Virus record (IMG/VR): IMGVR_UViG_3300034020_000824
Location: 62,001 to 126,000 of that record
Strand: one strand, 5' to 3'
Length of the DNA stretch: 64,000 nucleotides
Source of the DNA: a virus
Part shown: positions 1 through 64,000 of the stretch, one piece after another
Layout of the letters: each line of letters starts with the position of its first letter
How positions within the stretch are numbered: the stretch's first letter is position 1
Program-made: the position numbers and the translations under genes
The notes under the pieces: generated by a model
Database searches by the model: none
What the model was told of the DNA's origin: nothing
The model's input: only the letters and a program-made list of their open reading frames with translations

Positions 1-45
1 GAGCATAAGGTTCAATTGTTCCAAGATTTCTTAGGAAATCTTTAA
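1..45 (+). CDS. gp21: C-terminal end of prohead protease gp21 (partial)
   Basis: Frame 1 is open from the first base and encodes EHKVQLFQDFLGNL followed by TAA at 43-45. Only these 14 residues are inside the window. In T4-like phages gene 21 (prohead core protease) lies directly upstream of gene 22, so position and frame suggest this is its tail. The residues alone do not identify the protein, so the call rests on synteny. Confidence 0.55.
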   Translation, partial: EHKVQLFQDFLGNL

Positions 46-47
46 TT

Positions 48-55
48 TATAAATA
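48..55 (+). promoter_or_regulatory. T4-type late promoter TATAAATA upstream of gp22
   Basis: Exact T4 late-promoter octamer, 30 bases before the gp22 ATG. Such boxes are recognised by the gp55 sigma factor with the gp45 clamp as activator; both proteins are encoded in this window. Confidence 0.75.
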
Positions 56-84
56 AATATAGATTATAACACAGATCTAAAAAA

Positions 85-1257
85 ATGTCCGTTGGTAGAA
101 ATTTACAAGAAATGGAAAACGTAGTAACCAAAGGAGCCACACCTGCCGAAACTCCCTCAAAGAGTGCAACTCCTGTTGTAACTCCCGGTCAAACGGGTTC
201 TTGGGAAGATTTAGGTGGTCCTACTCCCGAAAATTATCGTCCCGATGACGATTCGGCAAAACTCAAGGATACAACTCTTGCACAAGTTAGAGATGTTGTG
301 AATGCTAAGGCATCTGCAGCAGATTCTATGAAAGGTGTAAAGGAAGAGACGGAAGAAGATGAAGATCTTGTTGATGGAGAAGAAGTCGATGAAGACGAAG
401 AAGTAGTTGCCGAAGAATCTCACAAAGAAGAAGGTTCAAAGTCAAAGAACGGCAAAAAATCTCCTAAAGAAGAAGATGCGGATGAAGAGGACGAGGACGA
501 AGAAGATGAAATGAAGGAAGAGTTTGACATCGAAGAAGATGTTAATGCTCTCCTTGCTGGCGAAGAACTCTCAGAAGAGTTTCAAGAAAAAGCAAGAACA
601 ATCTTTGAGACAGCAATTCGTTCAAAAGTTGCTGAAATCAAAGAAGAACTTCAAGCATCCTATGAGGAATCTCTTGTAGAAGAAATTCAAGTAATTAAAG
701 AAGGTCTTGTTGACCGTGTTGATGCATACCTTGAGTATGTTGCTGATGAGTGGATTTCTGAAAATGCACTCGCAGTTGAGCACGGTCTTAAGACTGAAAT
801 GACCGAATCATTCCTCCAAGGAATGAAGGGTCTTTTTGAAGATCATTATGTAACAATCCCTGAAGATAGATATGATGTAATCGAGAGTATGGTAGATAAA
901 CTTGATGAAATGGAAGGAAAACTCAACGAGCAAATTGAAAGAAATGTTGCTCTGAATAGAAGATTAGCAGAGTCGGTTGCTGATGTAATTTTTGCAGATG
1001 TCACTGAGGGTCTTGCACTTTCTCAGAAGGACAAACTCGCTTCTCTTGCCGAAAATGTTGAGTTTGATAGTGAAGCAAACTATCGTGAGAAACTGGTAAC
1101 TCTGAGGGAGTCTTATTTCCCAACCAGAACAACTGGTACTCAAAGAGATGACTCGGAAACCCTATCCGAAAGTACTGATGTTCAGTCCCAACAACCACAA
1201 GTTGAGGGGAGAATGGCATCATACCTTCAGACTTTAGGAAGAGTCGCTAAACTGTGA
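85..1257 (+). CDS. gp22: Prohead core scaffold protein gp22
   Basis: A 390-residue protein lying between the gp21 end and the capsid gene, the canonical position of the T4 scaffold. Residues about 85-160 are an extremely acidic low-complexity stretch of E, D and K, typical of phage scaffolds that are digested by gp21. The second half is a predicted alpha-helical coiled-coil region (for example the segment around MVDKLDEMEGKLNEQIERN). It would fill the prohead core and template capsid assembly, then be cleaved and expelled. Several L-x-E and I-x-E tripeptides (such as LAGEELSEE), the gp21 cleavage consensus in T4, are visible. It is shorter in ordered content than a structural shell protein. 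Identity is from position and composition more than residue matching. Confidence 0.85.
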   Translation: MSVGRNLQEMENVVTKGATPAETPSKSATPVVTPGQTGSWEDLGGPTPENYRPDDDSAKLKDTTLAQVRDVVNAKASAADSMKGVKEETEEDEDLVDGEEVDEDEEVVAEESHKEEGSKSKNGKKSPKEEDADEEDEDEEDEMKEEFDIEEDVNALLAGEELSEEFQEKARTIFETAIRSKVAEIKEELQASYEESLVEEIQVIKEGLVDRVDAYLEYVADEWISENALAVEHGLKTEMTESFLQGMKGLFEDHYVTIPEDRYDVIESMVDKLDEMEGKLNEQIERNVALNRRLAESVADVIFADVTEGLALSQKDKLASLAENVEFDSEANYREKLVTLRESYFPTRTTGTQRDDSETLSESTDVQSQQPQVEGRMASYLQTLGRVAKL

Positions 1258-1304
1258 TTTTTAAATTATAACAATCAAACAAAAACTTCAAATAGGTAAA
1301 ACAA

Positions 1305-2675
1305 ATGCAAATGTTCAATGCAGAATATTTGCAGGAGAAGTGGGCACCAATCCTGGATTATTCCGGAATGGATCAGATCAAAGATGCACATCGTAGATCT
1401 GTAACCGCTATCCTGCTAGAAAACCAAGAAAGAGAACTCCGCGAAGAGCGTGAGTTTCTTTACGAATCTCCAACTAATAGTGGAAACACTGCTGGTTCGT
1501 CCGGTGGATTCGGTGGAAACGCTTCGAGCCCTGTAGCAGGTTTCGACCCCGTTCTGATTTCACTAATCAGACGTTCAATGCCCAACCTGATCGCTTATGA
1601 TCTGTGTGGCGTTCAACCAATGAACGGTCCTACTGGACTTATCTTTGCGATGCGTTCACGTTACACCACCCAGAGTGGAACTGAAGCATTCTACAACGAA
1701 GCAGATACAAGATTCTCTGCTCAGAACGCTGAAGGAACTCTCCCATCGGGTAACGTTGGTTTTGGTACGACTGCCGCTCAGTCAGGAACCAACCCAAGCG
1801 TTCTGAACGATAACGGAGGAACCTATAACGTTTCCACAGCGATGAATACCGGAGACTCTGAGGGTCTTGGTGGTGCTGGTTCGGCATTCAACGAGATGGC
1901 TTTCTCAATCGAGAAAATCACCGTTACTGCTAAGTCACGCGCTCTGAAGGCTGAGTACTCACTTGAGCTCGCTCAGGACCTTAAGGCAATCCACGGTCTG
2001 AATGCTGAAGCGGAATTAGCAAACATTCTCTCAACTGAGATTCTTGCTGAAATCAACCGCGAAGTTATCAGAACCATCTACAAGAGTGCTAAGGCAGGTG
2101 CTCAGGCAAATACTGCTACTGCTGGTACTTTTGACCTCGACGTTGACTCCAACGGTCGTTGGTCGGTTGAGAAGTTCAAGGGTCTTATCTTCCAAATCGA
2201 GCGCGATGCAAACGCAATTGCACAGCAAACTCGTAGAGGAAAGGGCAACACCATCGTTTGCTCTGCTGACGTTGCTTCAGCACTTGCAATGGCTGGTGTT
2301 CTCGATTACACCCCTGCACTTAATGCTAACCTGAACGTTGATGACACCGGCAACACCTTTGCTGGCGTTCTTCAAGGTAAGTATAAGGTTTATATTGACC
2401 CATATTCGGCAAACGTTGCTCCTAATCAGTATTACGTTGTCGGTTATAAGGGTTCTTCACCTTATGACGCAGGTCTCTTCTACTGCCCTTATGTTCCTCT
2501 CCAAATGGTTCGTGCCGTTGGTGAGAACAGCTTCCAACCAAAAATCGGGTTCAAGACTCGTTATGGTATGGTTGCTAACCCATTCGCTAAGGGTTCCGAT
2601 ACCACCAATCCTGGTGTTATCACAACCGACTCTAACGTATACTACAGAAGAGTCAAAGTTGCCAATTTAATGTGA
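1305..2675 (+). CDS. gp23: Major capsid protein gp23
   Basis: A 456-residue protein with strong resemblance to T4-like gp23: an N-terminal propeptide (about 65 residues, with the LREEREFLYE segment preceding the Gly/Ser-rich linker), then the HK97-fold core. Recognisable core segments include DPVLISLIRRSMPNLIAYD, GVQPMNGPTGLIFAMRSRY and MAFSIEKITVTAKSRALKAE. The C-terminal part contains GFKTRYGMVANPF. It forms the hexamers of the head after gp21 removes the N-terminus. Its codon use is GC-richer and more regular than neighbouring genes, as expected for the most highly expressed gene. It is followed by a strong terminator at 2697-2719. Confidence 0.97.
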   Translation: MQMFNAEYLQEKWAPILDYSGMDQIKDAHRRSVTAILLENQERELREEREFLYESPTNSGNTAGSSGGFGGNASSPVAGFDPVLISLIRRSMPNLIAYDLCGVQPMNGPTGLIFAMRSRYTTQSGTEAFYNEADTRFSAQNAEGTLPSGNVGFGTTAAQSGTNPSVLNDNGGTYNVSTAMNTGDSEGLGGAGSAFNEMAFSIEKITVTAKSRALKAEYSLELAQDLKAIHGLNAEAELANILSTEILAEINREVIRTIYKSAKAGAQANTATAGTFDLDVDSNGRWSVEKFKGLIFQIERDANAIAQQTRRGKGNTIVCSADVASALAMAGVLDYTPALNANLNVDDTGNTFAGVLQGKYKVYIDPYSANVAPNQYYVVGYKGSSPYDAGLFYCPYVPLQMVRAVGENSFQPKIGFKTRYGMVANPFAKGSDTTNPGVITTDSNVYYRRVKVANLM

Positions 2676-2696
2676 GCCTTTCTCACAATTCCACAA

Positions 2697-2719
2697 GGGA
2701 CCTTCGGGTCCCTTTTTTT
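2697..2719 (+). terminator. Rho-independent terminator after gp23
   Basis: GGGACC-TTCG-GGTCCC hairpin with a UUCG tetraloop followed by seven T residues. It separates the capsid transcript from gp3. Confidence 0.9.
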
Positions 2720-2722
2720 ATA

Positions 2723-2730
2723 TCTAAATA
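2723..2730 (+). promoter_or_regulatory. Late-promoter-like box TCTAAATA before gp3
   Basis: One-base variant of TATAAATA, 10 bases before the gp3 ATG and immediately after the terminator U-tract. Variant boxes of this type recur at 12319, 28763 and 48915. Confidence 0.45.
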
Positions 2731-2739
2731 AAAATAAAA

Positions 2740-3294
2740 ATGTCCTGTTCGTTTCCCAACCAAATTGATAATAGAAACTTCCTATCACCAGTTGGGTTTA
2801 AGTTTTCACTAGCAAAAGAACCTAAAGTTGCCTTTTTCTGCAATACGGCAAGAATACCAGAAATTACATTATCACTCAATACTCAACCAACATACTTAAA
2901 GGATATTGATGTTCCTGGTGATAAAATTACCTATGGTGATTTATCTTTAAGATTTTTGGTTGATGAGGATATGGAGAACTATATGGCAGTTCATAACTGG
3001 TTGACAGGTCTTGGATTCCCAGAAACAACACAACAATATAAAGATTTAATCTCCATAGTAAATGACGTAACACAACCTCAGGATCCGAAAAGAGCATTTA
3101 GTGATGGAAGTCTTTATATTTTAAACAGTAATTATAATACAACTGCCGTGGTAAAATTCAAGGATTTATTCCCAGTATCATTAAGTTCTCTTGAGTTTGA
3201 TGCCACACAAACCGACATTCAGTACTTTACAGCAGACGTAGCTTTCAAGTATACTGTGTATAATATTCTTGATAATAATAATCAACCCCTATGA
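2740..3294 (+). CDS. gp3: Tail tube terminator / sheath stabiliser gp3
   Basis: A 184-residue protein between gp23 and uvsY, where cyanomyoviruses carry gene 3; T4 gp3 has a similar length (176 residues). In T4 it caps the tail tube and stabilises the contracted sheath end for joining to the head. The sequence shows the beta-rich pattern of tail-tube relatives, with segments such as PEITLSLNTQPTYLKDIDVPG and a C-terminal FTADVAFKYTVYNIL. It could instead be labelled a gp19-like tube protein, since the two share a fold; position favours gp3. Its stop overlaps the uvsY start (ATGA, 3291-3294). Confidence 0.7.
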   Translation: MSCSFPNQIDNRNFLSPVGFKFSLAKEPKVAFFCNTARIPEITLSLNTQPTYLKDIDVPGDKITYGDLSLRFLVDEDMENYMAVHNWLTGLGFPETTQQYKDLISIVNDVTQPQDPKRAFSDGSLYILNSNYNTTAVVKFKDLFPVSLSSLEFDATQTDIQYFTADVAFKYTVYNILDNNNQPL

Positions 3295-3728
3295 ACCTCA
3301 GTCTTGATGAAATCCAGGAAATGTGGCAAAGAGATTCTGTCATAGACCCCGATAACTTACACGATGAATCTTTAAAAATACCTCAACTTCATTCCAAATA
3401 TTATACTCTATATAATACCATCACTCTTCTTCGTGAAAAGGCAAGAGAAACACATAACAGAGTTAGGTTGGAACGCTATAACTACTACACGGGAAAGGCA
3501 ACAGCAGAGGTCTATGCCGAAGAACCATTTCCGTATAAGGTAAGGGAAAAGGATGCCATACAGAGGCATATGGACGCCGATGAGAGACTGTCTAAGATTG
3601 ATTTAAAGATTAGATATTATGATGTTATGCTTAAGTTTCTTGAGGAAGTGATTAAGATGATTACGAATAGAAATTACTCCATCAAGAATGCTATAGACTG
3701 GCATAAGTTCACGGCAGGGTACAACTGA
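3291..3728 (+). CDS. uvsY: UvsY recombination mediator
   Basis: A 145-residue, highly charged, helical protein, close to T4 UvsY (137 residues). UvsY loads the UvsX recombinase onto single-stranded DNA covered by the phage SSB. Segments such as RHMDADERLSKIDLKIRYYD and the C-terminal IKMITNRNYSIKNAIDWHKF are characteristic of cyanophage UvsY. It overlaps gp3 by four bases and is followed after 32 bases by uvsW, so the recombination genes are probably co-transcribed with gp3. Confidence 0.9.
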   Translation: MNLSLDEIQEMWQRDSVIDPDNLHDESLKIPQLHSKYYTLYNTITLLREKARETHNRVRLERYNYYTGKATAEVYAEEPFPYKVREKDAIQRHMDADERLSKIDLKIRYYDVMLKFLEEVIKMITNRNYSIKNAIDWHKFTAGYN

Positions 3729-3760
3729 CCGAATAAATACTCATAACTGATATTTTATGA

Positions 3761-5224
3761 ATGTCTCATTTGGTGATATCAAAAAAGAATGAGGTTTATC
3801 TGCAAATAGAGGCAGAACCTCATATCTACTATGAATTGAAAGACGCATTTCAATTTGAAGTACCTAATGCAAAATTTTCACCTTCTTATAAGAATAAGTG
3901 GTGGGACGGAAAAATTTATTTGTTTAGTGTAGATACAAGAGAAATCTATATTGGTCTTTTAGATAAGGTAATTCAGTTCTGTAAGGACCACAATTATACT
4001 TATGAGTTCACGAATAATAAGTTTTATGGTCTTCCTTTTGAGATAAATGAGAACATCTCAAAGGAAGGTGTAAAGGATTATATGACGGCAATCAGTAGAC
4101 ACGCCCCACGCGATTATCAAATTGAGGGAGTATACGACGCCTTAAGACATAATCGTAAATTATTGATATCTCCAACTGCTTCGGGAAAGTCATTGATGAT
4201 ATATTCTCTTGTGAGATACTACGTTGAGAAGCAGCAAAATATTCTCGTAGTTGTTCCGACGACTTCCCTTGTAGAACAAATGTATAAAGATTTTGCAGAT
4301 TATGGATGGGATGTTGGTTCATACTGCCACAAGATATACGCTGGTAAGGAAAGAGAAACTGATTCCCAAGTTATTATTACCACTTGGCAGTCTATTTACA
4401 AACTTCCCAAGCAGTATTTTTCCAGATTTAATGTAGTCGTAGGAGATGAGGCACACCAATTTAAATCCAAGTCATTAATATCTATAATGACGAAACTTTG
4501 TGATGCAAAATACCGTTTTGGATTCACCGGAACACTTGATGGGTCTCAAACTCATAAGTGGGTTTTGGAAGGTTTATTTGGACCTTCATATAAAATTATC
4601 AAGACGGATGAACTGATGCAGAAAGGTCATCTTGCCAAATTGGACATTAAGGTTTTACTATTGAAGCATCCTCCCCACAGGTTTGAAGTATTTGAGGATG
4701 AGGTTCAGTATATTATTAATCACCCAAAGAGAAATAACTTTATAAAAAATCTTGCTCTTGATTTAAAGGGTAATAGTCTTGTTCTTTTTGCCAGAGTAGA
4801 AGGTCACGGGCAACCACTTTACGAACTCATAAATAATAGCAAAACTGACAATAGACACATATTCTTTGTTCATGGTGGGGTTGCTACCGAAGAACGAGAA
4901 TTAGTCAGAGAAATTACCGAAAGAGAGAATAATGCAATCATCGTTGCTTCCTACGGCACTTTTTCTACTGGTGTCAATATCAGAAATCTTCATAATGTTA
5001 TATTTGCTTCGCCTAGCAAATCAAGGATACGAAATCTCCAATCCATCGGAAGAGTCTTGCGAAAAGGAGAAAACAAAGTAAAGGCAACTTTATATGATAT
5101 TGCCGATGATATTAGTTACAAGTCAAGAAAGAATTATACACTCAATCACTTGATAGAAAGAATCAAGATTTATAATGAAGAAAACTTTAATTATGATATT
5201 GTAAATATACCACTTAAAGATTAA
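3761..5224 (+). CDS. uvsW: UvsW ATP-dependent helicase
   Basis: A 487-residue superfamily 2 helicase, the size of T4 UvsW. Walker A is SPTASGKSLM (about residues 136-145), the DEAH box is in VVGDEAHQFK, and motif VI is QSIGRVLRKG near residue 430. The N-terminal approximately 100 residues form the UvsW-specific DNA-binding domain (NKWWDGKIYLFS). In T4, UvsW unwinds R-loops and remodels branched DNA, switching origin-dependent initiation to recombination-dependent replication. It is followed after one base by a small Sm-like gene. Confidence 0.95.
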   Translation: MSHLVISKKNEVYLQIEAEPHIYYELKDAFQFEVPNAKFSPSYKNKWWDGKIYLFSVDTREIYIGLLDKVIQFCKDHNYTYEFTNNKFYGLPFEINENISKEGVKDYMTAISRHAPRDYQIEGVYDALRHNRKLLISPTASGKSLMIYSLVRYYVEKQQNILVVVPTTSLVEQMYKDFADYGWDVGSYCHKIYAGKERETDSQVIITTWQSIYKLPKQYFSRFNVVVGDEAHQFKSKSLISIMTKLCDAKYRFGFTGTLDGSQTHKWVLEGLFGPSYKIIKTDELMQKGHLAKLDIKVLLLKHPPHRFEVFEDEVQYIINHPKRNNFIKNLALDLKGNSLVLFARVEGHGQPLYELINNSKTDNRHIFFVHGGVATEERELVREITERENNAIIVASYGTFSTGVNIRNLHNVIFASPSKSRIRNLQSIGRVLRKGENKVKATLYDIADDISYKSRKNYTLNHLIERIKIYNEENFNYDIVNIPLKD

Positions 5225-5225
5225 T

Positions 5226-5633
5226 ATGGGAGAGGAATTTTATTGCATTTTAAAGTTAGTATCAAGTGAAGAAATTCTATCGCTTATTATGATAGATGAG
5301 AATGATGGTGATCCAATTATTATTCTACAAAATCCTGTAGTAATGAAACCTGTAACAACCTCTACCGGTGATTCTTATGTGAAGATTAAACCTTGGATAG
5401 AAATGTCTAGTGATGATATGTTCTTGATTAAACTTGATAAAATAATAACTATGACTGAAACAAAAGATACTAAGTTAATACAATTATATGAATATTATCT
5501 TAAAGATGATTCAATAGAAGTATATAAACCGGCTGGGGAAGTTAAACCTTCATCAACGATGGGTTATGTATCTTCGGTAGAGGAAGCAAGAAAGAATTTG
5601 GAGAATCTCTTTAAAGATAATAAAGAAAGCTAA
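5226..5633 (+). CDS. Sm-like (LSM-like) phage protein
   Basis: A 135-residue protein of unknown role. Its N-terminal approximately 75 residues (YCILKLVSSEEILSLI, an NPVVM strand, and FLIKLDKIITM) follow the pattern of the small Sm-fold proteins of cyanophage origin: bent beta-strands, then a variable middle and a closing strand before a helix. Two relatives sit in tandem at 19982 and 20280. The C-terminal tail is helical and charged. It directly follows uvsW and is therefore probably made with the recombination proteins. RNA binding is an inference from the fold resemblance only. An antisense promoter at 5660-5688 points into its 3' end. Confidence 0.75.
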   Translation: MGEEFYCILKLVSSEEILSLIMIDENDGDPIIILQNPVVMKPVTTSTGDSYVKIKPWIEMSSDDMFLIKLDKIITMTETKDTKLIQLYEYYLKDDSIEVYKPAGEVKPSSTMGYVSSVEEARKNLENLFKDNKES

Positions 5634-5640
5634 GACTTAT

Positions 5641-5665
5641 CTTCAACGGGGACAAACCTAGTCTA
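5641..5665. repeat. Inverted-copy repeat of promoter -10 and leader
   Basis: A 25-base segment that matches the reverse complement of 41616-41640 with one mismatch. In both copies it starts at a TAGACT -10 box and covers the first transcribed bases. Confidence 0.8.
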
Positions 5666-5688
5666 TACGGTTTTTCAATACTTGTCAA
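5660..5688 (-). promoter_or_regulatory. Antisense promoter TTGACA-17-TAGACT
   Basis: Read on the minus strand, TTGACA (5683-5688) and TAGACT (5660-5665) are separated by exactly 17 bases. Transcription would run toward 5633 and below, antisense to the Sm-like gene. From the -10 box onward, 25 bases are repeated with one mismatch at 41616-41640, where the same -10 and leader serve a + strand promoter. No ORF follows on the minus strand. The -35 overlaps the -35 of the gp55 promoter on the other strand. Confidence 0.6.
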
Positions 5689-5711
5689 GCCCTTGCAGTA
5701 TGTGCTATAAT
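5682..5711 (+). promoter_or_regulatory. Sigma70-type promoter for gp55
   Basis: TTGTCA (5682-5687), an 18-base spacer, then TATAAT (5706-5711), 31 bases before the gp55 start. It overlaps a divergent minus-strand promoter, so the two are unlikely to be occupied together. Confidence 0.7.
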
Positions 5712-5741
5712 AATTACAACTTATACTAAAAGTCCGATGCT

Positions 5742-6263
5742 ATGCCTAAAAAGAAATCAGAACATTATGTGAACAATAAAGAGTTATTAGAATCTCTTAT
5801 TGTTTATAGAACTAAAGTAGATAAGGCAGCACAGAAGTATTTTGAGAAGTATGATAAGTATCCTCCTAAGTCTGGTGCATGGGAAGGAAAACCTAGAATT
5901 CCAGATTATATTGGAGAATGCTTCTTGAAGATTGCCACTCACCTTTCATATAAACCTAATTTCGTAAATTATATGTTCCGTGAGGATATGTGCTCCGATG
6001 GAATAGAGAATTGTGTTCAGTACATTCACAATTTCAATCCAGAAAGGTCTCAGAATCCCTTTGCTTATTTTACCCAAATTATTCATTATGCCTTTCTGAG
6101 AAGAATTCAGAAAGAAAAGAAGCAATTGGAGATTAAAAATAAAATTATTGAACGAACCGGATATGATGAGGTTATGACAATTGATGACGGCTTGCTTTCT
6201 GGGAACAATTCAGAGTACAATAGTATGAAAGACGCTATTCAATACAAAAACGGAAACCGATGA
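5742..6263 (+). CDS. gp55: Late sigma factor gp55
   Basis: A 173-residue protein, close to T4 gp55 (185 residues). Segments such as IPDYIGECFLKIATHLSYKPNF, ENCVQYIHNFNPERSQNPFAYF and HYAFLRRIQKEKKQ correspond to the sigma region 2-like core that binds the beta-prime clamp helices and opens the late -10 element. It directs host RNA polymerase to TATAAATA promoters, which are abundant in this window. It overlaps gp47 by four bases (ATGA at 6260-6263), so sigma factor and nuclease subunits are translationally coupled. It has its own sigma70-type promoter upstream. Confidence 0.93.
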   Translation: MPKKKSEHYVNNKELLESLIVYRTKVDKAAQKYFEKYDKYPPKSGAWEGKPRIPDYIGECFLKIATHLSYKPNFVNYMFREDMCSDGIENCVQYIHNFNPERSQNPFAYFTQIIHYAFLRRIQKEKKQLEIKNKIIERTGYDEVMTIDDGLLSGNNSEYNSMKDAIQYKNGNR

Positions 6264-7300
6264 CCCGTATTGCAATTTTAACGGACACCCACTGGAGCGC
6301 CAGAAAAGCTTCAAGAAATCTTCACGACTATTTTCAATTATTTTACGATAATGTTTTCTTCCCTGCTCTAGAAGAACACGGGGTAGAGACGGTCATTCAT
6401 ATGGGCGATGCCTTTGATAATCGTAAAAGTATTGATTTCTGGGGTCTTGATTGGACTAAAAAAGTAGTGCTAGAACCTCTTAGAAAGTACCAAGTCCATA
6501 TGATTGTGGGTAATCACGATATTTTTCTTCGTAATTCTACTGAAATTAATGCTCCAGAACTACTTCTCAAAGATTATCCAAACATAAAGACATATAGTTC
6601 TCCAACGAATACGAAGGTTGGTGGAATTGATATGACTTTTATTCCTTGGATTTGTAGTGAGAACTATGATGAAACTCTAAAAGTTATTCGGAAGTCAAAG
6701 GCAAAGATTGCGATGGGGCACCTTGAACTCAAAGGGTTTCGGGTCAATAAACATCTTGTAATGGAGGAGCATGGACTGGAAGCAAATCTTTTTTCAAACT
6801 TCACAAAGGTATTTTCTGGTCATTACCACACTCGTTCTGATAATGGAACTGTGTTCTATCTCGGTAATCCTTATGAAATGTATTGGACGGATGTAAATGA
6901 CACTCGGGGATTTCATATCTTTGATACCGAAACTCTAGAACATACTCCAATCAATAATCCTTATAAATTATTCTATAACATTTATTATGAAGATACTCCA
7001 CATCAGACTTTTGATGCCTCTGAGTATTCTAATAAGATTGTCAAAGTAATCGTCCGTAAGAAATCTAAGCAAAAAGATTTTGAGAAGTTTATTGACAAAC
7101 TCTATAAGATTGGCATTCAAGACCTGAAGATTGTTGAAAACTTTGAGATTCAGGAAAATGAAAACTTTGTAATTGACGAAGAAGAGAATACAATTTCAAT
7201 TCTGAATCGTTATATTGATGAATCCGAATGTGACTTTGATAAGAGTACTATCAAAGGTATATTCCAAGACCTCTATAAACAAGCTTGCGAAGTGGAGTAA
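6260..7300 (+). CDS. gp47: Recombination endonuclease subunit gp47 (Mre11-like)
   Basis: A 346-residue metallophosphoesterase. The phosphoesterase motifs appear in order: LTDTHWSARKA near the N-terminus, HMGDAFDNRK around residue 47, VGNHDIFLRN around residue 80, GHLELKG and SGHYHTRSDN around residues 150-195. With gp46 it forms the T4 counterpart of Mre11-Rad50, degrading host DNA and resecting ends for recombination-dependent replication. Length and order (gp55-gp47-small protein-gp46) match cyanomyoviruses. Confidence 0.96.
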   Translation: MTRIAILTDTHWSARKASRNLHDYFQLFYDNVFFPALEEHGVETVIHMGDAFDNRKSIDFWGLDWTKKVVLEPLRKYQVHMIVGNHDIFLRNSTEINAPELLLKDYPNIKTYSSPTNTKVGGIDMTFIPWICSENYDETLKVIRKSKAKIAMGHLELKGFRVNKHLVMEEHGLEANLFSNFTKVFSGHYHTRSDNGTVFYLGNPYEMYWTDVNDTRGFHIFDTETLEHTPINNPYKLFYNIYYEDTPHQTFDASEYSNKIVKVIVRKKSKQKDFEKFIDKLYKIGIQDLKIVENFEIQENENFVIDEEENTISILNRYIDESECDFDKSTIKGIFQDLYKQACEVE

Positions 7301-7301
7301 A

Positions 7302-7574
7302 ATGTTTCTTCTCACTCTTAAGGGTCGTAAAGATGATGGGGCATATGCCGTTCAAGACCAATATGGAGAAAAGGTTTTATTCTTATTTGAAGAAGAGGAT
7401 GATGCCACTCGGTATGCTATGATGCTTGAGTATGATGAAGACTACGAAAAAGAAATGGAAATCGTGGAAGTTGATGATGAACTTGCCATAAAGACTTGTA
7501 AGCATAACAACTACAAGTATGCCGTAATTACTACTAATGATATTGTAATTCCTCCTAAAAATGATAACCTTTAA
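7302..7574 (+). CDS. Small conserved protein between gp47 and gp46 (DUF3110-like)
   Basis: The start at 7302 gives 90 residues (MFLLTLKGRKDDGAYAV...), two bases after the gp47 stop; a longer reading from 7215 lies mostly inside gp47 and is less likely. The sequence resembles the cyanobacterial and cyanophage DUF3110 family: a short beta-alpha protein with the pattern GAYAVQDQYGEKVLFLFEE followed by an acidic helix. Function is unknown. It overlaps gp46 by 14 bases. Confidence 0.75.
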   Translation: MFLLTLKGRKDDGAYAVQDQYGEKVLFLFEEEDDATRYAMMLEYDEDYEKEMEIVEVDDELAIKTCKHNNYKYAVITTNDIVIPPKNDNL

Positions 7575-9276
7575 AAAAATTCGATGGAAAAACTTTCTTT
7601 CTACCGGACAGCATTTTACAGAAATTGATTTCCAAAAGAATCATACAAACTTAATTATTGGAACGAATGGTGCAGGAAAATCAACTGTACTTGATGCTCT
7701 TACTTTTGTATTATTCAATAAACCATTTCGCAAAATCAACAAACCTCAATTAATCAATCAAACAAACGAAAAGGATTGTTTAGTTGAGATTGAGTTTTCT
7801 GTCAATAGTCGTGATTATTTGGTTCGTCGTGGAATCAAACCAAATGTCTTTGATATTGAAGTAAATGGAAAACAACTTCATAAGGAATCTGATGACCGTA
7901 TTAATCAGAAATTACTAGAAGAAAATATTCTAAAGGTCAATTATAAATCTTTCACCCAAATCGTGATTCTGGGTTCCAGTACCTTTGTGCCTTTTATGCA
8001 ACTTACGACTGCCAATCGTCGTGAGGTAATTGAGGACTTATTGGATATTCGGATATTCTCTACGATGAACACTATTATCAAAGAAAAGATTCGTACTAAA
8101 AAGGACGAAATAAAATCTCTTGAGTTGAAGAAGCAAAACCTTAAGGACAAGGTTGAAATGCAGAAGAGTTTTATTGAGGAACTTGAGAATCGTGGTAATG
8201 CCAATATAAATGCCAATAAACGGAAAATTTCCGATTTAGATGCTGAAGTTGGTACTTATATGACCGAGAATGCCAAGACCGAAGAAGACATTTTCAAATA
8301 TACGAAAGAGCAAGAAGAAGTTATTGGTGCCGCAGAGAAGTTAGGAAAACTTAATAATCTTAAGGGTAAAATCTCTCAGAAAGTATCTACGATTACTAAA
8401 GAGCACAAGTTCTTTAGTGAAAATACGGTATGCCCTACTTGTACTCAAACTATTGAGGAAGAGTTTCGGTTAAATAGAATTACAGACGCTCAAAATAAAG
8501 CAAAGGAACTCCAGAAAGGTTTTCAGGAACTTGAGGAGACTATGAAGTTTGAACAAGAACGAGAGCGTCAATTTCTAGCACTATCAAAGGAGATTACGAA
8601 ACTCAACCATGAGATTTCTCAAAACAATACTCGGATTTCACTCAGTCAGAGACAAATCCGAAACCTTGAATCTGAAGTTCAAACTATTACCGAACAACTT
8701 AAAAATAGAAATACTGAAAATGAGAAGTTAGAAGAGTTTAGAGACAATCTTCAAAAAACATTTGATGACCTTTCGGATAAAAAAGAAGAAATCGTTCATT
8801 ATGATTTTGCCTATTCCTTACTCAAGGATGATGGTGTAAAAACGAAGATTATTAAAAAGTATCTCCCGTTCATAAATCAGCAGGTGAATCGTTACTTACA
8901 GATGATGGATTTTTATATTAATTTCCATCTTGATGAAGAATTTAATGAGAGCATCAAGTCACCCATTCACGAGAACTTTTCTTATAGTTCTTTTAGTGAG
9001 GGTGAGAAGGCAAAAATTAATCTTGCTCTAGTATTTGCTTGGAGAGAAATTGCAAGAGTTAAGAACTCTGCAAATTGTAATATCCTTTTGTTTGATGAGG
9101 TGTTTGATGGTTCTCTTGATGGATTTGGTACTGATGAGTTCCTTAAGATTATTCGTTATGTGATTAAGGATACTAATGTATTTGTAATTTCACATAAGAC
9201 TGGACTTGAGGACAAATTTAATAGTGTGATTAAGTTTGAGAAAAAAAATGGATTCTCATATAAAAGTGAGGTATAG
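7561..9276 (+). CDS. gp46: Recombination endonuclease subunit gp46 (Rad50-like)
   Basis: A 571-residue SMC-type ATPase. Walker A is IGTNGAGKSTVLDAL (about residues 33-47), the zinc hook CPTC lies between two coiled-coil arms (around residue 297), the signature motif is FSEGEKAKINLAL and Walker B is ILLFDEVFDGSLDG near the C-terminus. It pairs with gp47 in DNA end resection. The length is close to T4 gp46 (560 residues). Its start overlaps the preceding small gene. Confidence 0.97.
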   Translation: MITFKKIRWKNFLSTGQHFTEIDFQKNHTNLIIGTNGAGKSTVLDALTFVLFNKPFRKINKPQLINQTNEKDCLVEIEFSVNSRDYLVRRGIKPNVFDIEVNGKQLHKESDDRINQKLLEENILKVNYKSFTQIVILGSSTFVPFMQLTTANRREVIEDLLDIRIFSTMNTIIKEKIRTKKDEIKSLELKKQNLKDKVEMQKSFIEELENRGNANINANKRKISDLDAEVGTYMTENAKTEEDIFKYTKEQEEVIGAAEKLGKLNNLKGKISQKVSTITKEHKFFSENTVCPTCTQTIEEEFRLNRITDAQNKAKELQKGFQELEETMKFEQERERQFLALSKEITKLNHEISQNNTRISLSQRQIRNLESEVQTITEQLKNRNTENEKLEEFRDNLQKTFDDLSDKKEEIVHYDFAYSLLKDDGVKTKIIKKYLPFINQQVNRYLQMMDFYINFHLDEEFNESIKSPIHENFSYSSFSEGEKAKINLALVFAWREIARVKNSANCNILLFDEVFDGSLDGFGTDEFLKIIRYVIKDTNVFVISHKTGLEDKFNSVIKFEKKNGFSYKSEV

Positions 9277-9348
9277 GACACTTTCCCAACTGGACCTCTT
9301 GACTTCCGTGATTATAGATAGTATTGTGTTCTCATAAGCAAAGGGAAA

Positions 9349-9483
9349 ATGAAACTTCCAAACTGGCAACACCATTCACGCAAGGAGCAGAAGCGGAGAC
9401 TCAAACCGCAGGCACTCCGACAGGCAAAGGCACGACTCAAAGCCTTTAAGAAAAAGCACTCTTCGGAGTGTTTTTTTTTATAA
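9349..9483 (+). CDS. Small basic protein, 44 residues (candidate)
   Basis: ATG at 9349 opens a 44-codon frame (MKLPNWQHHSRKEQKRRL...KKKHSSECFFL) ending at TAA 9481-9483. It is strongly basic (many K and R), as expected for a nucleic-acid-binding peptide. The last codons run through the terminator hairpin at 9457-9479. A purine-rich AAAGGGAAA precedes the ATG. No homolog is recognised. It may be real or a chance frame. Confidence 0.45.
   Translation: MKLPNWQHHSRKEQKRRLKPQALRQAKARLKAFKKKHSSECFFL
9457..9479 (+). terminator. Terminator with UUCG loop
   Basis: CACTC-TTCG-GAGTG hairpin followed by nine T residues. The U-tract continues directly into the late promoter at 9479-9486. Confidence 0.88.
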
Positions 9484-9486
9484 ATA
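9479..9486 (+). promoter_or_regulatory. Late promoter TATAAATA
   Basis: Exact octamer, 20 bases before the ATG at 9506 and fused to the preceding terminator U-tract. Confidence 0.75.
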
Positions 9487-9505
9487 ATTAGAAAGTTTTG
9501 GAAAA

Positions 9506-10060
9506 ATGAGAGAACAAGAAGTTAGAGAACTTTATGAAGCTTATTTACAGGTTCATCAACCTCAAGAAGTTGTAGAAGAAGTAGAAGAACTTGATGAGAA
9601 TGTTCAAGATGCTGTAAAAGGTGCTCTTGAGAAAGGTGCTAATTTTATGAAAACAAATCCCGTTGGAAAAGTAGTTTCTAAGATTGTTGCTCCTGCTGGT
9701 AAAGGAAGAGGAACTCCAACAGCAACAAGTGGTGGATATCGTCCTGAAGAAGTGGAAACAGACCTTTTTGACACCATTCTTGAGCACCTAGTTTCCGAAG
9801 GTTATGCCGACACTAATGAGAGTGCTCTGGTCATTATGGCAAATATGAGTGAAGAGTGGAAGCAGAGTATTTTGGACGAAGAGAAGAAAGAACTTCCCCA
9901 AACAAAAATGTATCGTAAGGCGGGGGAACTTGCTCGCTCTGGAATTGCTACTGGTGATGAAGGAAAGAAGAAAAGGTCTGCTAAAATTGTAAGTGCCATT
10001 ACAAGAGAGACTGAAAGAAAAAGATTTGATGAGATTGGCAAATCTCCAAAGCATAACTAA
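9506..10060 (+). CDS. Putative virion-associated protein with EGYADTNE helical domain
   Basis: A 184-residue protein expressed from a late promoter. The N-terminus (REQEVRELYEAYLQVHQPQE) resembles the N-terminus of the protein at 39976 (YGLMEAYNNVYAPQE). Residues about 85-125 carry the segment FDTILEHLVSEGYADTNESA and IMANMSEEWKQSILDE, shared nearly word for word with 39976 and more distantly with 41164. The C-terminal third is basic. The late promoter and the charged, low-complexity make-up suggest a head or internal virion protein. Function is unknown. Confidence 0.75.
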   Translation: MREQEVRELYEAYLQVHQPQEVVEEVEELDENVQDAVKGALEKGANFMKTNPVGKVVSKIVAPAGKGRGTPTATSGGYRPEEVETDLFDTILEHLVSEGYADTNESALVIMANMSEEWKQSILDEEKKELPQTKMYRKAGELARSGIATGDEGKKKRSAKIVSAITRETERKRFDEIGKSPKHN

Positions 10061-10065
10061 TAAAA

Positions 10066-10088
10066 AACCACTTCCAAAACTGGCACAC
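10066..10088 (+). repeat. Copy 1 of the CCACTTC..ACTGGCACAC element
   Basis: A 23-base segment matching 44549-44571 with two mismatches and, more loosely, 52977-52997. The other two copies abut a TTGACA -35 box; this one abuts a terminator. Confidence 0.6.
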
Positions 10089-10115
10089 AGAGGGTCCTCA
10101 AGACCCTCTTTTTTT
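10089..10115 (+). terminator. Terminator before the VWA gene
   Basis: AGAGGGTC-CTCAA-GACCCTCT hairpin followed by a run of T. A TATAAT hexamer follows at 10117-10122 and probably serves the next gene, but no good -35 is visible. Confidence 0.9.
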
Positions 10116-10147
10116 GTATAATAGGTTCATAAGACAAACGAACTCCG

Positions 10148-12319
10148 ATGACCGTAAATTTTGAAGTAAAAGGTATGCTCGCCCGTCTTCTGGCAACGGA
10201 AGACCTGATTGTGGAACACAAGAAGGTTGAGACTGCCTGCTTTAATGTTCATACACGGGTTCTGACGCTTCCTATGTGGCAGAAGGCAAGTAATTGTGTC
10301 TATGATATGTTGGTTGCCCACGAGGTATCCCATTCACTTTATACGCCTGATGAGGACTGGAGTGAGCAAGTTCAGGTTCCTCAGCAGTTTGTGAATGTAT
10401 GTGAGGATGCTCGTGTAGAGAAACTCATCAAACGCCGTTATGCCGGATTGGCAAAGACCTTCTATGGTGCCTATCGGGAACTTCAGGAAGAAGATTTCTT
10501 TCAGATTGGTGATGATGACCTTTCAACACATAATCTTGCCGACCGTGCAAATCTTTACTTCAAGGTTGGTAATTTCTTGACTCTTGAATTTACCAATAAG
10601 GAGCAAGAAATTGTTGATATGATTGGTAAGGCAGAAACCTTTGATGAAACTCTGGATGCTGCCAAGGTTCTTTATGATTACTGTAAGCAAAAGCAAGAAG
10701 AACCTACCAAACTCCCCAGTCTTGATAATCACGAAAAGTCTTCTGGTTCTGGTGCGGGAGACCAATCTGAAGAACAGCAAGAACTTTCTCCCGAAGAGGA
10801 TGGTGAAGGTGATGGCGATAAGCAACAAACCTCTGGGTCTGAACAACAAACTCAAGGTGAAAAATTTGAGGACCAAAATACTCAACAAACTGGTGGGGAA
10901 CACTCTGAACCGGAGGTGAAGACTATGAGTTCTCTTGAGGAAAACCTTAAGGAACTAGTGAATAACAACATTCAAGAAACTAATTATATTGAAGTTCCTA
11001 AATTGAATCTAGATTCTGCGATTATTTCTAATCAAATTATTCACGATTATTGTAAAGAAACTTGGAATAATCAAATCTATATTCACGAAGATAGTGGAAT
11101 CTTTACCGCAGTAGATGCCGATTATGTAGATTTCAAGCGTTCGGCACAAAAGGAAGTCAATTATCTAGTGAAAGAGTTTGAGTGTCGTAAGGCAGCAGAC
11201 TCCTATGCCCGTGCATCAGTTTCTAAGACTGGTGTTCTGGACTGTACGAAACTTCATACCTATAAGTATCAGGAGGATTTGTTCAAGAAAGTAACCACAT
11301 TTGCCACCGGTAAAAATCACGGTCTGGTTTTTATTCTGGACTGGTCTGGGTCTATGAGTAGCGTTCTTATGGATACTGTCAAGCAACTTTATAATCTTAT
11401 TTGGTTCTGCAATAAGGTTAATATTCCTTTTGAGGTTTATGCCTTTACAAATGATTGGAACTATAGGTCTTCATATGATGCCGATGGTAAAGTAATCACT
11501 CCTAAAGAACATACCGTTCGTAAAGAGAATGAACTCGTGGTTGATTATACATTTGGTCTTCTGAACCTATTTACCAGCAAGGTAAAAAGTTCGGTTCTTG
11601 ATACTCAACTCAAGAATATCTATCGGGTTGCCAAACAGTATGACCGCTCCAATTATGGTAATTGTAAGTATTCTGCTCCCCATAAACTAACTCTTTCCGG
11701 AACTCCACTGAATGAGTCACTTGTTGCCTTACATCAAATTCTTCCACATTTTCAGAAAGAACATAAACTTCAGAAAGTCCAGTGTGTAATTCTGACTGAT
11801 GGTGAAGCAGCTCCTCTGAAGTATTATCGGGAAATCAAACGACACTGGGAAAAGGAAAGTTTTCTAGGAACTCATTACATTCAAGATAATTCCTACCTTC
11901 GTGACCGTAAGACTGGAAATGTTTATAAGTTTTCTGAAAATACTTGGAATAACAATACATCTTTTACGGACCTTCTTCTCAGAAATCTCCGTGACAAGTT
12001 TCCCAGCGTGAATTTTATTGGAATGCGTATTCTTGATAGTCGTGATGCCGGGCATTTTATTCGGAATTATACCGGATATATTGGAGATGAATATCACAAA
12101 GTAATGACACGCTGGAAGAAAGAGCGCAGTTTTGCCCTTACTACTTCTGGTTATCATACTTACTTTGGTATTTCTTCCTCTGCTCTCAATAGTGATAGTG
12201 AGTTCAAGGTTGCCGAAGATGCCTCAAAGGCACAAATTAAATCTGCTTTTGTCAAGTCTTTGAGTTCTAAAAAAATGAATAAGAAGATTCTTGGTGAGTT
12301 TATTGAATTGGTTGCTTAA
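10148..12319 (+). CDS. HExxH metallopeptidase-like / VWA-domain protein (CobT-like partner)
   Basis: A 723-residue protein. Near residue 60 is the zincin-like motif HEVSH (LVAHEVSHSLYTPDEDW), followed by a downstream acidic residue in NVCEDARVEK that could complete the metal site. Residues about 190-270 are an acidic, Q-rich linker. The second half is a von Willebrand A domain with the metal-ion-dependent adhesion motif DWSGSM (around residue 398). Cyanophages call this protein a peptidase. Its partner is the CobS-like AAA+ ATPase at 13167, and MoxR/CobS-type ATPases normally work with VWA proteins (CobT, CoxE, YehP types). It is expected in the cytoplasm. Whether it acts in cobalt or magnesium chelation, as a chaperone, or as a protease is not known. 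Confidence 0.85.
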   Translation: MTVNFEVKGMLARLLATEDLIVEHKKVETACFNVHTRVLTLPMWQKASNCVYDMLVAHEVSHSLYTPDEDWSEQVQVPQQFVNVCEDARVEKLIKRRYAGLAKTFYGAYRELQEEDFFQIGDDDLSTHNLADRANLYFKVGNFLTLEFTNKEQEIVDMIGKAETFDETLDAAKVLYDYCKQKQEEPTKLPSLDNHEKSSGSGAGDQSEEQQELSPEEDGEGDGDKQQTSGSEQQTQGEKFEDQNTQQTGGEHSEPEVKTMSSLEENLKELVNNNIQETNYIEVPKLNLDSAIISNQIIHDYCKETWNNQIYIHEDSGIFTAVDADYVDFKRSAQKEVNYLVKEFECRKAADSYARASVSKTGVLDCTKLHTYKYQEDLFKKVTTFATGKNHGLVFILDWSGSMSSVLMDTVKQLYNLIWFCNKVNIPFEVYAFTNDWNYRSSYDADGKVITPKEHTVRKENELVVDYTFGLLNLFTSKVKSSVLDTQLKNIYRVAKQYDRSNYGNCKYSAPHKLTLSGTPLNESLVALHQILPHFQKEHKLQKVQCVILTDGEAAPLKYYREIKRHWEKESFLGTHYIQDNSYLRDRKTGNVYKFSENTWNNNTSFTDLLLRNLRDKFPSVNFIGMRILDSRDAGHFIRNYTGYIGDEYHKVMTRWKKERSFALTTSGYHTYFGISSSALNSDSEFKVAEDASKAQIKSAFVKSLSSKKMNKKILGEFIELVA

Positions 12320-12326
12320 CTAAATA
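12319..12326 (+). promoter_or_regulatory. Late-promoter-like ACTAAATA
   Basis: Variant of TATAAATA, 21 bases before the ATG at 12347 and overlapping the end of the preceding gene. Confidence 0.4.
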
Positions 12327-12346
12327 CTCAAAAAGTGCTTATAAAA

Positions 12347-12907
12347 ATGAAGACCTTTCAGGAATTTATGGTAGAATGCTATTCTATCCAAGAGACTTCT
12401 CTTACTCGCGTAATGAGTAAGTCTGAAAAGGGTGGAATGGCAATTCTTTCTGGGCAGCGAGGTGACAAATCAAAAGCAGAAAACAAAGCAAGGTCTTCAA
12501 GAACCGAAAGAAGAATTAGAGGTGCCGGTCTTCCAGGTCCAACAAAAGTATCCGGAAGATATACTGAAAACCCAGGAACTCCAGATGAGAAAAAAGTGGG
12601 TGAAAAATCTCACGTAGTTTCTTCTGGTAAAATGGGTAAGAAAATCTTTAAGAGGACAGTTGAGAAACTGGGCACAGAGGCTGGACTTAAGCACAAAAAG
12701 AATGTAAAATCAGGGTCATCAAAGGATGATCAGGACTCCGTTCTGATTCAACGCAAACCAGGAGGATCTGCTACACTGAAAGGAACATCCAAAACATCTT
12801 GGCCTGGTAAAGGTAAGAATGTTGGAGTTGGAAAAATGAAACCAGGAAGAACTGGTGAGTTTGATACAAAAGTCAAAAACAAAACATTTACTTATGAAGA
12901 AGACTAA
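12347..12907 (+). CDS. Putative internal head protein with capsid-targeting-like N-terminus
   Basis: The start at 12347 gives MKTFQEFMVECYS..., 186 residues; an upstream in-frame TTG at 12335 is less likely. The first ten residues closely match the T4 internal-protein targeting propeptide MKTYQEFIAE, which gp21 removes. Here the predicted cleavage would follow MVE. The rest is basic and low in complexity, rich in K, G, S and R (RSSRTERRIRGAGLPGPTK), like DNA-associated internal proteins that are packaged and ejected with the genome. A late-promoter variant precedes it. Confidence 0.75.
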   Translation: MKTFQEFMVECYSIQETSLTRVMSKSEKGGMAILSGQRGDKSKAENKARSSRTERRIRGAGLPGPTKVSGRYTENPGTPDEKKVGEKSHVVSSGKMGKKIFKRTVEKLGTEAGLKHKKNVKSGSSKDDQDSVLIQRKPGGSATLKGTSKTSWPGKGKNVGVGKMKPGRTGEFDTKVKNKTFTYEED

Positions 12908-13088
12908 CAAATTGAGATTAGAACACGTTGTAAATCACGAAACCAAAGAAGTTTGGGTGAAGTGTGACAGTGCGATTACTGCTATGGGTATTCCTGCTAT
13001 GGTGAATGAATATTATCCTGGTTATAGGGGTCACTGTGCGAGTCTTGAGTACATAGATAAACTGCGAAACCAGCAGGTCCAATCTTAA
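12894..13088 (+). CDS. Small conserved protein, 64 residues
   Basis: The start at 12894 (MKKTNKLRLEHVV) overlaps the end of the previous gene by 14 bases, suggesting coupling. A longer reading from 12855 is mostly inside that gene. The protein is globular in composition (HETKEVWVKCDSAITAMG, HCASLEYIDKLR) and not recognised. It is followed by a strong terminator. Confidence 0.65.
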   Translation: MKKTNKLRLEHVVNHETKEVWVKCDSAITAMGIPAMVNEYYPGYRGHCASLEYIDKLRNQQVQS

Positions 13089-13098
13089 AACCGTCCAT

Positions 13099-13123
13099 AG
13101 GGGGTCCCACGACCCTCTTTTTT
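13099..13123 (+). terminator. Terminator before the CobS-like gene
   Basis: AGGGGGTC-CCAC-GACCCTCT hairpin with a T run. As at 10089, a TATAAT hexamer (13128-13133) follows, 34 bases before the next start. Confidence 0.88.
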
Positions 13124-13166
13124 GTTGTATAATTACTTCAGTTAAACAAAACCACCTAACTACATT

Positions 13167-14312
13167 ATGTCCCGCAAAACTGCCGTGAATGACGCCCAAC
13201 TAATTGAAGCAATCAAAGAACTCTATGGTACTGAAATTACTTCTGGCGACCTCAGGGGTTTCTGTGCCTCTCGTTCGCTCAACTACCAAACCGTAAGTAA
13301 TAAACTCTCACAATACAAAACTTCTCGTGGCAAATGGAACCTTGAAGTGACTCAAGAGCGTGTAGAAGAGATTGAGCGTTCTTTCCAAAATGTTGCAGTT
13401 CTTCCCGAACATCACCAAAACCTTATTCCCGATAAAGATGATACCTTCGTCAAGTTTGGTAGTTTTGCTGACGTTAAAAAAATTCTTCAGTCTCGTCTTT
13501 TTTATCCTACATTCATTACGGGTCTTTCGGGTAATGGTAAAACGTTCAGTGTGGAGCAAGCGTGTGCTCAACTGAAGCGAGAACTGATTCGTGTGAATAT
13601 TACGATTGAGACTGATGAGGATGATTTGATTGGTGGTTTCCGACTTGTGAATGGTGAAACTGCTTGGCACAACGGACCCGTGATTGAGGCACTTGAGCGT
13701 GGTGCCGTATTGCTTTTGGATGAGGTTGACCTTGCTTCCAATAAAATCCTGTGCCTTCAATCTATTCTTGAAGGTAAGGGTGTCTTCCTGAAAAAAATCG
13801 GACGGTTCGTCAAACCCGCTCCCGGATTCAACGTGATTGCCACCGCAAACACCAAAGGAAAGGGTTCTGAGGACGGTAGGTTCATCGGCACCAACGTGCT
13901 CAACGAAGCGTTCCTAGAGCGGTTCTGCGTGACCTTTGAGCAACCATATCCTGCTGCTGCTACTGAGATTCGCATCCTTCAGGGCATCGCAGCATCTCTG
14001 GGTCTTACCGAGATTGATGATTTCTGCAAGCGATTGGCAGATTGGGGTGATGTAATCCGTAAGACCTTCTATGATGGTGGTATTGAGGAAATCATCTCCA
14101 CCCGCCGACTGGTTCATATCGTCCGTGCCTACAGCATCTTTGGTGATAAGGCAAAGGCAATTCAGGTTTGTATCAATCGTTTTGATGATGAAACCAAAAC
14201 TGCCTTCTTGGAACTGTATGATAAGATTGATGCTGATTTTGTAATGCCTTCTGAAACTCTTGAACTGACTATTGGGGGTGGTAGGGAGATTGACATTGAC
14301 CTTCCTTTCTGA
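13167..14312 (+). CDS. cobS: CobS-like MoxR-type AAA+ ATPase
   Basis: A 381-residue ATPase. An N-terminal segment of about 100 residues precedes Walker A TGLSGNGKTFSVEQ (around residue 117), Walker B AVLLLDEVDL (around 180) and the sensor region NVIATANTKGKG. This is the protein annotated as CobS in cyanomyoviruses, after the small subunit of aerobic cobaltochelatase. The VWA/HExxH protein at 10148 is its likely partner. Real cobalamin function in phage is unproven; a MoxR-type protein-remodelling role is equally consistent. A strong promoter for the next gene lies inside its 3' end. Confidence 0.9.
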   Translation: MSRKTAVNDAQLIEAIKELYGTEITSGDLRGFCASRSLNYQTVSNKLSQYKTSRGKWNLEVTQERVEEIERSFQNVAVLPEHHQNLIPDKDDTFVKFGSFADVKKILQSRLFYPTFITGLSGNGKTFSVEQACAQLKRELIRVNITIETDEDDLIGGFRLVNGETAWHNGPVIEALERGAVLLLDEVDLASNKILCLQSILEGKGVFLKKIGRFVKPAPGFNVIATANTKGKGSEDGRFIGTNVLNEAFLERFCVTFEQPYPAAATEIRILQGIAASLGLTEIDDFCKRLADWGDVIRKTFYDGGIEEIISTRRLVHIVRAYSIFGDKAKAIQVCINRFDDETKTAFLELYDKIDADFVMPSETLELTIGGGREIDIDLPF

Positions 14313-14318
14313 TATAAT
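14290..14318 (+). promoter_or_regulatory. Consensus promoter inside the end of cobS
   Basis: TTGACA, 17-base spacer, TATAAT: a perfect sigma70-type promoter straddling the cobS stop. It drives the gene at 14334 and probably the gp45 clamp. Confidence 0.85.
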
Positions 14319-14333
14319 TGGGGGAGGTTAATT

Positions 14334-14777
14334 ATGACTTCTCCCCTTATGTTTGGACCTGAAGACGAACAAAATCTTATCAATAAATTCAATCTCACTA
14401 TGAATGGTGAGACTGGCATACTTAATGTTACAAAAACTCCTGTTACTATGACTGATAAAACAAATCATCTTTGGAAATACAACGAAGATAAAATCCTTAA
14501 AGATGTTGAGGATTATGTGACCACTACCTATCACGGGCATTATTGTGGTGATAGTGATGGTTATGCCGATATTCAGACTATTGACCTGATGGCAGCAAAG
14601 AAGCTAGCAGCAGGTTTCTGTCAGGCAAACATCCTCAAATATGGTTCTCGTTATGGAGACAAGGATGGTCGCAATAAGCGTGACTTGATGAAAGTCATTC
14701 ACTATGCTATGCTACTTCTCCACTTTGATGGGCATTATACTCGTAAAGATAATGGACTTACTGAATTCAATCGCTGA
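14334..14777 (+). CDS. DUF3310-like phage protein
   Basis: A 147-residue protein. The C-terminal half (FCQANILKYGSRYGDKDGRNKRDLMKVIHYAMLLLHFD) has the helix-loop pattern of the DUF3310 / SaV-like family, in which an aKYxxRyG..nkrDLmKviHYa motif is conserved. Function is not established; the family is often found near nucleotide-metabolism genes. It has a consensus promoter and precedes the clamp gene by a few bases. Confidence 0.75.
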   Translation: MTSPLMFGPEDEQNLINKFNLTMNGETGILNVTKTPVTMTDKTNHLWKYNEDKILKDVEDYVTTTYHGHYCGDSDGYADIQTIDLMAAKKLAAGFCQANILKYGSRYGDKDGRNKRDLMKVIHYAMLLLHFDGHYTRKDNGLTEFNR

Positions 14778-14803
14778 TTATTATGAAACTGAAAGAAAAC
14801 ACT

Positions 14804-15472
14804 ATGAAACTCTCTGACAATACCCTGACTCTTCTCAAGAACTTTGCTGGCATCAATCAGTCTATTCTCGTCAAGCAGGGTAATAAACTTCGTACAATTT
14901 CTATTGCCAAGAACATTCTGGCAGAGGCAGAAATTACCGAAGAGTTCCCCCGTGAATTTGCGGTTTATGACCTGAATCAGTTCCTGAATGGTTTGAGTCT
15001 TCATCAGGACCCAGACCTTGATTTTACTGAGAATTCTTATATTACCATTCGTGAAGGTAAGCGTAGGGTCAAGTACTTCTATGCCGACCCTAACGTAATC
15101 ATTTCTCCCCCAGAAAAAGAAATCAAACTTCCTTCTGAGGATGTGTGCTTCCAACTTGAAACTGGTGCTCTGGAGAAACTGGTGAAAGCAGCAGGAGTTT
15201 ATCAGTTGCCCGATATTTCGGCAATCGGTGATGCTGGTGTGATTCGTCTGGTAGTTCGTGACAAGAAGAATGATACTTCTAACGAATACTCCATCGTTGT
15301 GGGTGAAACTGACGAACAATTTACTTTCAACTTCAAGGTTGAGAACATCAGTAAGATTGTTTCTGGTGCTTATAATGTAGTTGTGTCAAGGAAACTTCTG
15401 TCACAATTTACCAACACGAAGCACAATCTTTCTTACTGGATTGCTCTGGAACCAGACAGCACTTTTAATTGA
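14804..15472 (+). CDS. gp45: Sliding clamp gp45
   Basis: The second Met (14804; MKLSDNTLTLLKNFAGIN) aligns with the N-terminus of T4 gp45 (MKLSKDTTALLKNFATIN) and gives 222 residues. The upstream ATG at 14783 would add seven residues that look like a partial copy (MKLKENT). The C-terminus ALEPDSTFN matches the T4 type. The trimeric clamp tethers polymerase gp43 and activates late transcription with gp55. Distinct features include EFAVYDLNQFLNGLSL and FNFKVENISKIV. Confidence 0.94.
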   Translation: MKLSDNTLTLLKNFAGINQSILVKQGNKLRTISIAKNILAEAEITEEFPREFAVYDLNQFLNGLSLHQDPDLDFTENSYITIREGKRRVKYFYADPNVIISPPEKEIKLPSEDVCFQLETGALEKLVKAAGVYQLPDISAIGDAGVIRLVVRDKKNDTSNEYSIVVGETDEQFTFNFKVENISKIVSGAYNVVVSRKLLSQFTNTKHNLSYWIALEPDSTFN

Positions 15473-15488
15473 TTCTTTCTTCTTTATT

Positions 15489-15893
15489 ATGGAATTTCTA
15501 CTCTATTTGACTCCTGCTGGTCAGGAAATAATTAGCAAAATTATGCTAAAGAATTATAATGTTAGAGAAAATGCTCCAGTCTGTAGAGACAAGCAGTTAT
15601 TTGGACTTCTAAAGTCCCCAGACTTTATAATTTGTTTAGATAATATCAAAAACACAATTAGTCCAGTAAAGCATTATGTAAATGAAACTGTATATCACGA
15701 AGCAGTTCATGTAGCACAGGCGTGTAAGGGTGGTAAGTTGGGAATATCTGCTTCTCTGAACCAGTATAAACTAAATGATGTTATGAGGTCAGTAAAGGCA
15801 ACTGGTTCATATGCCATTTACGAAACAGAGGCATATTATCTAGAAGATAAACCAGAGGAAGTTCTTCATCAACTTAAGAAATATTGTTTCTGA
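15489..15893 (+). CDS. Putative metallopeptidase-like protein with HEAVH motif
   Basis: The start at 15489 gives 134 residues (MEFLLYLTPAGQEIIS...); a longer reading overlaps gp45. It contains YHEAVHVAQACKGG, an HExxH zinc site with a hydrophobic surround, and a downstream YETEAYYLED where a third ligand Glu could lie. No signal peptide. It overlaps the next gene (TGATG at 15891-15895). A cytoplasmic zinc protease is possible but unproven. Confidence 0.7.
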   Translation: MEFLLYLTPAGQEIISKIMLKNYNVRENAPVCRDKQLFGLLKSPDFIICLDNIKNTISPVKHYVNETVYHEAVHVAQACKGGKLGISASLNQYKLNDVMRSVKATGSYAIYETEAYYLEDKPEEVLHQLKKYCF

Positions 15894-16402
15894 TGAATAT
15901 TTTTGTTACTTCTGAATTTCCGGCAGAGTCCGCAATTTGTCTCCCTGACAAACATATAACGAAGATGCCCTTAGAGGCGTGTCAAATGCTTTCTATTGTG
16001 GCATCCAAGTGGTATCATAATTATGGAACTCTTCCTAAAAAAGATGGAACTCCATATACAACTGAAAAAGGTGCTTTCCGCAATCACCCCTGTACTCGGT
16101 GGGCAGCAGAATCAATTGATAATGCTTACTGGTTAATCAAGTGGGGTATGAATCTCTGTGATGAGTATTCTGTTCGTTACGGAAAGACTCATTCGTGCTA
16201 CAATACTCTTCTGGATGCTTATTACTTATTTCCAAAGGGTAAATTGACTAATGTAACTCCATTTGTTCGTGCTATGCCCGATGAATATAAATTTGACACA
16301 AGCATTGACACTTTTACTGCTTACAAGATGTATATTGCATCCAAGCCTTGGGTTAGCAATAATTATCTCCGTATGCCACAAAGGCGTCCAGAATGGGTAT
16401 GA
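15893..16402 (+). CDS. Conserved phage protein of unknown function, 169 residues
   Basis: The start at 15893 (MNIFVTSEFPAESAICLPDKH) overlaps the previous stop. The protein has a recognisable conserved-phage look (LPDKHITKMPLEACQMLSI, TRWAAESIDNAYWLIKWG, TPFVRAMPDEYK) with several aromatic motifs, but I do not recognise a function. It sits between clamp and clamp-loader genes, so it is probably made early. Confidence 0.75.
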   Translation: MNIFVTSEFPAESAICLPDKHITKMPLEACQMLSIVASKWYHNYGTLPKKDGTPYTTEKGAFRNHPCTRWAAESIDNAYWLIKWGMNLCDEYSVRYGKTHSCYNTLLDAYYLFPKGKLTNVTPFVRAMPDEYKFDTSIDTFTAYKMYIASKPWVSNNYLRMPQRRPEWV

Positions 16403-16554
16403 AAGCAATTAGAGTAGAGGTGGCAACAATAGTAAATATTCTCGTTGATGACGATGAAGACCACTGGGAAATAAAACAGAATGCGTTACACGCAATTCAC
16501 GATAAAATACATTTTCTTGAAAAAGATTCTTTTTATATAAATTATGACAAATGA
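16399..16554 (+). CDS. Small protein, 51 residues, coupled on both sides
   Basis: ATG at 16399 overlaps the previous stop (ATGA) and the frame ends with TGA at 16552-16554, inside the start of gp44. It encodes MKAIRVEVATIVNILVDDDE..., a mixed beta/alpha acidic peptide. The double overlap typical of this phage's operons supports it being real. Confidence 0.65.
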   Translation: MKAIRVEVATIVNILVDDDEDHWEIKQNALHAIHDKIHFLEKDSFYINYDK

Positions 16555-17488
16555 TTTCTTATGGTGCGAACGACACCGCCCAAAAACAATTGAAGATTGT
16601 ATTCTTCCTGAACAAACTAAAAAGACCTTTCAAGACTTTCTAAATAGTGGCGAACTGCCTAACTTGCTTCTGTGTGGTCCTGCTGGTGTAGGAAAAACCA
16701 CCGTGGCAAAGGCATTATGTAATGAATTAGGAGTAGATTGTTATGTCATCAACGGATCCGACGAGGGTAGATTCCTTGATACTGTCCGAAACAATGCGAA
16801 AAACTTCGCTTCGACCGTCTCACTTTCGTCAGATGCTAAACACAAAGTCATCATTATTGATGAGGCAGATAACACGAGCAACGATGTTCAACTCCTCTTA
16901 CGGGCGTTTATTGAGGAATTTGCTGGTAATTGCCGATTCATCTTTACCTGCAACTACAAGAACAAAATCATCGAACCCCTCCATTCCAGATGTGCCGTCA
17001 TTGACTTCACAATCAAAGGAAAAGAAAAGACCAAGTTGGCAGGATCCTTCTTCAAGCGTCTACAAAACATCTTGGATAGGGAGGGCGTCAGATATGATCC
17101 GAAGGTCCTTGCAGAACTGATAAACAAGCACTTTCCAGACTTCAGAAGGGTCACTAACGAATGTCAAAGATATTCTGTTAGTGGTGAAATTGATTCGGGT
17201 ATTTTGGCATCTTTTTCGGACATCTCCGTAAATGAACTAAACAGGTATCTGAAAGAAAAGAACTTTGCCGAGGTTCGTAAGTGGGTTGTTTCCAATTTGG
17301 ATAATGACATCAATATAATTTTGCGTCGTATCTATGACTCCTTGTATGATGTTCTTGATGGACCTTCTATTGCTGCCGCAGTATTGGTTGTGGCAAAGTA
17401 TCAATATCAATCAGCATTTGTTGCCGACCAAGAGATAAATCTACTTGCCTGTCTAACTGAAATTATGTGTGAATGTGAGTTCCTATGA
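16544..17488 (+). CDS. gp44: Clamp loader large subunit gp44
   Basis: A 314-residue AAA+ protein, the size of T4 gp44 (319). Walker A is GPAGVGKTTVAKAL (about residues 45-58), Walker B is VIIIDEADN, and the arginine-finger segment is HSRC. With gp62 it opens and loads the gp45 clamp. The N-terminal WCERHRPKTIEDCILP is characteristic. It overlaps the small genes on both sides. Confidence 0.96.
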   Translation: MTNDFLWCERHRPKTIEDCILPEQTKKTFQDFLNSGELPNLLLCGPAGVGKTTVAKALCNELGVDCYVINGSDEGRFLDTVRNNAKNFASTVSLSSDAKHKVIIIDEADNTSNDVQLLLRAFIEEFAGNCRFIFTCNYKNKIIEPLHSRCAVIDFTIKGKEKTKLAGSFFKRLQNILDREGVRYDPKVLAELINKHFPDFRRVTNECQRYSVSGEIDSGILASFSDISVNELNRYLKEKNFAEVRKWVVSNLDNDINIILRRIYDSLYDVLDGPSIAAAVLVVAKYQYQSAFVADQEINLLACLTEIMCECEFL

Positions 17489-17640
17489 GACCTGAAACAA
17501 GAGAAGCGATGGAAATGCTTTTTACTGCTAAGTGGAATCTTCCAAAGGCAGCAGAGCATTGTAATCTTACTCATAAGGAGTGTAAGATTGTATTTAATGA
17601 GTATTGTAATTTTCATCCTAAAACTTATGAAGTCTCTTAA
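17485..17640 (+). CDS. Small helix-turn-helix-like protein, 51 residues
   Basis: ATG at 17485 overlaps the gp44 stop (ATGA). The 51 residues (MRPETREAMEMLFTAKWNLPKAA...) contain a segment that looks like a helix-turn-helix (WNLPKAAEHCNLTHKECK). It could be a small DNA-binding regulator. The end overlaps the methylase start at 17627. Confidence 0.6.
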   Translation: MRPETREAMEMLFTAKWNLPKAAEHCNLTHKECKIVFNEYCNFHPKTYEVS

Positions 17641-18529
17641 GACCCCTTTAAGATACCCTGGCGGCAAGTCCCGTGCTTGTGTCAAGATGGACCCTTTCTT
17701 TCCAGACCTACGAAATTATGATGAGTTTCGGGAACCATTTATTGGCGGTGGGAGTGTTGCAATTCACATCACAAAGAAGTATCCACTCTTGGATATTTGG
17801 GTGAATGACCTTTATGAACCTCTGGTAAACTTCTGGCAGCAACTTCAGATGTTTGGAACAGATCTGAAAGATAATCTTAAAGGAATAAAATTAGCAAACA
17901 ATAACCCAGAATTAGCAAGGGATCTATTTCTTTATTGTAAGGATAAATTACACGAAGAAGGACGTTCAAATCTTGATCGTGCGGTTGATTTTTATATTAT
18001 TAATAAGTGTTCTTTCAGTGGTCTCACAGAAAGTTCTTCTTTCTCTCCTCAAGCATCCAATGCCAACTTCAGTCTTCGTGGAATTGAAAAACTGCCAGAA
18101 TACTGTAAACTGATTGAGAAATGGCGTATAACTAATTATTCATATGATTATTTGATGGATGGAAACAAAGGTGCGTTTATGTATCTTGACCCTCCTTATG
18201 ATATTAAGGATAATCTCTATGGGCGCAAAGGATCAATGCACAAAGGATTTGATCACGATAAGTTTGCTGCTGATTGCGATGCTAATGATATGGACCAATT
18301 GGTGAGTTATAATTCAGACCAACTTATAAAGGATAGATTCAAGAACTGGAATGCCACAGAGTTTGATTTAACTTATACTATGCGTTCGGTTGGTGAGTAT
18401 ATGAGAGACCAAAAACAACGAAAGGAACTTTTGTTGTTCAATTATACTAAAGGTCCTAAGATACAATTTAGTTTTGATGGGTGTTATAATTATGATAGAT
18501 TGAAGAAGGAGGGATTGGTTGATGCCTGA
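17627..18529 (+). CDS. dam: D12-class DNA adenine methyltransferase (Dam-like)
   Basis: The start at 17627 (MKSLKTPLRYPGGKS) gives 300 residues; a longer frame overlaps the small upstream gene. Motif I is EPFIGGGSV (SAM binding), with RYPGGKS at the N-terminus, and the catalytic motif IV is DPPYD (around residue 188). This is the D12 class, which methylates adenine-N6 in GATC or related sites. Insertion between gp44 and gp62 breaks the usual clamp-loader pair. It may protect phage DNA from host nucleases. Confidence 0.92.
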   Translation: MKSLKTPLRYPGGKSRACVKMDPFFPDLRNYDEFREPFIGGGSVAIHITKKYPLLDIWVNDLYEPLVNFWQQLQMFGTDLKDNLKGIKLANNNPELARDLFLYCKDKLHEEGRSNLDRAVDFYIINKCSFSGLTESSSFSPQASNANFSLRGIEKLPEYCKLIEKWRITNYSYDYLMDGNKGAFMYLDPPYDIKDNLYGRKGSMHKGFDHDKFAADCDANDMDQLVSYNSDQLIKDRFKNWNATEFDLTYTMRSVGEYMRDQKQRKELLLFNYTKGPKIQFSFDGCYNYDRLKKEGLVDA

Positions 18530-18905
18530 ACTAAAGGACTGGTTGAACTCGATCAATCAAACAAAGAAGAACCTGATTGATGAAGACCCTTCAACTGAGA
18601 AGGGGTATGCGCCATATATTATCAATCGGTGTCTTTCCGGAGAAATTGATTGTATTATGTTTGTGAATGAATTGAATCAGTATCATTTTCTTCCTAAAAA
18701 AATGCAATATGACTTTCTTATAAATATTCTGAGAGTTAAGAGGAGATATTCTCCTTGGCTTCGTAAAGATACAATCAAAGATCTTGATATTGTCAAACGT
18801 TATTATGGTTATAGTAATGAAAAGGCACAGCAGGCTTTGAGGATTCTAACAAAAGAACAACTAACATTTATTAAATCGAAATTTGAAACTGGAGGAACAA
18901 AATGA
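18522..18905 (+). CDS. gp62: Clamp loader small subunit gp62
   Basis: The start at 18522 (MPELKDWLNSINQTKKNLID) gives 127 residues. Segments YAPYIINRCLSGEIDCIMF, QYDFLINILRVKRRYSPWLRK and the C-terminal helix fit cyanophage gp62, which is shorter than T4 gp62 (187). Its position beside regA is canonical. It overlaps both the methylase and regA by a few bases. Confidence 0.88.
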   Translation: MPELKDWLNSINQTKKNLIDEDPSTEKGYAPYIINRCLSGEIDCIMFVNELNQYHFLPKKMQYDFLINILRVKRRYSPWLRKDTIKDLDIVKRYYGYSNEKAQQALRILTKEQLTFIKSKFETGGTK

Positions 18906-19342
18906 GTGTCGTTCAAGAACCGATTATACAATGGTCGCCTGATATGATGATAGAAGTCATTCTGAATGAACCAGATGATTTCTTAAAAGTTCGTGAAACT
19001 TTGACTCGTATTGGAGTTGCCTCAAGAAAAGAGAAGAAACTTTATCAGAGTTGTCACATTCTTCATAAGCAAGGTCGTTACTTTATTACACACTTTAAGG
19101 AACTTTTTGCTCTGGATGGCAAACACGCAAACTTAACTGTAAATGATATTCAGCGTCGTAATCGTATCGTTCAGTTAATTGCTGATTGGGGATTGGTTGA
19201 AGTAGTTGATGTGAGTAAGGTTCAGGATATTGCTCCATTAAATCAAATCAAAGTTCTTCCTCATAAAGAAAAGGCAGATTGGATTCTGGAAACCAAGTAT
19301 AATATTGGATCTAAAAGGAAAAAGGTTGAAGAAACCGAATAA
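18902..19342 (+). CDS. regA: RegA translational repressor
   Basis: A 146-residue protein with the RegA pattern (MIEVILNEPDDFLKVRETLTRIGVAS and LYQSCHILHKQGRYFITHFKELFALDG). RegA binds the start regions of early mRNAs and autoregulates. The C-terminal approximately 25 residues are a basic tail absent from T4 RegA. The gene ends an operon with a terminator at 19350-19372. Confidence 0.93.
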   Translation: MSVVQEPIIQWSPDMMIEVILNEPDDFLKVRETLTRIGVASRKEKKLYQSCHILHKQGRYFITHFKELFALDGKHANLTVNDIQRRNRIVQLIADWGLVEVVDVSKVQDIAPLNQIKVLPHKEKADWILETKYNIGSKRKKVEETE

Positions 19343-19349
19343 TACAGTA

Positions 19350-19372
19350 GGGAGTTCAACACTCCCTTTTTT
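19350..19372 (+). terminator. Terminator after regA
   Basis: GGGAGT-TCAAC-ACTCCC hairpin followed by T residues. A TATAAT hexamer at 19387-19392 follows and may drive hsp20; no matching -35 is evident. Confidence 0.88.
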
Positions 19373-19450
19373 ATTATGAACTGATATATAATAGTAAGGA
19401 CGCCTTCGGGGTCCACACAATCAAACCTCGCTTTATAAGGAGATACTATA

Positions 19451-19885
19451 ATGACTAATCTTTCTAGATACACATCTGCGGATCTTCCTGCCTTGATGGA
19501 CAGGATTACACGCAATAGTATTGGAATGGACGAATATTTTGATCGTCTATTTAATCTTCACGAAACTACAAATAATTATCCACCTTACAATCTAATTCAG
19601 GTAAATAATGTAGAGTCTCATTTAGAGATCGCACTTGCAGGATTTAAAAAGGAGGAAGTAAATGTCTTCACAGAGTATGGAAAACTTTTTGTCGAGGGGC
19701 AAAAATCAGATACAGAATCGGATAGGACGTTTGTCCACAAGGGTCTGGCTCAACGAAGTTTCAAGAGAGCATGGACACTATCCGACGATACCGAAGTCCG
19801 AGAAGTCACCTTTGAAGACGGACTACTTGTCATTCGACTAGGAAAGATTATTCCAGAACACCATAGCAGAAAAGAGTACCTATAA
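19451..19885 (+). CDS. hsp20: Small heat-shock protein Hsp20
   Basis: A 144-residue alpha-crystallin protein. The core is LEIALAGFKKEEVNVFTEYGKLFVEG followed by FKRAWTLSDDTEVREVTFEDGLLVIRLGKIIPE (about residues 55-135), and the tail ends KEYL as in other cyanophage Hsp20. It is a signature gene of cyanomyoviruses and is thought to help fold virion or photosynthetic proteins. A clear AAGGAG ribosome site precedes the ATG. Confidence 0.95.
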   Translation: MTNLSRYTSADLPALMDRITRNSIGMDEYFDRLFNLHETTNNYPPYNLIQVNNVESHLEIALAGFKKEEVNVFTEYGKLFVEGQKSDTESDRTFVHKGLAQRSFKRAWTLSDDTEVREVTFEDGLLVIRLGKIIPEHHSRKEYL

Positions 19886-19888
19886 ATA
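19881..19888 (+). promoter_or_regulatory. Late-promoter octamer TATAAATA overlapping the hsp20 stop
   Basis: Exact octamer whose TAA is the hsp20 stop codon. A terminator follows within 25 bases, so it may be a coincidence or a weak site. Confidence 0.35.
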
Positions 19889-19909
19889 TAATTGAATATC
19901 GTTGCCGCA

Positions 19910-19950
19910 GGGAGGTAACTGGCAAAAACCAGTTGACACCTCCCTTTTTT
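19910..19950 (+). terminator. Long terminator hairpin after hsp20
   Basis: GGGAGGT then AACTGG, loop CAAAAA, CCAGTT, then ACCTCCC and six T residues. The TTGACA -35 box of the next promoter lies inside its 3' arm (19933-19938). Confidence 0.88.
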
Positions 19951-19960
19951 ATGCTATAAT
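19933..19960 (+). promoter_or_regulatory. Promoter embedded in the terminator, TTGACA-16-TATAAT
   Basis: The -35 is within the hairpin at 19910-19944 and the -10 lies just past the U-tract. It serves the two Sm-like genes and probably gp43. Confidence 0.8.
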
Positions 19961-19981
19961 GAATTGAGAGGAAAACTAAAA

Positions 19982-20317
19982 ATGTCTGTAAAAATTGCTC
20001 TATTAAAATCTGGAGAATCAGTAATTGCCGATATTAAGGAGTTGATTTCTGAAGATAAAGTATGTGGATATTTGTTCACGAATCCGCATAAAATGAAGAT
20101 CAGCAATTCAATCTTCTTAACAGAAGAACCAATAGAACCAGAAGATGGTACAGTTAGTGTAACATTTTCTTCCTGGATTCTCTTTACAAGTGATAATGAG
20201 ATTCCAGTTCGTCTAGATTGGGTTGTGACAATTGTTGAACCAGTAGAGGCTATCAAACAAATGTATGAGGAAAAAGTAAATGGAAAGGAATGTGAAGTGT
20301 CTTCTCTTGAAGGTTGA
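19982..20317 (+). CDS. Sm-like (LSM-like) phage protein
   Basis: The start at 19982 (MSVKIALLKSGESVIADIKEL) gives 111 residues. The beginning KSGESVIADI followed by strands YLFTNPHKMKIS and VSVTFSSWILF and a closing RLDWVVTIVEPVEAIKQMY fits the Sm-like proteins described from cyanophages. It is one of three in the window (5226, 20280). It lies directly before the DNA polymerase gene. RNA binding is inferred from fold similarity only. Confidence 0.75.
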   Translation: MSVKIALLKSGESVIADIKELISEDKVCGYLFTNPHKMKISNSIFLTEEPIEPEDGTVSVTFSSWILFTSDNEIPVRLDWVVTIVEPVEAIKQMYEEKVNGKECEVSSLEG

Positions 20318-20534
20318 TACTATCTTAATTACCGAAATTGTTGAGATTGGATCCGAACTTGGTGAACCTGATTGTAAGTTAATTAATCCATATGAATTTT
20401 TTAGTGTGGATGATATGAAACCCTGGCCCGAGGTTACTAATCAGACCGAATTAATGATTCATTCTGATAGTATTCTCACAATCGCAGAACCAACTCCCGA
20501 AATCGTTAACAAGTATCTTGAATTAACTGCCTGA
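20280..20534 (+). CDS. Small Sm-like protein, 84 residues
   Basis: A shorter relative of the preceding gene, with LLKVDTILITEIVEI at the start, LINPYEFFSV and closing strand DSILTIAEPTPEIVNKYLEL. It overlaps the previous gene by 38 bases in another frame. The start may be the ATG at 20280 or the GTG at 20292, which has a purine-rich lead. Its stop shares a base with the gp43 start. Confidence 0.65.
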   Translation: MERNVKCLLLKVDTILITEIVEIGSELGEPDCKLINPYEFFSVDDMKPWPEVTNQTELMIHSDSILTIAEPTPEIVNKYLELTA

Positions 20535-23035
20535 TGAATTTTTATACAAACGTGCAAATGGTTGGGGACCACTTCTTGGTTCGTGGTTATGAAAATGGTA
20601 GACATTTTATGACCCGTGAGAAGTTCTCTCCTACTCTTTTTGTTCCGTCTAAAAAAACAACCAAATATACGACACTTCAGGGAGAATATGTAGAACCTAT
20701 TCAACCTGGTTCTGTAAGGGATTGTAGAGAGTTTATTAAGAAGTATACTGATGTACAAAACTTTAAAATTTACGGAAACGACAAGTACATCTATCAATAT
20801 ATTTCGGACAAATATCCGGAAAATGAAATTAAGTTTGATATTAGTAAAATTAAACTTACCACAATTGACATTGAGGTTGCATCCGAAAATGGATTTCCTG
20901 ATGTGGAAAATGCGGCAGAAGAAGTACTACTCATTACACTTCAAGACTATAATACGAAACAAATTCGTACTTGGGGATTGGGTAAGTTTGATAATAATCA
21001 ATCAAATGTTTCTTACCGAGGATTCTCTGATGAGTATAGTCTATTAAATGATTTTATTCACTGGTGGATGATTGAGGATAATACTCCAGAGGTTATTACT
21101 GGTTGGAACAGTGAACTTTATGATATTCCCTATCTCGTTCGTCGCCTGGATAGAGTTTTGGGTGAGAAATTGATGAAGCGTATGTCACCCTGGGGTCTTG
21201 TGACTGAGGATGAAGTTTACATATCTGGAAGAAAGCACATTTCCTATGATATTGGTGGTATTAGTCAATTAGATTACATTAAACTTTATAAGAAATTCAC
21301 TTATAAAGCGCAGGAATCTTATCGTCTAGATCATATTGCCAGCGTAGAACTCAATCAGAAAAAACTGGATCACTCTGAGTTTGATACTTTTAAGGACTTC
21401 TATACTAAAGGTTGGCAGAAGTTTGTAGAATACAACATCGTTGACGTAGAACTTGTTGACCGTTTGGAAGACAAGATGAAACTGATTGAACTTGCCTTGA
21501 CTATGGCATATGATGGTAAGGTAAACTATGAGGATGTGTTTTCTCAGGTAAGAATGTGGGATACGATTATCTATAATTATCTTAAGCAGAGGAATATTGT
21601 AATTCCTCCGAAAGAAAAAACTGATAAAGATTCCAAGTATGCTGGAGCTTATGTAAAAGAACCAATTCCTGGAAAGTATGATTGGGTGGTTAATTTTGAC
21701 TTAAACAGTCTTTATCCACATTTGATTATGCAATTTAATGTAAGTCCCGAAACACTTGTTGAAGAAAGGCATCCTAGTGTAACCGTGGATAAAATTCTCA
21801 ATCAGGAACTTACTTTTGATATGTATAAGGATTATGCAGTTTGCCCTAATGGTGCTATGTACCGTAAGGACATTCGTGGTTTTCTTCCAGAACTAATGGA
21901 GAAAATGTATAATGATCGTGTTGTATATAAGGAGAAGATGATTGAGGCAAAAAAACAGTATGAGAAGAAAAAATCAAAAGAACTTGAGAAAGAAATTGCA
22001 AGATGTAATAACATCCAAATGGCAAAAAAGATTTCTCTTAACTCTGCTTATGGTGCTATTGGGAATCAGTATTTCCGTTATTTCAAACTAGCAAATGCTG
22101 AGGCAATTACTCTTTCGGGTCAGGTTGCCATTCGTTGGATTGAAGAGAAGATGAACTCTTATCTAAACAAAGTTCTTAAAACTAAGAGTGTTGATTATGT
22201 TATTGCTTCTGATACTGACTCCATTTATCTCAATATGGGTCCTTTGGTTGAAACTGTATACCAGGGAAGAGAGAAAACTACTGAAAGCGTTGTTTCGTTC
22301 CTTGATAAGATCTGTAAGGTGGAACTTGAAAAGTATATTGAAGGTTGCTACCAAGAACTGGCGGACTATGTAAACGCATACGATCAAAAGATGCAAATGA
22401 AACGGGAGAATATTGCCGACCGTGGAATTTGGACTGCCAAGAAGCGTTACATTCTGAATGTTTGGGATAGTGAAGGTGTGCGATACACCGAACCTAAATT
22501 GAAGATGATGGGTATTGAGGCAGTCAAGTCTTCAACTCCGGCACCTTGCCGCAAGATGATTAAAGATGGTCTGAAGATTATGATGAGTGGAACTGAAGAT
22601 GAGGTGATTCGATTTATTGATGAGTGCCTCCAAGAATTTAAATCTCTTCCACCAGAGCAAATTGCTTTTCCCCGAACGGCATCTGATGTCCGTAAATATT
22701 ATTCATCATCAAATATTTACGCATCCAAAACTCCAATTCATGTTCGTGGAGCACTTCTCTTCAATCATTATATAAAAGAGAAAAAACTTACTAACAAATA
22801 TTCACTTATTAATAATGGTGAGAAAGTTAAGTATATTTTCTTAAAAAAACCCAATATTATACAAGAGAATGTTATTTCCTTCATCTCCGAATTTCCAAAG
22901 GAATTGGGACTTGACAAATATATTGATTATGAACTACAATTTGAGAAGAGTTTCTTAGACCCACTCAAGTCTATTTTGGATTCGATTGGATGGAAAACCG
23001 AACATACAACAAATCTTGATTCATTTTTTACCTGA
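20534..23035 (+). CDS. gp43: DNA polymerase gp43 (family B)
   Basis: An 833-residue family B polymerase, close to T4 gp43 (898). The exonuclease motif is in TTIDIEVASENGF, and the polymerase motifs are FDLNSLYPHLIMQ (A), KISLNSAYGAIGN (B) and ASDTDSIYLN (C). It replicates the phage genome with clamp gp45 and helicase gp41. No intron or intein interrupts it. The start overlaps the stop of the Sm-like gene, and its stop overlaps the next small gene (TGATG). Confidence 0.98.
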   Translation: MNFYTNVQMVGDHFLVRGYENGRHFMTREKFSPTLFVPSKKTTKYTTLQGEYVEPIQPGSVRDCREFIKKYTDVQNFKIYGNDKYIYQYISDKYPENEIKFDISKIKLTTIDIEVASENGFPDVENAAEEVLLITLQDYNTKQIRTWGLGKFDNNQSNVSYRGFSDEYSLLNDFIHWWMIEDNTPEVITGWNSELYDIPYLVRRLDRVLGEKLMKRMSPWGLVTEDEVYISGRKHISYDIGGISQLDYIKLYKKFTYKAQESYRLDHIASVELNQKKLDHSEFDTFKDFYTKGWQKFVEYNIVDVELVDRLEDKMKLIELALTMAYDGKVNYEDVFSQVRMWDTIIYNYLKQRNIVIPPKEKTDKDSKYAGAYVKEPIPGKYDWVVNFDLNSLYPHLIMQFNVSPETLVEERHPSVTVDKILNQELTFDMYKDYAVCPNGAMYRKDIRGFLPELMEKMYNDRVVYKEKMIEAKKQYEKKKSKELEKEIARCNNIQMAKKISLNSAYGAIGNQYFRYFKLANAEAITLSGQVAIRWIEEKMNSYLNKVLKTKSVDYVIASDTDSIYLNMGPLVETVYQGREKTTESVVSFLDKICKVELEKYIEGCYQELADYVNAYDQKMQMKRENIADRGIWTAKKRYILNVWDSEGVRYTEPKLKMMGIEAVKSSTPAPCRKMIKDGLKIMMSGTEDEVIRFIDECLQEFKSLPPEQIAFPRTASDVRKYYSSSNIYASKTPIHVRGALLFNHYIKEKKLTNKYSLINNGEKVKYIFLKKPNIIQENVISFISEFPKELGLDKYIDYELQFEKSFLDPLKSILDSIGWKTEHTTNLDSFFT

Positions 23036-23172
23036 TGAATTTACCTATTAACGAAAAAGAACTGAATACTATTATTAGTGCTATGAGGATTGGTGGAGAT
23101 ACTGCTCTTTATCAAAAACTTTGGTCTTATAAAATGAATTATCTCAATAAACAAAAACAGGAAGATAAATAA
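23035..23172 (+). CDS. Small protein downstream of gp43, 45 residues
   Basis: ATG at 23035 shares a base with the gp43 stop. It encodes MNLPINEKELNTIISAMRIGG..., helical and charged. Translational coupling supports expression. It is not recognised and is followed by a terminator. Confidence 0.6.
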   Translation: MNLPINEKELNTIISAMRIGGDTALYQKLWSYKMNYLNKQKQEDK

Positions 23173-23208
23173 CTACACCTGTTGAGAGTGCAATTTCACA
23201 GGAAGATT

Positions 23209-23229
23209 AGGTGCTTCAGGGCACCTTTT
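23209..23229 (+). terminator. Terminator after the gp43 operon
   Basis: AGGTGC-TTCAGG-GCACCT hairpin followed by TTT. Moderately strong. Confidence 0.75.
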
Positions 23230-23233
23230 CTAT

Positions 23234-23241
23234 TATAAATA
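23234..23241 (+). promoter_or_regulatory. Late promoter TATAAATA before the homing endonuclease
   Basis: Exact octamer, 26 bases before the endonuclease ATG. Confidence 0.65.
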
Positions 23242-23266
23242 GTAATGCACTCTCAATAGAATATAA

Positions 23267-24055
23267 ATGAACTATCTAAAGCATTATTGCAATCTTATCA
23301 GGAAAGTAGAGAACAGAACTCCACCTGAAGGTTATACAGAAAAGCATCATACATTTCCAAAAAGTATCTTTGGAAATAATAAAAGGATTGTAGTTCTAAC
23401 ATCAAGGGAACATTATATCGCTCACGCTTTATTGGAAAAGATTTATATTAAGAGGTGTGGAATTAAGGATAAAAAAACTACTAAAATGATTCACGCTCAT
23501 ATTTTAATGAAATCAAAAGGTAGATATTATAATTCTCATCTTTATGGAATCGCAAGAATTAGAATGTCCGAATCAAAGAAAGGTAAAAAACCATATGTTA
23601 TGACTGAGGAAACTAGAAATAAAATGAGTATATCTAAAAGTGGAGAAAATCATCCAAAATATGGAATACCCTTAACTCAAGAACATAGAAATAAATTATT
23701 AGATTCTTGGAAAGGAAAAATTCATAGTGAAGAATCTAAGTTAAAAATAAGTGAAGCAAATAAAGGCAGAATTCACACAGAAGAAACCAAGAAAAAATGG
23801 AGTGAAGCAAGAAGTGGGGAAAAGCATTATCTTTATGGAAAGAAACGAGATATTGAAATTGTAAATAAAATAGTGGAGAAGAAAAGTAAAGAATTTTCAA
23901 TTATAAATCCTCAGGGTGAAATTATTTGTGGGAAAAATATTACTAAATTTTGTAAAGAAAATAATTTAGATGTTGGAACTACTTGGAATCTTCTTAATTA
24001 TAAAAGGAATACGAAATCACATAAAGGTTATCGTGCTGTTCCTCAACAAAGTTGA
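23267..24055 (+). CDS. HNH homing endonuclease with NUMOD3 repeats
   Basis: A 262-residue free-standing homing endonuclease. The HNH domain is EKHHTFPKSIFGNNKR...REHYIAHALL (about residues 24-60). It is followed by several NUMOD3-type repeats (KMSISKSGENHPKYG, LKISEANKGRIHTEETK, KWSEARSGEKHYLYG), and a C-terminal NUMOD1/HTH-like segment (GKNITKFCKENNLD). It interrupts the gp43-uvsX junction. It would cut intron-less or endonuclease-less alleles of related phages. It is more AT-rich than its neighbours. The uvsX promoter starts inside its last codons. Confidence 0.92.
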   Translation: MNYLKHYCNLIRKVENRTPPEGYTEKHHTFPKSIFGNNKRIVVLTSREHYIAHALLEKIYIKRCGIKDKKTTKMIHAHILMKSKGRYYNSHLYGIARIRMSESKKGKKPYVMTEETRNKMSISKSGENHPKYGIPLTQEHRNKLLDSWKGKIHSEESKLKISEANKGRIHTEETKKKWSEARSGEKHYLYGKKRDIEIVNKIVEKKSKEFSIINPQGEIICGKNITKFCKENNLDVGTTWNLLNYKRNTKSHKGYRAVPQQS

Positions 24056-24080
24056 CTTGAAGTGGTTTTTGTAGTATAAT
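24052..24080 (+). promoter_or_regulatory. Promoter for uvsX, TTGACT-17-TATAAT
   Basis: Near-consensus promoter overlapping the homing endonuclease stop codon, 9-21 bases before the possible uvsX starts. It keeps uvsX transcribed despite the upstream insertion. Confidence 0.8.
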
Positions 24081-24088
24081 CATTAAAA

Positions 24089-25117
24089 ATGGGTAGAAAA
24101 ATGGCAGATTCTGGATTAAATTTTTTGCGTGACATAGTGAAGGAGATTGGTGGAGAATACACTCAACTCGCTTCGGATATTGATGAAACTGAAACTTATG
24201 TGGATACGGGTTCGTACATTTTTAATGCTCTTGTATCCGGCAGTATATTTGGTGGTGTATCTGGGAATAAGATTACTGCAATCGCTGGTGAAACTTCTAC
24301 TGGAAAAACTTTCTTCAGTCTTGCCGTCGTTAAAAATTTCCTTGATAATAATCCTACTGGATATTGTCTGTATTTTGATACTGAAGCAGCAATCACAAAA
24401 TCCCTTCTGGAAAGTAGGGGAGTTGACACAAGTCGTCTGGTGGTTGTCAATGTAGTTACGGTAGAAGAGTTTCGTACCAAAACACTCAAGGCAGTTGATA
24501 TTTACCTAAAGAAAAAAGAGGATGAAAGAAACCCTTGTATCTTTGTATTAGATTCTCTGGGAATGCTTTCTACCAACAAAGAAATTAATGATGCTCTGGC
24601 AGAGAAGGATACTCGTGATATGACGAAGGCACAACTTATCAAAGGTGCCTTCCGTATGCTGACTCTCAAATTGGGACAGGCAAAGATTCCTATGCTAGTG
24701 ACAAATCACACCTATGAGTCGATGTCTCTTTATGGTGGTAAACAAATGTCTGGTGGTTCTGGATTGCAATATGCAGCGTCTACAATTATCTATCTTTCTA
24801 AGTCAAAAGAAAAAGATGGAACGGAAGTAATTGGAAACATTATCAGGGCAAAGACTCACAAATCACGTTTAAGTAAGGAGAATCAAGATGTTGAAATCCG
24901 TCTGTATTATGATGAGCGCGGTCTTGATCGTTACTACGGTCTTCTTGAACTTGGTGAGATTGGTGGACTCTGGAAGAATGTAGCAGGTCGTTATGAGATT
25001 GATGGTAAGAAACTTTATGCCAAAGAAATCTTAAAAAATACCGAAAAATATTTTACACCAGAAGTAATGGAAAAACTTGATGTGATTGCCAAGGGTGAGT
25101 TTAGTTATGGTGTATGA
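24089..25117 (+). CDS. uvsX: UvsX recombinase (RecA-like)
   Basis: A 342-residue RecA-family protein. Walker A is AGETSTGKTFF (about residues 66-76), Walker B is in CIFVLDSLGML, and an NHTYESMSLYGGKQMSGGSG segment corresponds to loop 2. It forms filaments on single-stranded DNA with UvsY as loader. The ATG at 24101 (MADSGLNFLRDIV) is an alternative start; the promoter leaves only a very short leader for 24089, favouring the internal start slightly. It overlaps the next gene by four bases. Confidence 0.95.
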   Translation: MGRKMADSGLNFLRDIVKEIGGEYTQLASDIDETETYVDTGSYIFNALVSGSIFGGVSGNKITAIAGETSTGKTFFSLAVVKNFLDNNPTGYCLYFDTEAAITKSLLESRGVDTSRLVVVNVVTVEEFRTKTLKAVDIYLKKKEDERNPCIFVLDSLGMLSTNKEINDALAEKDTRDMTKAQLIKGAFRMLTLKLGQAKIPMLVTNHTYESMSLYGGKQMSGGSGLQYAASTIIYLSKSKEKDGTEVIGNIIRAKTHKSRLSKENQDVEIRLYYDERGLDRYYGLLELGEIGGLWKNVAGRYEIDGKKLYAKEILKNTEKYFTPEVMEKLDVIAKGEFSYGV

Positions 25118-25659
25118 AAAATATTCGTATAATAAAAACTAATGTAAATGTTTCTAAAATATTAGAACAACTTAAGCAATATCCTGAAGACTGGGGTTCT
25201 CAAAAAAATATTGAAGACTCCGAACAACTAGACCCCACAGAATATACTGTTACTGTGGATGTGTTGCAACTTATAATGGGTGGAGTTGAAAAAGAGAACC
25301 AATATGTCGGGAATACTGAAATATGTATTAAAACCCCGGCATATGAAAAACATACGGAGATTCTTAATTACTTGGGAAAGTATTTTAAGAAACTCCGTCG
25401 TTGTGGATTCTTGGCACTTCCAGTCGGTGAAATTGTGGGTTCTCATATTGACGAAGGAACTTATTATCTTACGAAGGATAGATATCACCTTTCCATTCAG
25501 GGAAAATACGAGTATACTGTTGGGGATGAAACTACAACTATTGAACCGGGAACACTATTTTGGTTCAATAATAAACTACCCCATAAGGCAGTTAATATTG
25601 GCGACAACATTAGAATTACTTTTGTATTCGATGTTCCGCATCATAAACGAAATCTTTAA
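25114..25659 (+). CDS. Aspartyl/asparaginyl beta-hydroxylase-like protein
   Basis: A 181-residue protein. The C-terminal half resembles the aspartyl/asparaginyl beta-hydroxylase family: GSHIDEG gives the HxD iron-binding pair (around residue 111), RYHLSIQGKYEYTVG the core strands, and LPHKAVN the second histidine with ITFVFDV the closing strand. The expected activity is 2-oxoglutarate- and Fe(II)-dependent hydroxylation; the substrate is unknown. It lies between uvsX and the split gp41. Confidence 0.82.
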   Translation: MKNIRIIKTNVNVSKILEQLKQYPEDWGSQKNIEDSEQLDPTEYTVTVDVLQLIMGGVEKENQYVGNTEICIKTPAYEKHTEILNYLGKYFKKLRRCGFLALPVGEIVGSHIDEGTYYLTKDRYHLSIQGKYEYTVGDETTTIEPGTLFWFNNKLPHKAVNIGDNIRITFVFDVPHHKRNL

Positions 25660-25667
25660 TTAAAATA

Positions 25668-26300
25668 ATGGAACGACTTGAACTTACAATCCTTAGAAAC
25701 TTAGTATTTAATGAAGACTATGCCAGAAAGGTTATTCCTTTTATTCAACCGGAGTACTATGAGCAAAGAGTAGAAAAGATAGTTTTTGAGGAAATTGTTG
25801 AGTTCATCGTTAAGTATGGTTCTTCAATTACAATAGAAGCACTCAATATTGAGATTGATAATCGTAGAGATTTGACAGAATCTGAAAATAAGGAAATAGT
25901 AGAATTACTTTCTAAACTTAATGATAGTCCTGTGGATAAGCAGTGGATACTGGATACTACCGAAAAGTGGTGCCGTGACCGTGCTATTTACTTGGCACTC
26001 ATGGAGTCCATTCATATTGCCGATGGTAAGGATGATAAAAAAGGTAGAGATGCCATTCCCAGTATTCTTTCCGATGCCTTGGCAGTATCTTTTGATAATA
26101 ATATAGGTCACGATTATCTTCAGAATTATGAGGAACGATATGAGTTTTATCATCGTAAAGAAGATAAGATTGAATTTGACCTAGAATATTTCAACAAAAT
26201 CACAAAAGGTGGATTACCTAATAAGACTCTGAATATTGCTCTTGCCGGTTGCGTTCATCCAGAAACTATAGTTAAAATTAGATTTAGGAAGATTTCTTGA
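25668..26300 (+). CDS. gp41: Helicase gp41, N-terminal half fused to a 16-residue N-intein
   Basis: A 210-residue protein. Residues 1-194 are the N-terminal domain and the start of the RecA-like core of the T4 gp41 DnaB-type helicase, ending KTLNIALAG just before the Walker A motif. Residues 195-210 (CVHPETIVKIRFRKIS) are an intein N-terminus: Cys1 nucleophile and a block A pattern, ending in a stop codon. The matching C-intein and C-extein start at 26985. By itself this half lacks the P-loop lysine and would be inactive. Splicing in trans would join LAG to TGVGKS and give a 459-residue helicase, close to T4 gp41 (475). Its end overlaps the antisense endonuclease by 17 bases. Confidence 0.93.
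   Translation: MERLELTILRNLVFNEDYARKVIPFIQPEYYEQRVEKIVFEEIVEFIVKYGSSITIEALNIEIDNRRDLTESENKEIVELLSKLNDSPVDKQWILDTTEKWCRDRAIYLALMESIHIADGKDDKKGRDAIPSILSDALAVSFDNNIGHDYLQNYEERYEFYHRKEDKIEFDLEYFNKITKGGLPNKTLNIALAGCVHPETIVKIRFRKIS
26250..26297 (+). other. Split intein N-fragment (16 residues)
   Basis: Codons for C-V-H-P-E-T-I-V and eight further residues, then TGA. Canonical split inteins have N-fragments of about 90-120 residues; AceL-TerL (about 25) and VidaL (about 16) are the known very short types. The basic, strand-forming tail (VKIRFRKIS) would dock on the C-intein. Confidence 0.88.
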
Positions 26301-26952
26301 TTTTGGAGTTTGGTGCTGGTTCTCCAGTTCCAAACTTCCAACCTTCATTTAGTTTTATATCAACTTCTTCTGGTGATATTCTTTTCCATCCCTTTGTTCC
26401 GGGCAAATGCATTACCTTTTTTCCTTTATGCGCCTTTCCCCCTAATGATGATCGTGTTTTTCTTCCTTCATTAGATGCCCAATAACTAAATTCTTTTGAC
26501 CCCATCTTCTTTCCTCCAAGAGATGCCCTTTCTTTTCTTCCCTCTTCGGTGCTCCAATAGTAAAAATTTTTTGTTTGATTTGTTAAGTAATCTTGTTTTT
26601 GACTTTCTATTCCTTTTATTGTCCATTTTTTTCTTTCATTTGATGGAATGGAAAAAATACCAATATTATTGTCACGACAAAATTCTCCTGTTATTTTTCT
26701 ATATTGTGGAGATAAGTTTGCTCCCAACATTTTCATAGACCTTAAATCATTTGGATTTTTATATATCTTCCACAACAAATAATGTGCCAATATATGTTCT
26801 CTAACATTTAAATATGTTAGATTAAAATCTTCATCACTTCCCCCCATATGTTTGGGAATAATATGATGTTCGTGTAACCCAGAATATTTTTTATAGTTTT
26901 CTTTTCTTGACTTATTGCCTTCACATAAGTTAGAATAGATTTGATTAAACAT
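26284..26952 (-). CDS. HNH homing endonuclease, antisense inside split gp41
   Basis: The start at 26952 (MFNQIYSNLCEGNKSRKENY) gives 222 residues and has an ACAGGGAA leader; a longer reading from 27006 runs into the C-intein gene and is unlikely. The HNH motif is HEHHIIPKHMGGSDEDFN followed by REHILAHYLLWKIY (residues about 27-65), similar to the protein at 23267. Two repeats (STEEGRKERASLGGKK, SNEGRKTRSSLGGKA) form a NUMOD-like DNA-binding tail. It ends convergent with the gp41 N-half, overlapping by 17 bases. Placement between intein halves, on the opposite strand, suggests it mobilises the split intein. Confidence 0.92.
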   Translation of the reverse strand: MFNQIYSNLCEGNKSRKENYKKYSGLHEHHIIPKHMGGSDEDFNLTYLNVREHILAHYLLWKIYKNPNDLRSMKMLGANLSPQYRKITGEFCRDNNIGIFSIPSNERKKWTIKGIESQKQDYLTNQTKNFYYWSTEEGRKERASLGGKKMGSKEFSYWASNEGRKTRSSLGGKAHKGKKVMHLPGTKGWKRISPEEVDIKLNEGWKFGTGEPAPNSKIKKSS

Positions 26953-26984
26953 TTCCCTGTCCCTGCTAATGGTATTTATACAAA

Positions 26985-27359
26985 ATGTGGATTGAAAAAG
27001 AAACATCGATTGCTGAAATCAAAACATTACTTGATAATGGATATGAAGTGGAGGTTGATTCTCCCGATGGATATGTTCCTGTTAATTTTTTTATTAATAA
27101 GGGGATGTATGAAGAATATGAATTGCTTATGATGGGGGGTAATAAAGTTAGTTGTAATGAGTCCCATTTGTTTGAAACTACTGAAGGTTGGATTTCCGCT
27201 AAAGAAATGGAACAATCTAACTTAATATACAAATTGATTACTAACGAGGGTATTAAAATTGGTCGGGTTTATAAAAACAATAAACAAATACCTATTGTAG
27301 ATATTAATGTAAATCATCCAAATCATAGATATTACACTAATGGAGTTTCCTCTCACAAT
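26985..27359 (+). other. Split intein C-fragment (125 residues)
   Basis: From the Met at 26985 to the terminal His-Asn. It contains the intein blocks other than A, plus about 40 N-terminal residues that must complement the 16-residue N-fragment. A +1 Thr acceptor follows. Confidence 0.88.
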
Positions 27360-28157
27360 ACTGGAGTTGGAAAATCTCTCTTTATGTGTCACGTTGCCAG
27401 TTCTGCCTTACTACAGAATAGAAATGTTCTTTATATTACTCTTGAAATGGCAGAAGAAAGAATTGCCGAAAGAATTGATGCGAATCTTCTTAATGTTCCA
27501 ATTCAACAACTGATTGATTTACCACGCTCAGCATTTGAGAATAAAGTAAATGGTATTTCCAAGAAGACTCGGGGTTCTTTGGTAATCAAAGAATATCCTA
27601 CTGCTTCGGCACACTCCGGGCACTTCAAGGCACTTCTGAATGAACTTGCTCTGAAGAAATCATTTAGACCTGATATTATCTTTATTGACTATTTGAATAT
27701 TTGCTCCTCCTCACGATTTAAGAGTGGTAGTAATATCAATTCTTATACTTTGGTTAAGTCTATTGCCGAAGAACTTCGTGGTTTGGCAGTAGAGTTTAAT
27801 GTTCCTATTATGAGTGCGACACAGACGACTAGGAGCGGTTTTGGTTCTTCCGATGTAGAATTGACCGATACTTCTGAATCGTTCGGTCTTCCTGCTACTG
27901 CCGACCTTATGTTTGCTCTGATTAGTACCGAGGAATTAGAAGGTCTAGGGCAGATTATGGTGAAGCAACTTAAAAACAGATATAATGACCCAACAATCTT
28001 TAAGCGTTTCGTTGTTGGAATTGACCGTGCCAAAATGAGACTTTATGATGTAGAACAGTCCGCACAAAACGACATACTTGACAGCGGTAAAGAAGAGGAG
28101 TATAATAATGAAGAAAATAAACCAAAAAAATCATTTGAGGGATTTAAATTTTCATGA
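26985..28157 (+). CDS. gp41: C-intein fused to helicase gp41, C-terminal half
   Basis: A 390-residue protein. Residues 1-125 are a C-intein: block B region NKVSCNESHLFE (with the conserved His), block F IPIVDINVNHPNHRYYTNG, and the terminal SSHN. The extein starts with Thr (+1) at 27360: TGVGKSLFMCHVASSALL, which completes Walker A (LAG + TGVGKS). The rest is the RecA-like helicase core: TLEMAEERIAERID, Walker B IIFIDYLNIC and MSATQTTR. It therefore supplies the ATPase of the replicative helicase only after trans-splicing. The stop overlaps the MazG-like gene. Confidence 0.93.
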   Translation: MWIEKETSIAEIKTLLDNGYEVEVDSPDGYVPVNFFINKGMYEEYELLMMGGNKVSCNESHLFETTEGWISAKEMEQSNLIYKLITNEGIKIGRVYKNNKQIPIVDINVNHPNHRYYTNGVSSHNTGVGKSLFMCHVASSALLQNRNVLYITLEMAEERIAERIDANLLNVPIQQLIDLPRSAFENKVNGISKKTRGSLVIKEYPTASAHSGHFKALLNELALKKSFRPDIIFIDYLNICSSSRFKSGSNINSYTLVKSIAEELRGLAVEFNVPIMSATQTTRSGFGSSDVELTDTSESFGLPATADLMFALISTEELEGLGQIMVKQLKNRYNDPTIFKRFVVGIDRAKMRLYDVEQSAQNDILDSGKEEEYNNEENKPKKSFEGFKFS

Positions 28158-28564
28158 CACAACGAGTTGATTTTAATAAGTATCAGAACTTCGTAGATGC
28201 CGTAACTTCTGATGCATCCAAAGATTTCCTTGCTCTTTCTGACCGTATGGTTCAGTTGGATGAGAAAGGTGCTAATATTGAGCGTCTTCTGACTGCCTCT
28301 GTGGGAATTAATGCCGAGGGTGGTGAGTTTTTAGAAATAGTCAAGAAAATGGTCTTTCAAGGTAAGTCTTGGAATGATGAGACCCGTACTCACTTGATTA
28401 AGGAACTGGGTGATACGATGTGGTATGTGGCACAAGCGTGTATTGCTCTTGATGTCTCTTTTGATGAAGTAATTCAGACTAATATTGATAAACTGATGAA
28501 GCGTTATCCAGACGGATTTTTTGACGCATACTATAGTGAAAATCGTGAAGATGGAGACATTTGA
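28154..28564 (+). CDS. mazG: MazG-like nucleotide pyrophosphohydrolase
   Basis: A 136-residue protein with the all-alpha NTP pyrophosphatase pattern: EGGEFLEIVKKM followed by KELGDTMWYVAQACIALDVS and MKRYPDGFF, carrying the E-x-x-E / E-x-x-D metal-binding pairs. Cyanophage MazG has been proposed to alter nucleotide or ppGpp pools and hydrolyses dGTP/dCTP in vitro for some phages. It overlaps gp41-C by four bases and the next gene by a base or so, so it is translated with the replication genes. Confidence 0.85.
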   Translation: MTQRVDFNKYQNFVDAVTSDASKDFLALSDRMVQLDEKGANIERLLTASVGINAEGGEFLEIVKKMVFQGKSWNDETRTHLIKELGDTMWYVAQACIALDVSFDEVIQTNIDKLMKRYPDGFFDAYYSENREDGDI

Positions 28565-28743
28565 TGACTAAAACAGTATCTGTTAAGATGGATGTTCGGA
28601 CTGCCGCTGCCGTTCGTCAAATTCTTTTTGAGAATCAAAAAGGTTATACCTATGATGAACTTTCTGTTCCTCCTCGTATTTCTGACATTCGTGCCGTGAT
28701 TTTAGACCTTGATGAAAAGATTGGTGCTGTAGTTGGTGAATGA
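28564..28743 (+). CDS. Small protein after mazG, 59 residues
   Basis: ATG at 28564 overlaps the MazG stop. The 59 residues (MTKTVSVKMDVRTAAAVRQIL...) have the composition of a small helical protein with a ribbon-helix-like start. Unknown function. Confidence 0.65.
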   Translation: MTKTVSVKMDVRTAAAVRQILFENQKGYTYDELSVPPRISDIRAVILDLDEKIGAVVGE

Positions 28744-28762
28744 CCCTTCGGTAGTCTTAAGC

Positions 28763-28770
28763 ACTAAATA
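28763..28770 (+). promoter_or_regulatory. Late-promoter-like ACTAAATA
   Basis: Variant octamer, 15 bases before the ATG at 28785, after the operon that ends at 28743. Confidence 0.45.
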
Positions 28771-28784
28771 AAAATAAAATACTT

Positions 28785-29918
28785 ATGGCAGAATCTATTC
28801 CAGCAAATAGAGGTGATTTATTTGAGGTATTTTTTGCTGCCGCAGTTGCTGCTCGGTTTGTAAAAAGAGCAAAACTAAAGACTTCAAAAACATTACCAAC
28901 TGTAAATACATCTGATGTTGATATTATATTGACTGAAATGATGAAGCGTGGGTATGCTAAACAAGTTAATGATGTTGGGAGTGCTGTAATTGATACGGTT
29001 TCAGTAACAGTATCTGTTCCTAGAAAGGCTCAAGATTTTTTATCAGTTAGAGCAAATTGGAATAAAGTTTCAGATTTAAGATCCGGTGCAGTATCATTTG
29101 TTAATTCTCATAGTAGATTGAATGCTCAAGCAAGGGGACTATCAATTAATGAAAGAGAAGATAATATTAGAATATCTGCTGCAGGAACATTAGACCAAAA
29201 AGGAACTAAAGCAGATGTTAACGTAGAAGTTAATTCCCCCACCAATCCTGATAAAAGGTTTAGAAATATTGACTATTCTTTAAAGGTTTCTGGTGGGGAA
29301 CAATTCCATCAAGTATCGGGACAAGGATTTGATAAGTTTTTAAGTATTTTTGGTGAGATGGGTTTAGATGTATCTCCAATTCAAGAAAAATATCAGAAAT
29401 TTATTGATAATTTTTTTGATATTGAAGTATACACTAAAAAGTATCCATCAAGGGAATCGGCAAAGTCTACTGGTGGTGGAGAACAGTTAAAAAAAGCGGC
29501 AAGACTTGTTTATGCATATGCAACTGAAAAATTAAATGAAGGATTAGATACTGTAGAATCTACGGATACTAAAGTTAAATTTGCTGATTATATTATTTTT
29601 GGACTATCTAGAAATGTAAATACCGAACTAGTTAAATTTACAAGCACAGGTCAAGTAAAGACCAGAGTTGCCAATAGAGAGTTTAGAGATATACTTGCAA
29701 ACAGTAGATATAGTGCTAGAATGAATGCATCTGGAGACCCCAAAATAGAGATTTATCTTTCAAAACCGGATGGAACTAGACTTTCTGGTAATAGTAATTT
29801 AATTATTCAAATTAGATATAAAATGGAAGTAGCAAGTTCAAATGCTTCTATGGGAAAATCATATAGATTTTATCCAAGAAATTACCTTGAAGCACAACCA
29901 GGAATGTTTCTAATATGA
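28785..29918 (+). CDS. Unrecognised 377-residue phage protein
   Basis: A protein with no motif I can assign with confidence. The N-terminal segment NRGDLFEVFFAAAVAARFVKR recalls starts seen in nuclease-like or terminase-associated proteins, and the rest alternates charged and beta-rich stretches (FRNIDYSLKVSGGEQFHQVSGQGFDKFL). A late-promoter-like box precedes it, and it is followed by a short overlapping gene at 29915. It could be a nuclease of the PD-(D/E)XK type, but the catalytic residues are not clear. Confidence 0.7.
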   Translation: MAESIPANRGDLFEVFFAAAVAARFVKRAKLKTSKTLPTVNTSDVDIILTEMMKRGYAKQVNDVGSAVIDTVSVTVSVPRKAQDFLSVRANWNKVSDLRSGAVSFVNSHSRLNAQARGLSINEREDNIRISAAGTLDQKGTKADVNVEVNSPTNPDKRFRNIDYSLKVSGGEQFHQVSGQGFDKFLSIFGEMGLDVSPIQEKYQKFIDNFFDIEVYTKKYPSRESAKSTGGGEQLKKAARLVYAYATEKLNEGLDTVESTDTKVKFADYIIFGLSRNVNTELVKFTSTGQVKTRVANREFRDILANSRYSARMNASGDPKIEIYLSKPDGTRLSGNSNLIIQIRYKMEVASSNASMGKSYRFYPRNYLEAQPGMFLI

Positions 29919-30163
29919 AAGACCTCCAAGCATTTCTTAATAATATTATTGATATCTTCACCACTAAAAAATCATTACCAAAAGATGTAATGAATGATTT
30001 TATAAAGTATTTTTACTTTACTCTTGATAATGAAATTAAATTAAATAAATCAGAATTGTTAAAGAATAAATATATTAAGATTAGAAAAAATGGATTAAAC
30101 TATATTGTTGCTAATAAAGAAGCAATAATGGCGAATATTCGTAAGAAAAAATTAAGTAAGTAA
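29915..30163 (+). CDS. Small lysine-rich protein, 82 residues
   Basis: Overlaps the preceding stop (ATGA). The sequence (KDLQAFLNNIIDIFTTKKSLPKDV...) is helical and basic toward the C-terminus (NIRKKKLSK). It may be an accessory of the 28785 protein, since they are coupled. Unknown function. Confidence 0.65.
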   Translation: MKDLQAFLNNIIDIFTTKKSLPKDVMNDFIKYFYFTLDNEIKLNKSELLKNKYIKIRKNGLNYIVANKEAIMANIRKKKLSK

Positions 30164-31482
30164 TGAAAAGTTTCTTTCAGTTCATATCAGAAGCAACTTC
30201 TGCAGCAGACCAAGCTCAGCGTGTTGGATTGCAGGGTGACGGGCACGGTGGTTGGTATGATAGAAGAACTAATGAGTTTGTTGCCAAAACAGAAGGTGGA
30301 AAGTTAAAGTTCTATAATAAGAGACAGAGAGTAGGAAAGGACCCAAATCAAACTCCACACGAAAAGGATGTTCCTTCTCCAAGTTATAATGACCCAAATG
30401 CTCAACAACCACCACAGCAGCAGCAAGAACCAGCACCAGAGCAGCAACCAGTAGCACAGGAACCTCAACAACCGGTGGCAACGCCACCACCAGTTCCTAA
30501 GACCAAGGGAACTCTTACGATTGCTTTTGGTCGTTTTAATCCCCCTACGGTCGGACACCAGCAATTGATGGATGTTGCCGCTGCTTCATCACAGGCAGAT
30601 GGTGGAGACTATCTAATCTATCCATCCAGAAGTCAGGATAAGAAAAAGAATCCGCTGGACCCTGATACAAAGATTTCATATATGAGACAGATGTTTCCTG
30701 CTCATAGTGAAAGAATTGTGAATGATGCCGCAAATAAAACTATCTTTGATGTTCTTAAGAAGGCACATAATGATGGATATACGAATGTTAGAATTGTGGG
30801 TGGTTCTGACCGTGTAAAGGAGTTTGAGAAACTTTCTGGTAATTATAACGGGCAACTGTATGCCTTTGATAATATTGAAGTAGTTTCTGCCGGTGATAGA
30901 GACCCCGATGCCAAAGGTGTTGAGGGAATGTCGGCTTCCAGAATGAGACTTGCCGCTGCCGAAGGAGATTTTCGTAAGTTTAGAGAAGGTCTTCCGCCAG
31001 AGATGAAGCGTAAATCGGCACAGGAATTATTTGATTCCGTAAGAGCATCTATGGGTATTAATGAAAGTTGGAACCTCTGGGAAATTGCTCCTAAGTTTGA
31101 TTACCAGACTCTTCGTGAGAATTATATTTCAGAAAAAATCTTCCAAATCGGTCAACTAGTTGAGAATCTGAATACCGGACTTGTTGGAAGAATCCTGCGT
31201 CGTGGTACTAACTATCTGATTTGTGTAACCGAATCTGGTATGATGTTTAAGTCCTGGATTAAGGATGTAATGGAAACAAAGAAATATACCGAAGTTACGA
31301 TGAATAGAAAGATGAGAGAACCTGGAAAACCAAATACTTTAGTTGGAACATCTGGATTCTATAAGTATGTTGCGGATATGACTCCCGAGGCACCCGAAAC
31401 AAATCTACAATACGGAGCAAAACCCTATCGTGGTTATAAGGTATCCAATATCAGGGAGTTTATAAATAAGTATAGAAAATAG
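30163..31482 (+). CDS. Nucleotidyltransferase with capsid-targeting-like N-terminus
   Basis: A 439-residue protein. The N-terminus MKSFFQFISEATSA matches the T4 internal-protein propeptide (MKTYQEFIAEA), with a predicted gp21 cleavage after ISE at residue 10. Residues about 78-108 are a Pro/Gln-rich linker. Residues about 112-285 form a cytidylyltransferase-like Rossmann domain: AFGRFNPPTVGHQQLM has the (H/T)xGH motif and MSASRMRLAAAEG matches the second nucleotide-binding motif. The C-terminal part (LVGRILRRGTNYLICVTES) is a separate beta-rich domain. Cyanophage annotations call it cytidylyltransferase or NMN adenylyltransferase-like. The targeting peptide suggests it is packaged in the head and injected, like T4 Alt. 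Confidence 0.82.
   Translation: MKSFFQFISEATSAADQAQRVGLQGDGHGGWYDRRTNEFVAKTEGGKLKFYNKRQRVGKDPNQTPHEKDVPSPSYNDPNAQQPPQQQQEPAPEQQPVAQEPQQPVATPPPVPKTKGTLTIAFGRFNPPTVGHQQLMDVAAASSQADGGDYLIYPSRSQDKKKNPLDPDTKISYMRQMFPAHSERIVNDAANKTIFDVLKKAHNDGYTNVRIVGGSDRVKEFEKLSGNYNGQLYAFDNIEVVSAGDRDPDAKGVEGMSASRMRLAAAEGDFRKFREGLPPEMKRKSAQELFDSVRASMGINESWNLWEIAPKFDYQTLRENYISEKIFQIGQLVENLNTGLVGRILRRGTNYLICVTESGMMFKSWIKDVMETKKYTEVTMNRKMREPGKPNTLVGTSGFYKYVADMTPEAPETNLQYGAKPYRGYKVSNIREFINKYRK
31461..31468 (+). promoter_or_regulatory. Late promoter TATAAATA inside the end of the previous gene
   Basis: Exact octamer, 35 bases before the ATG at 31503. Confidence 0.6.
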
Positions 31483-31502
31483 TAAAGTAGTAAAGTCTTA
31501 AT

Positions 31503-32981
31503 ATGAAAAATCATATTGCCGAAGAATTGCCAGCAAGAAAATTTGCTCCTGCTGCTGCCGGTTCTGGTCCTACTGACAAGAACGATAAAAAAGAAGATTC
31601 TGGAAAGTCTCCTGAGAAAAAGGCAAAGCAGGCAGTATATGATATTCGTTATAGAGCAAGAAGAGAAGATATTCCACTTCCTCAGGCATTTTCTCAATAT
31701 ATGCAAAATAGCAGTATGGGAGGTGAGGAAAGAAAGATGGTCAAGGCAAAACTATTCGGCAAAGAAGGTAGTAGTATGAAGGCAGAAGATTTTAATCCTG
31801 CATTTAAGAGTGCCGCATCAGATTCTCTTGCGAAGGCACTCTTTAAGGTTTTTGTTGAAGGAACCGAGCAAGAACAAGAACCAATTTCTCTAACCTATGT
31901 TGAAGAATTGGATTCGGCAGAGCACAGAAAGTATAAGGTAAGAGTAACCGATAAGAATACTAAAAGGTCTTATGTGAGAATGGCAACCCGTGAGAAAATT
32001 AATCAACTTCGTGCGAATCCAAATATTGAATCCGTTGAGATGACTCAGTATGGCGAACCTTATGAGGGTGAGAGAAAGAAGGGTTCTCAAACGGCAAGAG
32101 TTGCGGCAGGTAAAGGATTAGACCCCGTAGGTCAAGAAGATGGTGATGTTGATAATGATGGAGATAAGGATAAGTCCGATAAGTACCTAATGAAGAGGCG
32201 TGGTGCGATTGGAAATGCTATCGCAACTCGTAAAGAAGAGTTCATTCACGAAGCAGAAACCGAAGATTCTAATACCACAAAAATTGATTATAAAAAAGGA
32301 AAAGTTAAGAATAAAGTAGTTGTTGCTCCCGAACAAGGTAAGGGACTAATGGCACATAATGAACTTGAGGGTGAACTGATTGCCGAAAAGGCAGTTAGTC
32401 AGGCACAACAGCGTTTTATGGGTATGGTTTATGCTGCCAAAAAAGGAAAACCTGCCGCAAGTCCTGAAGTTGCCCAAGCTGCAAAAGAAATTACCAAAAA
32501 AGAAGCAAAGAAGTTTGCATCAACCAAGCACAAAGGTCTTCCAGAAAAAGTAAAGGAAGAAATGGAATGTGGTTCTGATGATAAGAAAAAAAAGAATGGT
32601 GAAGAGGAAGACCCCCGTTCTATGAAAACTGTGAGGGATAGATTAAGAACTAAACTTGGATTGATGGGTCTTAAGATGTCTTATGAACCAGAAGGTGAGC
32701 AGATTGATGAGCTGAATCGTTCCGAAAGAGAAACCGGTATTAATACAAAGACTGGTAGACCAACTCAAAAAGGTGGCGACCCTAGAGTTAAAGAAAGAAA
32801 TAAACCACCCCTGAAGTATGGTGGTTCAAGGCAAGAACCAAAGAGTGGAGAAAAACCACCCTCTCCTAGTGAGGAGGCTAGAAAAAAGGGTGTTCTTAGT
32901 CCTTTAGAACGTAAAGCAGCACTACGCCGTAATGCTAGAAAAGCAGCAGCAGACTTTAGAATGGATACTAGAGGAACCTAG
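31503..32981 (+). CDS. Large charged virion-type protein with DUF3008-like domain
   Basis: A 492-residue, K/E-rich protein. It contains cyanophage-specific modules: a beta segment KYKVRVTDKNTKRSYVRMAT (residues about 145-165), a DVDNDGDKDKSDKYLMKRR segment that resembles a calcium-binding loop, and a DUF3008-like stretch (AVSQAQQRFMGMVYAAKKGKP...FASTKHKGLPEKV, residues about 300-350). The late promoter and modular, low-complexity character suggest a virion or internal head protein. Function is unknown. Confidence 0.8.
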   Translation: MKNHIAEELPARKFAPAAAGSGPTDKNDKKEDSGKSPEKKAKQAVYDIRYRARREDIPLPQAFSQYMQNSSMGGEERKMVKAKLFGKEGSSMKAEDFNPAFKSAASDSLAKALFKVFVEGTEQEQEPISLTYVEELDSAEHRKYKVRVTDKNTKRSYVRMATREKINQLRANPNIESVEMTQYGEPYEGERKKGSQTARVAAGKGLDPVGQEDGDVDNDGDKDKSDKYLMKRRGAIGNAIATRKEEFIHEAETEDSNTTKIDYKKGKVKNKVVVAPEQGKGLMAHNELEGELIAEKAVSQAQQRFMGMVYAAKKGKPAASPEVAQAAKEITKKEAKKFASTKHKGLPEKVKEEMECGSDDKKKKNGEEEDPRSMKTVRDRLRTKLGLMGLKMSYEPEGEQIDELNRSERETGINTKTGRPTQKGGDPRVKERNKPPLKYGGSRQEPKSGEKPPSPSEEARKKGVLSPLERKAALRRNARKAAADFRMDTRGT

Positions 32982-32983
32982 TT

Positions 32984-32991
32984 CATAAATA
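32984..32991 (+). promoter_or_regulatory. Late-promoter-like CATAAATA
   Basis: One-base variant of TATAAATA, 28 bases before the ATG at 33019. Confidence 0.5.
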
Positions 32992-33018
32992 AAACAGAAC
33001 TCTTCACACGAGGTAATT

Positions 33019-33204
33019 ATGACCACTGGACTTATCTGGGCATGGATTGTTGCAAATGAAGCGACAGTAGCAACTATTCTTCTAGTTGTTTCCGAATTAC
33101 TTGGTTCAATTCCACAACTAAAAGCAAATGGAATTGTTTCTTTTGTAATTCTTCAAATTCAAACACATCTTAAGAAAAAAGGTGCAGTAGACCCTACTCC
33201 CTGA
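33019..33204 (+). CDS. Small hydrophobic protein, 61 residues
   Basis: One long hydrophobic segment (IWAWIVANEATVATILLVVSE, residues about 6-26) and a second shorter one (IVSFVILQIQ) precede a basic tail (HLKKKG). It resembles small conserved cyanophage membrane-type proteins. It could be a holin or a minor virion protein; the sequence does not decide. Confidence 0.7.
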   Translation: MTTGLIWAWIVANEATVATILLVVSELLGSIPQLKANGIVSFVILQIQTHLKKKGAVDPTP

Positions 33205-33225
33205 ATTAAACTAAGTTAATAATAA

Positions 33226-33254
33226 GGAGACCAAAACCAAGGTCTCCTTTTTTT
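33226..33254 (+). terminator. Terminator fused to late promoter
   Basis: GGAGACC-AAAACCAA-GGTCTCC hairpin with seven T residues that run into TATAAATA at 33254. Confidence 0.9.
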
Positions 33255-33261
33255 ATAAATA
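33254..33261 (+). promoter_or_regulatory. Late promoter TATAAATA before the Ig-like protein
   Basis: Exact octamer, 32 bases before the ATG at 33293. Confidence 0.78.
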
Positions 33262-33292
33262 TTATCAGAAAAGAATTTTATAGGTAAGAAAC

Positions 33293-34165
33293 ATGGCTCT
33301 TTGGGGCAAGGCAGACAATTTATTTTCTCCCGGTACAGTTTCAGTAAACTACTCTACTGAAACTATTACTGGAGCTGGTACTTCATTTACCGCTGCTGGT
33401 ATTTCAACTGGAACTACAATTGTTATTGGTGTAGGAGGTACATACGGGCAGGCAGTAATTTCCGGAATTACTTCGGATCTAGTTGTTTCAATTGCAACAA
33501 CTCAATATCTGAGTGGAGCAGCAATTTCTGGAGTTGGATATACTTTAACGCAAAAACCAGTTTATACATTAGAAGATTCAAATTACGCAGGTATTCAAAC
33601 CACTTCTACTGGTTTAACCAATGCAGTTTATGGTGTAGATGAATACGAAGCTGCTGCCAACGCCGCAACTGGTTCTAAGTATAAAGTAGCACACGCCGGT
33701 TGGGTTGGGATTCACACTTACATTGACCAGCACGGATACTTAAGAGTCAAATCAGAAGTTCTCGTAGCTATGTCTGGTATTAGTTCTAATGTACCCGCAA
33801 CTTATGGTGCAACAGGTGATGCTCTTGATGATGCCGTATTCCCAGACCGTTACATTACAATTACTACTCAACCAGTAAGTCTGAGTGGAGTTTCTACAAC
33901 TGCGGCACAATCATTTAGTGTTGTAGCAAGTGCAACCCCAACAGCACCTCTCACATTCCAGTGGCAGTATGCTTCTTATGTTGGTGCAGGATTTACTAAC
34001 CTTGCCAACGGTGGAATTTACAGTAATGTAACTACGGCAACAGTCGGAATTGGTTCAACAACTGTCGGTGCTAATATTCCTGATGGATACCAGTATCGTA
34101 CCGTGGTTACTTCAACTGGTGGAGCAACAGCAACTTCTAACGCAGCAACTCTTGATTACGCATAA
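33293..34165 (+). CDS. Head decoration-type protein with Ig-like domain
   Basis: A 290-residue protein, rich in T, S, G, V and A. The first approximately 190 residues are beta-rich and recall viral capsid decoration or fibre proteins (TGAGTSFTAAGISTGT). Residues about 195-290 form an Ig-like domain: ITITTQPVSLSG...SFSVVASATPTAPLTFQWQYA and YRTVVTSTGGATATSNAATLDYA (conserved W, Y and final strand). It is comparable in role to T4 Hoc, a decoration protein that may bind host or particle surfaces. A strong late promoter fits a structural role. Confidence 0.8.
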   Translation: MALWGKADNLFSPGTVSVNYSTETITGAGTSFTAAGISTGTTIVIGVGGTYGQAVISGITSDLVVSIATTQYLSGAAISGVGYTLTQKPVYTLEDSNYAGIQTTSTGLTNAVYGVDEYEAAANAATGSKYKVAHAGWVGIHTYIDQHGYLRVKSEVLVAMSGISSNVPATYGATGDALDDAVFPDRYITITTQPVSLSGVSTTAAQSFSVVASATPTAPLTFQWQYASYVGAGFTNLANGGIYSNVTTATVGIGSTTVGANIPDGYQYRTVVTSTGGATATSNAATLDYA

Positions 34166-34171
34166 TAACCT

Positions 34172-34543
34172 ATGAGATTTGATGAGTTGAATGAGAATAA
34201 TTATATATTATTTGCCATTAAGTATTATGAAAATCCTCAATCAGTCACGATGGAGGACTTTGAGTCTGATTTGAAAAGAATAAGATATGTAAAAAGATTA
34301 TTAAAAAGATATAAAAATACCGGAGAATTAAAAACTCATCTCATCTTAAATCATCTCATTATTCTCTTTAATGTTTTTAATGATGCCGCAGTTCCTTTAT
34401 TATTCTATAACTTAGAAAAGGAACTGTGGCCGTCTATTAAAAGTTTTTTACTGTTCTTAAATCGTTTACCGGAATATCCCAAAACTCAGATACACGAAAT
34501 TGTTGAAGATTCTGAGTGCCTATCTCAACTACAAAAAATCTAA
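34172..34543 (+). CDS. Conserved phage protein, 123 residues
   Basis: An all-helical protein (LKRIRYVKRLLKRYKNTGELKTHLILNHLIILFNVF), resembling a conserved T4-like protein family of unknown function. It overlaps the next start by one base (TAATG). Expressed with the decoration protein. Confidence 0.75.
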   Translation: MRFDELNENNYILFAIKYYENPQSVTMEDFESDLKRIRYVKRLLKRYKNTGELKTHLILNHLIILFNVFNDAAVPLLFYNLEKELWPSIKSFLLFLNRLPEYPKTQIHEIVEDSECLSQLQKI

Positions 34544-34755
34544 TGGATATAAACAAGATTATTGATATTATTCATAATCTCAAAGAGGAGGGTGAGGGTG
34601 GTGCTGCCCCTACTAATAGTCTTGCTGGTGGAAAGATTGCCGGTACAGTAGAAGCAGGTGATAATCCTCCAGTAGATTTGAGAAAAGGAAAGAGAAGGAA
34701 TTGGAACCCATTCTTCAAAAATCTTGCCAGAATGCAAAGAAGAAAACCCAAATAA
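34543..34755 (+). CDS. Small virion-type protein, 70 residues
   Basis: The start at 34543 (MDINKIIDIIHNLKEEGEGG) overlaps the previous stop. The segment PTNSLAGGKIAGTVEAGDNP followed by a basic tail is a recurrent cyanophage motif. Probably a structural or packaging accessory; function unknown. Confidence 0.7.
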   Translation: MDINKIIDIIHNLKEEGEGGAAPTNSLAGGKIAGTVEAGDNPPVDLRKGKRRNWNPFFKNLARMQRRKPK

Positions 34756-34819
34756 ATAATAGCAAGACCACTACTTGATTTTTTTGTTTTGTAGAACCAT
34801 ATACCCACCAACAAAAAAA

Positions 34820-35263
34820 ATGTTTACCAAATCATCTAACGAAACAAAAATAGCGGTTCTCGAAGAACGTCTTACTTCCTATGAGGTTATGATGAAAAAG
34901 ATAGATGAAGCCATTCAGATAATGGGACAGACTAGTCAAAGCATATCGAAGATGTTAGCAGTCCATGAAGAAAAGTTGGATAATACTAATAAGACTGATG
35001 AGGTAATTTTTAGTCGAATTCGGGTGATGGAAGATAAAAATACAGAAGAGCACGGTAGAGTAATCGAAAGGTTTGAATCATTAGAAAAAAAGATAGATAA
35101 TCGTATAGAATCTGTAGATAAAAAGGTTGATGACGTAACAAAGTTTCGTTGGTTAGTTGCGGGTGCTTTAGTAATAGTTTCTTTTGCGTTTTCTCAGTCA
35201 AGTATGGTTGTGGATGTCTTGACACCAGACGCAGAAAAGATTAGAATAGAAAAAGCAAAATAG
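34820..35263 (+). CDS. Coiled-coil protein with C-terminal membrane segment
   Basis: The start at 34820 (MFTKSSNETKIAVLEERL) gives 147 residues. Residues about 5-110 form coiled coil (LTSYEVMMKKIDEAIQIMG, KKIDNRIESVDKKVDDV), followed by one hydrophobic segment LVAGALVIVSFAFSQ (about residues 113-127). Such proteins are annotated as holin-like or membrane-anchored phage proteins. A role in lysis or membrane association is possible. Confidence 0.7.
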   Translation: MFTKSSNETKIAVLEERLTSYEVMMKKIDEAIQIMGQTSQSISKMLAVHEEKLDNTNKTDEVIFSRIRVMEDKNTEEHGRVIERFESLEKKIDNRIESVDKKVDDVTKFRWLVAGALVIVSFAFSQSSMVVDVLTPDAEKIRIEKAK

Positions 35264-35274
35264 TACCCTTTATA

Positions 35275-36246
35275 ATGGATTTGATTGATTCCAAGTATAT
35301 TGGATTAGTTTCGTCACGCCTTCAGAAATTTAAAAGAGTTAAATCAAACCTCTACAATTTTCGCTGCCCTCTTTGTGGAGATTCTCAAAAGAATAAAAGT
35401 AAGACAAGGGGATATTTGTATGCCGTAAAGACTAATACAAACTTTAAGTGCCATAACTGTGGGTCAAGTTTATCATTTAATAACTTCCTCAAAGAACTGG
35501 ACCCAACTCTTCACAAACAATATACACTTGAGAAATTTAAGGAAGGTCATACTGGTAAGAACTTTGTGGTTGAAGAACCAAAGTTTGAGTTCTCAAAACC
35601 AGTCTTCCAAAAGAAACTAAATCTTCCTAAAGCATCGTCCAATCAAATTGCTAAAGAATACTTGGAAAAAAGAAAACTCAATCCGGAAAAGTTTTATTTT
35701 GCTGACAAGTTTCAGGAGTGGGTGAATACTCAAAAACCTACATTTAGTAGGATTGTAAAGGATGAGAGTCGTATAGTCATACCACTATACACTAGGGAAG
35801 GAGAAGTCTTCGGATTTCAAGGAAGAGCACTAGGACCGAATAGTGTTAAATACATTACCGTCATCTTGGATGATTCGATTCCCAAACTTTATGGACTCAA
35901 TAAGGTAAATGCAAATGAGACGGTTTATATTGTCGAAGGACCATTTGACTCTGAGTTTGTAGAGAATGGAATCGCTATGTGTGGTGCCGATGTTGATGTA
36001 TCATCCTGCAATTTTAAGGATGTTGTTTATGTCTTTGATAATGAACCACGAAATCGAGAAATCTGTAATCGTATGAATAAGATTATTGAGAGTGGAAGTA
36101 AGGTTGTGATTTGGTCAAAATCTATTCAGCAAAAGGACATTAATGATATGGTGCTTGCTGGACTTTCGGTTATGGATGTGTTAAAATTGAATACACGAAC
36201 AGGTTTAGAAGCAAAAGTAAAGTTTAACGAATGGAAGAAAGTATGA
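35275..36246 (+). CDS. gp61: DNA primase gp61
   Basis: A 323-residue primase (T4 gp61: 342). An N-terminal zinc-binding region CPLCGDSQKNKS...CHNCG (residues about 24-62) is followed by a TOPRIM-like core (VYIVEGPFDSEFVENGIAMCGADVD, DNEPRNREI). It makes RNA primers together with the gp41 helicase. Its stop overlaps the nrdA start (ATGA). Confidence 0.95.
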   Translation: MDLIDSKYIGLVSSRLQKFKRVKSNLYNFRCPLCGDSQKNKSKTRGYLYAVKTNTNFKCHNCGSSLSFNNFLKELDPTLHKQYTLEKFKEGHTGKNFVVEEPKFEFSKPVFQKKLNLPKASSNQIAKEYLEKRKLNPEKFYFADKFQEWVNTQKPTFSRIVKDESRIVIPLYTREGEVFGFQGRALGPNSVKYITVILDDSIPKLYGLNKVNANETVYIVEGPFDSEFVENGIAMCGADVDVSSCNFKDVVYVFDNEPRNREICNRMNKIIESGSKVVIWSKSIQQKDINDMVLAGLSVMDVLKLNTRTGLEAKVKFNEWKKV

Positions 36247-38543
36247 GCAACGGAACAAAGGTTATTAAAAGAAACGGATCGATTGAGGGTCTTGACTTAA
36301 ACAAACTTCACCTAATGGTAGAAGAAGCGTGTAAGGACTTAGCAGGAGTATCGGCATCTCAAGTTGAAATGCAGTCCGGTATTCAGTTTTATGATGGCAT
36401 TACCACATCGGAGGTTCAGGAGATTCTAATTCGCTCTGCAAGCGACTTGATTGACCTAGACCACCCTAACTATCAGTTTGTTGCCGCTCGCCTGCTTCTG
36501 TTCGCTCTCCGCAAGCAGTTATTCGGTCGTATGCACGAGTGCCCTACTCTGATTGAACACGTTCATAATTGTGTTGATAAGGGTGTCTATGATGCCGAGA
36601 TTCTGAGTCTTTATAGTGATGAAGAGTTTGAGAAACTTCAGTCCTTTATTGTACATGAGCGTGATTATCTCTTCACCTATGCGGGTCTCCGTCAGGTGGT
36701 TGATAAGTATCTGGTTCAGGACAGAAGTTCCGGTGCTCTTTATGAGACTCCTCAGTTTATGTACCTGATGATTGCTGCTACCATCTTCTCTAAATATCCA
36801 AAGGAAACTCGTTTGGATTACGTTAAAAAATATTATGACGCAATCAGCAAACACAAAATCAACATCCCAACGCCGATTATGGCAGGAGTCAGAACTCCAC
36901 TTCGTCAATTTGCATCTTGTGTTCTCGTTGATGTTGATGACACCCTCGATAGCATCTTTAGCAGCGATGTGGCTATTGGTAAATATGTCTCACAAAGGGC
37001 TGGTATCGGCATTAACGCTGGTAGAATACGTGGCATCAACAGCAAAATCAGAGGCGGAGAGGTACAACACACAGGCGTGGTGCCCTTCCTTAAGAAGTTT
37101 GAGGCAACTGTCCGATGCTGCACTCAGAACGGCATCAGAGGTGGTTCTGCTACAGTTTTCTTTCCTATCTGGCACCAAGAAATAGAAGACATTCTAGTTC
37201 TCAAAAATAACAAAGGAACTGAAGATAATCGTGTTCGTAAATTGGATTATGGAATTCAAATATCCAAACTGTTCTATGAAAGATTCATCAAGAATCAGGA
37301 GATCACACTTTTCTCCCCACACTCAGTTCCCGGATTGTATGATGCTTTTGGTACAGATTCATTCGATGAGATATATGTAAATGCGGAGCAAGATGAGTCT
37401 ATTCCAAGAAAAACTATTGGAGCACAAGAACTTTTTCTGGATCTTCTGAAGGAAAGAGCAGAGACCGGTCGTATTTACATTATGAATATTGACCACTGCA
37501 ACTCTCATAGTTCTTATCTGGATAAGGTTAATATGAGTAACCTTTGTATGGAGATCACCGAACCCACGACTCCAATACAGCATATTGATGATGAGAATGG
37601 AGAAGTCGCAACTTGTATTCTATCTGCGATAAATGTTGGAAAATTAAAGCACTTTGATGATATGAAAGAACTTTGCGATCTTTCTGTTCGTGCTTTGGAT
37701 GAGATTATTGACTATCAAAATTACCCCGTAAAGGCAGCAGAGAACTTCACCAAGAGGCGCCGATCACTTGGGATAGGTTATATTGGTCTGGCACACTATC
37801 TTGCCAAGAATGGAGAAAACTATGGAGACCCTGGTGCCTGGAAACTAGTACACGACTTGAGTGAGGCATTCCAATATTATCTGATTAAGGCAACCGTAAA
37901 TCTTGCGAAAGAAAAAGGTGCCTGTGAGTATTCTCATCGTACTAAGTATGGTCAGGGTATTCTACCGATTGATACATACAAGAAGGATGTTGATGAAATT
38001 GTTCCGAATAACTTAAAGTATGATTGGGATAGTCTTAGGGAACAAGTTAAGCAATATGGAGTACGGAACTCAACACTGTCGGCACAAATGCCTTCGGAGA
38101 GCAGTTCCGTTGTGTCAAATGCAACAAATGGAATTGAACCACCTCGGGGATACTTGTCCATTAAGAAATCAAAGAAAGGACCTCTCAAGCAGATTGTCCC
38201 CCAGTATCAAACTCTTAAGAACAACTATACGCTTCTTTGGGATATGCCTAGCAATACTGGTTATATCAATATTGTTGCTGTTATGCAAAAGTTCTTTGAT
38301 CAGGCAATTTCTGGAAACTGGTCGTATAATCCAGAAAATTATCCCAATAATGAAGTACCTGTGTCGGTAATGGCACAAGACCTTCTTACAACTTATAAAC
38401 TAGGTTGGAAAACAAGTTATTATCAGAATACTTATGATATTAAGACTGATGAAGTGGTTGAAGAATCTAAAGAAGAACTTCAATCCCTCCTGTATGATAT
38501 TATGAGTTCTGATGAAGACGACTGTGAAAGTTGCAAAATCTGA
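36243..38543 (+). CDS. nrdA: Ribonucleotide reductase alpha subunit NrdA
   Basis: The start at 36243 (MSNGTKVIKRNGSIEGLDL) gives 766 residues. It has an ATP-cone-like N-terminus, the active-site Cys segment FASCVLVDVDD, the NLCMEI motif (N-x-C-x-E), and a C-terminal CESC pair that shuttles electrons. Class I RNR supplies dNTPs for replication. It is coupled to gp61 and followed by nrdB. Confidence 0.97.
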   Translation: MSNGTKVIKRNGSIEGLDLNKLHLMVEEACKDLAGVSASQVEMQSGIQFYDGITTSEVQEILIRSASDLIDLDHPNYQFVAARLLLFALRKQLFGRMHECPTLIEHVHNCVDKGVYDAEILSLYSDEEFEKLQSFIVHERDYLFTYAGLRQVVDKYLVQDRSSGALYETPQFMYLMIAATIFSKYPKETRLDYVKKYYDAISKHKINIPTPIMAGVRTPLRQFASCVLVDVDDTLDSIFSSDVAIGKYVSQRAGIGINAGRIRGINSKIRGGEVQHTGVVPFLKKFEATVRCCTQNGIRGGSATVFFPIWHQEIEDILVLKNNKGTEDNRVRKLDYGIQISKLFYERFIKNQEITLFSPHSVPGLYDAFGTDSFDEIYVNAEQDESIPRKTIGAQELFLDLLKERAETGRIYIMNIDHCNSHSSYLDKVNMSNLCMEITEPTTPIQHIDDENGEVATCILSAINVGKLKHFDDMKELCDLSVRALDEIIDYQNYPVKAAENFTKRRRSLGIGYIGLAHYLAKNGENYGDPGAWKLVHDLSEAFQYYLIKATVNLAKEKGACEYSHRTKYGQGILPIDTYKKDVDEIVPNNLKYDWDSLREQVKQYGVRNSTLSAQMPSESSSVVSNATNGIEPPRGYLSIKKSKKGPLKQIVPQYQTLKNNYTLLWDMPSNTGYINIVAVMQKFFDQAISGNWSYNPENYPNNEVPVSVMAQDLLTTYKLGWKTSYYQNTYDIKTDEVVEESKEELQSLLYDIMSSDEDDCESCKI

Positions 38544-38588
38544 CCTGAGTAAATATAAAAGTGTGAGTTAATTTGGAGAAAAAAAATT

Positions 38589-39770
38589 ATGGATTTTAAC
38601 TTTAAAACAAAACTAGAGGAGAAAAATGTGGTCAATCAAATGACAGTTTTTAACTCTCAGGAGGTAGATACTAAAAAGCAACCGATGTTTTTTGGAGCAC
38701 CTCTGGGCATTCAGCGTTATGATTCTTACAAGTATCCAATCTTTGATAAATTAACTCAACAACAACTTGGATACTTTTGGAGACCCGAAGAAATCTCCTT
38801 ACAAAAAGATCGTGGTGATTATCAAACATTACGCCAGGAACAAAAACATATTTTTACGAGTAATCTGAAATATCAGATTATGCTTGATTCGGTTCAGGGA
38901 AGAGGTCCTGGTATGGCATTTGCTCCCTACTGCTCTCTTCCTGAACTGGAAGCGTGTATGAAGGTCTGGGAGTTTATGGAGATGATTCATAGTCGCTCAT
39001 ATACCTATATCATTAAGAATGTTTATTCGGACCCTGCGGATGTCTTTGATACAATTCTTCGTGATGAAAGAATCCTAGAACGTGCCGTGAGTGTCACCGA
39101 AGCATATAATGATTTCATCAATAGTGCCCATCATTATGGAACTTCTGAACTTTGGAAACATGCCCAAGAATCAGTTCCCTACGCACAGGCAGAAAGATAT
39201 GAACTCAAACGAAAACTTTTCAGAGCAGTTGCAAACGTTAATATTCTTGAAGGTATTCGCTTTTACGTCAGTTTCGCTTGCAGTTTTGCATTTGGCGAAC
39301 TCAAACTTATGGAAGGAAGTGCAAAAATCATCGGTCTAATTGCCCGTGATGAGAGTCAGCACCTAGTCATTACCCAGAACATCCTCAACAAGTGGAAGGA
39401 AGGTGATGACCCAGATATGAAGAAAATCTCACAGGAAGAAGAGCAGTGGGTCTATAAGACTTTTGAGAATGCAGTCAATCAAGAAAAACTCTGGGCAGAA
39501 TATTTGTTCAAGGATGGTTCTATGATCGGACTGAATGATAAACTTCTTTGCCAGTATGTTGAATGGACTGCCAACCGCAGAATGAAGGCAATTGGTCTTC
39601 GCCCACTTTATGATATTCCTGCGAAGAATAATCCTCTTCCTTGGACCTCACACTGGTTGAATTCAAGAGAAGTACAAATAGCACCACAAGAATCAGAGAT
39701 AACTTCATATTTGGTTGGAGGTATTAAGTCTGATGTAAAACCCGACACTTTCTCCGGATTCAAGTTGTGA
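38589..39770 (+). CDS. nrdB: Ribonucleotide reductase beta subunit NrdB
   Basis: A 393-residue diiron protein. The first Glu/His pair lies in ELEACMKVWEFMEMIHSRSY, the second in MEGSAKIIGLIARDESQHLV (E...DE..H). It provides the radical for NrdA. Strong GGAG-like site before the ATG. No intein or intron is present, unlike some phage nrd genes. Confidence 0.97.
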   Translation: MDFNFKTKLEEKNVVNQMTVFNSQEVDTKKQPMFFGAPLGIQRYDSYKYPIFDKLTQQQLGYFWRPEEISLQKDRGDYQTLRQEQKHIFTSNLKYQIMLDSVQGRGPGMAFAPYCSLPELEACMKVWEFMEMIHSRSYTYIIKNVYSDPADVFDTILRDERILERAVSVTEAYNDFINSAHHYGTSELWKHAQESVPYAQAERYELKRKLFRAVANVNILEGIRFYVSFACSFAFGELKLMEGSAKIIGLIARDESQHLVITQNILNKWKEGDDPDMKKISQEEEQWVYKTFENAVNQEKLWAEYLFKDGSMIGLNDKLLCQYVEWTANRRMKAIGLRPLYDIPAKNNPLPWTSHWLNSREVQIAPQESEITSYLVGGIKSDVKPDTFSGFKL

Positions 39771-39928
39771 CACCAAAAATACTCAATAGTGATGGAAATT
39801 ACGATGAGTGGTGTGAAGAAGAAATTATAAAATGTTATAAGGATGCTGCCGAATATGATGATGTGCTTTTTGGAGACCACGACTATTCTTATATTTGGTT
39901 GAATAATAAAACTAATGAGAGTCCTTGA
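39767..39928 (+). CDS. Small acidic protein after nrdB, GTG start (53 residues)
   Basis: GTG at 39767 overlaps the nrdB stop (GTGA). The frame (MTPKILNSDGNYDEWCEEEI...) is rich in D, E, Y and C and ends inside the terminator hairpin (stop 39926-39928 in the loop). The overlap supports coupling. Unknown function. Confidence 0.55.
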   Translation: MTPKILNSDGNYDEWCEEEIIKCYKDAAEYDDVLFGDHDYSYIWLNNKTNESP

Positions 39929-39942
39929 GGCTCTCTTTTTTT
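39917..39942 (+). terminator. Terminator after the nrd operon
   Basis: GAGAGTC-CTTGA-GGCTCTC hairpin with a T run that joins the late promoter at 39942. Confidence 0.85.
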
Positions 39943-39949
39943 ATAAATA
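39942..39949 (+). promoter_or_regulatory. Late promoter TATAAATA
   Basis: Exact octamer, 27 bases before the ATG at 39976, fused to the terminator. Confidence 0.78.
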
Positions 39950-39975
39950 AAACTATAAAGAACTTATAAGAAAAG

Positions 39976-41088
39976 ATGTCTAGACTTACTGGTACTGATG
40001 CATATGGTTTGATGGAGGCATATAATAATGTATATGCCCCTCAAGAACTCACCGAAGAGCAGGTTTGGGAAGAAGTTGAGACTTGGGTAAATGGCCTTAT
40101 TGAAGAGGGTTATGACCTGAGTGATTATACTTGGGAAGAGATGTATGAGTCTTATCTTGAAGAGCAAGGTCGAGCAAGAACCACGGGACAAAATTCTTCA
40201 GTTTTTACATTACCAACAACTCCTGGCGCAGGTAGTGCTGGTGGGTCTGGTAGTGGTGGTAGGAGAGGTAGTGGTTCTTCTCCTGGTTCAGTACGACCCG
40301 CTACTACTCCTGCTCCTGCCGCAAAACCAGCAGCAGCACCAGCACCCGCTGGCGCAAAACCAGCAGCACCAGCACCCGCTGCCACAAAACCAGCAGCACC
40401 CGCTGCCGCTAGACCTGCTACACCAGCACCCGCTGGCGCTAAAGTAGCACCCACAAAACCCACAGCACCGGCAAAACCAGCAACTGGTATGTTAGGTAAA
40501 ACTTCATTTGAGAGAAGAACTCCAACTTCCTCCGAATTGAAGGCAGCACAAGCAGCAAGAGCATCTGGAGCATCTCCAGAGAAAGCACTTCAGGCAGCAA
40601 AGTCTGCCGGTGCCCCTAAAGTTGCTCCAAGTAATACACTAAGTAATACTGTAGCAGCAGCATCAAAACCTGCTGCATTTAGTCCAACTCCTGCTGTTGC
40701 AAAAACATCGCCTACTCCTGCTGCAAAACCAACTCCTAGACAGCAGCGCCTGAATATGGAAATGGAGTATGATACTTTTGATACTGTGCTTGAGCACCTA
40801 GTTGCCGAAGGTTATGCTGATACAAATGAAGCGGCTCTGGTCATTATGGCAAATATGAGTGAAGAGTGGAGACAGAGTATTTTAGATGAGGGTGATAATT
40901 ACGATAAAAATCGTCAAAGAGCAGCAAAAAGAGCAGCAGAAAGAAATGCTGCCAGAGATGCTGGAAAGACTGGTGCTGTTCCCGGCGTAGGTTATGTAAC
41001 ACCAAGAAGAGAAAGAGAAACCTATAGAGATTCTGCAGGCACTGAAAGGCACACTTCTGGCGCCAAAATGCCAAAAAAAGAAGGTTGA
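39976..41088 (+). CDS. Ala/Pro-rich virion-type protein with EGYADTNE domain
   Basis: A 370-residue protein. The N-terminus (LTGTDAYGLMEAYNNVYAPQE) resembles that of 9506. Residues about 75-250 are an alanine-proline-lysine-rich linker of near-repeats (APAGAKPAAPAPAATKPAAP), likely extended. Residues about 255-295 repeat the EGYADTNEAALVIMANMSEE segment. A late promoter precedes it. It could be a flexible head or tail component or a linker protein. Function is unknown. Confidence 0.75.
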   Translation: MSRLTGTDAYGLMEAYNNVYAPQELTEEQVWEEVETWVNGLIEEGYDLSDYTWEEMYESYLEEQGRARTTGQNSSVFTLPTTPGAGSAGGSGSGGRRGSGSSPGSVRPATTPAPAAKPAAAPAPAGAKPAAPAPAATKPAAPAAARPATPAPAGAKVAPTKPTAPAKPATGMLGKTSFERRTPTSSELKAAQAARASGASPEKALQAAKSAGAPKVAPSNTLSNTVAAASKPAAFSPTPAVAKTSPTPAAKPTPRQQRLNMEMEYDTFDTVLEHLVAEGYADTNEAALVIMANMSEEWRQSILDEGDNYDKNRQRAAKRAAERNAARDAGKTGAVPGVGYVTPRRERETYRDSAGTERHTSGAKMPKKEG

Positions 41089-41113
41089 TATTATTTTTCA
41101 AGTAATCACAAGA

Positions 41114-41138
41114 CCTCTCCACCCGGAGGGGTTTTTTT
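41114..41138 (+). terminator. Terminator fused to late promoter
   Basis: CCTCTCC-ACCC-GGAGGGG hairpin and seven T residues, then TATAAATA at 41138. Confidence 0.85.
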
Positions 41139-41145
41139 ATAAATA
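41138..41145 (+). promoter_or_regulatory. Late promoter TATAAATA
   Basis: Exact octamer, 19 bases before the ATG at 41164. Confidence 0.75.
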
Positions 41146-41163
41146 ACTAAAAAAGTAAAAAAA

Positions 41164-41562
41164 ATGAAAACATTTACTACCGACTCTTACGAGTGTGATG
41201 CCTATGACCTTGTGCTTGAGTATCTCCTCTCACAGGGGCACGTAGAGACCGTAGAAGAGGCACATTATGTAATGATGGAGATGGATGCCGAAGCTATTGG
41301 AACTATTGTTGAGGCAGCGGCAGACCAATCTGATAAGCAAATTGATAAAGGTGTAAAGACGACTTATAAGGCACAAAATGTTCTTGATAATCAACATCAA
41401 GGTAGAAGTAAAGGATTGAATAAACTTCCAAGAGGCGAAAGAGAAGAAAAGGCAAAAAGAATGGGAGGTCGTCTAAAAAGTCGTAGAGACGATTTATTTG
41501 GAGAACGCAATAAGCGTGAAGATTCAAAAAGAGAACAACTGAAAAAAATGTTAGGTTTATAA
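41164..41562 (+). CDS. Small charged protein related to the EGYADTNE family
   Basis: A 132-residue protein whose N-terminus (YDLVLEYLLSQGHVETVEEAHYVMMEMDAEAIGTI) is a divergent copy of the EGYADTNE helical module in 9506 and 39976. The rest is a basic, charged tail (GRLKSRRDDLFGERNKRED). Late promoter upstream, terminator-promoter hybrid downstream. Confidence 0.7.
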   Translation: MKTFTTDSYECDAYDLVLEYLLSQGHVETVEEAHYVMMEMDAEAIGTIVEAAADQSDKQIDKGVKTTYKAQNVLDNQHQGRSKGLNKLPRGEREEKAKRMGGRLKSRRDDLFGERNKREDSKREQLKKMLGL

Positions 41563-41586
41563 TCTAAAATCCTAACATAACTTAAA

Positions 41587-41611
41587 GGAGGCTTGACAAG
41601 TCTCCTTTTTT
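41587..41611 (+). terminator. Terminator containing a -35 box
   Basis: GGAGGCTT-GAC-AAGTCTCC hairpin (41587-41605) followed by T residues. TTGACA at 41593-41598 spans its loop. Confidence 0.8.
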
Positions 41612-41621
41612 TATGTAGACT
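41593..41621 (+). promoter_or_regulatory. Promoter inside terminator, TTGACA-17-TAGACT
   Basis: The -35 is in the hairpin loop, the -10 past the U-tract. From the -10 onward the sequence repeats the minus-strand promoter at 5660 (inverted, 25 bases, one mismatch). Confidence 0.75.
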
Positions 41622-41640
41622 AGGTTTGTCTCCGTTGAAG
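41616..41640. repeat. Second copy of the promoter/leader repeat (inverted relative to 5641)
   Basis: 25 bases matching the reverse complement of 5641-5665 with one mismatch. Confidence 0.8.
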
Positions 41641-41648
41641 GATAAATA
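41641..41648 (+). promoter_or_regulatory. Late-promoter-like GATAAATA
   Basis: One-base variant directly after the leader repeat and 22 bases before the ATG at 41670; the gene may have early and late starts. Confidence 0.45.
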
Positions 41649-41669
41649 ATAGCTCTATAAGACTACTAA

Positions 41670-42125
41670 ATGAGCTATGAGAATCCTTGGAGATATAATG
41701 GGGAGATTTTTGAGTCAACTCATATAGAAGATTATTTTGGATTCGTATATCTCATATCCTGTAAGACCACCGGTAGAAATTATATTGGACGCAAGTACCT
41801 TTGGCAGTTCAGAACACCAAAAGGAAAGAAGAGAAAAGTAAAGTCAGAATCTGATTGGAAAAATTATTATGGTTCTTGCCCCGAACTGAAAGAAGATATA
41901 ATTCAGTATGGCAAAGAGTTGTTCAGTAGAGAAATTATAAGTCTTCATAAGACCAAAGGTAAGTGTAACTTTGAGGAAACAAGACAACTTTTTCTAAATA
42001 ATGTACTGACCGAATCACTTGACTCTGGGGTTCCAGCGTACTATAATTCTAATATTCTAAATCGTTATTTTCGGAAAGATTATTATGATGACACTACTAG
42101 AGCAGACTCTAAGAACATCACATGA
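41670..42125 (+). CDS. GIY-YIG-like nuclease domain protein
   Basis: A 151-residue protein. FGFVYLISCKTTGRNYIGRKY fits the GIY-YIG nuclease motif (VYLI...YIG) around residues 24-43, followed by conserved DWKNYYGSCPELKEDI. It resembles proteins common in T4-like phages, of unassigned role; a homing or DNA-processing nuclease is possible. The promoter region upstream is duplicated at 5.6 kb. Confidence 0.75.
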   Translation: MSYENPWRYNGEIFESTHIEDYFGFVYLISCKTTGRNYIGRKYLWQFRTPKGKKRKVKSESDWKNYYGSCPELKEDIIQYGKELFSREIISLHKTKGKCNFEETRQLFLNNVLTESLDSGVPAYYNSNILNRYFRKDYYDDTTRADSKNIT

Positions 42126-42270
42126 TTGGGCAGTTGATCGCATACATACATTATGTGAGAATAAAGGTACTGAAGATGCTCAGGCAATTCAGGCAGAGTT
42201 TAGAGAATGGATGGACCCCGATATTTCTGAACACGATGTTTTTTCACTTGAATACTTAGGAGACGAATAA
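42085..42270 (+). CDS. Small acidic protein, 61 residues
   Basis: Overlaps the end of the previous gene by 41 bases (ATG at 42085 or 42088). The residues (LEQTLRTSHDWAVDRIHTLCENKG...) form a likely helical acidic protein. It ends one base into the next start, so it lies within a tight operon. Confidence 0.6.
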   Translation: MMTLLEQTLRTSHDWAVDRIHTLCENKGTEDAQAIQAEFREWMDPDISEHDVFSLEYLGDE

Positions 42271-42968
42271 TGAGAATAGACCTTCACAACTTTTTTCTAC
42301 ATTATGACCCAAAGAACCCAAAACATGTTGCGGCAGTAGAGCAACTTGAAGTGAATCTTGCAAGTAAGTGTCCGGACCTGATAGAGGATACTGCTAACTG
42401 GGTCAAAATCTTTAGAACAAAAATAGAAGCAGTCATTCCTGGAATTTTGAATGTTCCATATTATCCTCAGACAGATAATTATAGAGACGCTAATCGTACT
42501 TGCAATAGTTCTTCCTGTGCTATGTGCCTTGAGTATTTTAAGCCAGGTACTTTAAAGGGAGCAAAGGGCGATGATGCCTATGTTCAGAAAGTGTTTGCAA
42601 TCGGTGACTCAACTGATCACACGGTTCAGACCAAAGTTCTTGATTCTTATGGAATTAAGTCACGCTTTAGTTACAATCTTTCTTTTGCTGATCTTGATCG
42701 TGAGTTATCTGCTGGGAGACCCGTTGTTATTGGCATACTCCACCGTGGTACTCTATCTTCTCCTACTGGTGGGCACATGCTGTGTGTAATAGGAAAAAGT
42801 CCTGATGGAAAATCTTATATCTGTAATGACCCATATGGGGATTTGATGTCGGGTTATACTACACCCGTAAATAAAGGTAAAGGTGCCGTTTATCCTGTTG
42901 AAGTTCTAAAGTATAGATGGTTAGAGAACGGTAAGGATAAAACTGGTTGGGGAAGAATCTTTAAATGA
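42270..42968 (+). CDS. C39-like peptidase, putative endolysin accessory
   Basis: A 232-residue protein. The region from about residue 60 resembles the C39-like peptidase domain: NVPYYPQTDNYRDANRTCNSSSC carries the catalytic Cys candidate, GGHMLCVIGKSPDGKSY the His, and NDPYGD the Asp. It is coupled to the lysozyme gene (overlap of four bases), so it probably acts in cell-wall cleavage or processing during lysis. No signal peptide. Confidence 0.78.
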   Translation: MRIDLHNFFLHYDPKNPKHVAAVEQLEVNLASKCPDLIEDTANWVKIFRTKIEAVIPGILNVPYYPQTDNYRDANRTCNSSSCAMCLEYFKPGTLKGAKGDDAYVQKVFAIGDSTDHTVQTKVLDSYGIKSRFSYNLSFADLDRELSAGRPVVIGILHRGTLSSPTGGHMLCVIGKSPDGKSYICNDPYGDLMSGYTTPVNKGKGAVYPVEVLKYRWLENGKDKTGWGRIFK

Positions 42969-43582
42969 CTATCAAATTCATAGATGCCGTAGAGAACCAT
43001 AAAGACCTGGAGCATCAAAATCGTGCCTGGGCATTTCTTCAGGCATCAGTTCACAAAGAAATCTTGGATGAGTTTGCTAGGATTTATAGAAATCAAAAGA
43101 TAGAACCAACACTTGATGGATTGCCTATTGAAGGTGTAGAACTTATTAAGGAATTTGAGAAATGTCATCTTAAAGCATATTACGATCCTCTTACAGGTGG
43201 TTTGCCCATTACGATAGGTTGGGGAAGCACTCGTAGAAAGGATGGAACCCGATTTATGATTGGAAACAAAATCACTCAAGAAGAAGCAGATGATTTGTTC
43301 TACTATCAACTGCGTCGTGAGTTTATTCCTGCTCTCCAAAAAATACCTTACTGGAGTGAAATGAATGACAGTCAAAAAGGGGCTCTACTTTGCTTTGCTT
43401 ATAATCTCGGTGCAGATTTTTATGGTAATCCTGACTTCAATACTATTACAAGAGTCCTAAAGAATAAGGAATGGGATAAAGTTCCGGAAGCACTTAAACT
43501 CTATCGTAATCCTGGAACTAATGTTGAAGCAGGATTATTAAGAAGGAGAAAAGCAGAAGGAAAACTTTGGTCTACACCATAA
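42965..43582 (+). CDS. Endolysin, phage-type lysozyme (GH24)
   Basis: A 205-residue protein. The C-terminal domain from about residue 55 has the lysozyme catalytic triad region: EFEKCHLKAYYDPLTGGLPITIGWGST gives E, D and T, followed by FAYNLGADFYGN. The N-terminal approximately 50 residues may be an extension for cell-wall binding. It degrades peptidoglycan at the end of infection. It converges with the minus-strand SNase gene, overlapping by 11 bases. Confidence 0.92.
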   Translation: MTIKFIDAVENHKDLEHQNRAWAFLQASVHKEILDEFARIYRNQKIEPTLDGLPIEGVELIKEFEKCHLKAYYDPLTGGLPITIGWGSTRRKDGTRFMIGNKITQEEADDLFYYQLRREFIPALQKIPYWSEMNDSQKGALLCFAYNLGADFYGNPDFNTITRVLKNKEWDKVPEALKLYRNPGTNVEAGLLRRRKAEGKLWSTP

Positions 43583-43913
43583 AAGGTTTTGCTATTCCTT
43601 CATTTATCATTCTCTCATTCACCGTAACTGGGTCTCCAACAAAATAAAGAGTGCCGAGTATTCTTCCATACTTATCTTCTTTGAAAGTTTCAATTACCCA
43701 TTCACCTTCTCGGGACAGTTCTTTTTCTAACCACGCTTTTGTCGCAAGACCTTCTGCCTTTTCTTTAAGGTCTTTGGTTCTTGTTTCTGCTGCATTAATA
43801 CCTTTGAGACGAACTCTTTGAACAGTTGTAAGATTGAATCCCAAATCTATTGAAACATCTAATGTGTCTCCATCAACAATTCTTTCTATCTTCTTGATTC
43901 TATAGTTATACAT
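43572..43913 (-). CDS. Staphylococcal nuclease-like (SNase) protein
   Basis: A 113-residue nuclease: VDGDTLDVSIDLGF and VRLKGINAAETR give the Asp/Arg active-site region, and FKEDKYGRILGTLY the second Arg-containing region. No signal peptide is visible. It is last in a minus-strand operon (44493 to 43572) that converges with the lysozyme. It may degrade host DNA or RNA or act at lysis. Confidence 0.9.
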   Translation of the reverse strand: MYNYRIKKIERIVDGDTLDVSIDLGFNLTTVQRVRLKGINAAETRTKDLKEKAEGLATKAWLEKELSREGEWVIETFKEDKYGRILGTLYFVGDPVTVNERMINEGIAKPFMV

Positions 43914-44016
43914 TATCTTCTTCGTATGCTAATTTAAGTATATAGTATATGATATAAGCAGCACCGGCAAGTCCAATACCTAATAGTATATTTACACTCC
44001 ATACTGGGTCAGTCAT
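43906..44016 (-). CDS. Very small membrane protein, 36 residues
   Basis: ATG at 44016 to TAA at 43906 on the minus strand: MTDPVWSVNILLGIGLAG..., one hydrophobic segment (about residues 8-30) and an acidic tail. It overlaps the SNase start and the end of the next upstream gene, so it is translationally coupled. Possibly a holin or lysis regulator. Confidence 0.6.
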   Translation of the reverse strand: MTDPVWSVNILLGIGLAGAAYIIYYILKLAYEEDNV

Positions 44017-44302
44017 TTTCTTTTTCTTCGGGTTTTTTATTTAAGTTTGCCTTCAAAGCAATAATAGTTGCTAGAAGAGACATCAAAACTTGAATTGATT
44101 CTGATGTATTATCGTCACATTTACTTGGAGGTTTTGCTCCACTTTTATCAAATGCCTTTACAAGATACAGATAATGTAAACTAGTCATTACCTTGAAATT
44201 ACATATTACATAATTTGTGAAAGTCATTCCAACAATTGCTGCTGCTACAAATGCAACCATCACAGGAACTATATTATCAAGTGTTGGATATTTGAATTTC
44301 AT
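44009..44302 (-). CDS. Membrane protein, putative holin-type
   Basis: The start at 44302 (MKFKYPTLDNIVPVMVAF) gives 97 residues. One strong hydrophobic segment (VPVMVAFVAAAIVGMTFTNYV) and a second weaker one near the C-terminus (IQVLMSLLATIIALKAN) suggest a two-pass membrane protein. Next to SNase and the lysozyme, a holin role is plausible. An AAGGAC site precedes the start. Confidence 0.6.
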   Translation of the reverse strand: MKFKYPTLDNIVPVMVAFVAAAIVGMTFTNYVICNFKVMTSLHYLYLVKAFDKSGAKPPSKCDDNTSESIQVLMSLLATIIALKANLNKKPEEKEND

Positions 44303-44493
44303 AATCGTCCTTCGGTTTGGTGTATCCATTCCTTCAACTCAGCAACATATTTTCTGAGTTCTTGTGCCTTATTTAGATGCCATTCATCACCACTCTTGAA
44401 GTACTCGTGAGTGTGATTATCTATTGCTTTAAGCATATTATGTATCGGTGCGTTCCAGTCTTCTCTATGAGGTGTATTCCACTCCCGTGGCAT
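44299..44493 (-). CDS. Small protein, 64 residues, first of the minus operon
   Basis: The start at 44493 (MPREWNTPHREDWNAPIHNM) follows a minus-strand TCTAAATA box (44517-44524), a late-promoter variant. Longer starts (44595, 44604) would cross that box and a + strand promoter. The protein is acidic-basic and helical (KAIDNHTHEYFKSGDEWHLN). Unknown function. Confidence 0.55.
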   Translation of the reverse strand: MPREWNTPHREDWNAPIHNMLKAIDNHTHEYFKSGDEWHLNKAQELRKYVAELKEWIHQTEGRL

Positions 44494-44548
44494 AAAATGT
44501 GAAAAGTAGTTTGAAGTATTTAGATTCTTGGGAGACTTATTCACCCCT

Positions 44549-44571
44549 AACCACTTCTCAAACTGGCACAC
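44549..44571 (+). repeat. Copy 2 of the CCACTTC..ACTGGCACAC element
   Basis: Twenty-three bases directly before the TTGACA box at 44572; two mismatches to the copy at 10066. It has weak dyad symmetry (CCAnTT and AAnTGG). Confidence 0.65.
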
Positions 44572-44600
44572 TTGACAAAACCTAAATAATCTCATATAAT
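44572..44600 (+). promoter_or_regulatory. Consensus promoter TTGACA-17-TATAAT
   Basis: Perfect sigma70-type promoter on the + strand. A hairpin follows at 44608-44628 before the next gene. It overlaps the upstream region of the minus operon. Confidence 0.85.
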
Positions 44601-44607
44601 GCAAAGG

Positions 44608-44630
44608 AACCCACTCAAAAGGTGGGTTTT
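44608..44630 (+). terminator. Early hairpin (possible attenuator) just after the promoter
   Basis: AACCCAC-TCAAAAG-GTGGGTT followed by TTG. It lies within the first 20-30 transcribed bases, so it may shorten or regulate the transcript. Confidence 0.5.
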
Positions 44631-44649
44631 GTCATAATGAGTCTGTGAC

Positions 44650-44727
44650 GTGACACTTAGAGCCGTGGAAGATGCCCTCCGAGAGTTGGGTGTACCCCTC
44701 TTCTATACGGATGCCGAATTCTATTAA
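44650..44727 (+). CDS. Micropeptide candidate, 25 residues, GTG start
   Basis: GTG at 44650 to TAA at 44725-44727: MTLRAVEDALRELGVPLFYT... It looks like an amphipathic helix and lies between a strong promoter and the tail lysozyme gene. Only an unusual start is available, so this is tentative. Confidence 0.3.
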   Translation: MTLRAVEDALRELGVPLFYTDAEFY

Positions 44728-44732
44728 ACTAA

Positions 44733-45377
44733 ATGCTTAAAAACCTAACAAATGTAACCGTAGCGATTTTGGGTGCGGTTGCAACATCAGCGGCAACACT
44801 GCCAACACCGAGTATGGCAACATCTTCAGTAGTACAACCATTTTCAATTGTTCCTGAAGCGCCAACTCAAGAGACAGAGACCAAAGAGGTTGTTCCCGAA
44901 AAACCTAAGGTAAAACGATTAGTTTGTAAAGGATGTAATACTAATGAGTCCCGTACTCTGGAATTCTTACAGAAACGAGGAATCACTGACAAAAACGCCC
45001 TAGCAACCATTATGGGCAATATTAAACAAGAATCTACCTTCACTCCTAACATATGTGAGGGTGGTGCTAGAGTGCCTTATCACCAGTGTAGGAGCGGTGG
45101 GGTAGGAATACTCCAATGGACAAATGCTCCAAGATACTATGGACTTGGTAAGTTTGCTGCCCGTATTGGTGGAGACCCTTCCACTCTTGATACTCAATTG
45201 CAGTATATGTTACACGAAGGTGATTGGAAGATGATTGAGAACCAAATGAAAACCCCTGGTAAGTCCATTACTGATTATATGAGACTTGCTAGAAAGTGGA
45301 TTCGTTGGGGTCATCACGGTGCCCGAACTGACTTTGCTTATGGTTATGCTAATAAGATGGTTCTTACTGAAGTATGA
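44733..45377 (+). CDS. Tail lysozyme-like protein with signal-type N-terminus
   Basis: A 214-residue protein. The N-terminal approximately 30 residues are hydrophobic and signal-like (VAILGAVATSAATL). Residues about 75-210 resemble the phage tail lysozyme domain: KNALATIMGNIKQESTF (catalytic Glu), GGVGILQWTNAPRYYG and YMRLARKWIRWGHHG. It may be secreted to act on peptidoglycan or be virion-associated. Confidence 0.8.
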   Translation: MLKNLTNVTVAILGAVATSAATLPTPSMATSSVVQPFSIVPEAPTQETETKEVVPEKPKVKRLVCKGCNTNESRTLEFLQKRGITDKNALATIMGNIKQESTFTPNICEGGARVPYHQCRSGGVGILQWTNAPRYYGLGKFAARIGGDPSTLDTQLQYMLHEGDWKMIENQMKTPGKSITDYMRLARKWIRWGHHGARTDFAYGYANKMVLTEV

Positions 45378-45405
45378 TAAAAATCATAAGTCCACAATAA
45401 ATACT

Positions 45406-45431
45406 GAGGAGTTCTATACTCCTCTTTTTTT
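45406..45431 (+). terminator. Terminator after the tail lysozyme-like gene
   Basis: GAGGAGT-TCTAT-ACTCCTC hairpin with seven T residues. The next ATG follows at 45432. Confidence 0.85.
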
Positions 45432-45839
45432 ATGTTTAATTTCAATTTTGGTAAGAAGAAACCTGATATTAAACAATATGCAATTATAGGAGTCGTACTA
45501 TCTTCTGTGATTGCAATACTTTCACAGTGCTCTAGTATTCCCAGCAATCAACTTTGGGATTTACTGGATGAGATACAAAGAAAATATTTTCCACAAACTA
45601 TACTAAATGAGTTTATTATCAAAGATGATGAAAAACTCAAAAGAAGAATTGGACGGGATGTGGATAGAGCAATTGATGATTATTGGAAACAATCTGGAGA
45701 GAAACCAGTAGAAGTTCCTGCTCCAATATTTTCAGAAAAACCTGTTGATGAATCCGTGTGTTATACCGAAGAATGTAAGTCACTCGGCGGAGAAATGCGT
45801 TTATGTGCTCCCTGGATGCCTGATTGCCCCAAAAACTAG
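45432..45839 (+). CDS. Membrane-anchored protein with Cys-rich tail
   Basis: A 135-residue protein. One hydrophobic segment (YAIIGVVLSSVIAILSQCSS, residues about 16-35) includes a lipoprotein-like LSQC. The C-terminus has paired Cys (VCYTEECKSLGGEMRLCAP). Possibly a spanin- or Rz1-like lysis protein; not certain. It starts immediately after a terminator, so how it is transcribed is unclear. Confidence 0.65.
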   Translation: MFNFNFGKKKPDIKQYAIIGVVLSSVIAILSQCSSIPSNQLWDLLDEIQRKYFPQTILNEFIIKDDEKLKRRIGRDVDRAIDDYWKQSGEKPVEVPAPIFSEKPVDESVCYTEECKSLGGEMRLCAPWMPDCPKN

Positions 45840-45876
45840 CTATATAAACATATCCTATTTTATTTTGGAGATTATT

Positions 45877-46065
45877 ATGTCTGTATCACAAGAACTACTG
45901 ACTGCTATTGAAGCGTGGAAAGTAGAAGACGAAAAGTTCACTGCTGGTAATAGTGCCGCCGGTACTCGTGCCCGTAAGGCACTTCAGGAAGTTGCCAAAC
46001 TCGTCAAGACCCGTAGAGGCGAGATTACCGAAGAGAAGAACGCCCGTAAGGAAGCAAAGGGTTGA
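45877..46065 (+). CDS. Small histone H1-like (Hc1-type) protein
   Basis: The start at 45877 (MSVSQELLTAIEAWKVEDEK) gives 62 residues. The segment GNSAAGTRARKALQEVAKLVK matches the Hc1 histone H1-like pattern (GNkAAGTRARKALQELkk). A GGAG site precedes it. It probably binds DNA. The first tRNA-region promoter begins in its stop codon area. Confidence 0.78.
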   Translation: MSVSQELLTAIEAWKVEDEKFTAGNSAAGTRARKALQEVAKLVKTRRGEITEEKNARKEAKG

Positions 46066-46090
46066 CTTTAGTACCCTGATGCCTTATAGT
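46062..46090 (+). promoter_or_regulatory. Promoter of the tRNA cluster, TTGACT-17-TATAGT
   Basis: Near-consensus promoter overlapping the end of the histone-like gene. It should transcribe the leader and the tRNA cluster. Confidence 0.75.
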
Positions 46091-46178
46091 AGGTTCACGG
46101 GTGGAGGAGGTCCAAACTTCTTATAAATCCCACACCTCCCATGCCTCTCATAGAAGCACAAACAGGGAGGTTCCTTAT
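46091..46178 (+). other. Leader of the tRNA cluster with competing hairpins
   Basis: No ORF. A GGAGG segment near 46103, a CCTCCC segment at 46135-46140 and a GGGAGG segment at 46165-46170 can pair in two alternative ways, so the leader may be a processing or attenuation site. Confidence 0.4.
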
Positions 46179-46252
46179 GTCCCGATAGCACAGCGGATTA
46201 GTGCAACATCCTTCTAAGATGTGGGTCGCTGGTTCGAATCCAGCTCGGGACG
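46179..46252 (+). tRNA. tRNA-Arg (TCT)
   Basis: Acceptor GTCCCGA/TCGGGAC, anticodon loop CTTCTAA, T-loop TTCGAAT with 5-bp stem. No CCA encoded. Confidence 0.95.
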
Positions 46253-46255
46253 CTT

Positions 46256-46329
46256 GGGGAATTAGCTCAGTTGGTAGTAGCACTTGCTTTGCAAGCAAGA
46301 TGTCATCGGTTCGAGTCCGATATTCTCCA
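46256..46329 (+). tRNA. tRNA-Ala (TGC)
   Basis: Acceptor GGGGAAT/ATTCTCC with one wobble, anticodon loop TTTGCAA, T-loop TTCGAGT. A promoter follows immediately. Confidence 0.95.
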
Positions 46330-46330
46330 C

Positions 46331-46361
46331 TTGACTTTTTAACAAAAAAGTCTTATAAATA
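46331..46361 (+). promoter_or_regulatory. Combined early and late promoter
   Basis: TTGACT, 17 bases, TATAAA; the -10 is also the late octamer TATAAATA (46354-46361). The spacer is a perfect hairpin (GACTTTTT / AAAAAAGTC). Confidence 0.65.
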
Positions 46362-46382
46362 AAAACACTTAGGTCGAAAACA

Positions 46383-46484
46383 ATGTCTTATCCGATGCCC
46401 ACAAAACAGATTAGTAATCTCGATTGCCGCTATTGGCATATTGAGGGTTCTCCCCTGTTTGCGGATATGGAAAGACATATGTAA
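46383..46484 (+). CDS. Small protein inside the tRNA region, 33 residues
   Basis: ATG at 46383 encodes MSYPMPTKQISNLDCRYWHI... ending TAA 46482-46484. It is preceded by a dual promoter and followed by a terminator, so it is a self-contained unit. Not recognised. Confidence 0.5.
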   Translation: MSYPMPTKQISNLDCRYWHIEGSPLFADMERHM

Positions 46485-46512
46485 GATGTAATCCATAAAA
46501 AGCAAATAAGAA

Positions 46513-46547
46513 GGGGGAGAGAAACCAAAAGTTTCCTCCCCTTTTTT
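46513..46547 (+). terminator. Terminator inside the tRNA region
   Basis: GGGGAG with an inner GAAAC...GTTTC stem and CTCCCC, then six T residues. Confidence 0.85.
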
Positions 46548-46678
46548 GTTGCCTGTACCAGTTTCCTAAGTGCCCACCAATCTCCCCCCAGAGACCAAAC
46601 GGTGGTATTCTAATCAAGTGGTTGAGGGATTGCCTCTCCACCAGAACCTAGACAACCGAATATTTATCCATATTATTT
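46548..46678 (+). other. Non-coding interval with two strong hairpins
   Basis: CCACC-...-GGTGG with an inner CTC/GAG stem (46575-46606 region), then GAGG-GATTG-CCTC followed by CCACC. It may be a stable RNA or tRNA precursor spacer. No ORF or promoter seen. Confidence 0.4.
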
Positions 46679-46751
46679 GGGTCGTTGGCAGATCGGTTTT
46701 ATGCACCCGGCTTTTAACCGGTAGAGAGAGGTTCAACTCCTCTACGACCCA
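46679..46751 (+). tRNA. tRNA-Lys (TTT)
   Basis: Acceptor GGGTCGT/ACGACCC, anticodon loop CTTTTAA, T-loop TTCAACT. Confidence 0.93.
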
Positions 46752-46754
46752 TTT

Positions 46755-46843
46755 GGGAGAAAGGCTACTATTAGATATGTGTGGCGGCAGTCTGTAAAAC
46801 TGTTACATAAGAACCGTTGGGGGTGCAATTCCCTCTTCTCCCA
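46755..46843 (+). tRNA. tRNA-Tyr (GTA)
   Basis: Acceptor GGGAGAA/TTCTCCC, anticodon loop CTGTAAA, long variable arm as in bacterial tRNA-Tyr. Confidence 0.93.
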
Positions 46844-46847
46844 CCTT

Positions 46848-46919
46848 GACCCTATGATGAAGTGGTTATCATACTTCTCTGTCTAAGAAGAATCACGAGT
46901 TCGAATCTCGTTAGGGTCG
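46848..46919 (+). tRNA. tRNA-Asp (GTC)
   Basis: Acceptor GACCCTA/TAGGGTC, anticodon loop CTGTCTA, T-loop TTCGAAT. Confidence 0.95.
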
Positions 46920-46984
46920 TTGGAGGCAAGGAAAGTAAAAGGAGCATGGGAACGCCTTCGGGATGATACCGCACCTGCCTTCAA
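46920..46984 (+). ncRNA. Unassigned structured RNA, 65 nt
   Basis: TTGGAGGCA and TGCCTTCAA pair over 9 bp with one wobble and enclose about 47 bases. It sits between two tRNAs with no T-loop consensus or anticodon arm. Probably a separate small RNA or a decayed tRNA. Confidence 0.45.
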
Positions 46985-46989
46985 ATCAA

Positions 46990-47061
46990 GTTCCTATCGA
47001 CTAGCGGTTAGGTCACCTCCCTTTCAAGGAGGTAACACGGGTTCGAATCCCGTTAGGAATG
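46990..47061 (+). tRNA. tRNA-Glu (TTC)
   Basis: Acceptor GTTCCTA/TAGGAAT with one wobble, anticodon loop CTTTCAA, T-loop TTCGAAT. Confidence 0.95.
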
Positions 47062-47064
47062 TAT

Positions 47065-47138
47065 CTGGGAGTAGCTCAGTTTGGTAGAGCTGGGTGTTTG
47101 GAACGCTCAAGTCGCAGGTTCAAATCCTGCCTCTCAGA
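47065..47138 (+). tRNA. tRNA-Pro (TGG), first copy
   Basis: Acceptor CTGGGAG/CTCTCAG, anticodon loop TTTGGAA, T-loop TTCAAAT. A second tRNA-Pro with the same anticodon is at 52900. Confidence 0.94.
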
Positions 47139-47142
47139 CCTT

Positions 47143-47216
47143 GGGAACATAGCTCCAATTGGTAGAGCACTTGTTTGAAGAACAAGGTGTTATTGGTTCA
47201 AATCCAATTGTTCCCG
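47143..47216 (+). tRNA. tRNA-Phe (GAA)
   Basis: Acceptor GGGAACA/TGTTCCC, anticodon loop TTGAAGA, T-loop TTCAAAT. Confidence 0.95.
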
Positions 47217-47220
47217 CCTC

Positions 47221-47292
47221 AGGAATATAGCTCAATGGTTAGAGCAATCGGTTGATAACCGATAGATTCCAGTTCAAATCTGGGTATTCCTA
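47221..47292 (+). tRNA. tRNA-Ile (GAT)
   Basis: Acceptor AGGAATA/TATTCCT, anticodon loop TTGATAA, T-loop TTCAAAT. Confidence 0.94.
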
Positions 47293-47399
47293 TTGATAAG
47301 GGTCCACCCCCACCAAACATTAGTGTGACGGGGGAGGAGGGTGAAATAGTCCCCTAGTTAAACGACCCAAGCGCACTTTAAATCAGGCGCCCTTATCAA
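47293..47399 (+). ncRNA. Unassigned cloverleaf-like RNA, about 107 nt
   Basis: A 10-bp inverted repeat (TTGATAAGGG / CCCTTATCAA) closes three internal hairpins: CCCCC/GGGGG, GGGT/ACCC and GCGC/GCGC. The last hairpin abuts the closing strand, as a T-arm does, but no T-loop consensus is present. T4 encodes stable RNAs C and D of unknown function by its tRNA cluster; this could be an analogue. Confidence 0.5.
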
Positions 47400-47402
47400 C
47401 TT

Positions 47403-47492
47403 GGGAGAGCACCTTGGATGGTGAGCACGACGGTGTTAGAGACGGTTCGATTCCGTCCTTTGGCAATGGTGGTTCGATTCCACCTTCTCCCC
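47403..47492 (+). tRNA. Composite or aberrant tRNA-like sequence with two T-arms
   Basis: Acceptor GGGAGAG/TTCTCCC encloses two T-arm-like hairpins with identical loops TTCGATT: GACGG/CCGTC at about 47441-47457 and GGTGG/CCACC at 47468-47484. A D-arm-like CACC/GGTG is present but no ordinary 7-base anticodon arm. It may be a recombined or decaying tRNA, or class II tRNA with unusual layout. Confidence 0.45.
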
Positions 47493-47496
47493 ACTT

Positions 47497-47579
47497 GGAA
47501 GATTGGCAGAGCGGTTAATGCATCGGTTTGCTAAACCGTGAGGATAAAACCTCCGTTGGTTCGAATCCAACATCTTCCA
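47497..47579 (+). tRNA. tRNA-Ser (GCT)
   Basis: Acceptor GGAAGAT/ATCTTCC, anticodon loop TTGCTAA, long variable arm (GAGG/CCTC), T-loop TTCGAAT. Confidence 0.94.
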
Positions 47580-47582
47580 CCA

Positions 47583-47655
47583 GGTTGTATAGTTCAGTTG
47601 GTAGAACGCTTCTTTCATACGGAAGTCGTCGGTGGTTCGAATCCATCTACAGCCA
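47583..47655 (+). tRNA. tRNA-Met or tRNA-Ile2 (CAT)
   Basis: Acceptor GGTTGTA/TACAGCC, anticodon loop TTCATAC, T-loop TTCGAAT. Elongator Met or lysidine-Ile is not decided by sequence here. Confidence 0.9.
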
Positions 47656-47657
47656 CT

Positions 47658-47729
47658 GTGTCGTTAGTCTAGTGGTTAAGACTGGAGATTGTGATTCTCC
47701 CTACGAGGGTTCGATTCCCTCACGACACC
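47658..47729 (+). tRNA. tRNA-His (GTG)
   Basis: Acceptor GTGTCGT/ACGACAC, anticodon loop TTGTGAT, discriminator C, T-loop TTCGATT. Confidence 0.93.
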
Positions 47730-47733
47730 CCAA

Positions 47734-47804
47734 TGAGAAATCGTCTAATGGTAGGACACCGCCCTTTGAAGGCGTTTATCTAGGTTCGAGTCCTAGTTTC
47801 TCAG
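47734..47804 (+). tRNA. tRNA-Gln (TTG)
   Basis: Acceptor TGAGAAA/TTTCTCA, anticodon loop CTTTGAA, T-loop TTCGAGT. Confidence 0.94.
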
Positions 47805-47807
47805 CCA

Positions 47808-47881
47808 GCCCGATTGATGGAATTGGAATACATACTTGTCTTAGAAACAAGGTTTTACAGGTTCGAGTCCTGTATCGGGCA
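47808..47881 (+). tRNA. tRNA-Leu (TAG)
   Basis: Acceptor GCCCGAT/ATCGGGC, anticodon loop CTTAGAA. The variable region is only about five bases, unlike the long arm of normal bacterial tRNA-Leu. Confidence 0.85.
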
Positions 47882-47903
47882 TTGGATTTTATATCCAAAT
47901 TTT

Positions 47904-47975
47904 GTTGGGTTAGTCTAACGGTAAGATGCAGGTCTCCAAAACCTTGCGATGGGGGTTCAAATCCCTCACCCTTCG
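47904..47975 (+). tRNA. tRNA-Trp (CCA), acceptor partly mismatched
   Basis: Anticodon loop CTCCAAA, T-loop TTCAAAT with good stem. The acceptor GTTGGGT/ACCCTTC has two mismatched positions. Possibly decaying or repaired after transcription. Confidence 0.78.
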
Positions 47976-47979
47976 CCTT

Positions 47980-48053
47980 GTTCTTTTAGCTCAGTGGATT
48001 AGAGCAGTAGGCTACGAACCTATGTGTCGGGAGTTCGAATCTCTCAAAGGACG
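47980..48053 (+). tRNA. tRNA-Arg (ACG)
   Basis: Acceptor GTTCTTT/AAAGGAC, anticodon loop CTACGAA, T-loop TTCGAAT. Confidence 0.94.
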
Positions 48054-48054
48054 C

Positions 48055-48083
48055 TTGACAAACCTTCAAAAGTTTGTTACTAT
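48055..48083 (+). promoter_or_regulatory. Promoter TTGACA-17-TACTAT in the tRNA cluster
   Basis: Internal promoter between tRNA-Arg and the RNA at 48112. Confidence 0.7.
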
Positions 48084-48111
48084 ATAAACTGATAGGCGCC
48101 TCTATCAAAAT

Positions 48112-48202
48112 GTAGGAAGTGCAACACCTCTCTCTGGTCTGTCCAAAAGTCTAGATGATGTGCAAGAGGGATGAGGTAGTCACTTTGTTCTCCCCCTCCT
48201 AC
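48112..48202 (+). ncRNA. Unassigned rod-like RNA, about 91 nt
   Basis: GTAGGA (48112-48117) pairs with TCCTAC (48197-48202); inside, AGTG/CACT and ACCTC/GAGGT stack into an imperfect long stem. A short GATAG/CTATC hairpin precedes it at 48091-48106. It starts close to a promoter and is not a recognisable tRNA. Confidence 0.45.
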
Positions 48203-48208
48203 CAATAT

Positions 48209-48281
48209 TCCCCTATAGCTCAATTGGCAGAGTATTTGACTGTTAATCAAAGTGTTCCTGGTTCGAGTCCAGGTGGGGGAG
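48209..48281 (+). tRNA. tRNA-Asn (GTT)
   Basis: Acceptor TCCCCTA/TGGGGGA, anticodon loop CTGTTAA, T-loop TTCGAGT. Confidence 0.94.
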
Positions 48282-48288
48282 TTATCGG

Positions 48289-48296
48289 TATAAATA
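48289..48296 (+). promoter_or_regulatory. Late promoter TATAAATA before the HNH gene
   Basis: Exact octamer, 22 bases before the ATG at 48318. Confidence 0.65.
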
Positions 48297-48317
48297 ATAA
48301 AAGTTATACCAATAATA

Positions 48318-48662
48318 ATGGCAAAAATAGAAACACGAACTTATGCTGAAAGAAAAGCAAAAAATCCTGATTGGGCAAAGAAAAGCGCAGAGCGTGTATC
48401 CGCTACCAGAAGGAAAAATGTTGCTATTCTAAAAGAGGAAGCAGGAAACTGTTGCTCTATATGTGGGTATAATAAGTGCATTGCCGCATTAGATTTCCAC
48501 CATCTTGACCCAACCGTAAAGGAAGGTGGTATAATTGGGTCTACTCTTTCTCTTGAAAAACAAAGAGAAGAAGCAAAAAAGTGTATTCTTGTTTGTGCTA
48601 ACTGCCATAGAGAATTACACAATCCGCCCTATAAGCATTGTGGTGATGCAGCAGTTTTGTAA
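48318..48662 (+). CDS. HNH endonuclease whose 3' end lies in tRNA-Thr
   Basis: A 114-residue protein. HNH motif with zinc knuckles: CSICGYNKCIAALDFHHLDP then CILVCANCHRELHN (about residues 46-106). The last approximately 12 residues (PPYKHCGDAAVL) are encoded by the 5' half of tRNA-Thr (48626-48696). It inserts between tRNA-Asn and tRNA-Thr and may be a homing endonuclease targeting tRNA sequence. Confidence 0.88.
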   Translation: MAKIETRTYAERKAKNPDWAKKSAERVSATRRKNVAILKEEAGNCCSICGYNKCIAALDFHHLDPTVKEGGIIGSTLSLEKQREEAKKCILVCANCHRELHNPPYKHCGDAAVL

Positions 48663-48696
48663 ACTGCAGAGAACAGTTCAATTCTGTTATGGGGCT
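48626..48696 (+). tRNA. tRNA-Thr (TGT), overlapping the HNH gene
   Basis: Acceptor GCCCTAT/ATGGGGC with one wobble, D-arm GCAT/ATGC, anticodon arm GCAGT-TTTGTAA-ACTGC, T-arm AACAG-TTCAATT-CTGTT. Its first 37 bases are also codons of the HNH endonuclease. Confidence 0.9.
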
Positions 48697-48724
48697 TGAC
48701 ATAATACTCATTATGTCTTATAAT
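48696..48724 (+). promoter_or_regulatory. Consensus promoter TTGACA-17-TATAAT
   Basis: Perfect match, starting at the tRNA-Thr discriminator base. Drives the tRNA-like RNA and tRNA-Gly. Confidence 0.85.
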
Positions 48725-48747
48725 TCCATGGTGTGAAGGAAGTACGC

Positions 48748-48818
48748 TGAGAGTGATGCCAAAAGTAAGGCACCCCGACAAGGGATACAGTAGAAGGATG
48801 CGAAACCTTCCACTCTCA
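48748..48818 (+). ncRNA. tRNA-like small RNA without canonical T-loop
   Basis: 71 bases. An 8-bp acceptor-like stem (TGAGAGTG/CACTCTCA), a D-arm-like TGCC/GGCA hairpin with 8-base loop, a tiny CCC/GGG hairpin at the anticodon position, and a T-arm-like GAAGG/CCTTC with an 8-base loop ATGCGAAA abutting the acceptor. The layout is that of a tRNA but with no readable anticodon and no TTCRANY loop. It lies about 17-24 bases after a consensus promoter. Confidence 0.6.
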
Positions 48819-48823
48819 ACATT

Positions 48824-48894
48824 GCGGATATGGTGTAGTGGTAACACAAGAGTTTTCCAAACTTTTATCCTCGGTTCAAATCCGTGTATCCGCT
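48824..48894 (+). tRNA. tRNA-Gly (TCC)
   Basis: Acceptor GCGGATA/TATCCGC, anticodon loop TTTCCAA, T-loop TTCAAAT. Confidence 0.94.
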
Positions 48895-48914
48895 TCCCCT
48901 AAAATATCAGGGGG

Positions 48915-48922
48915 TCTAAATA
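48915..48922 (+). promoter_or_regulatory. Late-promoter-like TCTAAATA before the porin
   Basis: Variant octamer, 32 bases before the porin ATG. A single CTTAACGA box (48941-48948) recalls a Pho-box half site. Confidence 0.4.
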
Positions 48923-48953
48923 AACTTCGTAGTTGTAATTCTTAACGAACTAT

Positions 48954-50438
48954 ATGAATTTTCTTAAAAAACTAATGCTCGTCCCTGTTGCTCTGGGTCT
49001 TGTTGCTCCTGCTGCTATCGCTGCAGAACTCAATACTGAGGATGTCAATAAGTATGCTTCGGCAGCACAGGTTACAAGTGTTACTCAATTCTCTGATGTC
49101 CAACCTACTGATTGGGCATATCAGGCACTTACCAACCTCGTAGACCGTTATGGTTGCGTTGCTGGTTATCCTAACGGCACATACAAAGGTGGTCAGGCAA
49201 TGACTCGCTTTGAAGCAGCAGCACTGCTGAATGCCTGTTTGGATCGTGTGACTGAAACTACAGATGAACTTCAACGACTGCTGAACGAATTCAAGAGTGA
49301 ACTTGCAGTACTCAAGGGTCGTGTAGATGGTCTGGAGAACCGTGTTGGAAACTTGGAAGCAACACAATTCTCTACCACTACTAAACTCAAGGGTGAAGTC
49401 AATTTCATGCTTGGTGGAGTTCCTAGTCTTGAAACCAATAAAGGTGCTGATGTGGGTAACACCGCATTCAACTATGATCTGCGTCTGAACTTTGATACCT
49501 CGTTTACTGGTAAGGACTTGCTCCGTACTCGTCTTCGTTCCGGTAACTTCAGTAGCGATCCTTTTGGTTCTAGTTCTTCTTTGTTCAAACTTGATAAGGC
49601 AGAATCTACCGATAGAACTGTAGAGATCGATCGTCTTTACTACCAGTTCCCTGTAAGTAAGAGTCTAACTCTAACTGCTGGTCCTCTGGTTCGTAATACC
49701 GAGATGGCATGGATTCCTTCTGCTTATAAGTCAGAAATTCTTGACTTCTTTGCTGTTTCTGGTGTTCCCGGTGTCTATAACAAGGCAACTGGTGCTGGTT
49801 TTGGTGCTCAGTGGAAACAACCTACCAAGAAAGGTCAAGGTGGATTTGTTGCTGGTCTGAACTATGTTGCTCAGAACGGTGATGATTCCGAAACTGGTGT
49901 ATTCAATGCTGATGGTGCTCTGAACCTGCTTGCTCAAGTTGGTTATCGTGCTCCTCAGTGGGGTGTTGCCGTAGGTTACCGTTATGGTACTGAAGGCACT
50001 CGTTCGCGCACCTACAACGGTCTCTTGAGTGCTAATGGTACTCTTGCTGCTGGTCAAGAATCCAATAGTGTTGCTCTTAATGCTTATTGGCAACCACAAC
50101 AATCTGGTTGGGTTCCTTCCGTTTCTGCTGCTTATGGATATAATGGTGTAAGTGGTACTCCTGGTTCGGGTGATGCTACTGATTCCAATTCTTGGATGGT
50201 TGGTCTTCAGTGGAGCGATGTCTTTGCTAAGGGTAACTCTGCTGGTATTGCTTTGGGTCAAGCACCTTCTGCCGAAACCGCTGGTGTAGATGATGCAACT
50301 CTGCTTGAAATCTTCTACAAGTTCCAAGTCACCGATAACATCAGCATTACTCCTGCTCTGTTCTATGTTGATAACAATCAGCGTTATCAAGATTCCAGCA
50401 AGTGGGGTGGTGTAGTCCAGACTAAGTTCACATTCTGA
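48954..50438 (+). CDS. Cyanobacterial-type SLH porin
   Basis: A 494-residue outer-membrane protein. A signal peptide (KKLMLVPVALGLVAPAAIAA, cleavage after about residue 23) is followed by an SLH domain (FSDVQPTDWAYQALTNLVDRYG...GGQAMTRFEAAALLNAC, about 45-95), a coiled-coil linker (LQRLLNEFKSELAVLK), and a beta-barrel of the SomA/OprB type ending in VVQTKFTF with terminal Phe. This is a host-derived auxiliary gene. It is next to pstS and may raise outer-membrane phosphate permeability, as some marine Synechococcus porins respond to phosphate stress. Confidence 0.92.
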   Translation: MNFLKKLMLVPVALGLVAPAAIAAELNTEDVNKYASAAQVTSVTQFSDVQPTDWAYQALTNLVDRYGCVAGYPNGTYKGGQAMTRFEAAALLNACLDRVTETTDELQRLLNEFKSELAVLKGRVDGLENRVGNLEATQFSTTTKLKGEVNFMLGGVPSLETNKGADVGNTAFNYDLRLNFDTSFTGKDLLRTRLRSGNFSSDPFGSSSSLFKLDKAESTDRTVEIDRLYYQFPVSKSLTLTAGPLVRNTEMAWIPSAYKSEILDFFAVSGVPGVYNKATGAGFGAQWKQPTKKGQGGFVAGLNYVAQNGDDSETGVFNADGALNLLAQVGYRAPQWGVAVGYRYGTEGTRSRTYNGLLSANGTLAAGQESNSVALNAYWQPQQSGWVPSVSAAYGYNGVSGTPGSGDATDSNSWMVGLQWSDVFAKGNSAGIALGQAPSAETAGVDDATLLEIFYKFQVTDNISITPALFYVDNNQRYQDSSKWGGVVQTKFTF

Positions 50439-50461
50439 TAAACAACTCATAATATGAGTAG

Positions 50462-50490
50462 AAGCACCCATTCTTTGGGTGCTTTTTTTT
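50462..50490 (+). terminator. Terminator after the porin
   Basis: GCACCCA-TTCTT-TGGGTGC hairpin (flanked by AA/TT) and a T run. It precedes the Pho-box array. Confidence 0.9.
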
Positions 50491-50492
50491 GT

Positions 50493-50533
50493 CTTAACCA
50501 AATCTTAGTTGATTTTATCTTTCCTTTACCTTA
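50493..50533 (+). promoter_or_regulatory. Pho-box-like array upstream of pstS
   Basis: Four 8-base units at an 11-base period: CTTAACCA (50493), CTTAGTTG (50504), TTATCTTT (50515), TTACCTTA (50526). This is the cyanobacterial Pho-box layout (8-bp repeats, 3-bp spacers); the first unit matches the CTTAACC-type consensus best. It overlaps the -35 and -10 region, so host PhoB could activate pstS under phosphate starvation. Confidence 0.75.
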
Positions 50534-50537
50534 TAAT
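50509..50537 (+). promoter_or_regulatory. Promoter for pstS, TTGATT-17-TATAAT
   Basis: A -35 of reduced strength within the Pho-box array and a consensus -10, 23 bases before the ATG. Confidence 0.7.
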
Positions 50538-50560
50538 TACTCTGTAGTTATTCACTTTTT

Positions 50561-51523
50561 ATGAAACTCAAAAATCTTATTGTTGCTGGTCTGGTTGCTG
50601 CTCCTGTTGCCGCTCTTGCTGGACCTCCTTTGAATGGTGCTGGTGCCACCTTTCCAGCACCCATCTATCAACGCTGGTTCCAAGGTTATGCTTCTGAAAC
50701 TGGCAATCGTGTGAATTATCAGTCAGTTGGTTCTGGTTCTGGTGTCCGTCAGTATGTCGCAGGAACTGTCGATTTTGGTGCAACTGATGAACCTATTTCG
50801 TCAAAAGAGGCAAGTAAAGTTAAGCGTGGCGTGGTTCAAATTCCTATGGTGGGTGGAACTATTGCCGTTGCTTATAACAAACCTGGATGCACTCTGAAAC
50901 TCACTCAGAAGCAAACTGTAGATGTGTTTTCTGGAACCATCAAGAACTGGAAGGCACTTGGATGTGCTGCTGGACCTATTCTTGTGGTTCATCGTTCTGA
51001 TGGTTCTGGAACTACTTTTGCATTTACTAATTCTCTGGATGCTTTTGGTGGTTGGAAACCTGGAGTTGGTAAGTCAGTAAAATGGCCTGTTGGTATTGGT
51101 GGTAAAGGAAATGAAGGTGTTTCTGGTACTGTTAAGACCACTCCTGGTTCTATTGGTTATGTGAATACCGGATTTGTGAAAGCAAATAAACTTCAGACAG
51201 CAGCAGTTCAAAATAAGGCAGGGCAGTTTGTTCTTCCTACTGCTAAGTCTGGTGCTATTGCTCTAAACTCTATCAAACTGGATGCAAATCTTGCTGGCGA
51301 AAATCCTAATCCTTCTGCCTCTGGTGCATATCCTATCTCCACTCTGACTTGGATTCTTGCCTATAAGACTGGAAATGGTGCAAAGACTGGTGATATTCAA
51401 CAGGCACTCAATTATGCTTTGAGTTCTAAGGCACAAATGCTTGCTGATGATCTGGGTTATGTTCCTCTTGCCGGTAGCATTCTCAACAAATCAAGAATTG
51501 CCGTAAAGCGTATCGGTAACTGA
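50561..51523 (+). CDS. pstS: Phosphate-binding protein PstS
   Basis: A 320-residue periplasmic phosphate-binding protein. Signal peptide (KLKNLIVAGLVAAPVAALA), then GAGATFPAPIYQRWF, SVGSGSGVRQYV and DFGATDEP, RSDGSGTTFAF (phosphate ligands), and a C-terminal lobe. PstS is a known cyanophage auxiliary gene, controlled by host PhoB through Pho boxes. It would raise phosphate uptake for DNA synthesis together with the host Pst transporter. Confidence 0.96.
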   Translation: MKLKNLIVAGLVAAPVAALAGPPLNGAGATFPAPIYQRWFQGYASETGNRVNYQSVGSGSGVRQYVAGTVDFGATDEPISSKEASKVKRGVVQIPMVGGTIAVAYNKPGCTLKLTQKQTVDVFSGTIKNWKALGCAAGPILVVHRSDGSGTTFAFTNSLDAFGGWKPGVGKSVKWPVGIGGKGNEGVSGTVKTTPGSIGYVNTGFVKANKLQTAAVQNKAGQFVLPTAKSGAIALNSIKLDANLAGENPNPSASGAYPISTLTWILAYKTGNGAKTGDIQQALNYALSSKAQMLADDLGYVPLAGSILNKSRIAVKRIGN

Positions 51524-51532
51524 TATAGATAT

Positions 51533-51557
51533 GGGGGGTTGACGAAACCTCCCTTTT
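51533..51557 (+). terminator. Terminator after pstS containing a -35 box
   Basis: GGGGGGTT-GACGA-AACCTCCC followed by TTTT. TTGACG (51539-51544) spans stem and loop. Confidence 0.78.
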
Positions 51558-51567
51558 GTCGTATAAT
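51539..51567 (+). promoter_or_regulatory. Promoter inside terminator, TTGACG-17-TATAAT
   Basis: The -35 lies in the terminator hairpin and the -10 beyond the T run. It serves the gene at 51589. Confidence 0.78.
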
Positions 51568-51588
51568 AAGAAACGAGTTAGGAGGTCT

Positions 51589-51831
51589 ATGTCGCTTATT
51601 TCTCAACGTGATAGAAAACTTGCTATAGAAGCATTAGAATACTATAAAACTGCAATTCCATTAATCATTAACTTTGGAGAACTTCCTTCTGATATCGTCA
51701 TTAAACAAGATGAACAAAAAATGATGGAAGTAAATGCTCTTATAAATTGGATTAAGTTAGAACACTATAAGAATGAAGATAAATCTATGGTTCTGCTCAG
51801 AAATGAATCAGTGGAGGTGGACTCTGTGTGA
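51589..51831 (+). CDS. Small protein, 80 residues
   Basis: The start at 51589 (MSLISQRDRKLAIEALEYYK) has a strong GGAGG site at 51581-51585. The protein is helical and charged; unknown function. It overlaps the next small gene. Confidence 0.7.
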   Translation: MSLISQRDRKLAIEALEYYKTAIPLIINFGELPSDIVIKQDEQKMMEVNALINWIKLEHYKNEDKSMVLLRNESVEVDSV

Positions 51832-51937
51832 TAGTTCTCGTCCAATTCGTAAACAAGAATCTGGTCAAAGAGAAAATCTCCGTGATGCTATGAATGATAT
51901 AGCAACTACGGTAGAATATATGATGAATCAGTCTTGA
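51803..51937 (+). CDS. Small protein, 44 residues
   Basis: ATG at 51803 overlaps the previous gene by 29 bases. It encodes MNQWRWTLCDSSRPIRKQES... and ends TGA 51935-51937, just before tRNA-Val. Candidate gene; not recognised. Confidence 0.55.
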   Translation: MNQWRWTLCDSSRPIRKQESGQRENLRDAMNDIATTVEYMMNQS

Positions 51938-51943
51938 CTTTAG

Positions 51944-52016
51944 GGGCGATTAACTCAGCGGTTAGAGTGTCTGATTTACATTCAGAAAGTCCGCAGTTCG
52001 AATCTGCGATTGCTCA
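51944..52016 (+). tRNA. tRNA-Val (TAC)
   Basis: Acceptor GGGCGAT/ATTGCTC with wobbles, anticodon loop TTTACAT, T-arm CGCAG-TTCGAAT-CTGCG. Confidence 0.92.
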
Positions 52017-52017
52017 T

Positions 52018-52025
52018 TATAAATA
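52018..52025 (+). promoter_or_regulatory. Late promoter TATAAATA before dps
   Basis: Exact octamer, 20 bases before the Dps ATG and directly after tRNA-Val. Confidence 0.7.
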
Positions 52026-52044
52026 CTCAAAACTACTTTGAGTA

Positions 52045-52488
52045 ATGGAAAAACTATTCAAACTATTGAGTGATACACAGGCATCACTTTTCGTCTTATT
52101 TCATAAAACTTGGATATATCACTGGAATGTTGTTGGACCCAATTTTAAGGAGTATCACGATTTGTTTGGTGGGCAATATGAGGAAATGTTTGAGGAAATC
52201 GACCGTATCACCGAGCATATGCGATTCCTGGGTATGAAACCTGTAAGCACCCTCACACGCATTACAGAGGTCTCTGGAGTGGAGCAGGCGTCAAATAGCA
52301 CACAGTCTATTGATGCCAAGACTATGGTTGAGCAATTGATGGGAGACCATAAGAAAATTATTGAGATGCTTACCGAGGTGTCCGATGAAGCAGAGAAACA
52401 AAACTCAAAAGGAACTATTAATCTTGTTGACGATTTGAATGAATCTCACGGAAAAGCAGTTTGGATGTTAAGATCATTTACTGAATAA
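52045..52488 (+). CDS. dps: Dps-like ferritin
   Basis: A 147-residue ferritin-fold protein. HKTWIYHWNVVGPNFKEYHDLFGGQYEEMFEEIDRI provides the conserved His, Asp and Glu ligands of the Dps ferroxidase site. Dps binds DNA and oxidises iron, protecting against hydrogen peroxide. A late promoter precedes it, so it may be packaged or act late. Confidence 0.9.
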   Translation: MEKLFKLLSDTQASLFVLFHKTWIYHWNVVGPNFKEYHDLFGGQYEEMFEEIDRITEHMRFLGMKPVSTLTRITEVSGVEQASNSTQSIDAKTMVEQLMGDHKKIIEMLTEVSDEAEKQNSKGTINLVDDLNESHGKAVWMLRSFTE

Positions 52489-52500
52489 TTAATTATAGCG

Positions 52501-52761
52501 ATGGAAAACTTAAAAGTTAGATGTAAGCCTTGCGGAAGCGAGATTGAAGGGAAGTCTGGTAAAACAATTACTTGTGGATGTCCTAATATGGCAACCATTC
52601 GTAATAATGAAAATATTGCGGCACTTGACTTATCAAAGGTCGTTATGGTAAACTATATGAGTATCAAAGAAAAGTCTACTGTTCTTACGAATGAAGACCT
52701 TGCCTTTCAAGAAGCAAGGCGTCAGCGTAAAGTAAGACGACTTGATTTTGAAGTCCGTTAA
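52501..52761 (+). CDS. Small zinc-ribbon-like protein, 86 residues
   Basis: CKPCGSEIEGKSGKTITCGC carries four Cys in a zinc-ribbon arrangement near the N-terminus; the rest is helical and basic (EARRQRKVRRLD). Possibly a transcription or RNA-related factor; unknown function. Confidence 0.7.
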   Translation: MENLKVRCKPCGSEIEGKSGKTITCGCPNMATIRNNENIAALDLSKVVMVNYMSIKEKSTVLTNEDLAFQEARRQRKVRRLDFEVR

Positions 52762-52772
52762 GGACTTATTTT

Positions 52773-52855
52773 GGAAAGAGTCCGGTTGGTCGAGGACACC
52801 GCCTTGAAAGCGGCTGGGTGTAAAAACTTCGCAGGTTCGATTCCTGTTCTTTCCG
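52773..52855 (+). tRNA. tRNA-Ser (TGA)
   Basis: Acceptor GGAAAGA/TCTTTCC, anticodon loop CTTGAAA, long variable arm, T-loop TTCGATT. Confidence 0.92.
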
Positions 52856-52857
52856 TA

Positions 52858-52886
52858 TTGACATGATGGGGTAGTCATGGTATTAT
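52858..52886 (+). promoter_or_regulatory. Promoter TTGACA-17-TATTAT
   Basis: Between tRNA-Ser and the second tRNA-Pro. Confidence 0.7.
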
Positions 52887-52899
52887 ACATAAAGAAATA

Positions 52900-52973
52900 C
52901 GGGCATTAGCGCAGTTTGGTAGCGCGTTCCGCTTGGGCCGGAAAGGTCAGAGGTTCAAATCCTCTATGCCCGA
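52900..52973 (+). tRNA. tRNA-Pro (TGG), second copy
   Basis: Acceptor CGGGCAT/ATGCCCG, anticodon arm TTCCG-CTTGGGC-CGGAA, T-loop TTCAAAT. It is clearly different from the tRNA-Pro at 47065, so not a recent duplicate. Confidence 0.9.
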
Positions 52974-52976
52974 TTG

Positions 52977-52997
52977 CCAGTTCCGAGACTGGTACAC
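52977..52997 (+). repeat. Copy 3 of the CCAnTT..ACTGG.ACAC element
   Basis: Abuts the TTGACA at 52998. CCAGT and ACTGG form a perfect dyad around TTCCGAG-type loop sequence. Confidence 0.55.
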
Positions 52998-53026
52998 TTG
53001 ACATAAAACTCAAATCACTCTATAAT
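52998..53026 (+). promoter_or_regulatory. Consensus promoter TTGACA-17-TATAAT
   Basis: Perfect match, 24 bases before the ATG at 53050. Confidence 0.87.
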
Positions 53027-53049
53027 AACAAGGTAAACAAATCAAAGCG

Positions 53050-53265
53050 ATGTCTCTGACTATCAAATTCAAGAAAGAACTTAGTACTCTTCGTGCCGCC
53101 GCGAATGGTGATTTTTATCTTGATGTAAAGAGTCCAAAACTTTACAAAAAAATTCGTCGATATTATCAAAATGAAGGTGTAATGTTCTCTGAGGATGCTT
53201 TGGATAACTATGACATTCTAATTGATTATCTTATTCAGGACCTTGAAACTGTTGAAGTAAAATGA
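53050..53265 (+). CDS. Small early protein, 71 residues
   Basis: Follows a consensus promoter. The sequence (IKFKKELSTLRAAANGDFYLDV...) is charged and alpha/beta. It overlaps the next gene (ATGA). Small early genes of T4-like phages often target host functions; none can be assigned here. Confidence 0.7.
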   Translation: MSLTIKFKKELSTLRAAANGDFYLDVKSPKLYKKIRRYYQNEGVMFSEDALDNYDILIDYLIQDLETVEVK

Positions 53266-53519
53266 TTCAATCTAAAGTTCTCTTGGAACGAGAAGAATAT
53301 CGGTTTGTAGAAAAGGGTATTATTGAACTTAACAACAAACCCGATTATCGCCTTCAGAAAAAAGATTATTATACCAAACGATGGAATGATATCTATCTGT
53401 TTGATAATCAGATGCAGTGCTTGACTGCTATGGAAGACTTTAATTATGCTAAATGGTTGGACCCTGATAGAGTACCTTGTTATATAAGAGACGATGATGA
53501 AGACACGGAGAGTCTCTAA
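53262..53519 (+). CDS. Small early protein, 85 residues
   Basis: Coupled to the previous gene. Acidic C-terminus (RDDDEDTESL) and many Tyr/Asp residues (NKPDYRLQKKDYYTKRWNDIYLFD). Its last codons lie in the first copy of a tandem repeat. Unknown function. Confidence 0.68.
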   Translation: MIQSKVLLEREEYRFVEKGIIELNNKPDYRLQKKDYYTKRWNDIYLFDNQMQCLTAMEDFNYAKWLDPDRVPCYIRDDDEDTESL

Positions 53520-53576
53520 AAGTACTGGTCGGTGATGAACCCCCTTTAGTCACGGAGAGACTCTAAAAGTACTGGT
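53504..53576 (+). repeat. Tandem direct repeat, 26 bases spaced 47 bases
   Basis: 53504-53529 and 53551-53576 match with one mismatch (CACGGAGAG then CTCTAAAAGTACTGGT). The first copy covers the end of the preceding gene. Each unit has a small palindrome (GAGAGTCTCT type). Confidence 0.7.
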
Positions 53577-53748
53577 GGAGTCAAATATGACCCCTTAATG
53601 CCCTTGTCGTATGGGCGATATAAATGACGACTGGTGCGGATGGAGGTTACTCCCGTCTGGTTTCCAATTTCCAGTCAAAGAATTGGTGGCGAGCAACCTG
53701 GAGAAGCGCAACTCCCCCTTGATTAAAGGGTTATTACATGCTATACAA
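53577..53748 (+). other. Non-coding interval upstream of gmd
   Basis: No convincing ORF. It contains small hairpins (CTGG-TTTCCAATTT-CCAG) and ends in a terminator-promoter hybrid. Confidence 0.4.
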
Positions 53749-53775
53749 GGAGAGTTGCATAAACTCTCCTTTTTT
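53749..53775 (+). terminator. Terminator containing a -35 box
   Basis: GGAGAGTT-GCATA-AACTCTCC then six T residues. TTGCAT (53755-53760) spans stem and loop. Confidence 0.82.
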
Positions 53776-53783
53776 GCTATAAT
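53755..53783 (+). promoter_or_regulatory. Promoter inside terminator, TTGCAT-17-TATAAT
   Basis: Drives gmd and probably the whole glycan island; 21 bases from -10 end to the ATG at 53804. Confidence 0.78.
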
Positions 53784-53803
53784 AATAAAAAAGTAGTTCT
53801 TAT

Positions 53804-54805
53804 ATGAAAGTTGCTTTAATTTCGGGAATTTCAGGTCAAGACGGATCATATCTTGCCGAACTTCTCCTAGAGAAAGGATATGAAGTTCATGGTATTATTC
53901 GTCGTGCTTCTCAAATCAATACTCAAAGAATTGATCATATTTACAATCAAATCAAATTGCACTATGGTGATTTGACTGACTCCACAAATCTTGTAAGAGT
54001 TATTCAGCAAGTTCAACCAGATGAAATATATAATCTGGGTGCTCAGAGTCATGTAAAAGTGTCTTTTGAGATACCTGAGTATACTGGTATGGTTGATGGT
54101 CTCGGCACTCTTCGTATTCTTGAGGCAGTTCGTCTTCTTGGTATGGAGAATAAAACCCGAATTTATCAGGCATCTACTTCTGAGATGTTCGGTAAAGTTC
54201 AAGAGATACCTCAGAAAGAAACCACACCATTTTATCCTCGTTCACCTTATGGAGTTGCAAAATTATATGGATACTGGATCGTCAAAAACTACAGAGAATC
54301 TTACGGATTACATGCATCTTCTGGAATTCTTTTCAATCACGAATCCCCTAGAAGAGGAGAAACTTTTGTTACAAGAAAAATCACTAGAGGATTATCACGC
54401 ATTTCAACTGGGGAACAAGATATATTATATCTCGGGAATCTAAACTCAAAGAGGGACTGGGGACACGCTAAGGACTTCGTAGAGGCGATGTGGTTAATGC
54501 TTAAGCAAGATGAGGCAGATGATTATGTAATTGCCACAGGAGAGCAGTACTCGGTGCGTGAGTTCGTTGAGGCAGCAGCACCTTACTTTGGTATGAAGAT
54601 TGAATGGATGGGTGAAGGTCTTGATGAGGTGGGATATGATTGGAATACTAAGAAAGCAGTCATTAAAGTCAATCCTAAATATTTTAGACCTGCTGAAGTA
54701 GAGACTTTATTGGGGGATGCCTCTAAGGCAAAGAAAAAATTAGGTTGGGAACCTAAGATTTCTTTTAATCAATTAGTTGAGGATATGTGCATTTATGGAC
54801 AGTGA
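53804..54805 (+). CDS. gmd: GDP-mannose 4,6-dehydratase Gmd
   Basis: A 333-residue extended SDR enzyme. [15 protein letters not shown] is the nucleotide-binding loop, [13 protein letters not shown] and [12 protein letters not shown] carry the catalytic Ser/Thr, Tyr and Lys. It converts GDP-mannose to the 4-keto-6-deoxy intermediate, substrate of the next enzyme. Gmd and Fcl are known in cyanophages (for example P-SSM2) as part of lipopolysaccharide or virion glycan clusters. Confidence 0.95.
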
Positions 54806-55727
54806 TTCTAAAATTTTAGTTGCAGGTGCCAACGGAATGGTTGGATCTGCAATTGTCAGAAATCTTGCAAGTAAAGGATATACTAACATCATCAAAGGAA
54901 CTCGTGACGATGTAGATTTTACAAATCAAGATGAAACTGAAAGATATTTTTGCTCAGAAGAACCTGAATATGTTTTTCTTGCCGCTGCAAAAGTTGGTGG
55001 TATTATGGCAAATTACAATTATCCTGGAGAATTCATATATGATAACTTAATGATACAAAATAATATCATTAATTCATCTTATAATTTTGGTGTTAAGAAA
55101 CTTTTATTTCTTGGTTCATCTTGCATTTATCCAAAACTTGCTAAACAACCGATTACTGAAGATCAACTATTATCAAGCCCTCTAGAACCTACAAATGATG
55201 CTTATGCAATAGCAAAAATTGCTGGCGTTAAAATGTGTCAAGCATATTATAAGCAATATGGGTTTAAGGCAATTTCTTTAATGCCTACAAATCTTTATGG
55301 TCCTTATGATAACTTTGATTGGGAGACTGGGCACGTTCTTCCTGCGATGATTGCTAAGTTTCATAATTCCCTTAACCATAGCGAACATTGGGAAGTGAAA
55401 CTATGGGGAGATGGTTCTGCTATGAGAGAATTTCTTCATGTTGACGATTTGGCTGAAGCATGTTATATTTCTATGAAAAATTATAATAATCCAGAACATA
55501 TTAATGTTGGGACTGGTGAGGATGTGACAATTAAACAACTGGCAGAAACAATTTCTGATGTTGTTGGTTATGACCGTCATATCAATTGGGATGCAACAAA
55601 ACCAAATGGAACACCAAGAAAACTTTTGAATGTGGATAAAATTAAAGCACTTGGTTGGAATCCCAAAATTGGTCTTCGTGAAGGTATTCAATCAACTTAT
55701 AAGTGGTATTTGGAAAATATTATTTAA
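54795..55727 (+). CDS. fcl: GDP-L-fucose synthase Fcl (WcaG)
   Basis: The start at 54795 ([20 protein letters not shown]) overlaps the gmd end and gives 310 residues. The SDR pattern is [28 protein letters not shown] and [12 protein letters not shown]. It epimerises and reduces the Gmd product to GDP-L-fucose. Confidence 0.94.
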
Positions 55728-55770
55728 ATTATTTCTAATGAAAGTAGCATAAAATTTATCAATATCCTCA

Positions 55771-56598
55771 ATGTTAGATTTTTCTGTAGGATTATCTGGA
55801 TGTAAACTTGAATTAATTGATAGCAGAGTACTTAGAAAATATTCTTCATCAATCAATTATAACTCAAGACTTTCTTTACAAGTTAATAAACAAGTTTTAT
55901 TTTCTCATCGAATTTTAAAGAATATAGATACCCCCAAAGTTCATAATATTCAGGACGGGTATTTTGATATGGAATACATTCCTGGAAAATCTTTTGTGAA
56001 ATTTTTTTCTACATCTTCTATTAAGGACATAGAATTTGTCATTGATACTTTATTTGAATATTTTGATTCTCTTATTTCAAACTATCGATTGATTAATGTT
56101 CAACCAAATATTGATGAAAAAATTAAATTTTTAAAAAATAAAACTTGTTATAAGAATTATTTGGAATACATTGAACTTTTAATTGGTAAGCAAGATGTTT
56201 ATGTTCCTAAAACTTTTTGTCATGGAGATTTAACTTTTAATAATATTATTTTTCATAAAAATAGATTATTTTTTATTGATTTTCTTGACTGTTATGTTGA
56301 TAGTTTTATTTCTGATCTTGTCAAATTGAAACAAGATCTTTACCATCTCTGGGGTATCAAAACTCAAAACATACAGTCAAATAGATTGGAGCAAATTTAT
56401 AAACATATCTGGAATCAACTTTATTATAGATACTCTAAATTTATTGATACTGATGAATTTGATATTTTAGAAGCAATGAATAGTTTGAGAATTGAACCTT
56501 ACTTGACTTTTTCTGATCAAAGAAGTATACTTGATACAATGGTAAAATCGTCAAAGTTATATGCGGACTTTAATAATTCCTATGGCGGGAAGGTCTAG
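55771..56598 (+). CDS. APH/choline-kinase-like small-molecule kinase
   Basis: A 275-residue protein. TFCHGDLTFNNIIF is the Brenner-type catalytic motif (HGDxxxxN) and FFIDFLD the metal-binding Asp (DFxD). It belongs to the aminoglycoside phosphotransferase / choline kinase fold. Directly followed by a nucleotidyltransferase-HAD fusion, it probably phosphorylates a sugar or alcohol to be activated. Its sequence is notably AT-rich, as in the rest of the island. It overlaps the next gene by 38 bases. Confidence 0.78.
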   Translation: MLDFSVGLSGCKLELIDSRVLRKYSSSINYNSRLSLQVNKQVLFSHRILKNIDTPKVHNIQDGYFDMEYIPGKSFVKFFSTSSIKDIEFVIDTLFEYFDSLISNYRLINVQPNIDEKIKFLKNKTCYKNYLEYIELLIGKQDVYVPKTFCHGDLTFNNIIFHKNRLFFIDFLDCYVDSFISDLVKLKQDLYHLWGIKTQNIQSNRLEQIYKHIWNQLYYRYSKFIDTDEFDILEAMNSLRIEPYLTFSDQRSILDTMVKSSKLYADFNNSYGGKV

Positions 56599-57619
56599 TC
56601 GTTTCCCAAATATGAGACCAAAATGGATGCTAACACATCCAATGACTAATAGATTTATGGTTACGGAATCTATATTAGGATTAAATTTAGATTTTTTTGA
56701 AAGTATATATTTTATTTGCCTTCAAGAACATGAAGACAAATATAATTTTATAAAAGGTTTTACTGAAGAACTTGAAGAACTTCAATTAAATAAAAAATCA
56801 AATATTATTCTACTATCCAATCAAACTAAATCTCAGTCAGAGACTGTTTATAATTTTTTAAATAAAAATTCATTAGATGGATTCATTTTTATTAAAGATT
56901 CTGATGGATATTATGAATGTGAATTGGTAGAAGAAAAAAACCAAATTGCATATTTTGACTTAAATGATATGGATAATATTAATGCTAGAACTAAAAGTTA
57001 TATTGAACTTGATATTAATGAAATAGTAACTAATATTGTAGAAAAACAAGTTATTAGTTCTACTTTTTCCAGTGGTGGATATGCTTTCTCTGATGCAAAA
57101 GAATTTTGTGTTACCTATGAGAAACTAAAAGACATGGAAGGTGAGTGCTATATTAGCCATATTATATTTGAGATGATGTTATCTGGTTCTACTTTTTATG
57201 GTCTTAAAACTTTTAATTTTAAAGATTGGGGAACGCTTGAATCTTGGAACAAGTATAAATCTCAATATAAGTGTTTATTTGTTGATATCGATGGAACTTT
57301 GGTAACAAACTCTTCTATACATTTTCCACCTTATATTGGTAATGCCGATCCTCTTCAAGACAATATTAATTATTTAAATTCTTTATATGCATCAGGTAAA
57401 GTAAAAATAATTTTGACAACAAGTAGACCAAAACATATGAAAGATATAACGGTCTCTGAATTAGAAGAAAAAAATATTTTATATGATGAACTAGTTATGG
57501 GATTACCTCATTGTAAGAGAGTGATCATTAATGATTTTGCAAAAAGTAATCCATATCCTTCTTGCGAGGCAATTAATATACCAAGAAATAGTGATAATTT
57601 AAAGGAGTTCTTAAAATGA
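56561..57619 (+). CDS. Fused nucleotidyltransferase and HAD phosphatase
   Basis: A 352-residue protein with two domains. Residues 1-230: a nucleotidyltransferase with RTLIIPMAGRSSRFPNMRPKW (the GxGxR-like activation loop) and FIFIKDSDGYYE. Residues about 235-352: an HAD hydrolase with FVDIDGTLVTN (DxDGT) and LTTSRP plus a Lys in the HCKRVIIND motif. Such pairs occur in activated-sugar or polyol pathways. Together with the kinase upstream it looks like a self-contained salvage cassette. Confidence 0.82.
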   Translation: MRTLIIPMAGRSSRFPNMRPKWMLTHPMTNRFMVTESILGLNLDFFESIYFICLQEHEDKYNFIKGFTEELEELQLNKKSNIILLSNQTKSQSETVYNFLNKNSLDGFIFIKDSDGYYECELVEEKNQIAYFDLNDMDNINARTKSYIELDINEIVTNIVEKQVISSTFSSGGYAFSDAKEFCVTYEKLKDMEGECYISHIIFEMMLSGSTFYGLKTFNFKDWGTLESWNKYKSQYKCLFVDIDGTLVTNSSIHFPPYIGNADPLQDNINYLNSLYASGKVKIILTTSRPKHMKDITVSELEEKNILYDELVMGLPHCKRVIINDFAKSNPYPSCEAINIPRNSDNLKEFLK

Positions 57620-58605
57620 AAATACTTTTAACAGGAGCGGCAGGTGGAATAGGATCTACTTTAGGATATTACTTATATAAAAAAGGACACATACTTACAT
57701 TTATTGATAATTTAAGAAATGGATATTTGGAAAATTTAACCATTAACGGTGAAACTTTTGGAAAATTTTATAATCTTAGTATTTGTAATTCTAATCTAAA
57801 TGAATTAATCAAAGATGATTATGATTGTATTATTCATCTTGCCGCTATTACCGCACTTCCTGATTGTGAAACTAATGCAGTTGAAACTATTAATGTAAAT
57901 GTTTCTGGCACAATGAATATTCTTGAATGTGCTAGGAAATGGAATGTTCCCCATGTAATTTTTGCAAGTACAAGTGCAGTTTACGAGAATAATAAAGAAA
58001 AAGTTTTTACTGAAGATTTAAAAGTAAATCCAAGACTTTGGTATTCTTTATCTAAAAAAATGTCTGAGGAAGTTTGCGAATCATACCGATTAAATTATGG
58101 TATGCCAGTTACTACACTCAGATTTTTTAATGTATTTGGTCCAAGACAAGATATTCATAGAAAACACCCACCTTTGATTAACTATATTGTTAGGGAAATT
58201 ATGAATAATAATTCTCCAATACTACATTCTAATGGTGAACAGAGTAGAGATTATATTCATGTTGATGATGTTGTCAAATTGATTGATTTATGTTTAGAGA
58301 AAAAACCAGATGATACCTTTAATGTTTGTACGGGGACACTTGTTTCTGTAAATCAAATCGCAAGTTATATCTGTGAAGTGTTTAACACAAATATTAAACC
58401 AATTTATAGAGAAGCATCAAAACTTTGGGATAATTATCCAGAACTATTCGATGGGTTTTATTCACTCGATAAGCAAATTGTTGCAAAAGAAACCAATAAA
58501 TATTCTAAGGGAACTTATCAAAAAGCAAAACAAATTTTGGGATGGGAACCTAATACAAATATTGAATTTTTAATTAAAAAAGTGGTAAAAGAAATTTCCT
58601 TATGA
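57616..58605 (+). CDS. NAD-dependent sugar epimerase/dehydratase
   Basis: A 329-residue SDR enzyme: LTGAAGGIGSTLG (NAD binding), FASTSAVYENN, YSLSKKMSEE (Tyr-x-x-x-Lys), and HVDDVVKLIDLCL. It is similar to UDP-glucose 4-epimerase and related enzymes; the substrate is undetermined. It overlaps its neighbours by four bases. Confidence 0.88.
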   Translation: MKILLTGAAGGIGSTLGYYLYKKGHILTFIDNLRNGYLENLTINGETFGKFYNLSICNSNLNELIKDDYDCIIHLAAITALPDCETNAVETINVNVSGTMNILECARKWNVPHVIFASTSAVYENNKEKVFTEDLKVNPRLWYSLSKKMSEEVCESYRLNYGMPVTTLRFFNVFGPRQDIHRKHPPLINYIVREIMNNNSPILHSNGEQSRDYIHVDDVVKLIDLCLEKKPDDTFNVCTGTLVSVNQIASYICEVFNTNIKPIYREASKLWDNYPELFDGFYSLDKQIVAKETNKYSKGTYQKAKQILGWEPNTNIEFLIKKVVKEISL

Positions 58606-59345
58606 AAATTGCATTATGTTTGTCTGGTCAACCACGTAATGCCATACAAACTTCTCAAAGAATTAAACAAACTCTCATAGATGGTAATGATGTAGACGTT
58701 TTTCTACATTGTTGGTATGATCCTAATAATCTAGATTATGGCAAAAGAACTCCAGGGCATTGGGGTAGATCTTGTGACATTGATATGGATAAAAAACTTT
58801 TAGATATCTATGCTCCAAAATCTTTTTACTTTGAAAAACCAAAACTTTGGGAAAATTCAAATATTAAAGTAACAGAAGAAAACATTAAAAAATGTTTTGA
58901 TTATGGGTTGGATGATCCAAATGGAATAGAATTTTTTGAAAAGTATACTATTGATAGATGCCATAGTCAATGCTATAGTAAAATGGTGGTCAATTTTCTT
59001 AGGGAAAATTATTCTATTGAAAATAATGTAAAGTATGATTTTGTAATTACTTTAAGATATGATGTAAGCCCTTCTGTTAAGATAGATTTTTTAAATTCAA
59101 AATTTGAATCAGATATCTTATATTATCAAGATTTAAATCAACCTTCAGGTATGATTAGTGATTGGTTTGGAATGGGATCTCCTAAAATTATGAATGTTTG
59201 GAGTAGTCTATATTATCATTTTGAACCAGTTTATCATCAAGTAATGTCTGAAGAAAATATTTGGTGTGTTGAACTATTACTTAGAAATCATTTAAAAAAT
59301 AATCAAATTAAAACAAAGTCATTAGATTTGGGGGTATCATTTTGA
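58602..59345 (+). CDS. Putative glycosyltransferase of the SGQPR family
   Basis: A 247-residue protein. It begins KIALCLSGQPRNAIQ, a start shared with putative phage and bacterial glycosyltransferases of LPS or capsule loci; the gene that begins at 63904 opens with a similar pattern. TLRYDVSP may be the DxD-like site. Not certain. Confidence 0.65.
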   Translation: MKIALCLSGQPRNAIQTSQRIKQTLIDGNDVDVFLHCWYDPNNLDYGKRTPGHWGRSCDIDMDKKLLDIYAPKSFYFEKPKLWENSNIKVTEENIKKCFDYGLDDPNGIEFFEKYTIDRCHSQCYSKMVVNFLRENYSIENNVKYDFVITLRYDVSPSVKIDFLNSKFESDILYYQDLNQPSGMISDWFGMGSPKIMNVWSSLYYHFEPVYHQVMSEENIWCVELLLRNHLKNNQIKTKSLDLGVSF

Positions 59346-60340
59346 AACATAAAAGAGTTATTGTGTGGGGATATAAATTATATTCTCATACACATTCATA
59401 TATTCATTCCGGATATTATAATGCTTTTAAGGCACTAGGATATGAAACTTATTGGATTGATGGTTCAGATAATTTTGATCCTCAAATATTCAATGATGCT
59501 TTGATTTTTACTGAACAGTGGGCAGTTATTGGAAATCCAAATATTCCACTGTTTAGCAACTCTACTTATGCAGTTCATTATATTGGAAACAAAGATAATC
59601 GTGTAGAAGGTAATCCTGGAGCAGGCGCTTATCTTGGTAAGGTTGGACGATTGATTGATGTTAGATATAATGCTGATAAATGGGTTGATAAAAATTACAA
59701 CTATTCTTTAGACCGCAGTAAAGCAGCAAAGATTGGTTCTGGTTGTTATTTTGAGAAAGGTTCGGAATATGATTATTTTTATACAACTTGGGCAACTGAC
59801 TTATTGCCCGATGAAATAAATTTAGAAGATATGTATATTCCCAAAGAAAATTATGTCTTCTTTGCTGGAACAATTGGCGGCGGGCAGGGTGGTCCAAAAG
59901 ATTGTAAAACTGCACCACCCGAGTATGATAACTTAGTTTATTTAAATCCTTTTATTCGGGCTTGTGAAGAGGGTGGTATTGAATTTAAGTATAACTGCCC
60001 TTGGATTAGTCCTCAATCTTTTGAAGAACAGAGGAAAATAATTCAAAAATCTTATCTTGCGCCCGATGTAAGACACAAAGCATTTAAAGAGTGGGGTTAT
60101 ATTCCTTGTAGGAATTTCAAAAACATTAGTTATGGTCAACTGGGAGTTACTAATTCAAAACCAGTATATGAATTTTTTGATGGTAATATCATTTATAATG
60201 AGGATACATATCAATTATTCTTTGATGCTCAAAAAGAAAAAGAGAACTATGACTTAATTAAATCTCAAATGCTTTTTGTTAAAGAAAATCATACTTATAT
60301 AAGCAGAGTTAAAGAACTTATTGAAGTAGTTAATTATTGA
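59342..60340 (+). CDS. Putative GT-B-like glycosyltransferase, TTG start
   Basis: A 332-residue protein starting at TTG 59342, which overlaps the previous stop (TTGA). No suitable ATG precedes KHKRVIVWGYKLYS, so TTG is likely. The segment NFKNISYGQLGVTNSKPVYEFF resembles the donor-binding half of capsule glycosyltransferases. Function is inferred from context. Confidence 0.68.
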   Translation: MKHKRVIVWGYKLYSHTHSYIHSGYYNAFKALGYETYWIDGSDNFDPQIFNDALIFTEQWAVIGNPNIPLFSNSTYAVHYIGNKDNRVEGNPGAGAYLGKVGRLIDVRYNADKWVDKNYNYSLDRSKAAKIGSGCYFEKGSEYDYFYTTWATDLLPDEINLEDMYIPKENYVFFAGTIGGGQGGPKDCKTAPPEYDNLVYLNPFIRACEEGGIEFKYNCPWISPQSFEEQRKIIQKSYLAPDVRHKAFKEWGYIPCRNFKNISYGQLGVTNSKPVYEFFDGNIIYNEDTYQLFFDAQKEKENYDLIKSQMLFVKENHTYISRVKELIEVVNY

Positions 60341-60345
60341 TTATT

Positions 60346-61827
60346 ATGTATCTATTATCTTTTTGCTCCGAAGGTCCACCATATGATGAGGGATTTTCTT
60401 TATTAGAAACATCTAACCAAATTAAAGAACGTTTAGCACCATTTTTTGAAGATATTTTTGTTCATACAAAACGAACTTTAAAACTTCTTCCTAATAGTGA
60501 AGACATTTGTAATTGTTATGATGAACCTTTAGACCAAAACACTCACGTTCATAATTTTGGTTATTTTGACTTTAAACCATTTCTGATTGACTATACATTA
60601 AAGAACATTCCAGAGGGTTCTTTACTTTTATATCACGATGGTAATTTTATTAAGAACGAACAGTATTGGCAAACTGATTGGGAGAACATTACATCCATTT
60701 CTGAAACTATGTTGAGTGAGAACTCAAGTGATGTTTGGTTTCAGATGGAAAGGGAAGGTTGTTATGTAAAGTCATCTGTCAAAGAATATACATTAGATTA
60801 TTTCTTCAGTGAAGATGAAAAACGAGTAGTGAAAAATTCACATCTCATCAATGCTGCAAGAGTCTTGGTAAGAAATAATAATTTTGGAAGACAATTTATT
60901 TCTGAGTATCTTGACTTATGTAAGAATAAAGATTTAATCGCAAAGAGTCCTAATCATAATCCAGACCCAGAATTTCAATGGTCTTGTGGCGATCAAGATG
61001 TTTTGAACTGTTTGGTGTACCGATATATACTAGATGGAAAATTACCTAGAACTTTTCCAAGATTTTCTTTCTTATATCGGGTGTTAAGATACGAAAATAG
61101 ACCATTCCTTTGGAGTGGTGTAAATAATGATAACTACCATTTTACTGGTATTAGCGAATTAAAAAATACTGAATTATTAAACTACATGGAAAATACTTCA
61201 CTTGAAATTGCTGAGAATGAAATTCTTTCATTTTTAGATTTAGATAAGTTAGCAAACAGAACTGACCTTTGCAGTATCCTTGAGAAGCATGGATCAGACA
61301 AGTGCTCGAATTGGCATAATTACTCTGCTCTTTATAATTACTTTTTTAAGAATTTTAGAGACGAAAAAATTAACTTTTTTGAAGTGGGAATTTATCACGG
61401 GTCTTCAATAAAGAGCTGGAGAGAATATTTCTCAAAGGCAAAAATTTATGCCGCAGATGTTGATGAAGAAACGTTTTTAACCATTTCAGATCTTGATGTT
61501 GAATATTTTTATTGTAACCAAGATAATCCACAGTCAATTCAAAATATGTGGAAAAATGATTCTCTTAATGATATTGAGTTTGATGTGATTATTGATGATG
61601 GAAAGCACGAATTTATTTCCAATCTAAACTTTTTTAAAGAGTCCATTTATAAACTTAAACCAGGTGGCATTTTTATTGTAGAAGATTTAACCATTTCAAC
61701 TTATGATTCATTTAAAGCAATACTTTTAAACTTGAAAAATGAGTATTCTTTAGATTATATTAAATTGATGAATCTTCCAAATTCAAATAATCATATTGAT
61801 AATAACATTCTTTTAGTAATTAAATAG
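60346..61827 (+). CDS. Glycosyltransferase-methyltransferase fusion
   Basis: The start at 60346 (MYLLSFCSEGPPYDEGF) gives 493 residues; TTG at 60337 is an alternative. Residues about 1-270 look like a GT-A transferase (LLLYHDGNF, SCGDQDVLNCLVYRY). Residues about 310-493 are a class I methyltransferase: INFFEVGIYHGSSIKSWREY (SAM site), AADVDEETF, VIIDDGKHE and KPGGIFIVEDL. A single protein that may add and methylate a sugar. Confidence 0.75.
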   Translation: MYLLSFCSEGPPYDEGFSLLETSNQIKERLAPFFEDIFVHTKRTLKLLPNSEDICNCYDEPLDQNTHVHNFGYFDFKPFLIDYTLKNIPEGSLLLYHDGNFIKNEQYWQTDWENITSISETMLSENSSDVWFQMEREGCYVKSSVKEYTLDYFFSEDEKRVVKNSHLINAARVLVRNNNFGRQFISEYLDLCKNKDLIAKSPNHNPDPEFQWSCGDQDVLNCLVYRYILDGKLPRTFPRFSFLYRVLRYENRPFLWSGVNNDNYHFTGISELKNTELLNYMENTSLEIAENEILSFLDLDKLANRTDLCSILEKHGSDKCSNWHNYSALYNYFFKNFRDEKINFFEVGIYHGSSIKSWREYFSKAKIYAADVDEETFLTISDLDVEYFYCNQDNPQSIQNMWKNDSLNDIEFDVIIDDGKHEFISNLNFFKESIYKLKPGGIFIVEDLTISTYDSFKAILLNLKNEYSLDYIKLMNLPNSNNHIDNNILLVIK

Positions 61828-61828
61828 T

Positions 61829-62575
61829 ATGGACTTAGGTGTATTTTATATCTGCTACAAAGAACAAGCGGCGATTGAGTATTCTTTGGAAAAATTTAGA
61901 CAATTTTACCCAGAAAATCCAATTTACCTTGTTTCTGATAATGGTTTAGATTTTTCTTATCTAAAAGAAAATTTTGGAAATATTGAGACTATAAAAGAAA
62001 CTATGGAGGTAGTTGGTATTGCTAGAGATGTAGATCAATATATTAGAGAAAACTCTGGAGATATTGACCTTTTTATGGGAATCTCACTTGAGTTTTTGAG
62101 AAGACTAAAAAATGGATGTGACTTTTGTAAAACCGAATATATGGTTTTGATGGAACCAGATGTTTTGGTAAGAGGAGAGTTGCATCCATTTGATGCTGAT
62201 CTTGTTGGACCAACGGCGAATGTAATGCCCAAAATCATTCAGAAATATGTTATAATGAATGGAGGTAAAAATAATGGAACTTGGGGACCCGCTGGCGGTA
62301 TCATGAAAACATCTTCATTTTATGGGATGTATGATAAGTTGATGAATGATCTTGATAAACTTTCTGGTGGTTTGGAATTAGATCCAAGAATGATTTGTTA
62401 CGATTACTTACTCGCTTTTCTTTTTTCTTTATTTGGGTATACTTATACAGATAATCCAGACCAAACCGAGTGTATCAGAAATCCAAATTGGAAAAACTCT
62501 GGTCATCCATTATTGCATCAACATAGAGAACTTTATTCAACTAATTACGGAGGAAAATGGCAAAATACAAAATAG
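61829..62575 (+). CDS. GT-A-type glycosyltransferase
   Basis: A 248-residue protein. NPIYLVSDNG and VLMEPDVLVRG recall GT-A donors, with EPDV in the DxD position, and the central SISLEF-like region. It follows the fusion gene after one base and overlaps the next one. Confidence 0.72.
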   Translation: MDLGVFYICYKEQAAIEYSLEKFRQFYPENPIYLVSDNGLDFSYLKENFGNIETIKETMEVVGIARDVDQYIRENSGDIDLFMGISLEFLRRLKNGCDFCKTEYMVLMEPDVLVRGELHPFDADLVGPTANVMPKIIQKYVIMNGGKNNGTWGPAGGIMKTSSFYGMYDKLMNDLDKLSGGLELDPRMICYDYLLAFLFSLFGYTYTDNPDQTECIRNPNWKNSGHPLLHQHRELYSTNYGGKWQNTK

Positions 62576-63240
62576 CCAACTTTAGTAAAGATCCCGCAGG
62601 TTGGGAGCATGGTAATCCCTTTCATGGAGACACTTACATTATTGATACTGTTTATGAGTGTATGAAAGATTCGGATATTTTTATTGAAACCGGAACTGCT
62701 TATGCTGAAAGTTCCTATTTTATTGCTGATAATTTTTCGGACAAAAAGGTATATACCTGTGAGATTGATGACTACAGATATTCGGTGTCTTATGATATCT
62801 TAAAGGATTTTAAGAATGTTGATATGCAAAAAATGCCATCACCAGAAATTCTTCATTATGTCTTTGCTAAAGAACCAGATCTAAAAGATAAGAAAACCGT
62901 TTTTTGGTTCGATGCACATGGGGAGTGGATGGAAAACGGACAGCATATGTATTCCTGGCCCTTGTTTGATGAAGTCAATTTTGTAACTACTAATTTTAAA
63001 AATTATACAATTTTTATTGACGACTTCCAAAACCCATATGTTTCACATGCTAAGTATGATGTTTGTGGTGGAAAAATTTGTGGACCTGGAGAAGTTATGG
63101 GAGCATTAAATGGGGTTAAATTATATGTTCCAACATATACTGATGTTACCTCAGAGTATCACGAAGATATTGTTGGAGTTGGATTGATTACTGATATGGA
63201 GGTTATTGAAAACTCAGCACAGTGGAAAGAGGTTGTTTGA
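62557..63240 (+). CDS. Class I SAM methyltransferase-like protein
   Basis: A 227-residue protein. FIETGTAYAESSYFIADNF (SAM loop), YTCEIDDYR (acidic end of strand 2) and FWFDAHGEWM suit an O-methyltransferase-type fold. It would modify a glycan or metabolite of the island. Overlaps the previous gene by 19 bases. Confidence 0.72.
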   Translation: MAKYKIANFSKDPAGWEHGNPFHGDTYIIDTVYECMKDSDIFIETGTAYAESSYFIADNFSDKKVYTCEIDDYRYSVSYDILKDFKNVDMQKMPSPEILHYVFAKEPDLKDKKTVFWFDAHGEWMENGQHMYSWPLFDEVNFVTTNFKNYTIFIDDFQNPYVSHAKYDVCGGKICGPGEVMGALNGVKLYVPTYTDVTSEYHEDIVGVGLITDMEVIENSAQWKEVV

Positions 63241-63241
63241 A

Positions 63242-63907
63242 ATGAATTTTAATAGTAAATTATTGAATGCAATTGATTTAGAGTTTTGTAGAAGTAAAGT
63301 TAAAGAGTATGGGTATCTTCAAAAATTTCCCCATGTTACTTGGGAAAATGATGATGCTTTGATGAAGTGGTGTTTAATCGCAGATTATTTTGAAAAACTA
63401 GATCAAACTGAAAAAACTGTCGTAGATCTTGGATGTTCTAGTTCTCCCCTACCTCACATCATCTCTTCATTGGGTCATGATGTAACCGGAATTGATATTA
63501 GCGATGTTAGTCATTCATTTTCCGGAAGTTTAGTTCGGATGGTTTTGAATGATGCTCTTGCCGAAGTTAAGGATATGGAAAATAATTCAGTAGATTATTT
63601 TGTAGATTCTTGCGCTGTAACACATTTTAATGGATCTCATACTAATAAAATTAATAATCAGGGATGGAAAGATATTGCAGAACAAGTTTATAGAGTCCTC
63701 AAACCTGGCGGTAAATTTATTATTGTTTCTGATGTTGATGTTGAAAATAAATTTGGTGAGTTTATTAAACCGGAATTAGTTGTTAAACTGATTGAATCGA
63801 CGGGTTTAACTCTGATAGGTTCTTGTGATTATTCTGAACCAGATCCTTTTACAATTCATTGTGGGAAATATACTCTACAAGTTGCAAATTTTATTTTTGA
63901 AAAATGA
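63242..63907 (+). CDS. SAM-dependent methyltransferase
   Basis: The start at 63242 (MNFNSKLLNAIDLEFCRSK) gives 221 residues. VVDLGCSSSPLPHIISSLGH (motif I), VTGIDISD and VLKPGGKFIIVSDV (motif post I/III) identify a class I methyltransferase. Overlaps the next start by four bases. Confidence 0.85.
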   Translation: MNFNSKLLNAIDLEFCRSKVKEYGYLQKFPHVTWENDDALMKWCLIADYFEKLDQTEKTVVDLGCSSSPLPHIISSLGHDVTGIDISDVSHSFSGSLVRMVLNDALAEVKDMENNSVDYFVDSCAVTHFNGSHTNKINNQGWKDIAEQVYRVLKPGGKFIIVSDVDVENKFGEFIKPELVVKLIESTGLTLIGSCDYSEPDPFTIHCGKYTLQVANFIFEK

Positions 63908-64000
63908 ATTGCGCTTTTTTATTTTCTGGACAACCTATTTTTTATGATGAAAATATTAGTTATTTTTCCAATTATCAGATAGATGAAAATGATAAGGTTT
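63904..64000 (+). CDS. Partial glycosyltransferase-like gene, cut by the window end
   Basis: ATG at 63904 opens a frame (MNCAFLFSGQPIFYDENISY...) that stays open to the last base. The SGQP opening resembles the protein at 58602. Only about 32 residues are visible. Confidence 0.6.
   Translation, partial: MNCAFLFSGQPIFYDENISYFSNYQIDENDKV

What the first reader, a model, noticed from the sequence alone, without database searches (positions are those of the whole stretch)
25668..28157. Fractured gp41 helicase with an ultra-short (16-residue) N-intein at the P-loop
Seen: gp41 is in two + strand genes. The first ends ...ALAG followed by CVHPETIVKIRFRKIS and a stop; the second begins with a 125-residue sequence ending ...GVSSHN followed by TGVGKS. 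Removing the intein halves gives LAG-TGVGKS, a proper Walker A motif, and a 459-residue protein close to T4 gp41 (475). Established: gp41 helicases split by inteins are known from metagenomes (gp41-1, gp41-8), and very short N-inteins are known (AceL-TerL about 25, VidaL about 16 residues). Inference: an atypical split intein in a cyanophage gp41, at a position where each half is inactive, so phage replication depends on trans-splicing.
Basis: partly seen in the sequence, partly recalled or inferred. Interest (0 to 1): 0.96.

Follow-up and report, generated by a model that had tools for sequence, protein, structure and literature searches.

The report
Viral helicase split by tiny intein
In a virus of cyanobacteria the gene for the DNA-unwinding helicase is cut in two at its ATP-binding site, and the pieces very probably rejoin through a self-splicing protein whose front part is only 16 amino acids long; related viruses carry the same element whole, split, or with the helicase in three pieces, which shows how such splits come and go.

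Summary
gp41 lies in two + strand ORFs: 194 extein residues plus a 16-residue N-intein, then a 125-residue C-intein plus 265 extein residues. A relative on a 128.5-kb contig has gp41 uninterrupted: 459 residues, 99.6% identical to the joined exteins, lacking exactly the 1,110-bp insert. This is a 'fractured gene' with an atypical (S1) split intein; its nearest solved relative is VidaL, which sits in UvsX and is split at the same place. I found the element in 88 other viral contigs; all 86 alignable C-inteins (window included) keep the catalytic residues tested. The series is the real gain: 6 contigs have a contiguous intein, 4 are split without endonuclease, 66 are split with an insert, 12 lack the N end. 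A 12-nt scar shows one loss of the endonuclease with the split kept. N-inteins go down to 14 residues (shortest characterised: 15). In L048 and L055 gp41 is in three pieces, with a gp41-1 split intein at the second break. Splicing itself is not shown, and key earlier papers could not be read. New variant of a known kind.

The parts
25668..26249 (+). gp41 N-extein, 194 aa, ends LAG
   Evidence: PHROG_19 E 5.6e-42 for the whole ORF; empty-site allele L194
26250..26297 (+). N-intein CVHPETIVKIRFRKIS, 16 aa
   Evidence: Cys1 in 77 of 77 loci; core pN/pS 0.13; beta strand 7-13 in the model of the contiguous form
26298..26300 (+). stop TGA of the N piece; its A is the first base of the 687-bp insert that interrupts a Trp codon of the contiguous form
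   Evidence: window against L061
26284..26952 (-). HNH homing endonuclease, 222 aa from the conserved Met (ORF open to 27006); overlaps the end of the N-intein coding sequence
   Evidence: PHROG_655 homing endonuclease E 7e-15; Pfam HNH E 0.012, below its cut-off; relatives start at the same Met
26973..26980 (-). TATAAATA, T4-type late promoter motif (motif recalled) for the antisense HNH gene
   Evidence: the only - strand TATAAATA in the 64-kb window against 12 on +; present in 65 of 72 related loci with enough sequence
26985..27359 (+). C-intein, 125 aa, starts with its own ATG, ends SSHN
   Evidence: 86 of 86 keep the catalytic residues; VidaL is the best PDB hit, E 1.1e-11
27360..28157 (+). 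gp41 C-extein, 265 aa, begins TGVGKS (+1 Thr; rest of Walker A), with stop
   Evidence: PHROG_19 E 1.2e-81, DnaB_C E 3.7e-16 for the whole ORF

Best explanation
The window carries a fractured gp41 replicative helicase gene of a T4-like cyanophage. A class 1 mini-intein (141 aa in all) is inserted in the P-loop between LAG and TGVGKS and is itself split after its second beta strand, at the S1 position used by VidaL, by a HNH homing-endonuclease gene in the opposite orientation. Both halves are translated separately (each has its own start and stop codon: sequence). The short N-intein strand then docks into the gap of the pre-formed C-intein, Cys1 takes the LAG acyl group, it passes to Thr+1, Asn125 cyclises, and a 459-residue gp41 with an intact Walker A motif is released (mechanism inferred from class 1 inteins). 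The endonuclease probably spreads the element to empty gp41 alleles and may be lost afterwards (inferred). The insert supplies the last base of the stop codon of the N piece and the first two bases of the start codon of the C piece, so one insertion or deletion can switch the intein between contiguous and split.
For: Exact ORF anatomy. Helicase profile continuous across the break. Natural empty site: L194 and others, 99.56% aa over 459 residues; DNA flanks 95.8% and 97.3% identical, insert 26250-27359 absent. 88 other contigs with the element. Catalytic residues in 86 of 86 and 77 of 77; purifying selection. Contiguous form L061-L065 and L067, predicted as a Hint fold at pLDDT 94.1 with residues 14-18 as the loop that holds the split; VidaL first among solved structures by sequence (6e-13) and fold (Foldseek 6.7e-12; Z 21.2, rmsd 1.5 over 138). 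Only the two pieces, no intact gp41, in 10 of 10 records. Transfer between phages: L001 C-intein 98.9% nt identical to the window's while exteins are 77-78%.
Against: No splicing assay. C-intein dN/dS (median 0.27) is higher than for the exteins (0.11 and 0.09), so constraint is weaker. Pfam's intein model matches only at E 0.05-0.06, below its cut-off, and the contiguous form not at all. C-intein and extein distances correlate (Mantel r 0.69, against 0.79 between the two exteins), so descent is mostly shared, with some transfers. The window's C piece has no obvious Shine-Dalgarno sequence. Block B reads NxxH, not the usual TxxH. L071 has a stop in its C-extein.
Confidence: 0.93

Rival explanations
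1. The two gp41 halves work as two separate polypeptides that assemble without splicing, as reported for the mobE-split NrdA of phage Aeh1 and suggested for T4 topoisomerase; the intein remnants are dead.
For: Such split enzymes are known in T4-like phages (passages of PMC2988022). C-intein dN/dS is higher than that of the exteins.
Against: A dead intein would not keep every catalytic residue in 86 of 86 copies nor a 14-residue N tail at pN/pS 0.13. The break lies inside the Walker A motif, which needs a continuous backbone (inference). Contiguous copies of the same intein sit in the same gene, 98.7% nt identical in the C-intein between L062 (cis) and L054 (split).
Confidence: 0.04
2. A group I or II intron with an intron-borne HNH gene interrupts gp41 and is removed from RNA.
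For: HNH genes often ride in introns (general knowledge).
Against: No Rfam match at E <= 1 in window 20000-32000, both strands. The codons after LAG and before TGVGKS are conserved as protein. The contiguous relatives read straight through as protein.
Confidence: 0.01
3. Sequencing or assembly artefact, or a decaying pseudogene.
For: The source is an unnamed IMG/VR record.
Against: Identical locus on L003, L004 and L006 from other samples, and variants on 85 more contigs; intact reading frames on both sides.
Confidence: 0.01

Closest known systems
VidaL split intein (PDB 6vgv, 6vgw)
   Same: Cysteine-dependent, 16-residue N-intein split at the same place after the second strand (CLPKEAVVQVRLTKKG in L085); C-intein starts with Met; best match by sequence and fold; also a P-loop insertion; also found split without endonuclease (L085) and contiguous (L087).
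   Different: VidaL sits in a UvsX-like recombinase (FAGESG / SGKS), two P-loop positions further on, with +1 Ser; about 30% identical. In the VidaL-bearing record G012 gp41 has no intein at this site.
gp41-1 split intein (PDB 6qaz, 6riz)
   Same: Same host gene, split intein; present in the same gp41 gene in L048, L055, L029, L175 and L062-L065.
   Different: Other site (TRSGY / SSSD), canonical split with an 88-residue N part in L048; fold match weaker (Z 18.0).
Fractured genes (Dassa et al. 2009, doi 10.1093/nar/gkp095; not held, content recalled)
   Same: A DNA-metabolism enzyme gene broken by a split intein with a free-standing homing-endonuclease gene between the halves.
   Different: Here an antisense HNH gene and an S1 split; I could not check whether this gp41 site is among the loci of that paper.
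PolB16 OarG split intein (PMC10189870)
   Same: S1-type natural split with 15-residue N part.
   Different: Ser1/Ser+1, cysteine-independent, in PolB; weaker fold match (8cpn, E 1.5e-4). Relatives of our intein go down to 14 residues (L024, L074).
Split UvsX of Pseudomonas phage PA5oct
   Same: 17-residue N-intein CLPETAKVKIRLSKKQS and related C-intein, 30% identical, separated by another gene; cultured, and the C piece is noted as seen by mass spectrometry in the record.
   Different: Host gene UvsX; the ORF between is annotated only as hypothetical.

Membership tests
Class 1 intein | Cys or Ser at position 1 | tested here: met
   Cys in 77 of 77
Class 1 intein | Block B His; block F Asp/His; penultimate His and terminal Asn; +1 Cys, Ser or Thr | tested here: met
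   His61, Asp106, His111, His114, His124, Asn125 and +1 Thr in 86 of 86
Class 1 intein | Hint (horseshoe) fold | tested here: met
   Model of contiguous L061, pLDDT 94.1; VidaL Z 21.2
Class 1 intein | Protein splicing activity | not testable with these tools
   needs expression
Pfam Intein_splicing PF14890 | Score above the curated cut-off | tested here: not met
   13.6-13.8 bits against 35.8; the model also misses the contiguous form
Atypical (S1, VidaL-type) split intein | Natural split right after the second beta strand, N part of about 15-35 aa | tested here: met
   16 aa here; 14-23 aa in 71 split loci, window included; split in the loop after strand 7-13
AceL-TerL / GOS-TerL (S2) type | Split after the first helix, N part 25-37 aa | tested here: not met
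   Split lies before the first helix 25-33; definition from a passage of PMC13014065
Fractured gene | Split intein halves flank a free-standing homing-endonuclease gene inside a conserved enzyme gene | tested here: met
   HNH gene 26284-26952 (-), PHROG_655 E 7e-15
gp41-1 family | Insertion at TRSGY / SSSD of gp41 | tested here: not met
   Insertion is at LAG / TGVGKS; the gp41-1 site is a second site in L048 and others
Homing endonuclease | Cleaves the empty site | not tested
   needs a cleavage assay

The most novel reading that the evidence does not exclude
One intein in one essential gene cycles between contiguous, split with endonuclease, split without endonuclease, and possibly contiguous again, each switch taking a single insertion or deletion; in some of these phages the replicative helicase is made as three polypeptides and assembled by two mutually orthogonal trans-splicing reactions, one of them with an N-intein of only 14-17 residues.
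Probability: 0.5. Interest if true: 0.85.

Novelty: new variant of a known kind. Interest (0 to 1): 0.74.

Why it matters
Natural split inteins are believed to come from contiguous ones (passage of PMC12707363). Here near-identical contiguous and split versions of one intein, with and without the endonuclease, and empty gp41 alleles all exist in related phages, so the cost, origin and reversal of gene fracture can be tested with natural sequences. The 14-residue N-inteins are shorter than the shortest characterised (15; abstract of PMC10189870), which matters for peptide-based protein labelling. The three-piece gp41 of L048 and L055 would be a natural version of the three-part assemblies that engineers build with two orthogonal inteins (e.g. 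passage of PMC11271493).

Tried and rejected
Intron: no Rfam match. AceL-TerL type: split position differs. Bacterial carriers: the alignment-based scan of genome contigs used two short patterns; 19 stretches matched a pattern, none encoded a relative; plasmids gave none at 1e-5. Phage isolates: of 318 phage records with some match to the C-intein, none reached 60% identity, and of 624 records matching gp41 DNA none covered 80% of the interrupted locus; both tools warn that near records may be left out. Frequency of empty sites: one search kept 80 of at least 594 loci; 79 are uninterrupted and 1 (L263) could not be read. The invaded contigs L003 and L004, whose N-exteins are 100% identical to the query, are not in that list, so it gives no frequency. 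VidaL phages carrying our gp41 intein: not found in 5 of 5 records; only one (G012) holds a gp41 match, uninterrupted over the matched residues 92-428.

Against or beside my reading: DARPin and ankyrin chains scored E 3e-9 to 1e-3 with the C-intein in the PDB sequence search; they vanish when the contiguous intein is the query, so I take them as chance. The census script labelled L061 and L067 'split+other' because their contigs end before the stop; I corrected them to contiguous. Rows dropped: L078-L080 (C-intein start missing) from the C-intein alignment; 12 contigs without the N end from N-tail counts; near-identical loci (63 to 49) before the transfer count. The trees carry warnings for long branches, and many forks are open. 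The insert gene next to VidaL in L083 looked Vsr-like to me by eye; the family search gave only phrog_22677, unknown function. The idea that the S-SRM01 'homing endonuclease' just before gp41 is a misnamed copy of the window's 25114-25659 gene was rejected: no similarity.

Literature: searches showed no paper naming a Walker A split intein in gp41 or a three-piece gp41, but I saw listings and passages only, and Dassa 2009 and Burton 2020 are not held; Neugebauer 2017 was seen only as a reference and its full text was not looked up. From memory, Neugebauer 2017 tested an intein called VidaL T4Lh-1; if T4Lh means T4-like helicase, a relative at this site may already be in print.

Full report
Anatomy. 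gp41 is broken inside its Walker A motif. The first ORF (25668-26300) gives 194 helicase residues ending LAG and then CVHPETIVKIRFRKIS. The second (26985-28157) gives 125 residues from MWIEKET to SSHN and then TGVGKS and the rest of gp41. One helicase profile, PHROG_19, runs without a gap from the first into the second. Between them, on the - strand, lies a 222-residue HNH homing-endonuclease gene (PHROG_655, E 7e-15), whose end overlaps the N-intein codons. Its relatives in other phages are homing endonucleases, one of them annotated MobE. A TATAAATA motif stands 21 bases before its probable start. It is the only one on the - strand of the window against 12 on the + strand, and 65 of 72 related loci with enough sequence have it. 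I infer late, antisense expression of the endonuclease.

The empty site. L194, on a 128,515-base record, has the same gp41 uninterrupted, 99.56% identical to the joined exteins over all 459 residues. The DNA is 95.8% identical on the left (24120-26248) and 97.3% on the right (27360-28789), and the 1,110 bases 26250-27359 are absent. This fixes the boundaries of the element and the predicted spliced product.

The family. Three scans of viral contigs gave 88 other contigs with the C-intein in gp41 at this site; many are near-copies (the 89 rows of the protein tree, three of them UvsX outgroups, hold 61 different sequences). After the correction of two labels, the census is: contiguous intein 6 (L061-L065, L067); split without endonuclease 4 (L005, L022, L059, L060); split with an antisense HNH gene, whole or remnant, 62; with a sense HNH gene 2 (L071, L168); with another insert 2 (L161, L162); N end not on the contig 12. 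Cys1 is present in 77 of 77 readable N ends, and the catalytic residues and +1 Thr in 86 of 86 C-inteins, window included. Median dN/dS is 0.27 for the C-intein (2,649 pairs) against 0.11 and 0.09 for the exteins, and pooled pN/pS is 0.13 over the first 14 N-intein codons (crude, pairs not independent). N-inteins of 71 split loci are 14 to 23 residues long: 38 have 16, 18 have 17, and two (L024, L074) have 14. Everything after residue 14 varies with the kind of insert, so the 14-residue core is probably the working part (inference).

How it works. The contiguous form L061 is predicted as a Hint fold with mean pLDDT 94.1; the second strand is residues 7-13, and the split falls in the loop before strand 19-24, the S1 position. 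The best solved match is VidaL by sequence (E 6e-13 with L061; 1.1e-11 with the window's C-intein) and by fold (Foldseek 6.7e-12; Z 21.2, rmsd 1.5 over 138 residues, next NrdJ-1 at 18.4). VidaL itself lies in a UvsX-like recombinase (L083-L086; named UvsX by resemblance to the annotated PA5oct gene). In L085 its N part is CLPKEAVVQVRLTKKG, 16 residues, and its C part begins with Met, so both inteins are split at the same position. The same states recur there: split without endonuclease in L085 (58 bases between the halves), contiguous in L087 and in Salicola phage SCTP-2, and split with another gene between in PA5oct. So a related intein, split at the same place, occupies the P-loops of two different RecA-fold enzymes. 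Trans-splicing itself is inferred.

One step makes or unmakes the split. Contiguous L061 reads ATT TCT TGG TGG ATT; the window reads ATT TCT TGA ... ATG TGG ATT. The 687-base insert thus sits inside a Trp codon, TG[A...AT]G, and supplies the last base of the stop and the first two of the start. L059 and L060 lack the endonuclease but keep the split: after TG they hold 12 bases, ATTATGGAATTT, identical to the left end of the inserts of L045, L047 and L057, and the start codon of their C piece comes from this remnant. That is a scar of endonuclease loss. The contiguous copies are nested in a clade with split, endonuclease-bearing ones (15 rows, SH-aLRT 96 for protein, and 99 for DNA), and the endonuclease-free splits fall in three places. 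This favours re-fusion and repeated loss, but repeated insertion of a homing endonuclease at one site would look alike, so the direction for the contiguous form is open. L050 and L055 keep only 54 and 67 matching residues of the HNH gene, which looks like decay.

Mobility. L001's C-intein is 98.9% identical in DNA to the window's while the exteins are 77.5% and 78.4%, and its HNH protein is only 37% identical: intein and endonuclease have separate histories. After removal of near-copies, 9 of 1,176 pairs have C-inteins over 97% and both exteins under 80% identical; one is split L054 against contiguous L062. Still, C-intein and extein distances correlate (Mantel r 0.69, against 0.79 between the exteins), so most descent is shared.

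Three pieces. In 9 of 88 contigs (L029, L048, L055, L062-L065, L080, L175) gp41 is interrupted again near residue 162 of the C-extein. In eight of these I saw a gp41-1-type N-intein after TRSG[YF] or its end; for L080 only the gap. For L048 it matches gp41-1 (6riz) at E 7e-52. L048 holds all three pieces on one contig: N piece to 1266, middle piece 1965-3086 (our C-intein, helicase core, gp41-1 N-intein), last piece 3901-4320; L055 likewise. Such a gp41 would need two orthogonal trans-splicing reactions. Other genes ride in the breaks: a metallo-protease-like ORF (L018, E 8e-5), a nucleotidyltransferase-like one (L182) and, at the second site of L175, a DNA methylase.

Dependence. In 10 of 10 records searched, window's own and one of 233,886 bases included, a whole gp41 query finds only the two pieces. 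The records may be fragments, so this supports but does not prove dependence on splicing.

Known or new. Fractured genes, S1 split inteins and gp41 inteins are known kinds. Passages and sections read: PMC13014065 (15-37-residue natural N parts; VidaL and PolB16 split after strand 2), PMC10189870 (abstract, introduction, one results section: 15 residues the shortest characterised), PMC2988022 (passages), PMC12707363 (passages), PMC6892783 (passages: split PolB with HNH gene in phage MIJ3). Dassa 2009 and Burton 2020 are not held, and Neugebauer 2017 was not looked up, so part of this may be in print. I file it as a new variant: new gene and P-loop site for a VidaL-type split among what I could read, with the contiguous-split-scar series, 14-residue N-inteins and the three-piece gp41 as the parts most likely to be new.

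Noticed in passing
window 23267-24055 (+): A second homing-endonuclease gene (NUMOD3, PHROG_655) between DNA polymerase gp43 and uvsX; the close relative L194 lacks the stretch 23160-24119.
   Followed up: partly
L088 760-3766 (Pseudomonas phage PA5oct): UvsX is split by a VidaL-type intein with a 17-residue N part; the N piece is annotated only as hypothetical, the C piece carries a mass-spectrometry note.
   Followed up: partly
L071 1819-2471: The C-extein after the intein is broken by a stop or frameshift and lacks about 26 residues in the alignment: assembly error, decay or a further interruption.
   Followed up: no
L175 1735-3286: The second break in gp41 holds a GIY-YIG-like gene (by eye) and an N6/N4 DNA methylase.
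   Followed up: partly
L042 1664-3195: A second, 34%-identical helicase-like match follows gp41 on the same contig.
   Followed up: no
L089 1500-3710 (Salmonella phage SP1): The terminase large subunit gene holds a contiguous intein-like stretch, related to the C-intein at 33%.
   Followed up: no
C-intein residues 46-100 (window 27120-27284): The middle of the C-intein varies strongly while residues 2-45 and 101-125 are nearly constant in 86 copies, as if the middle were exchanged or under other selection.
   Followed up: no
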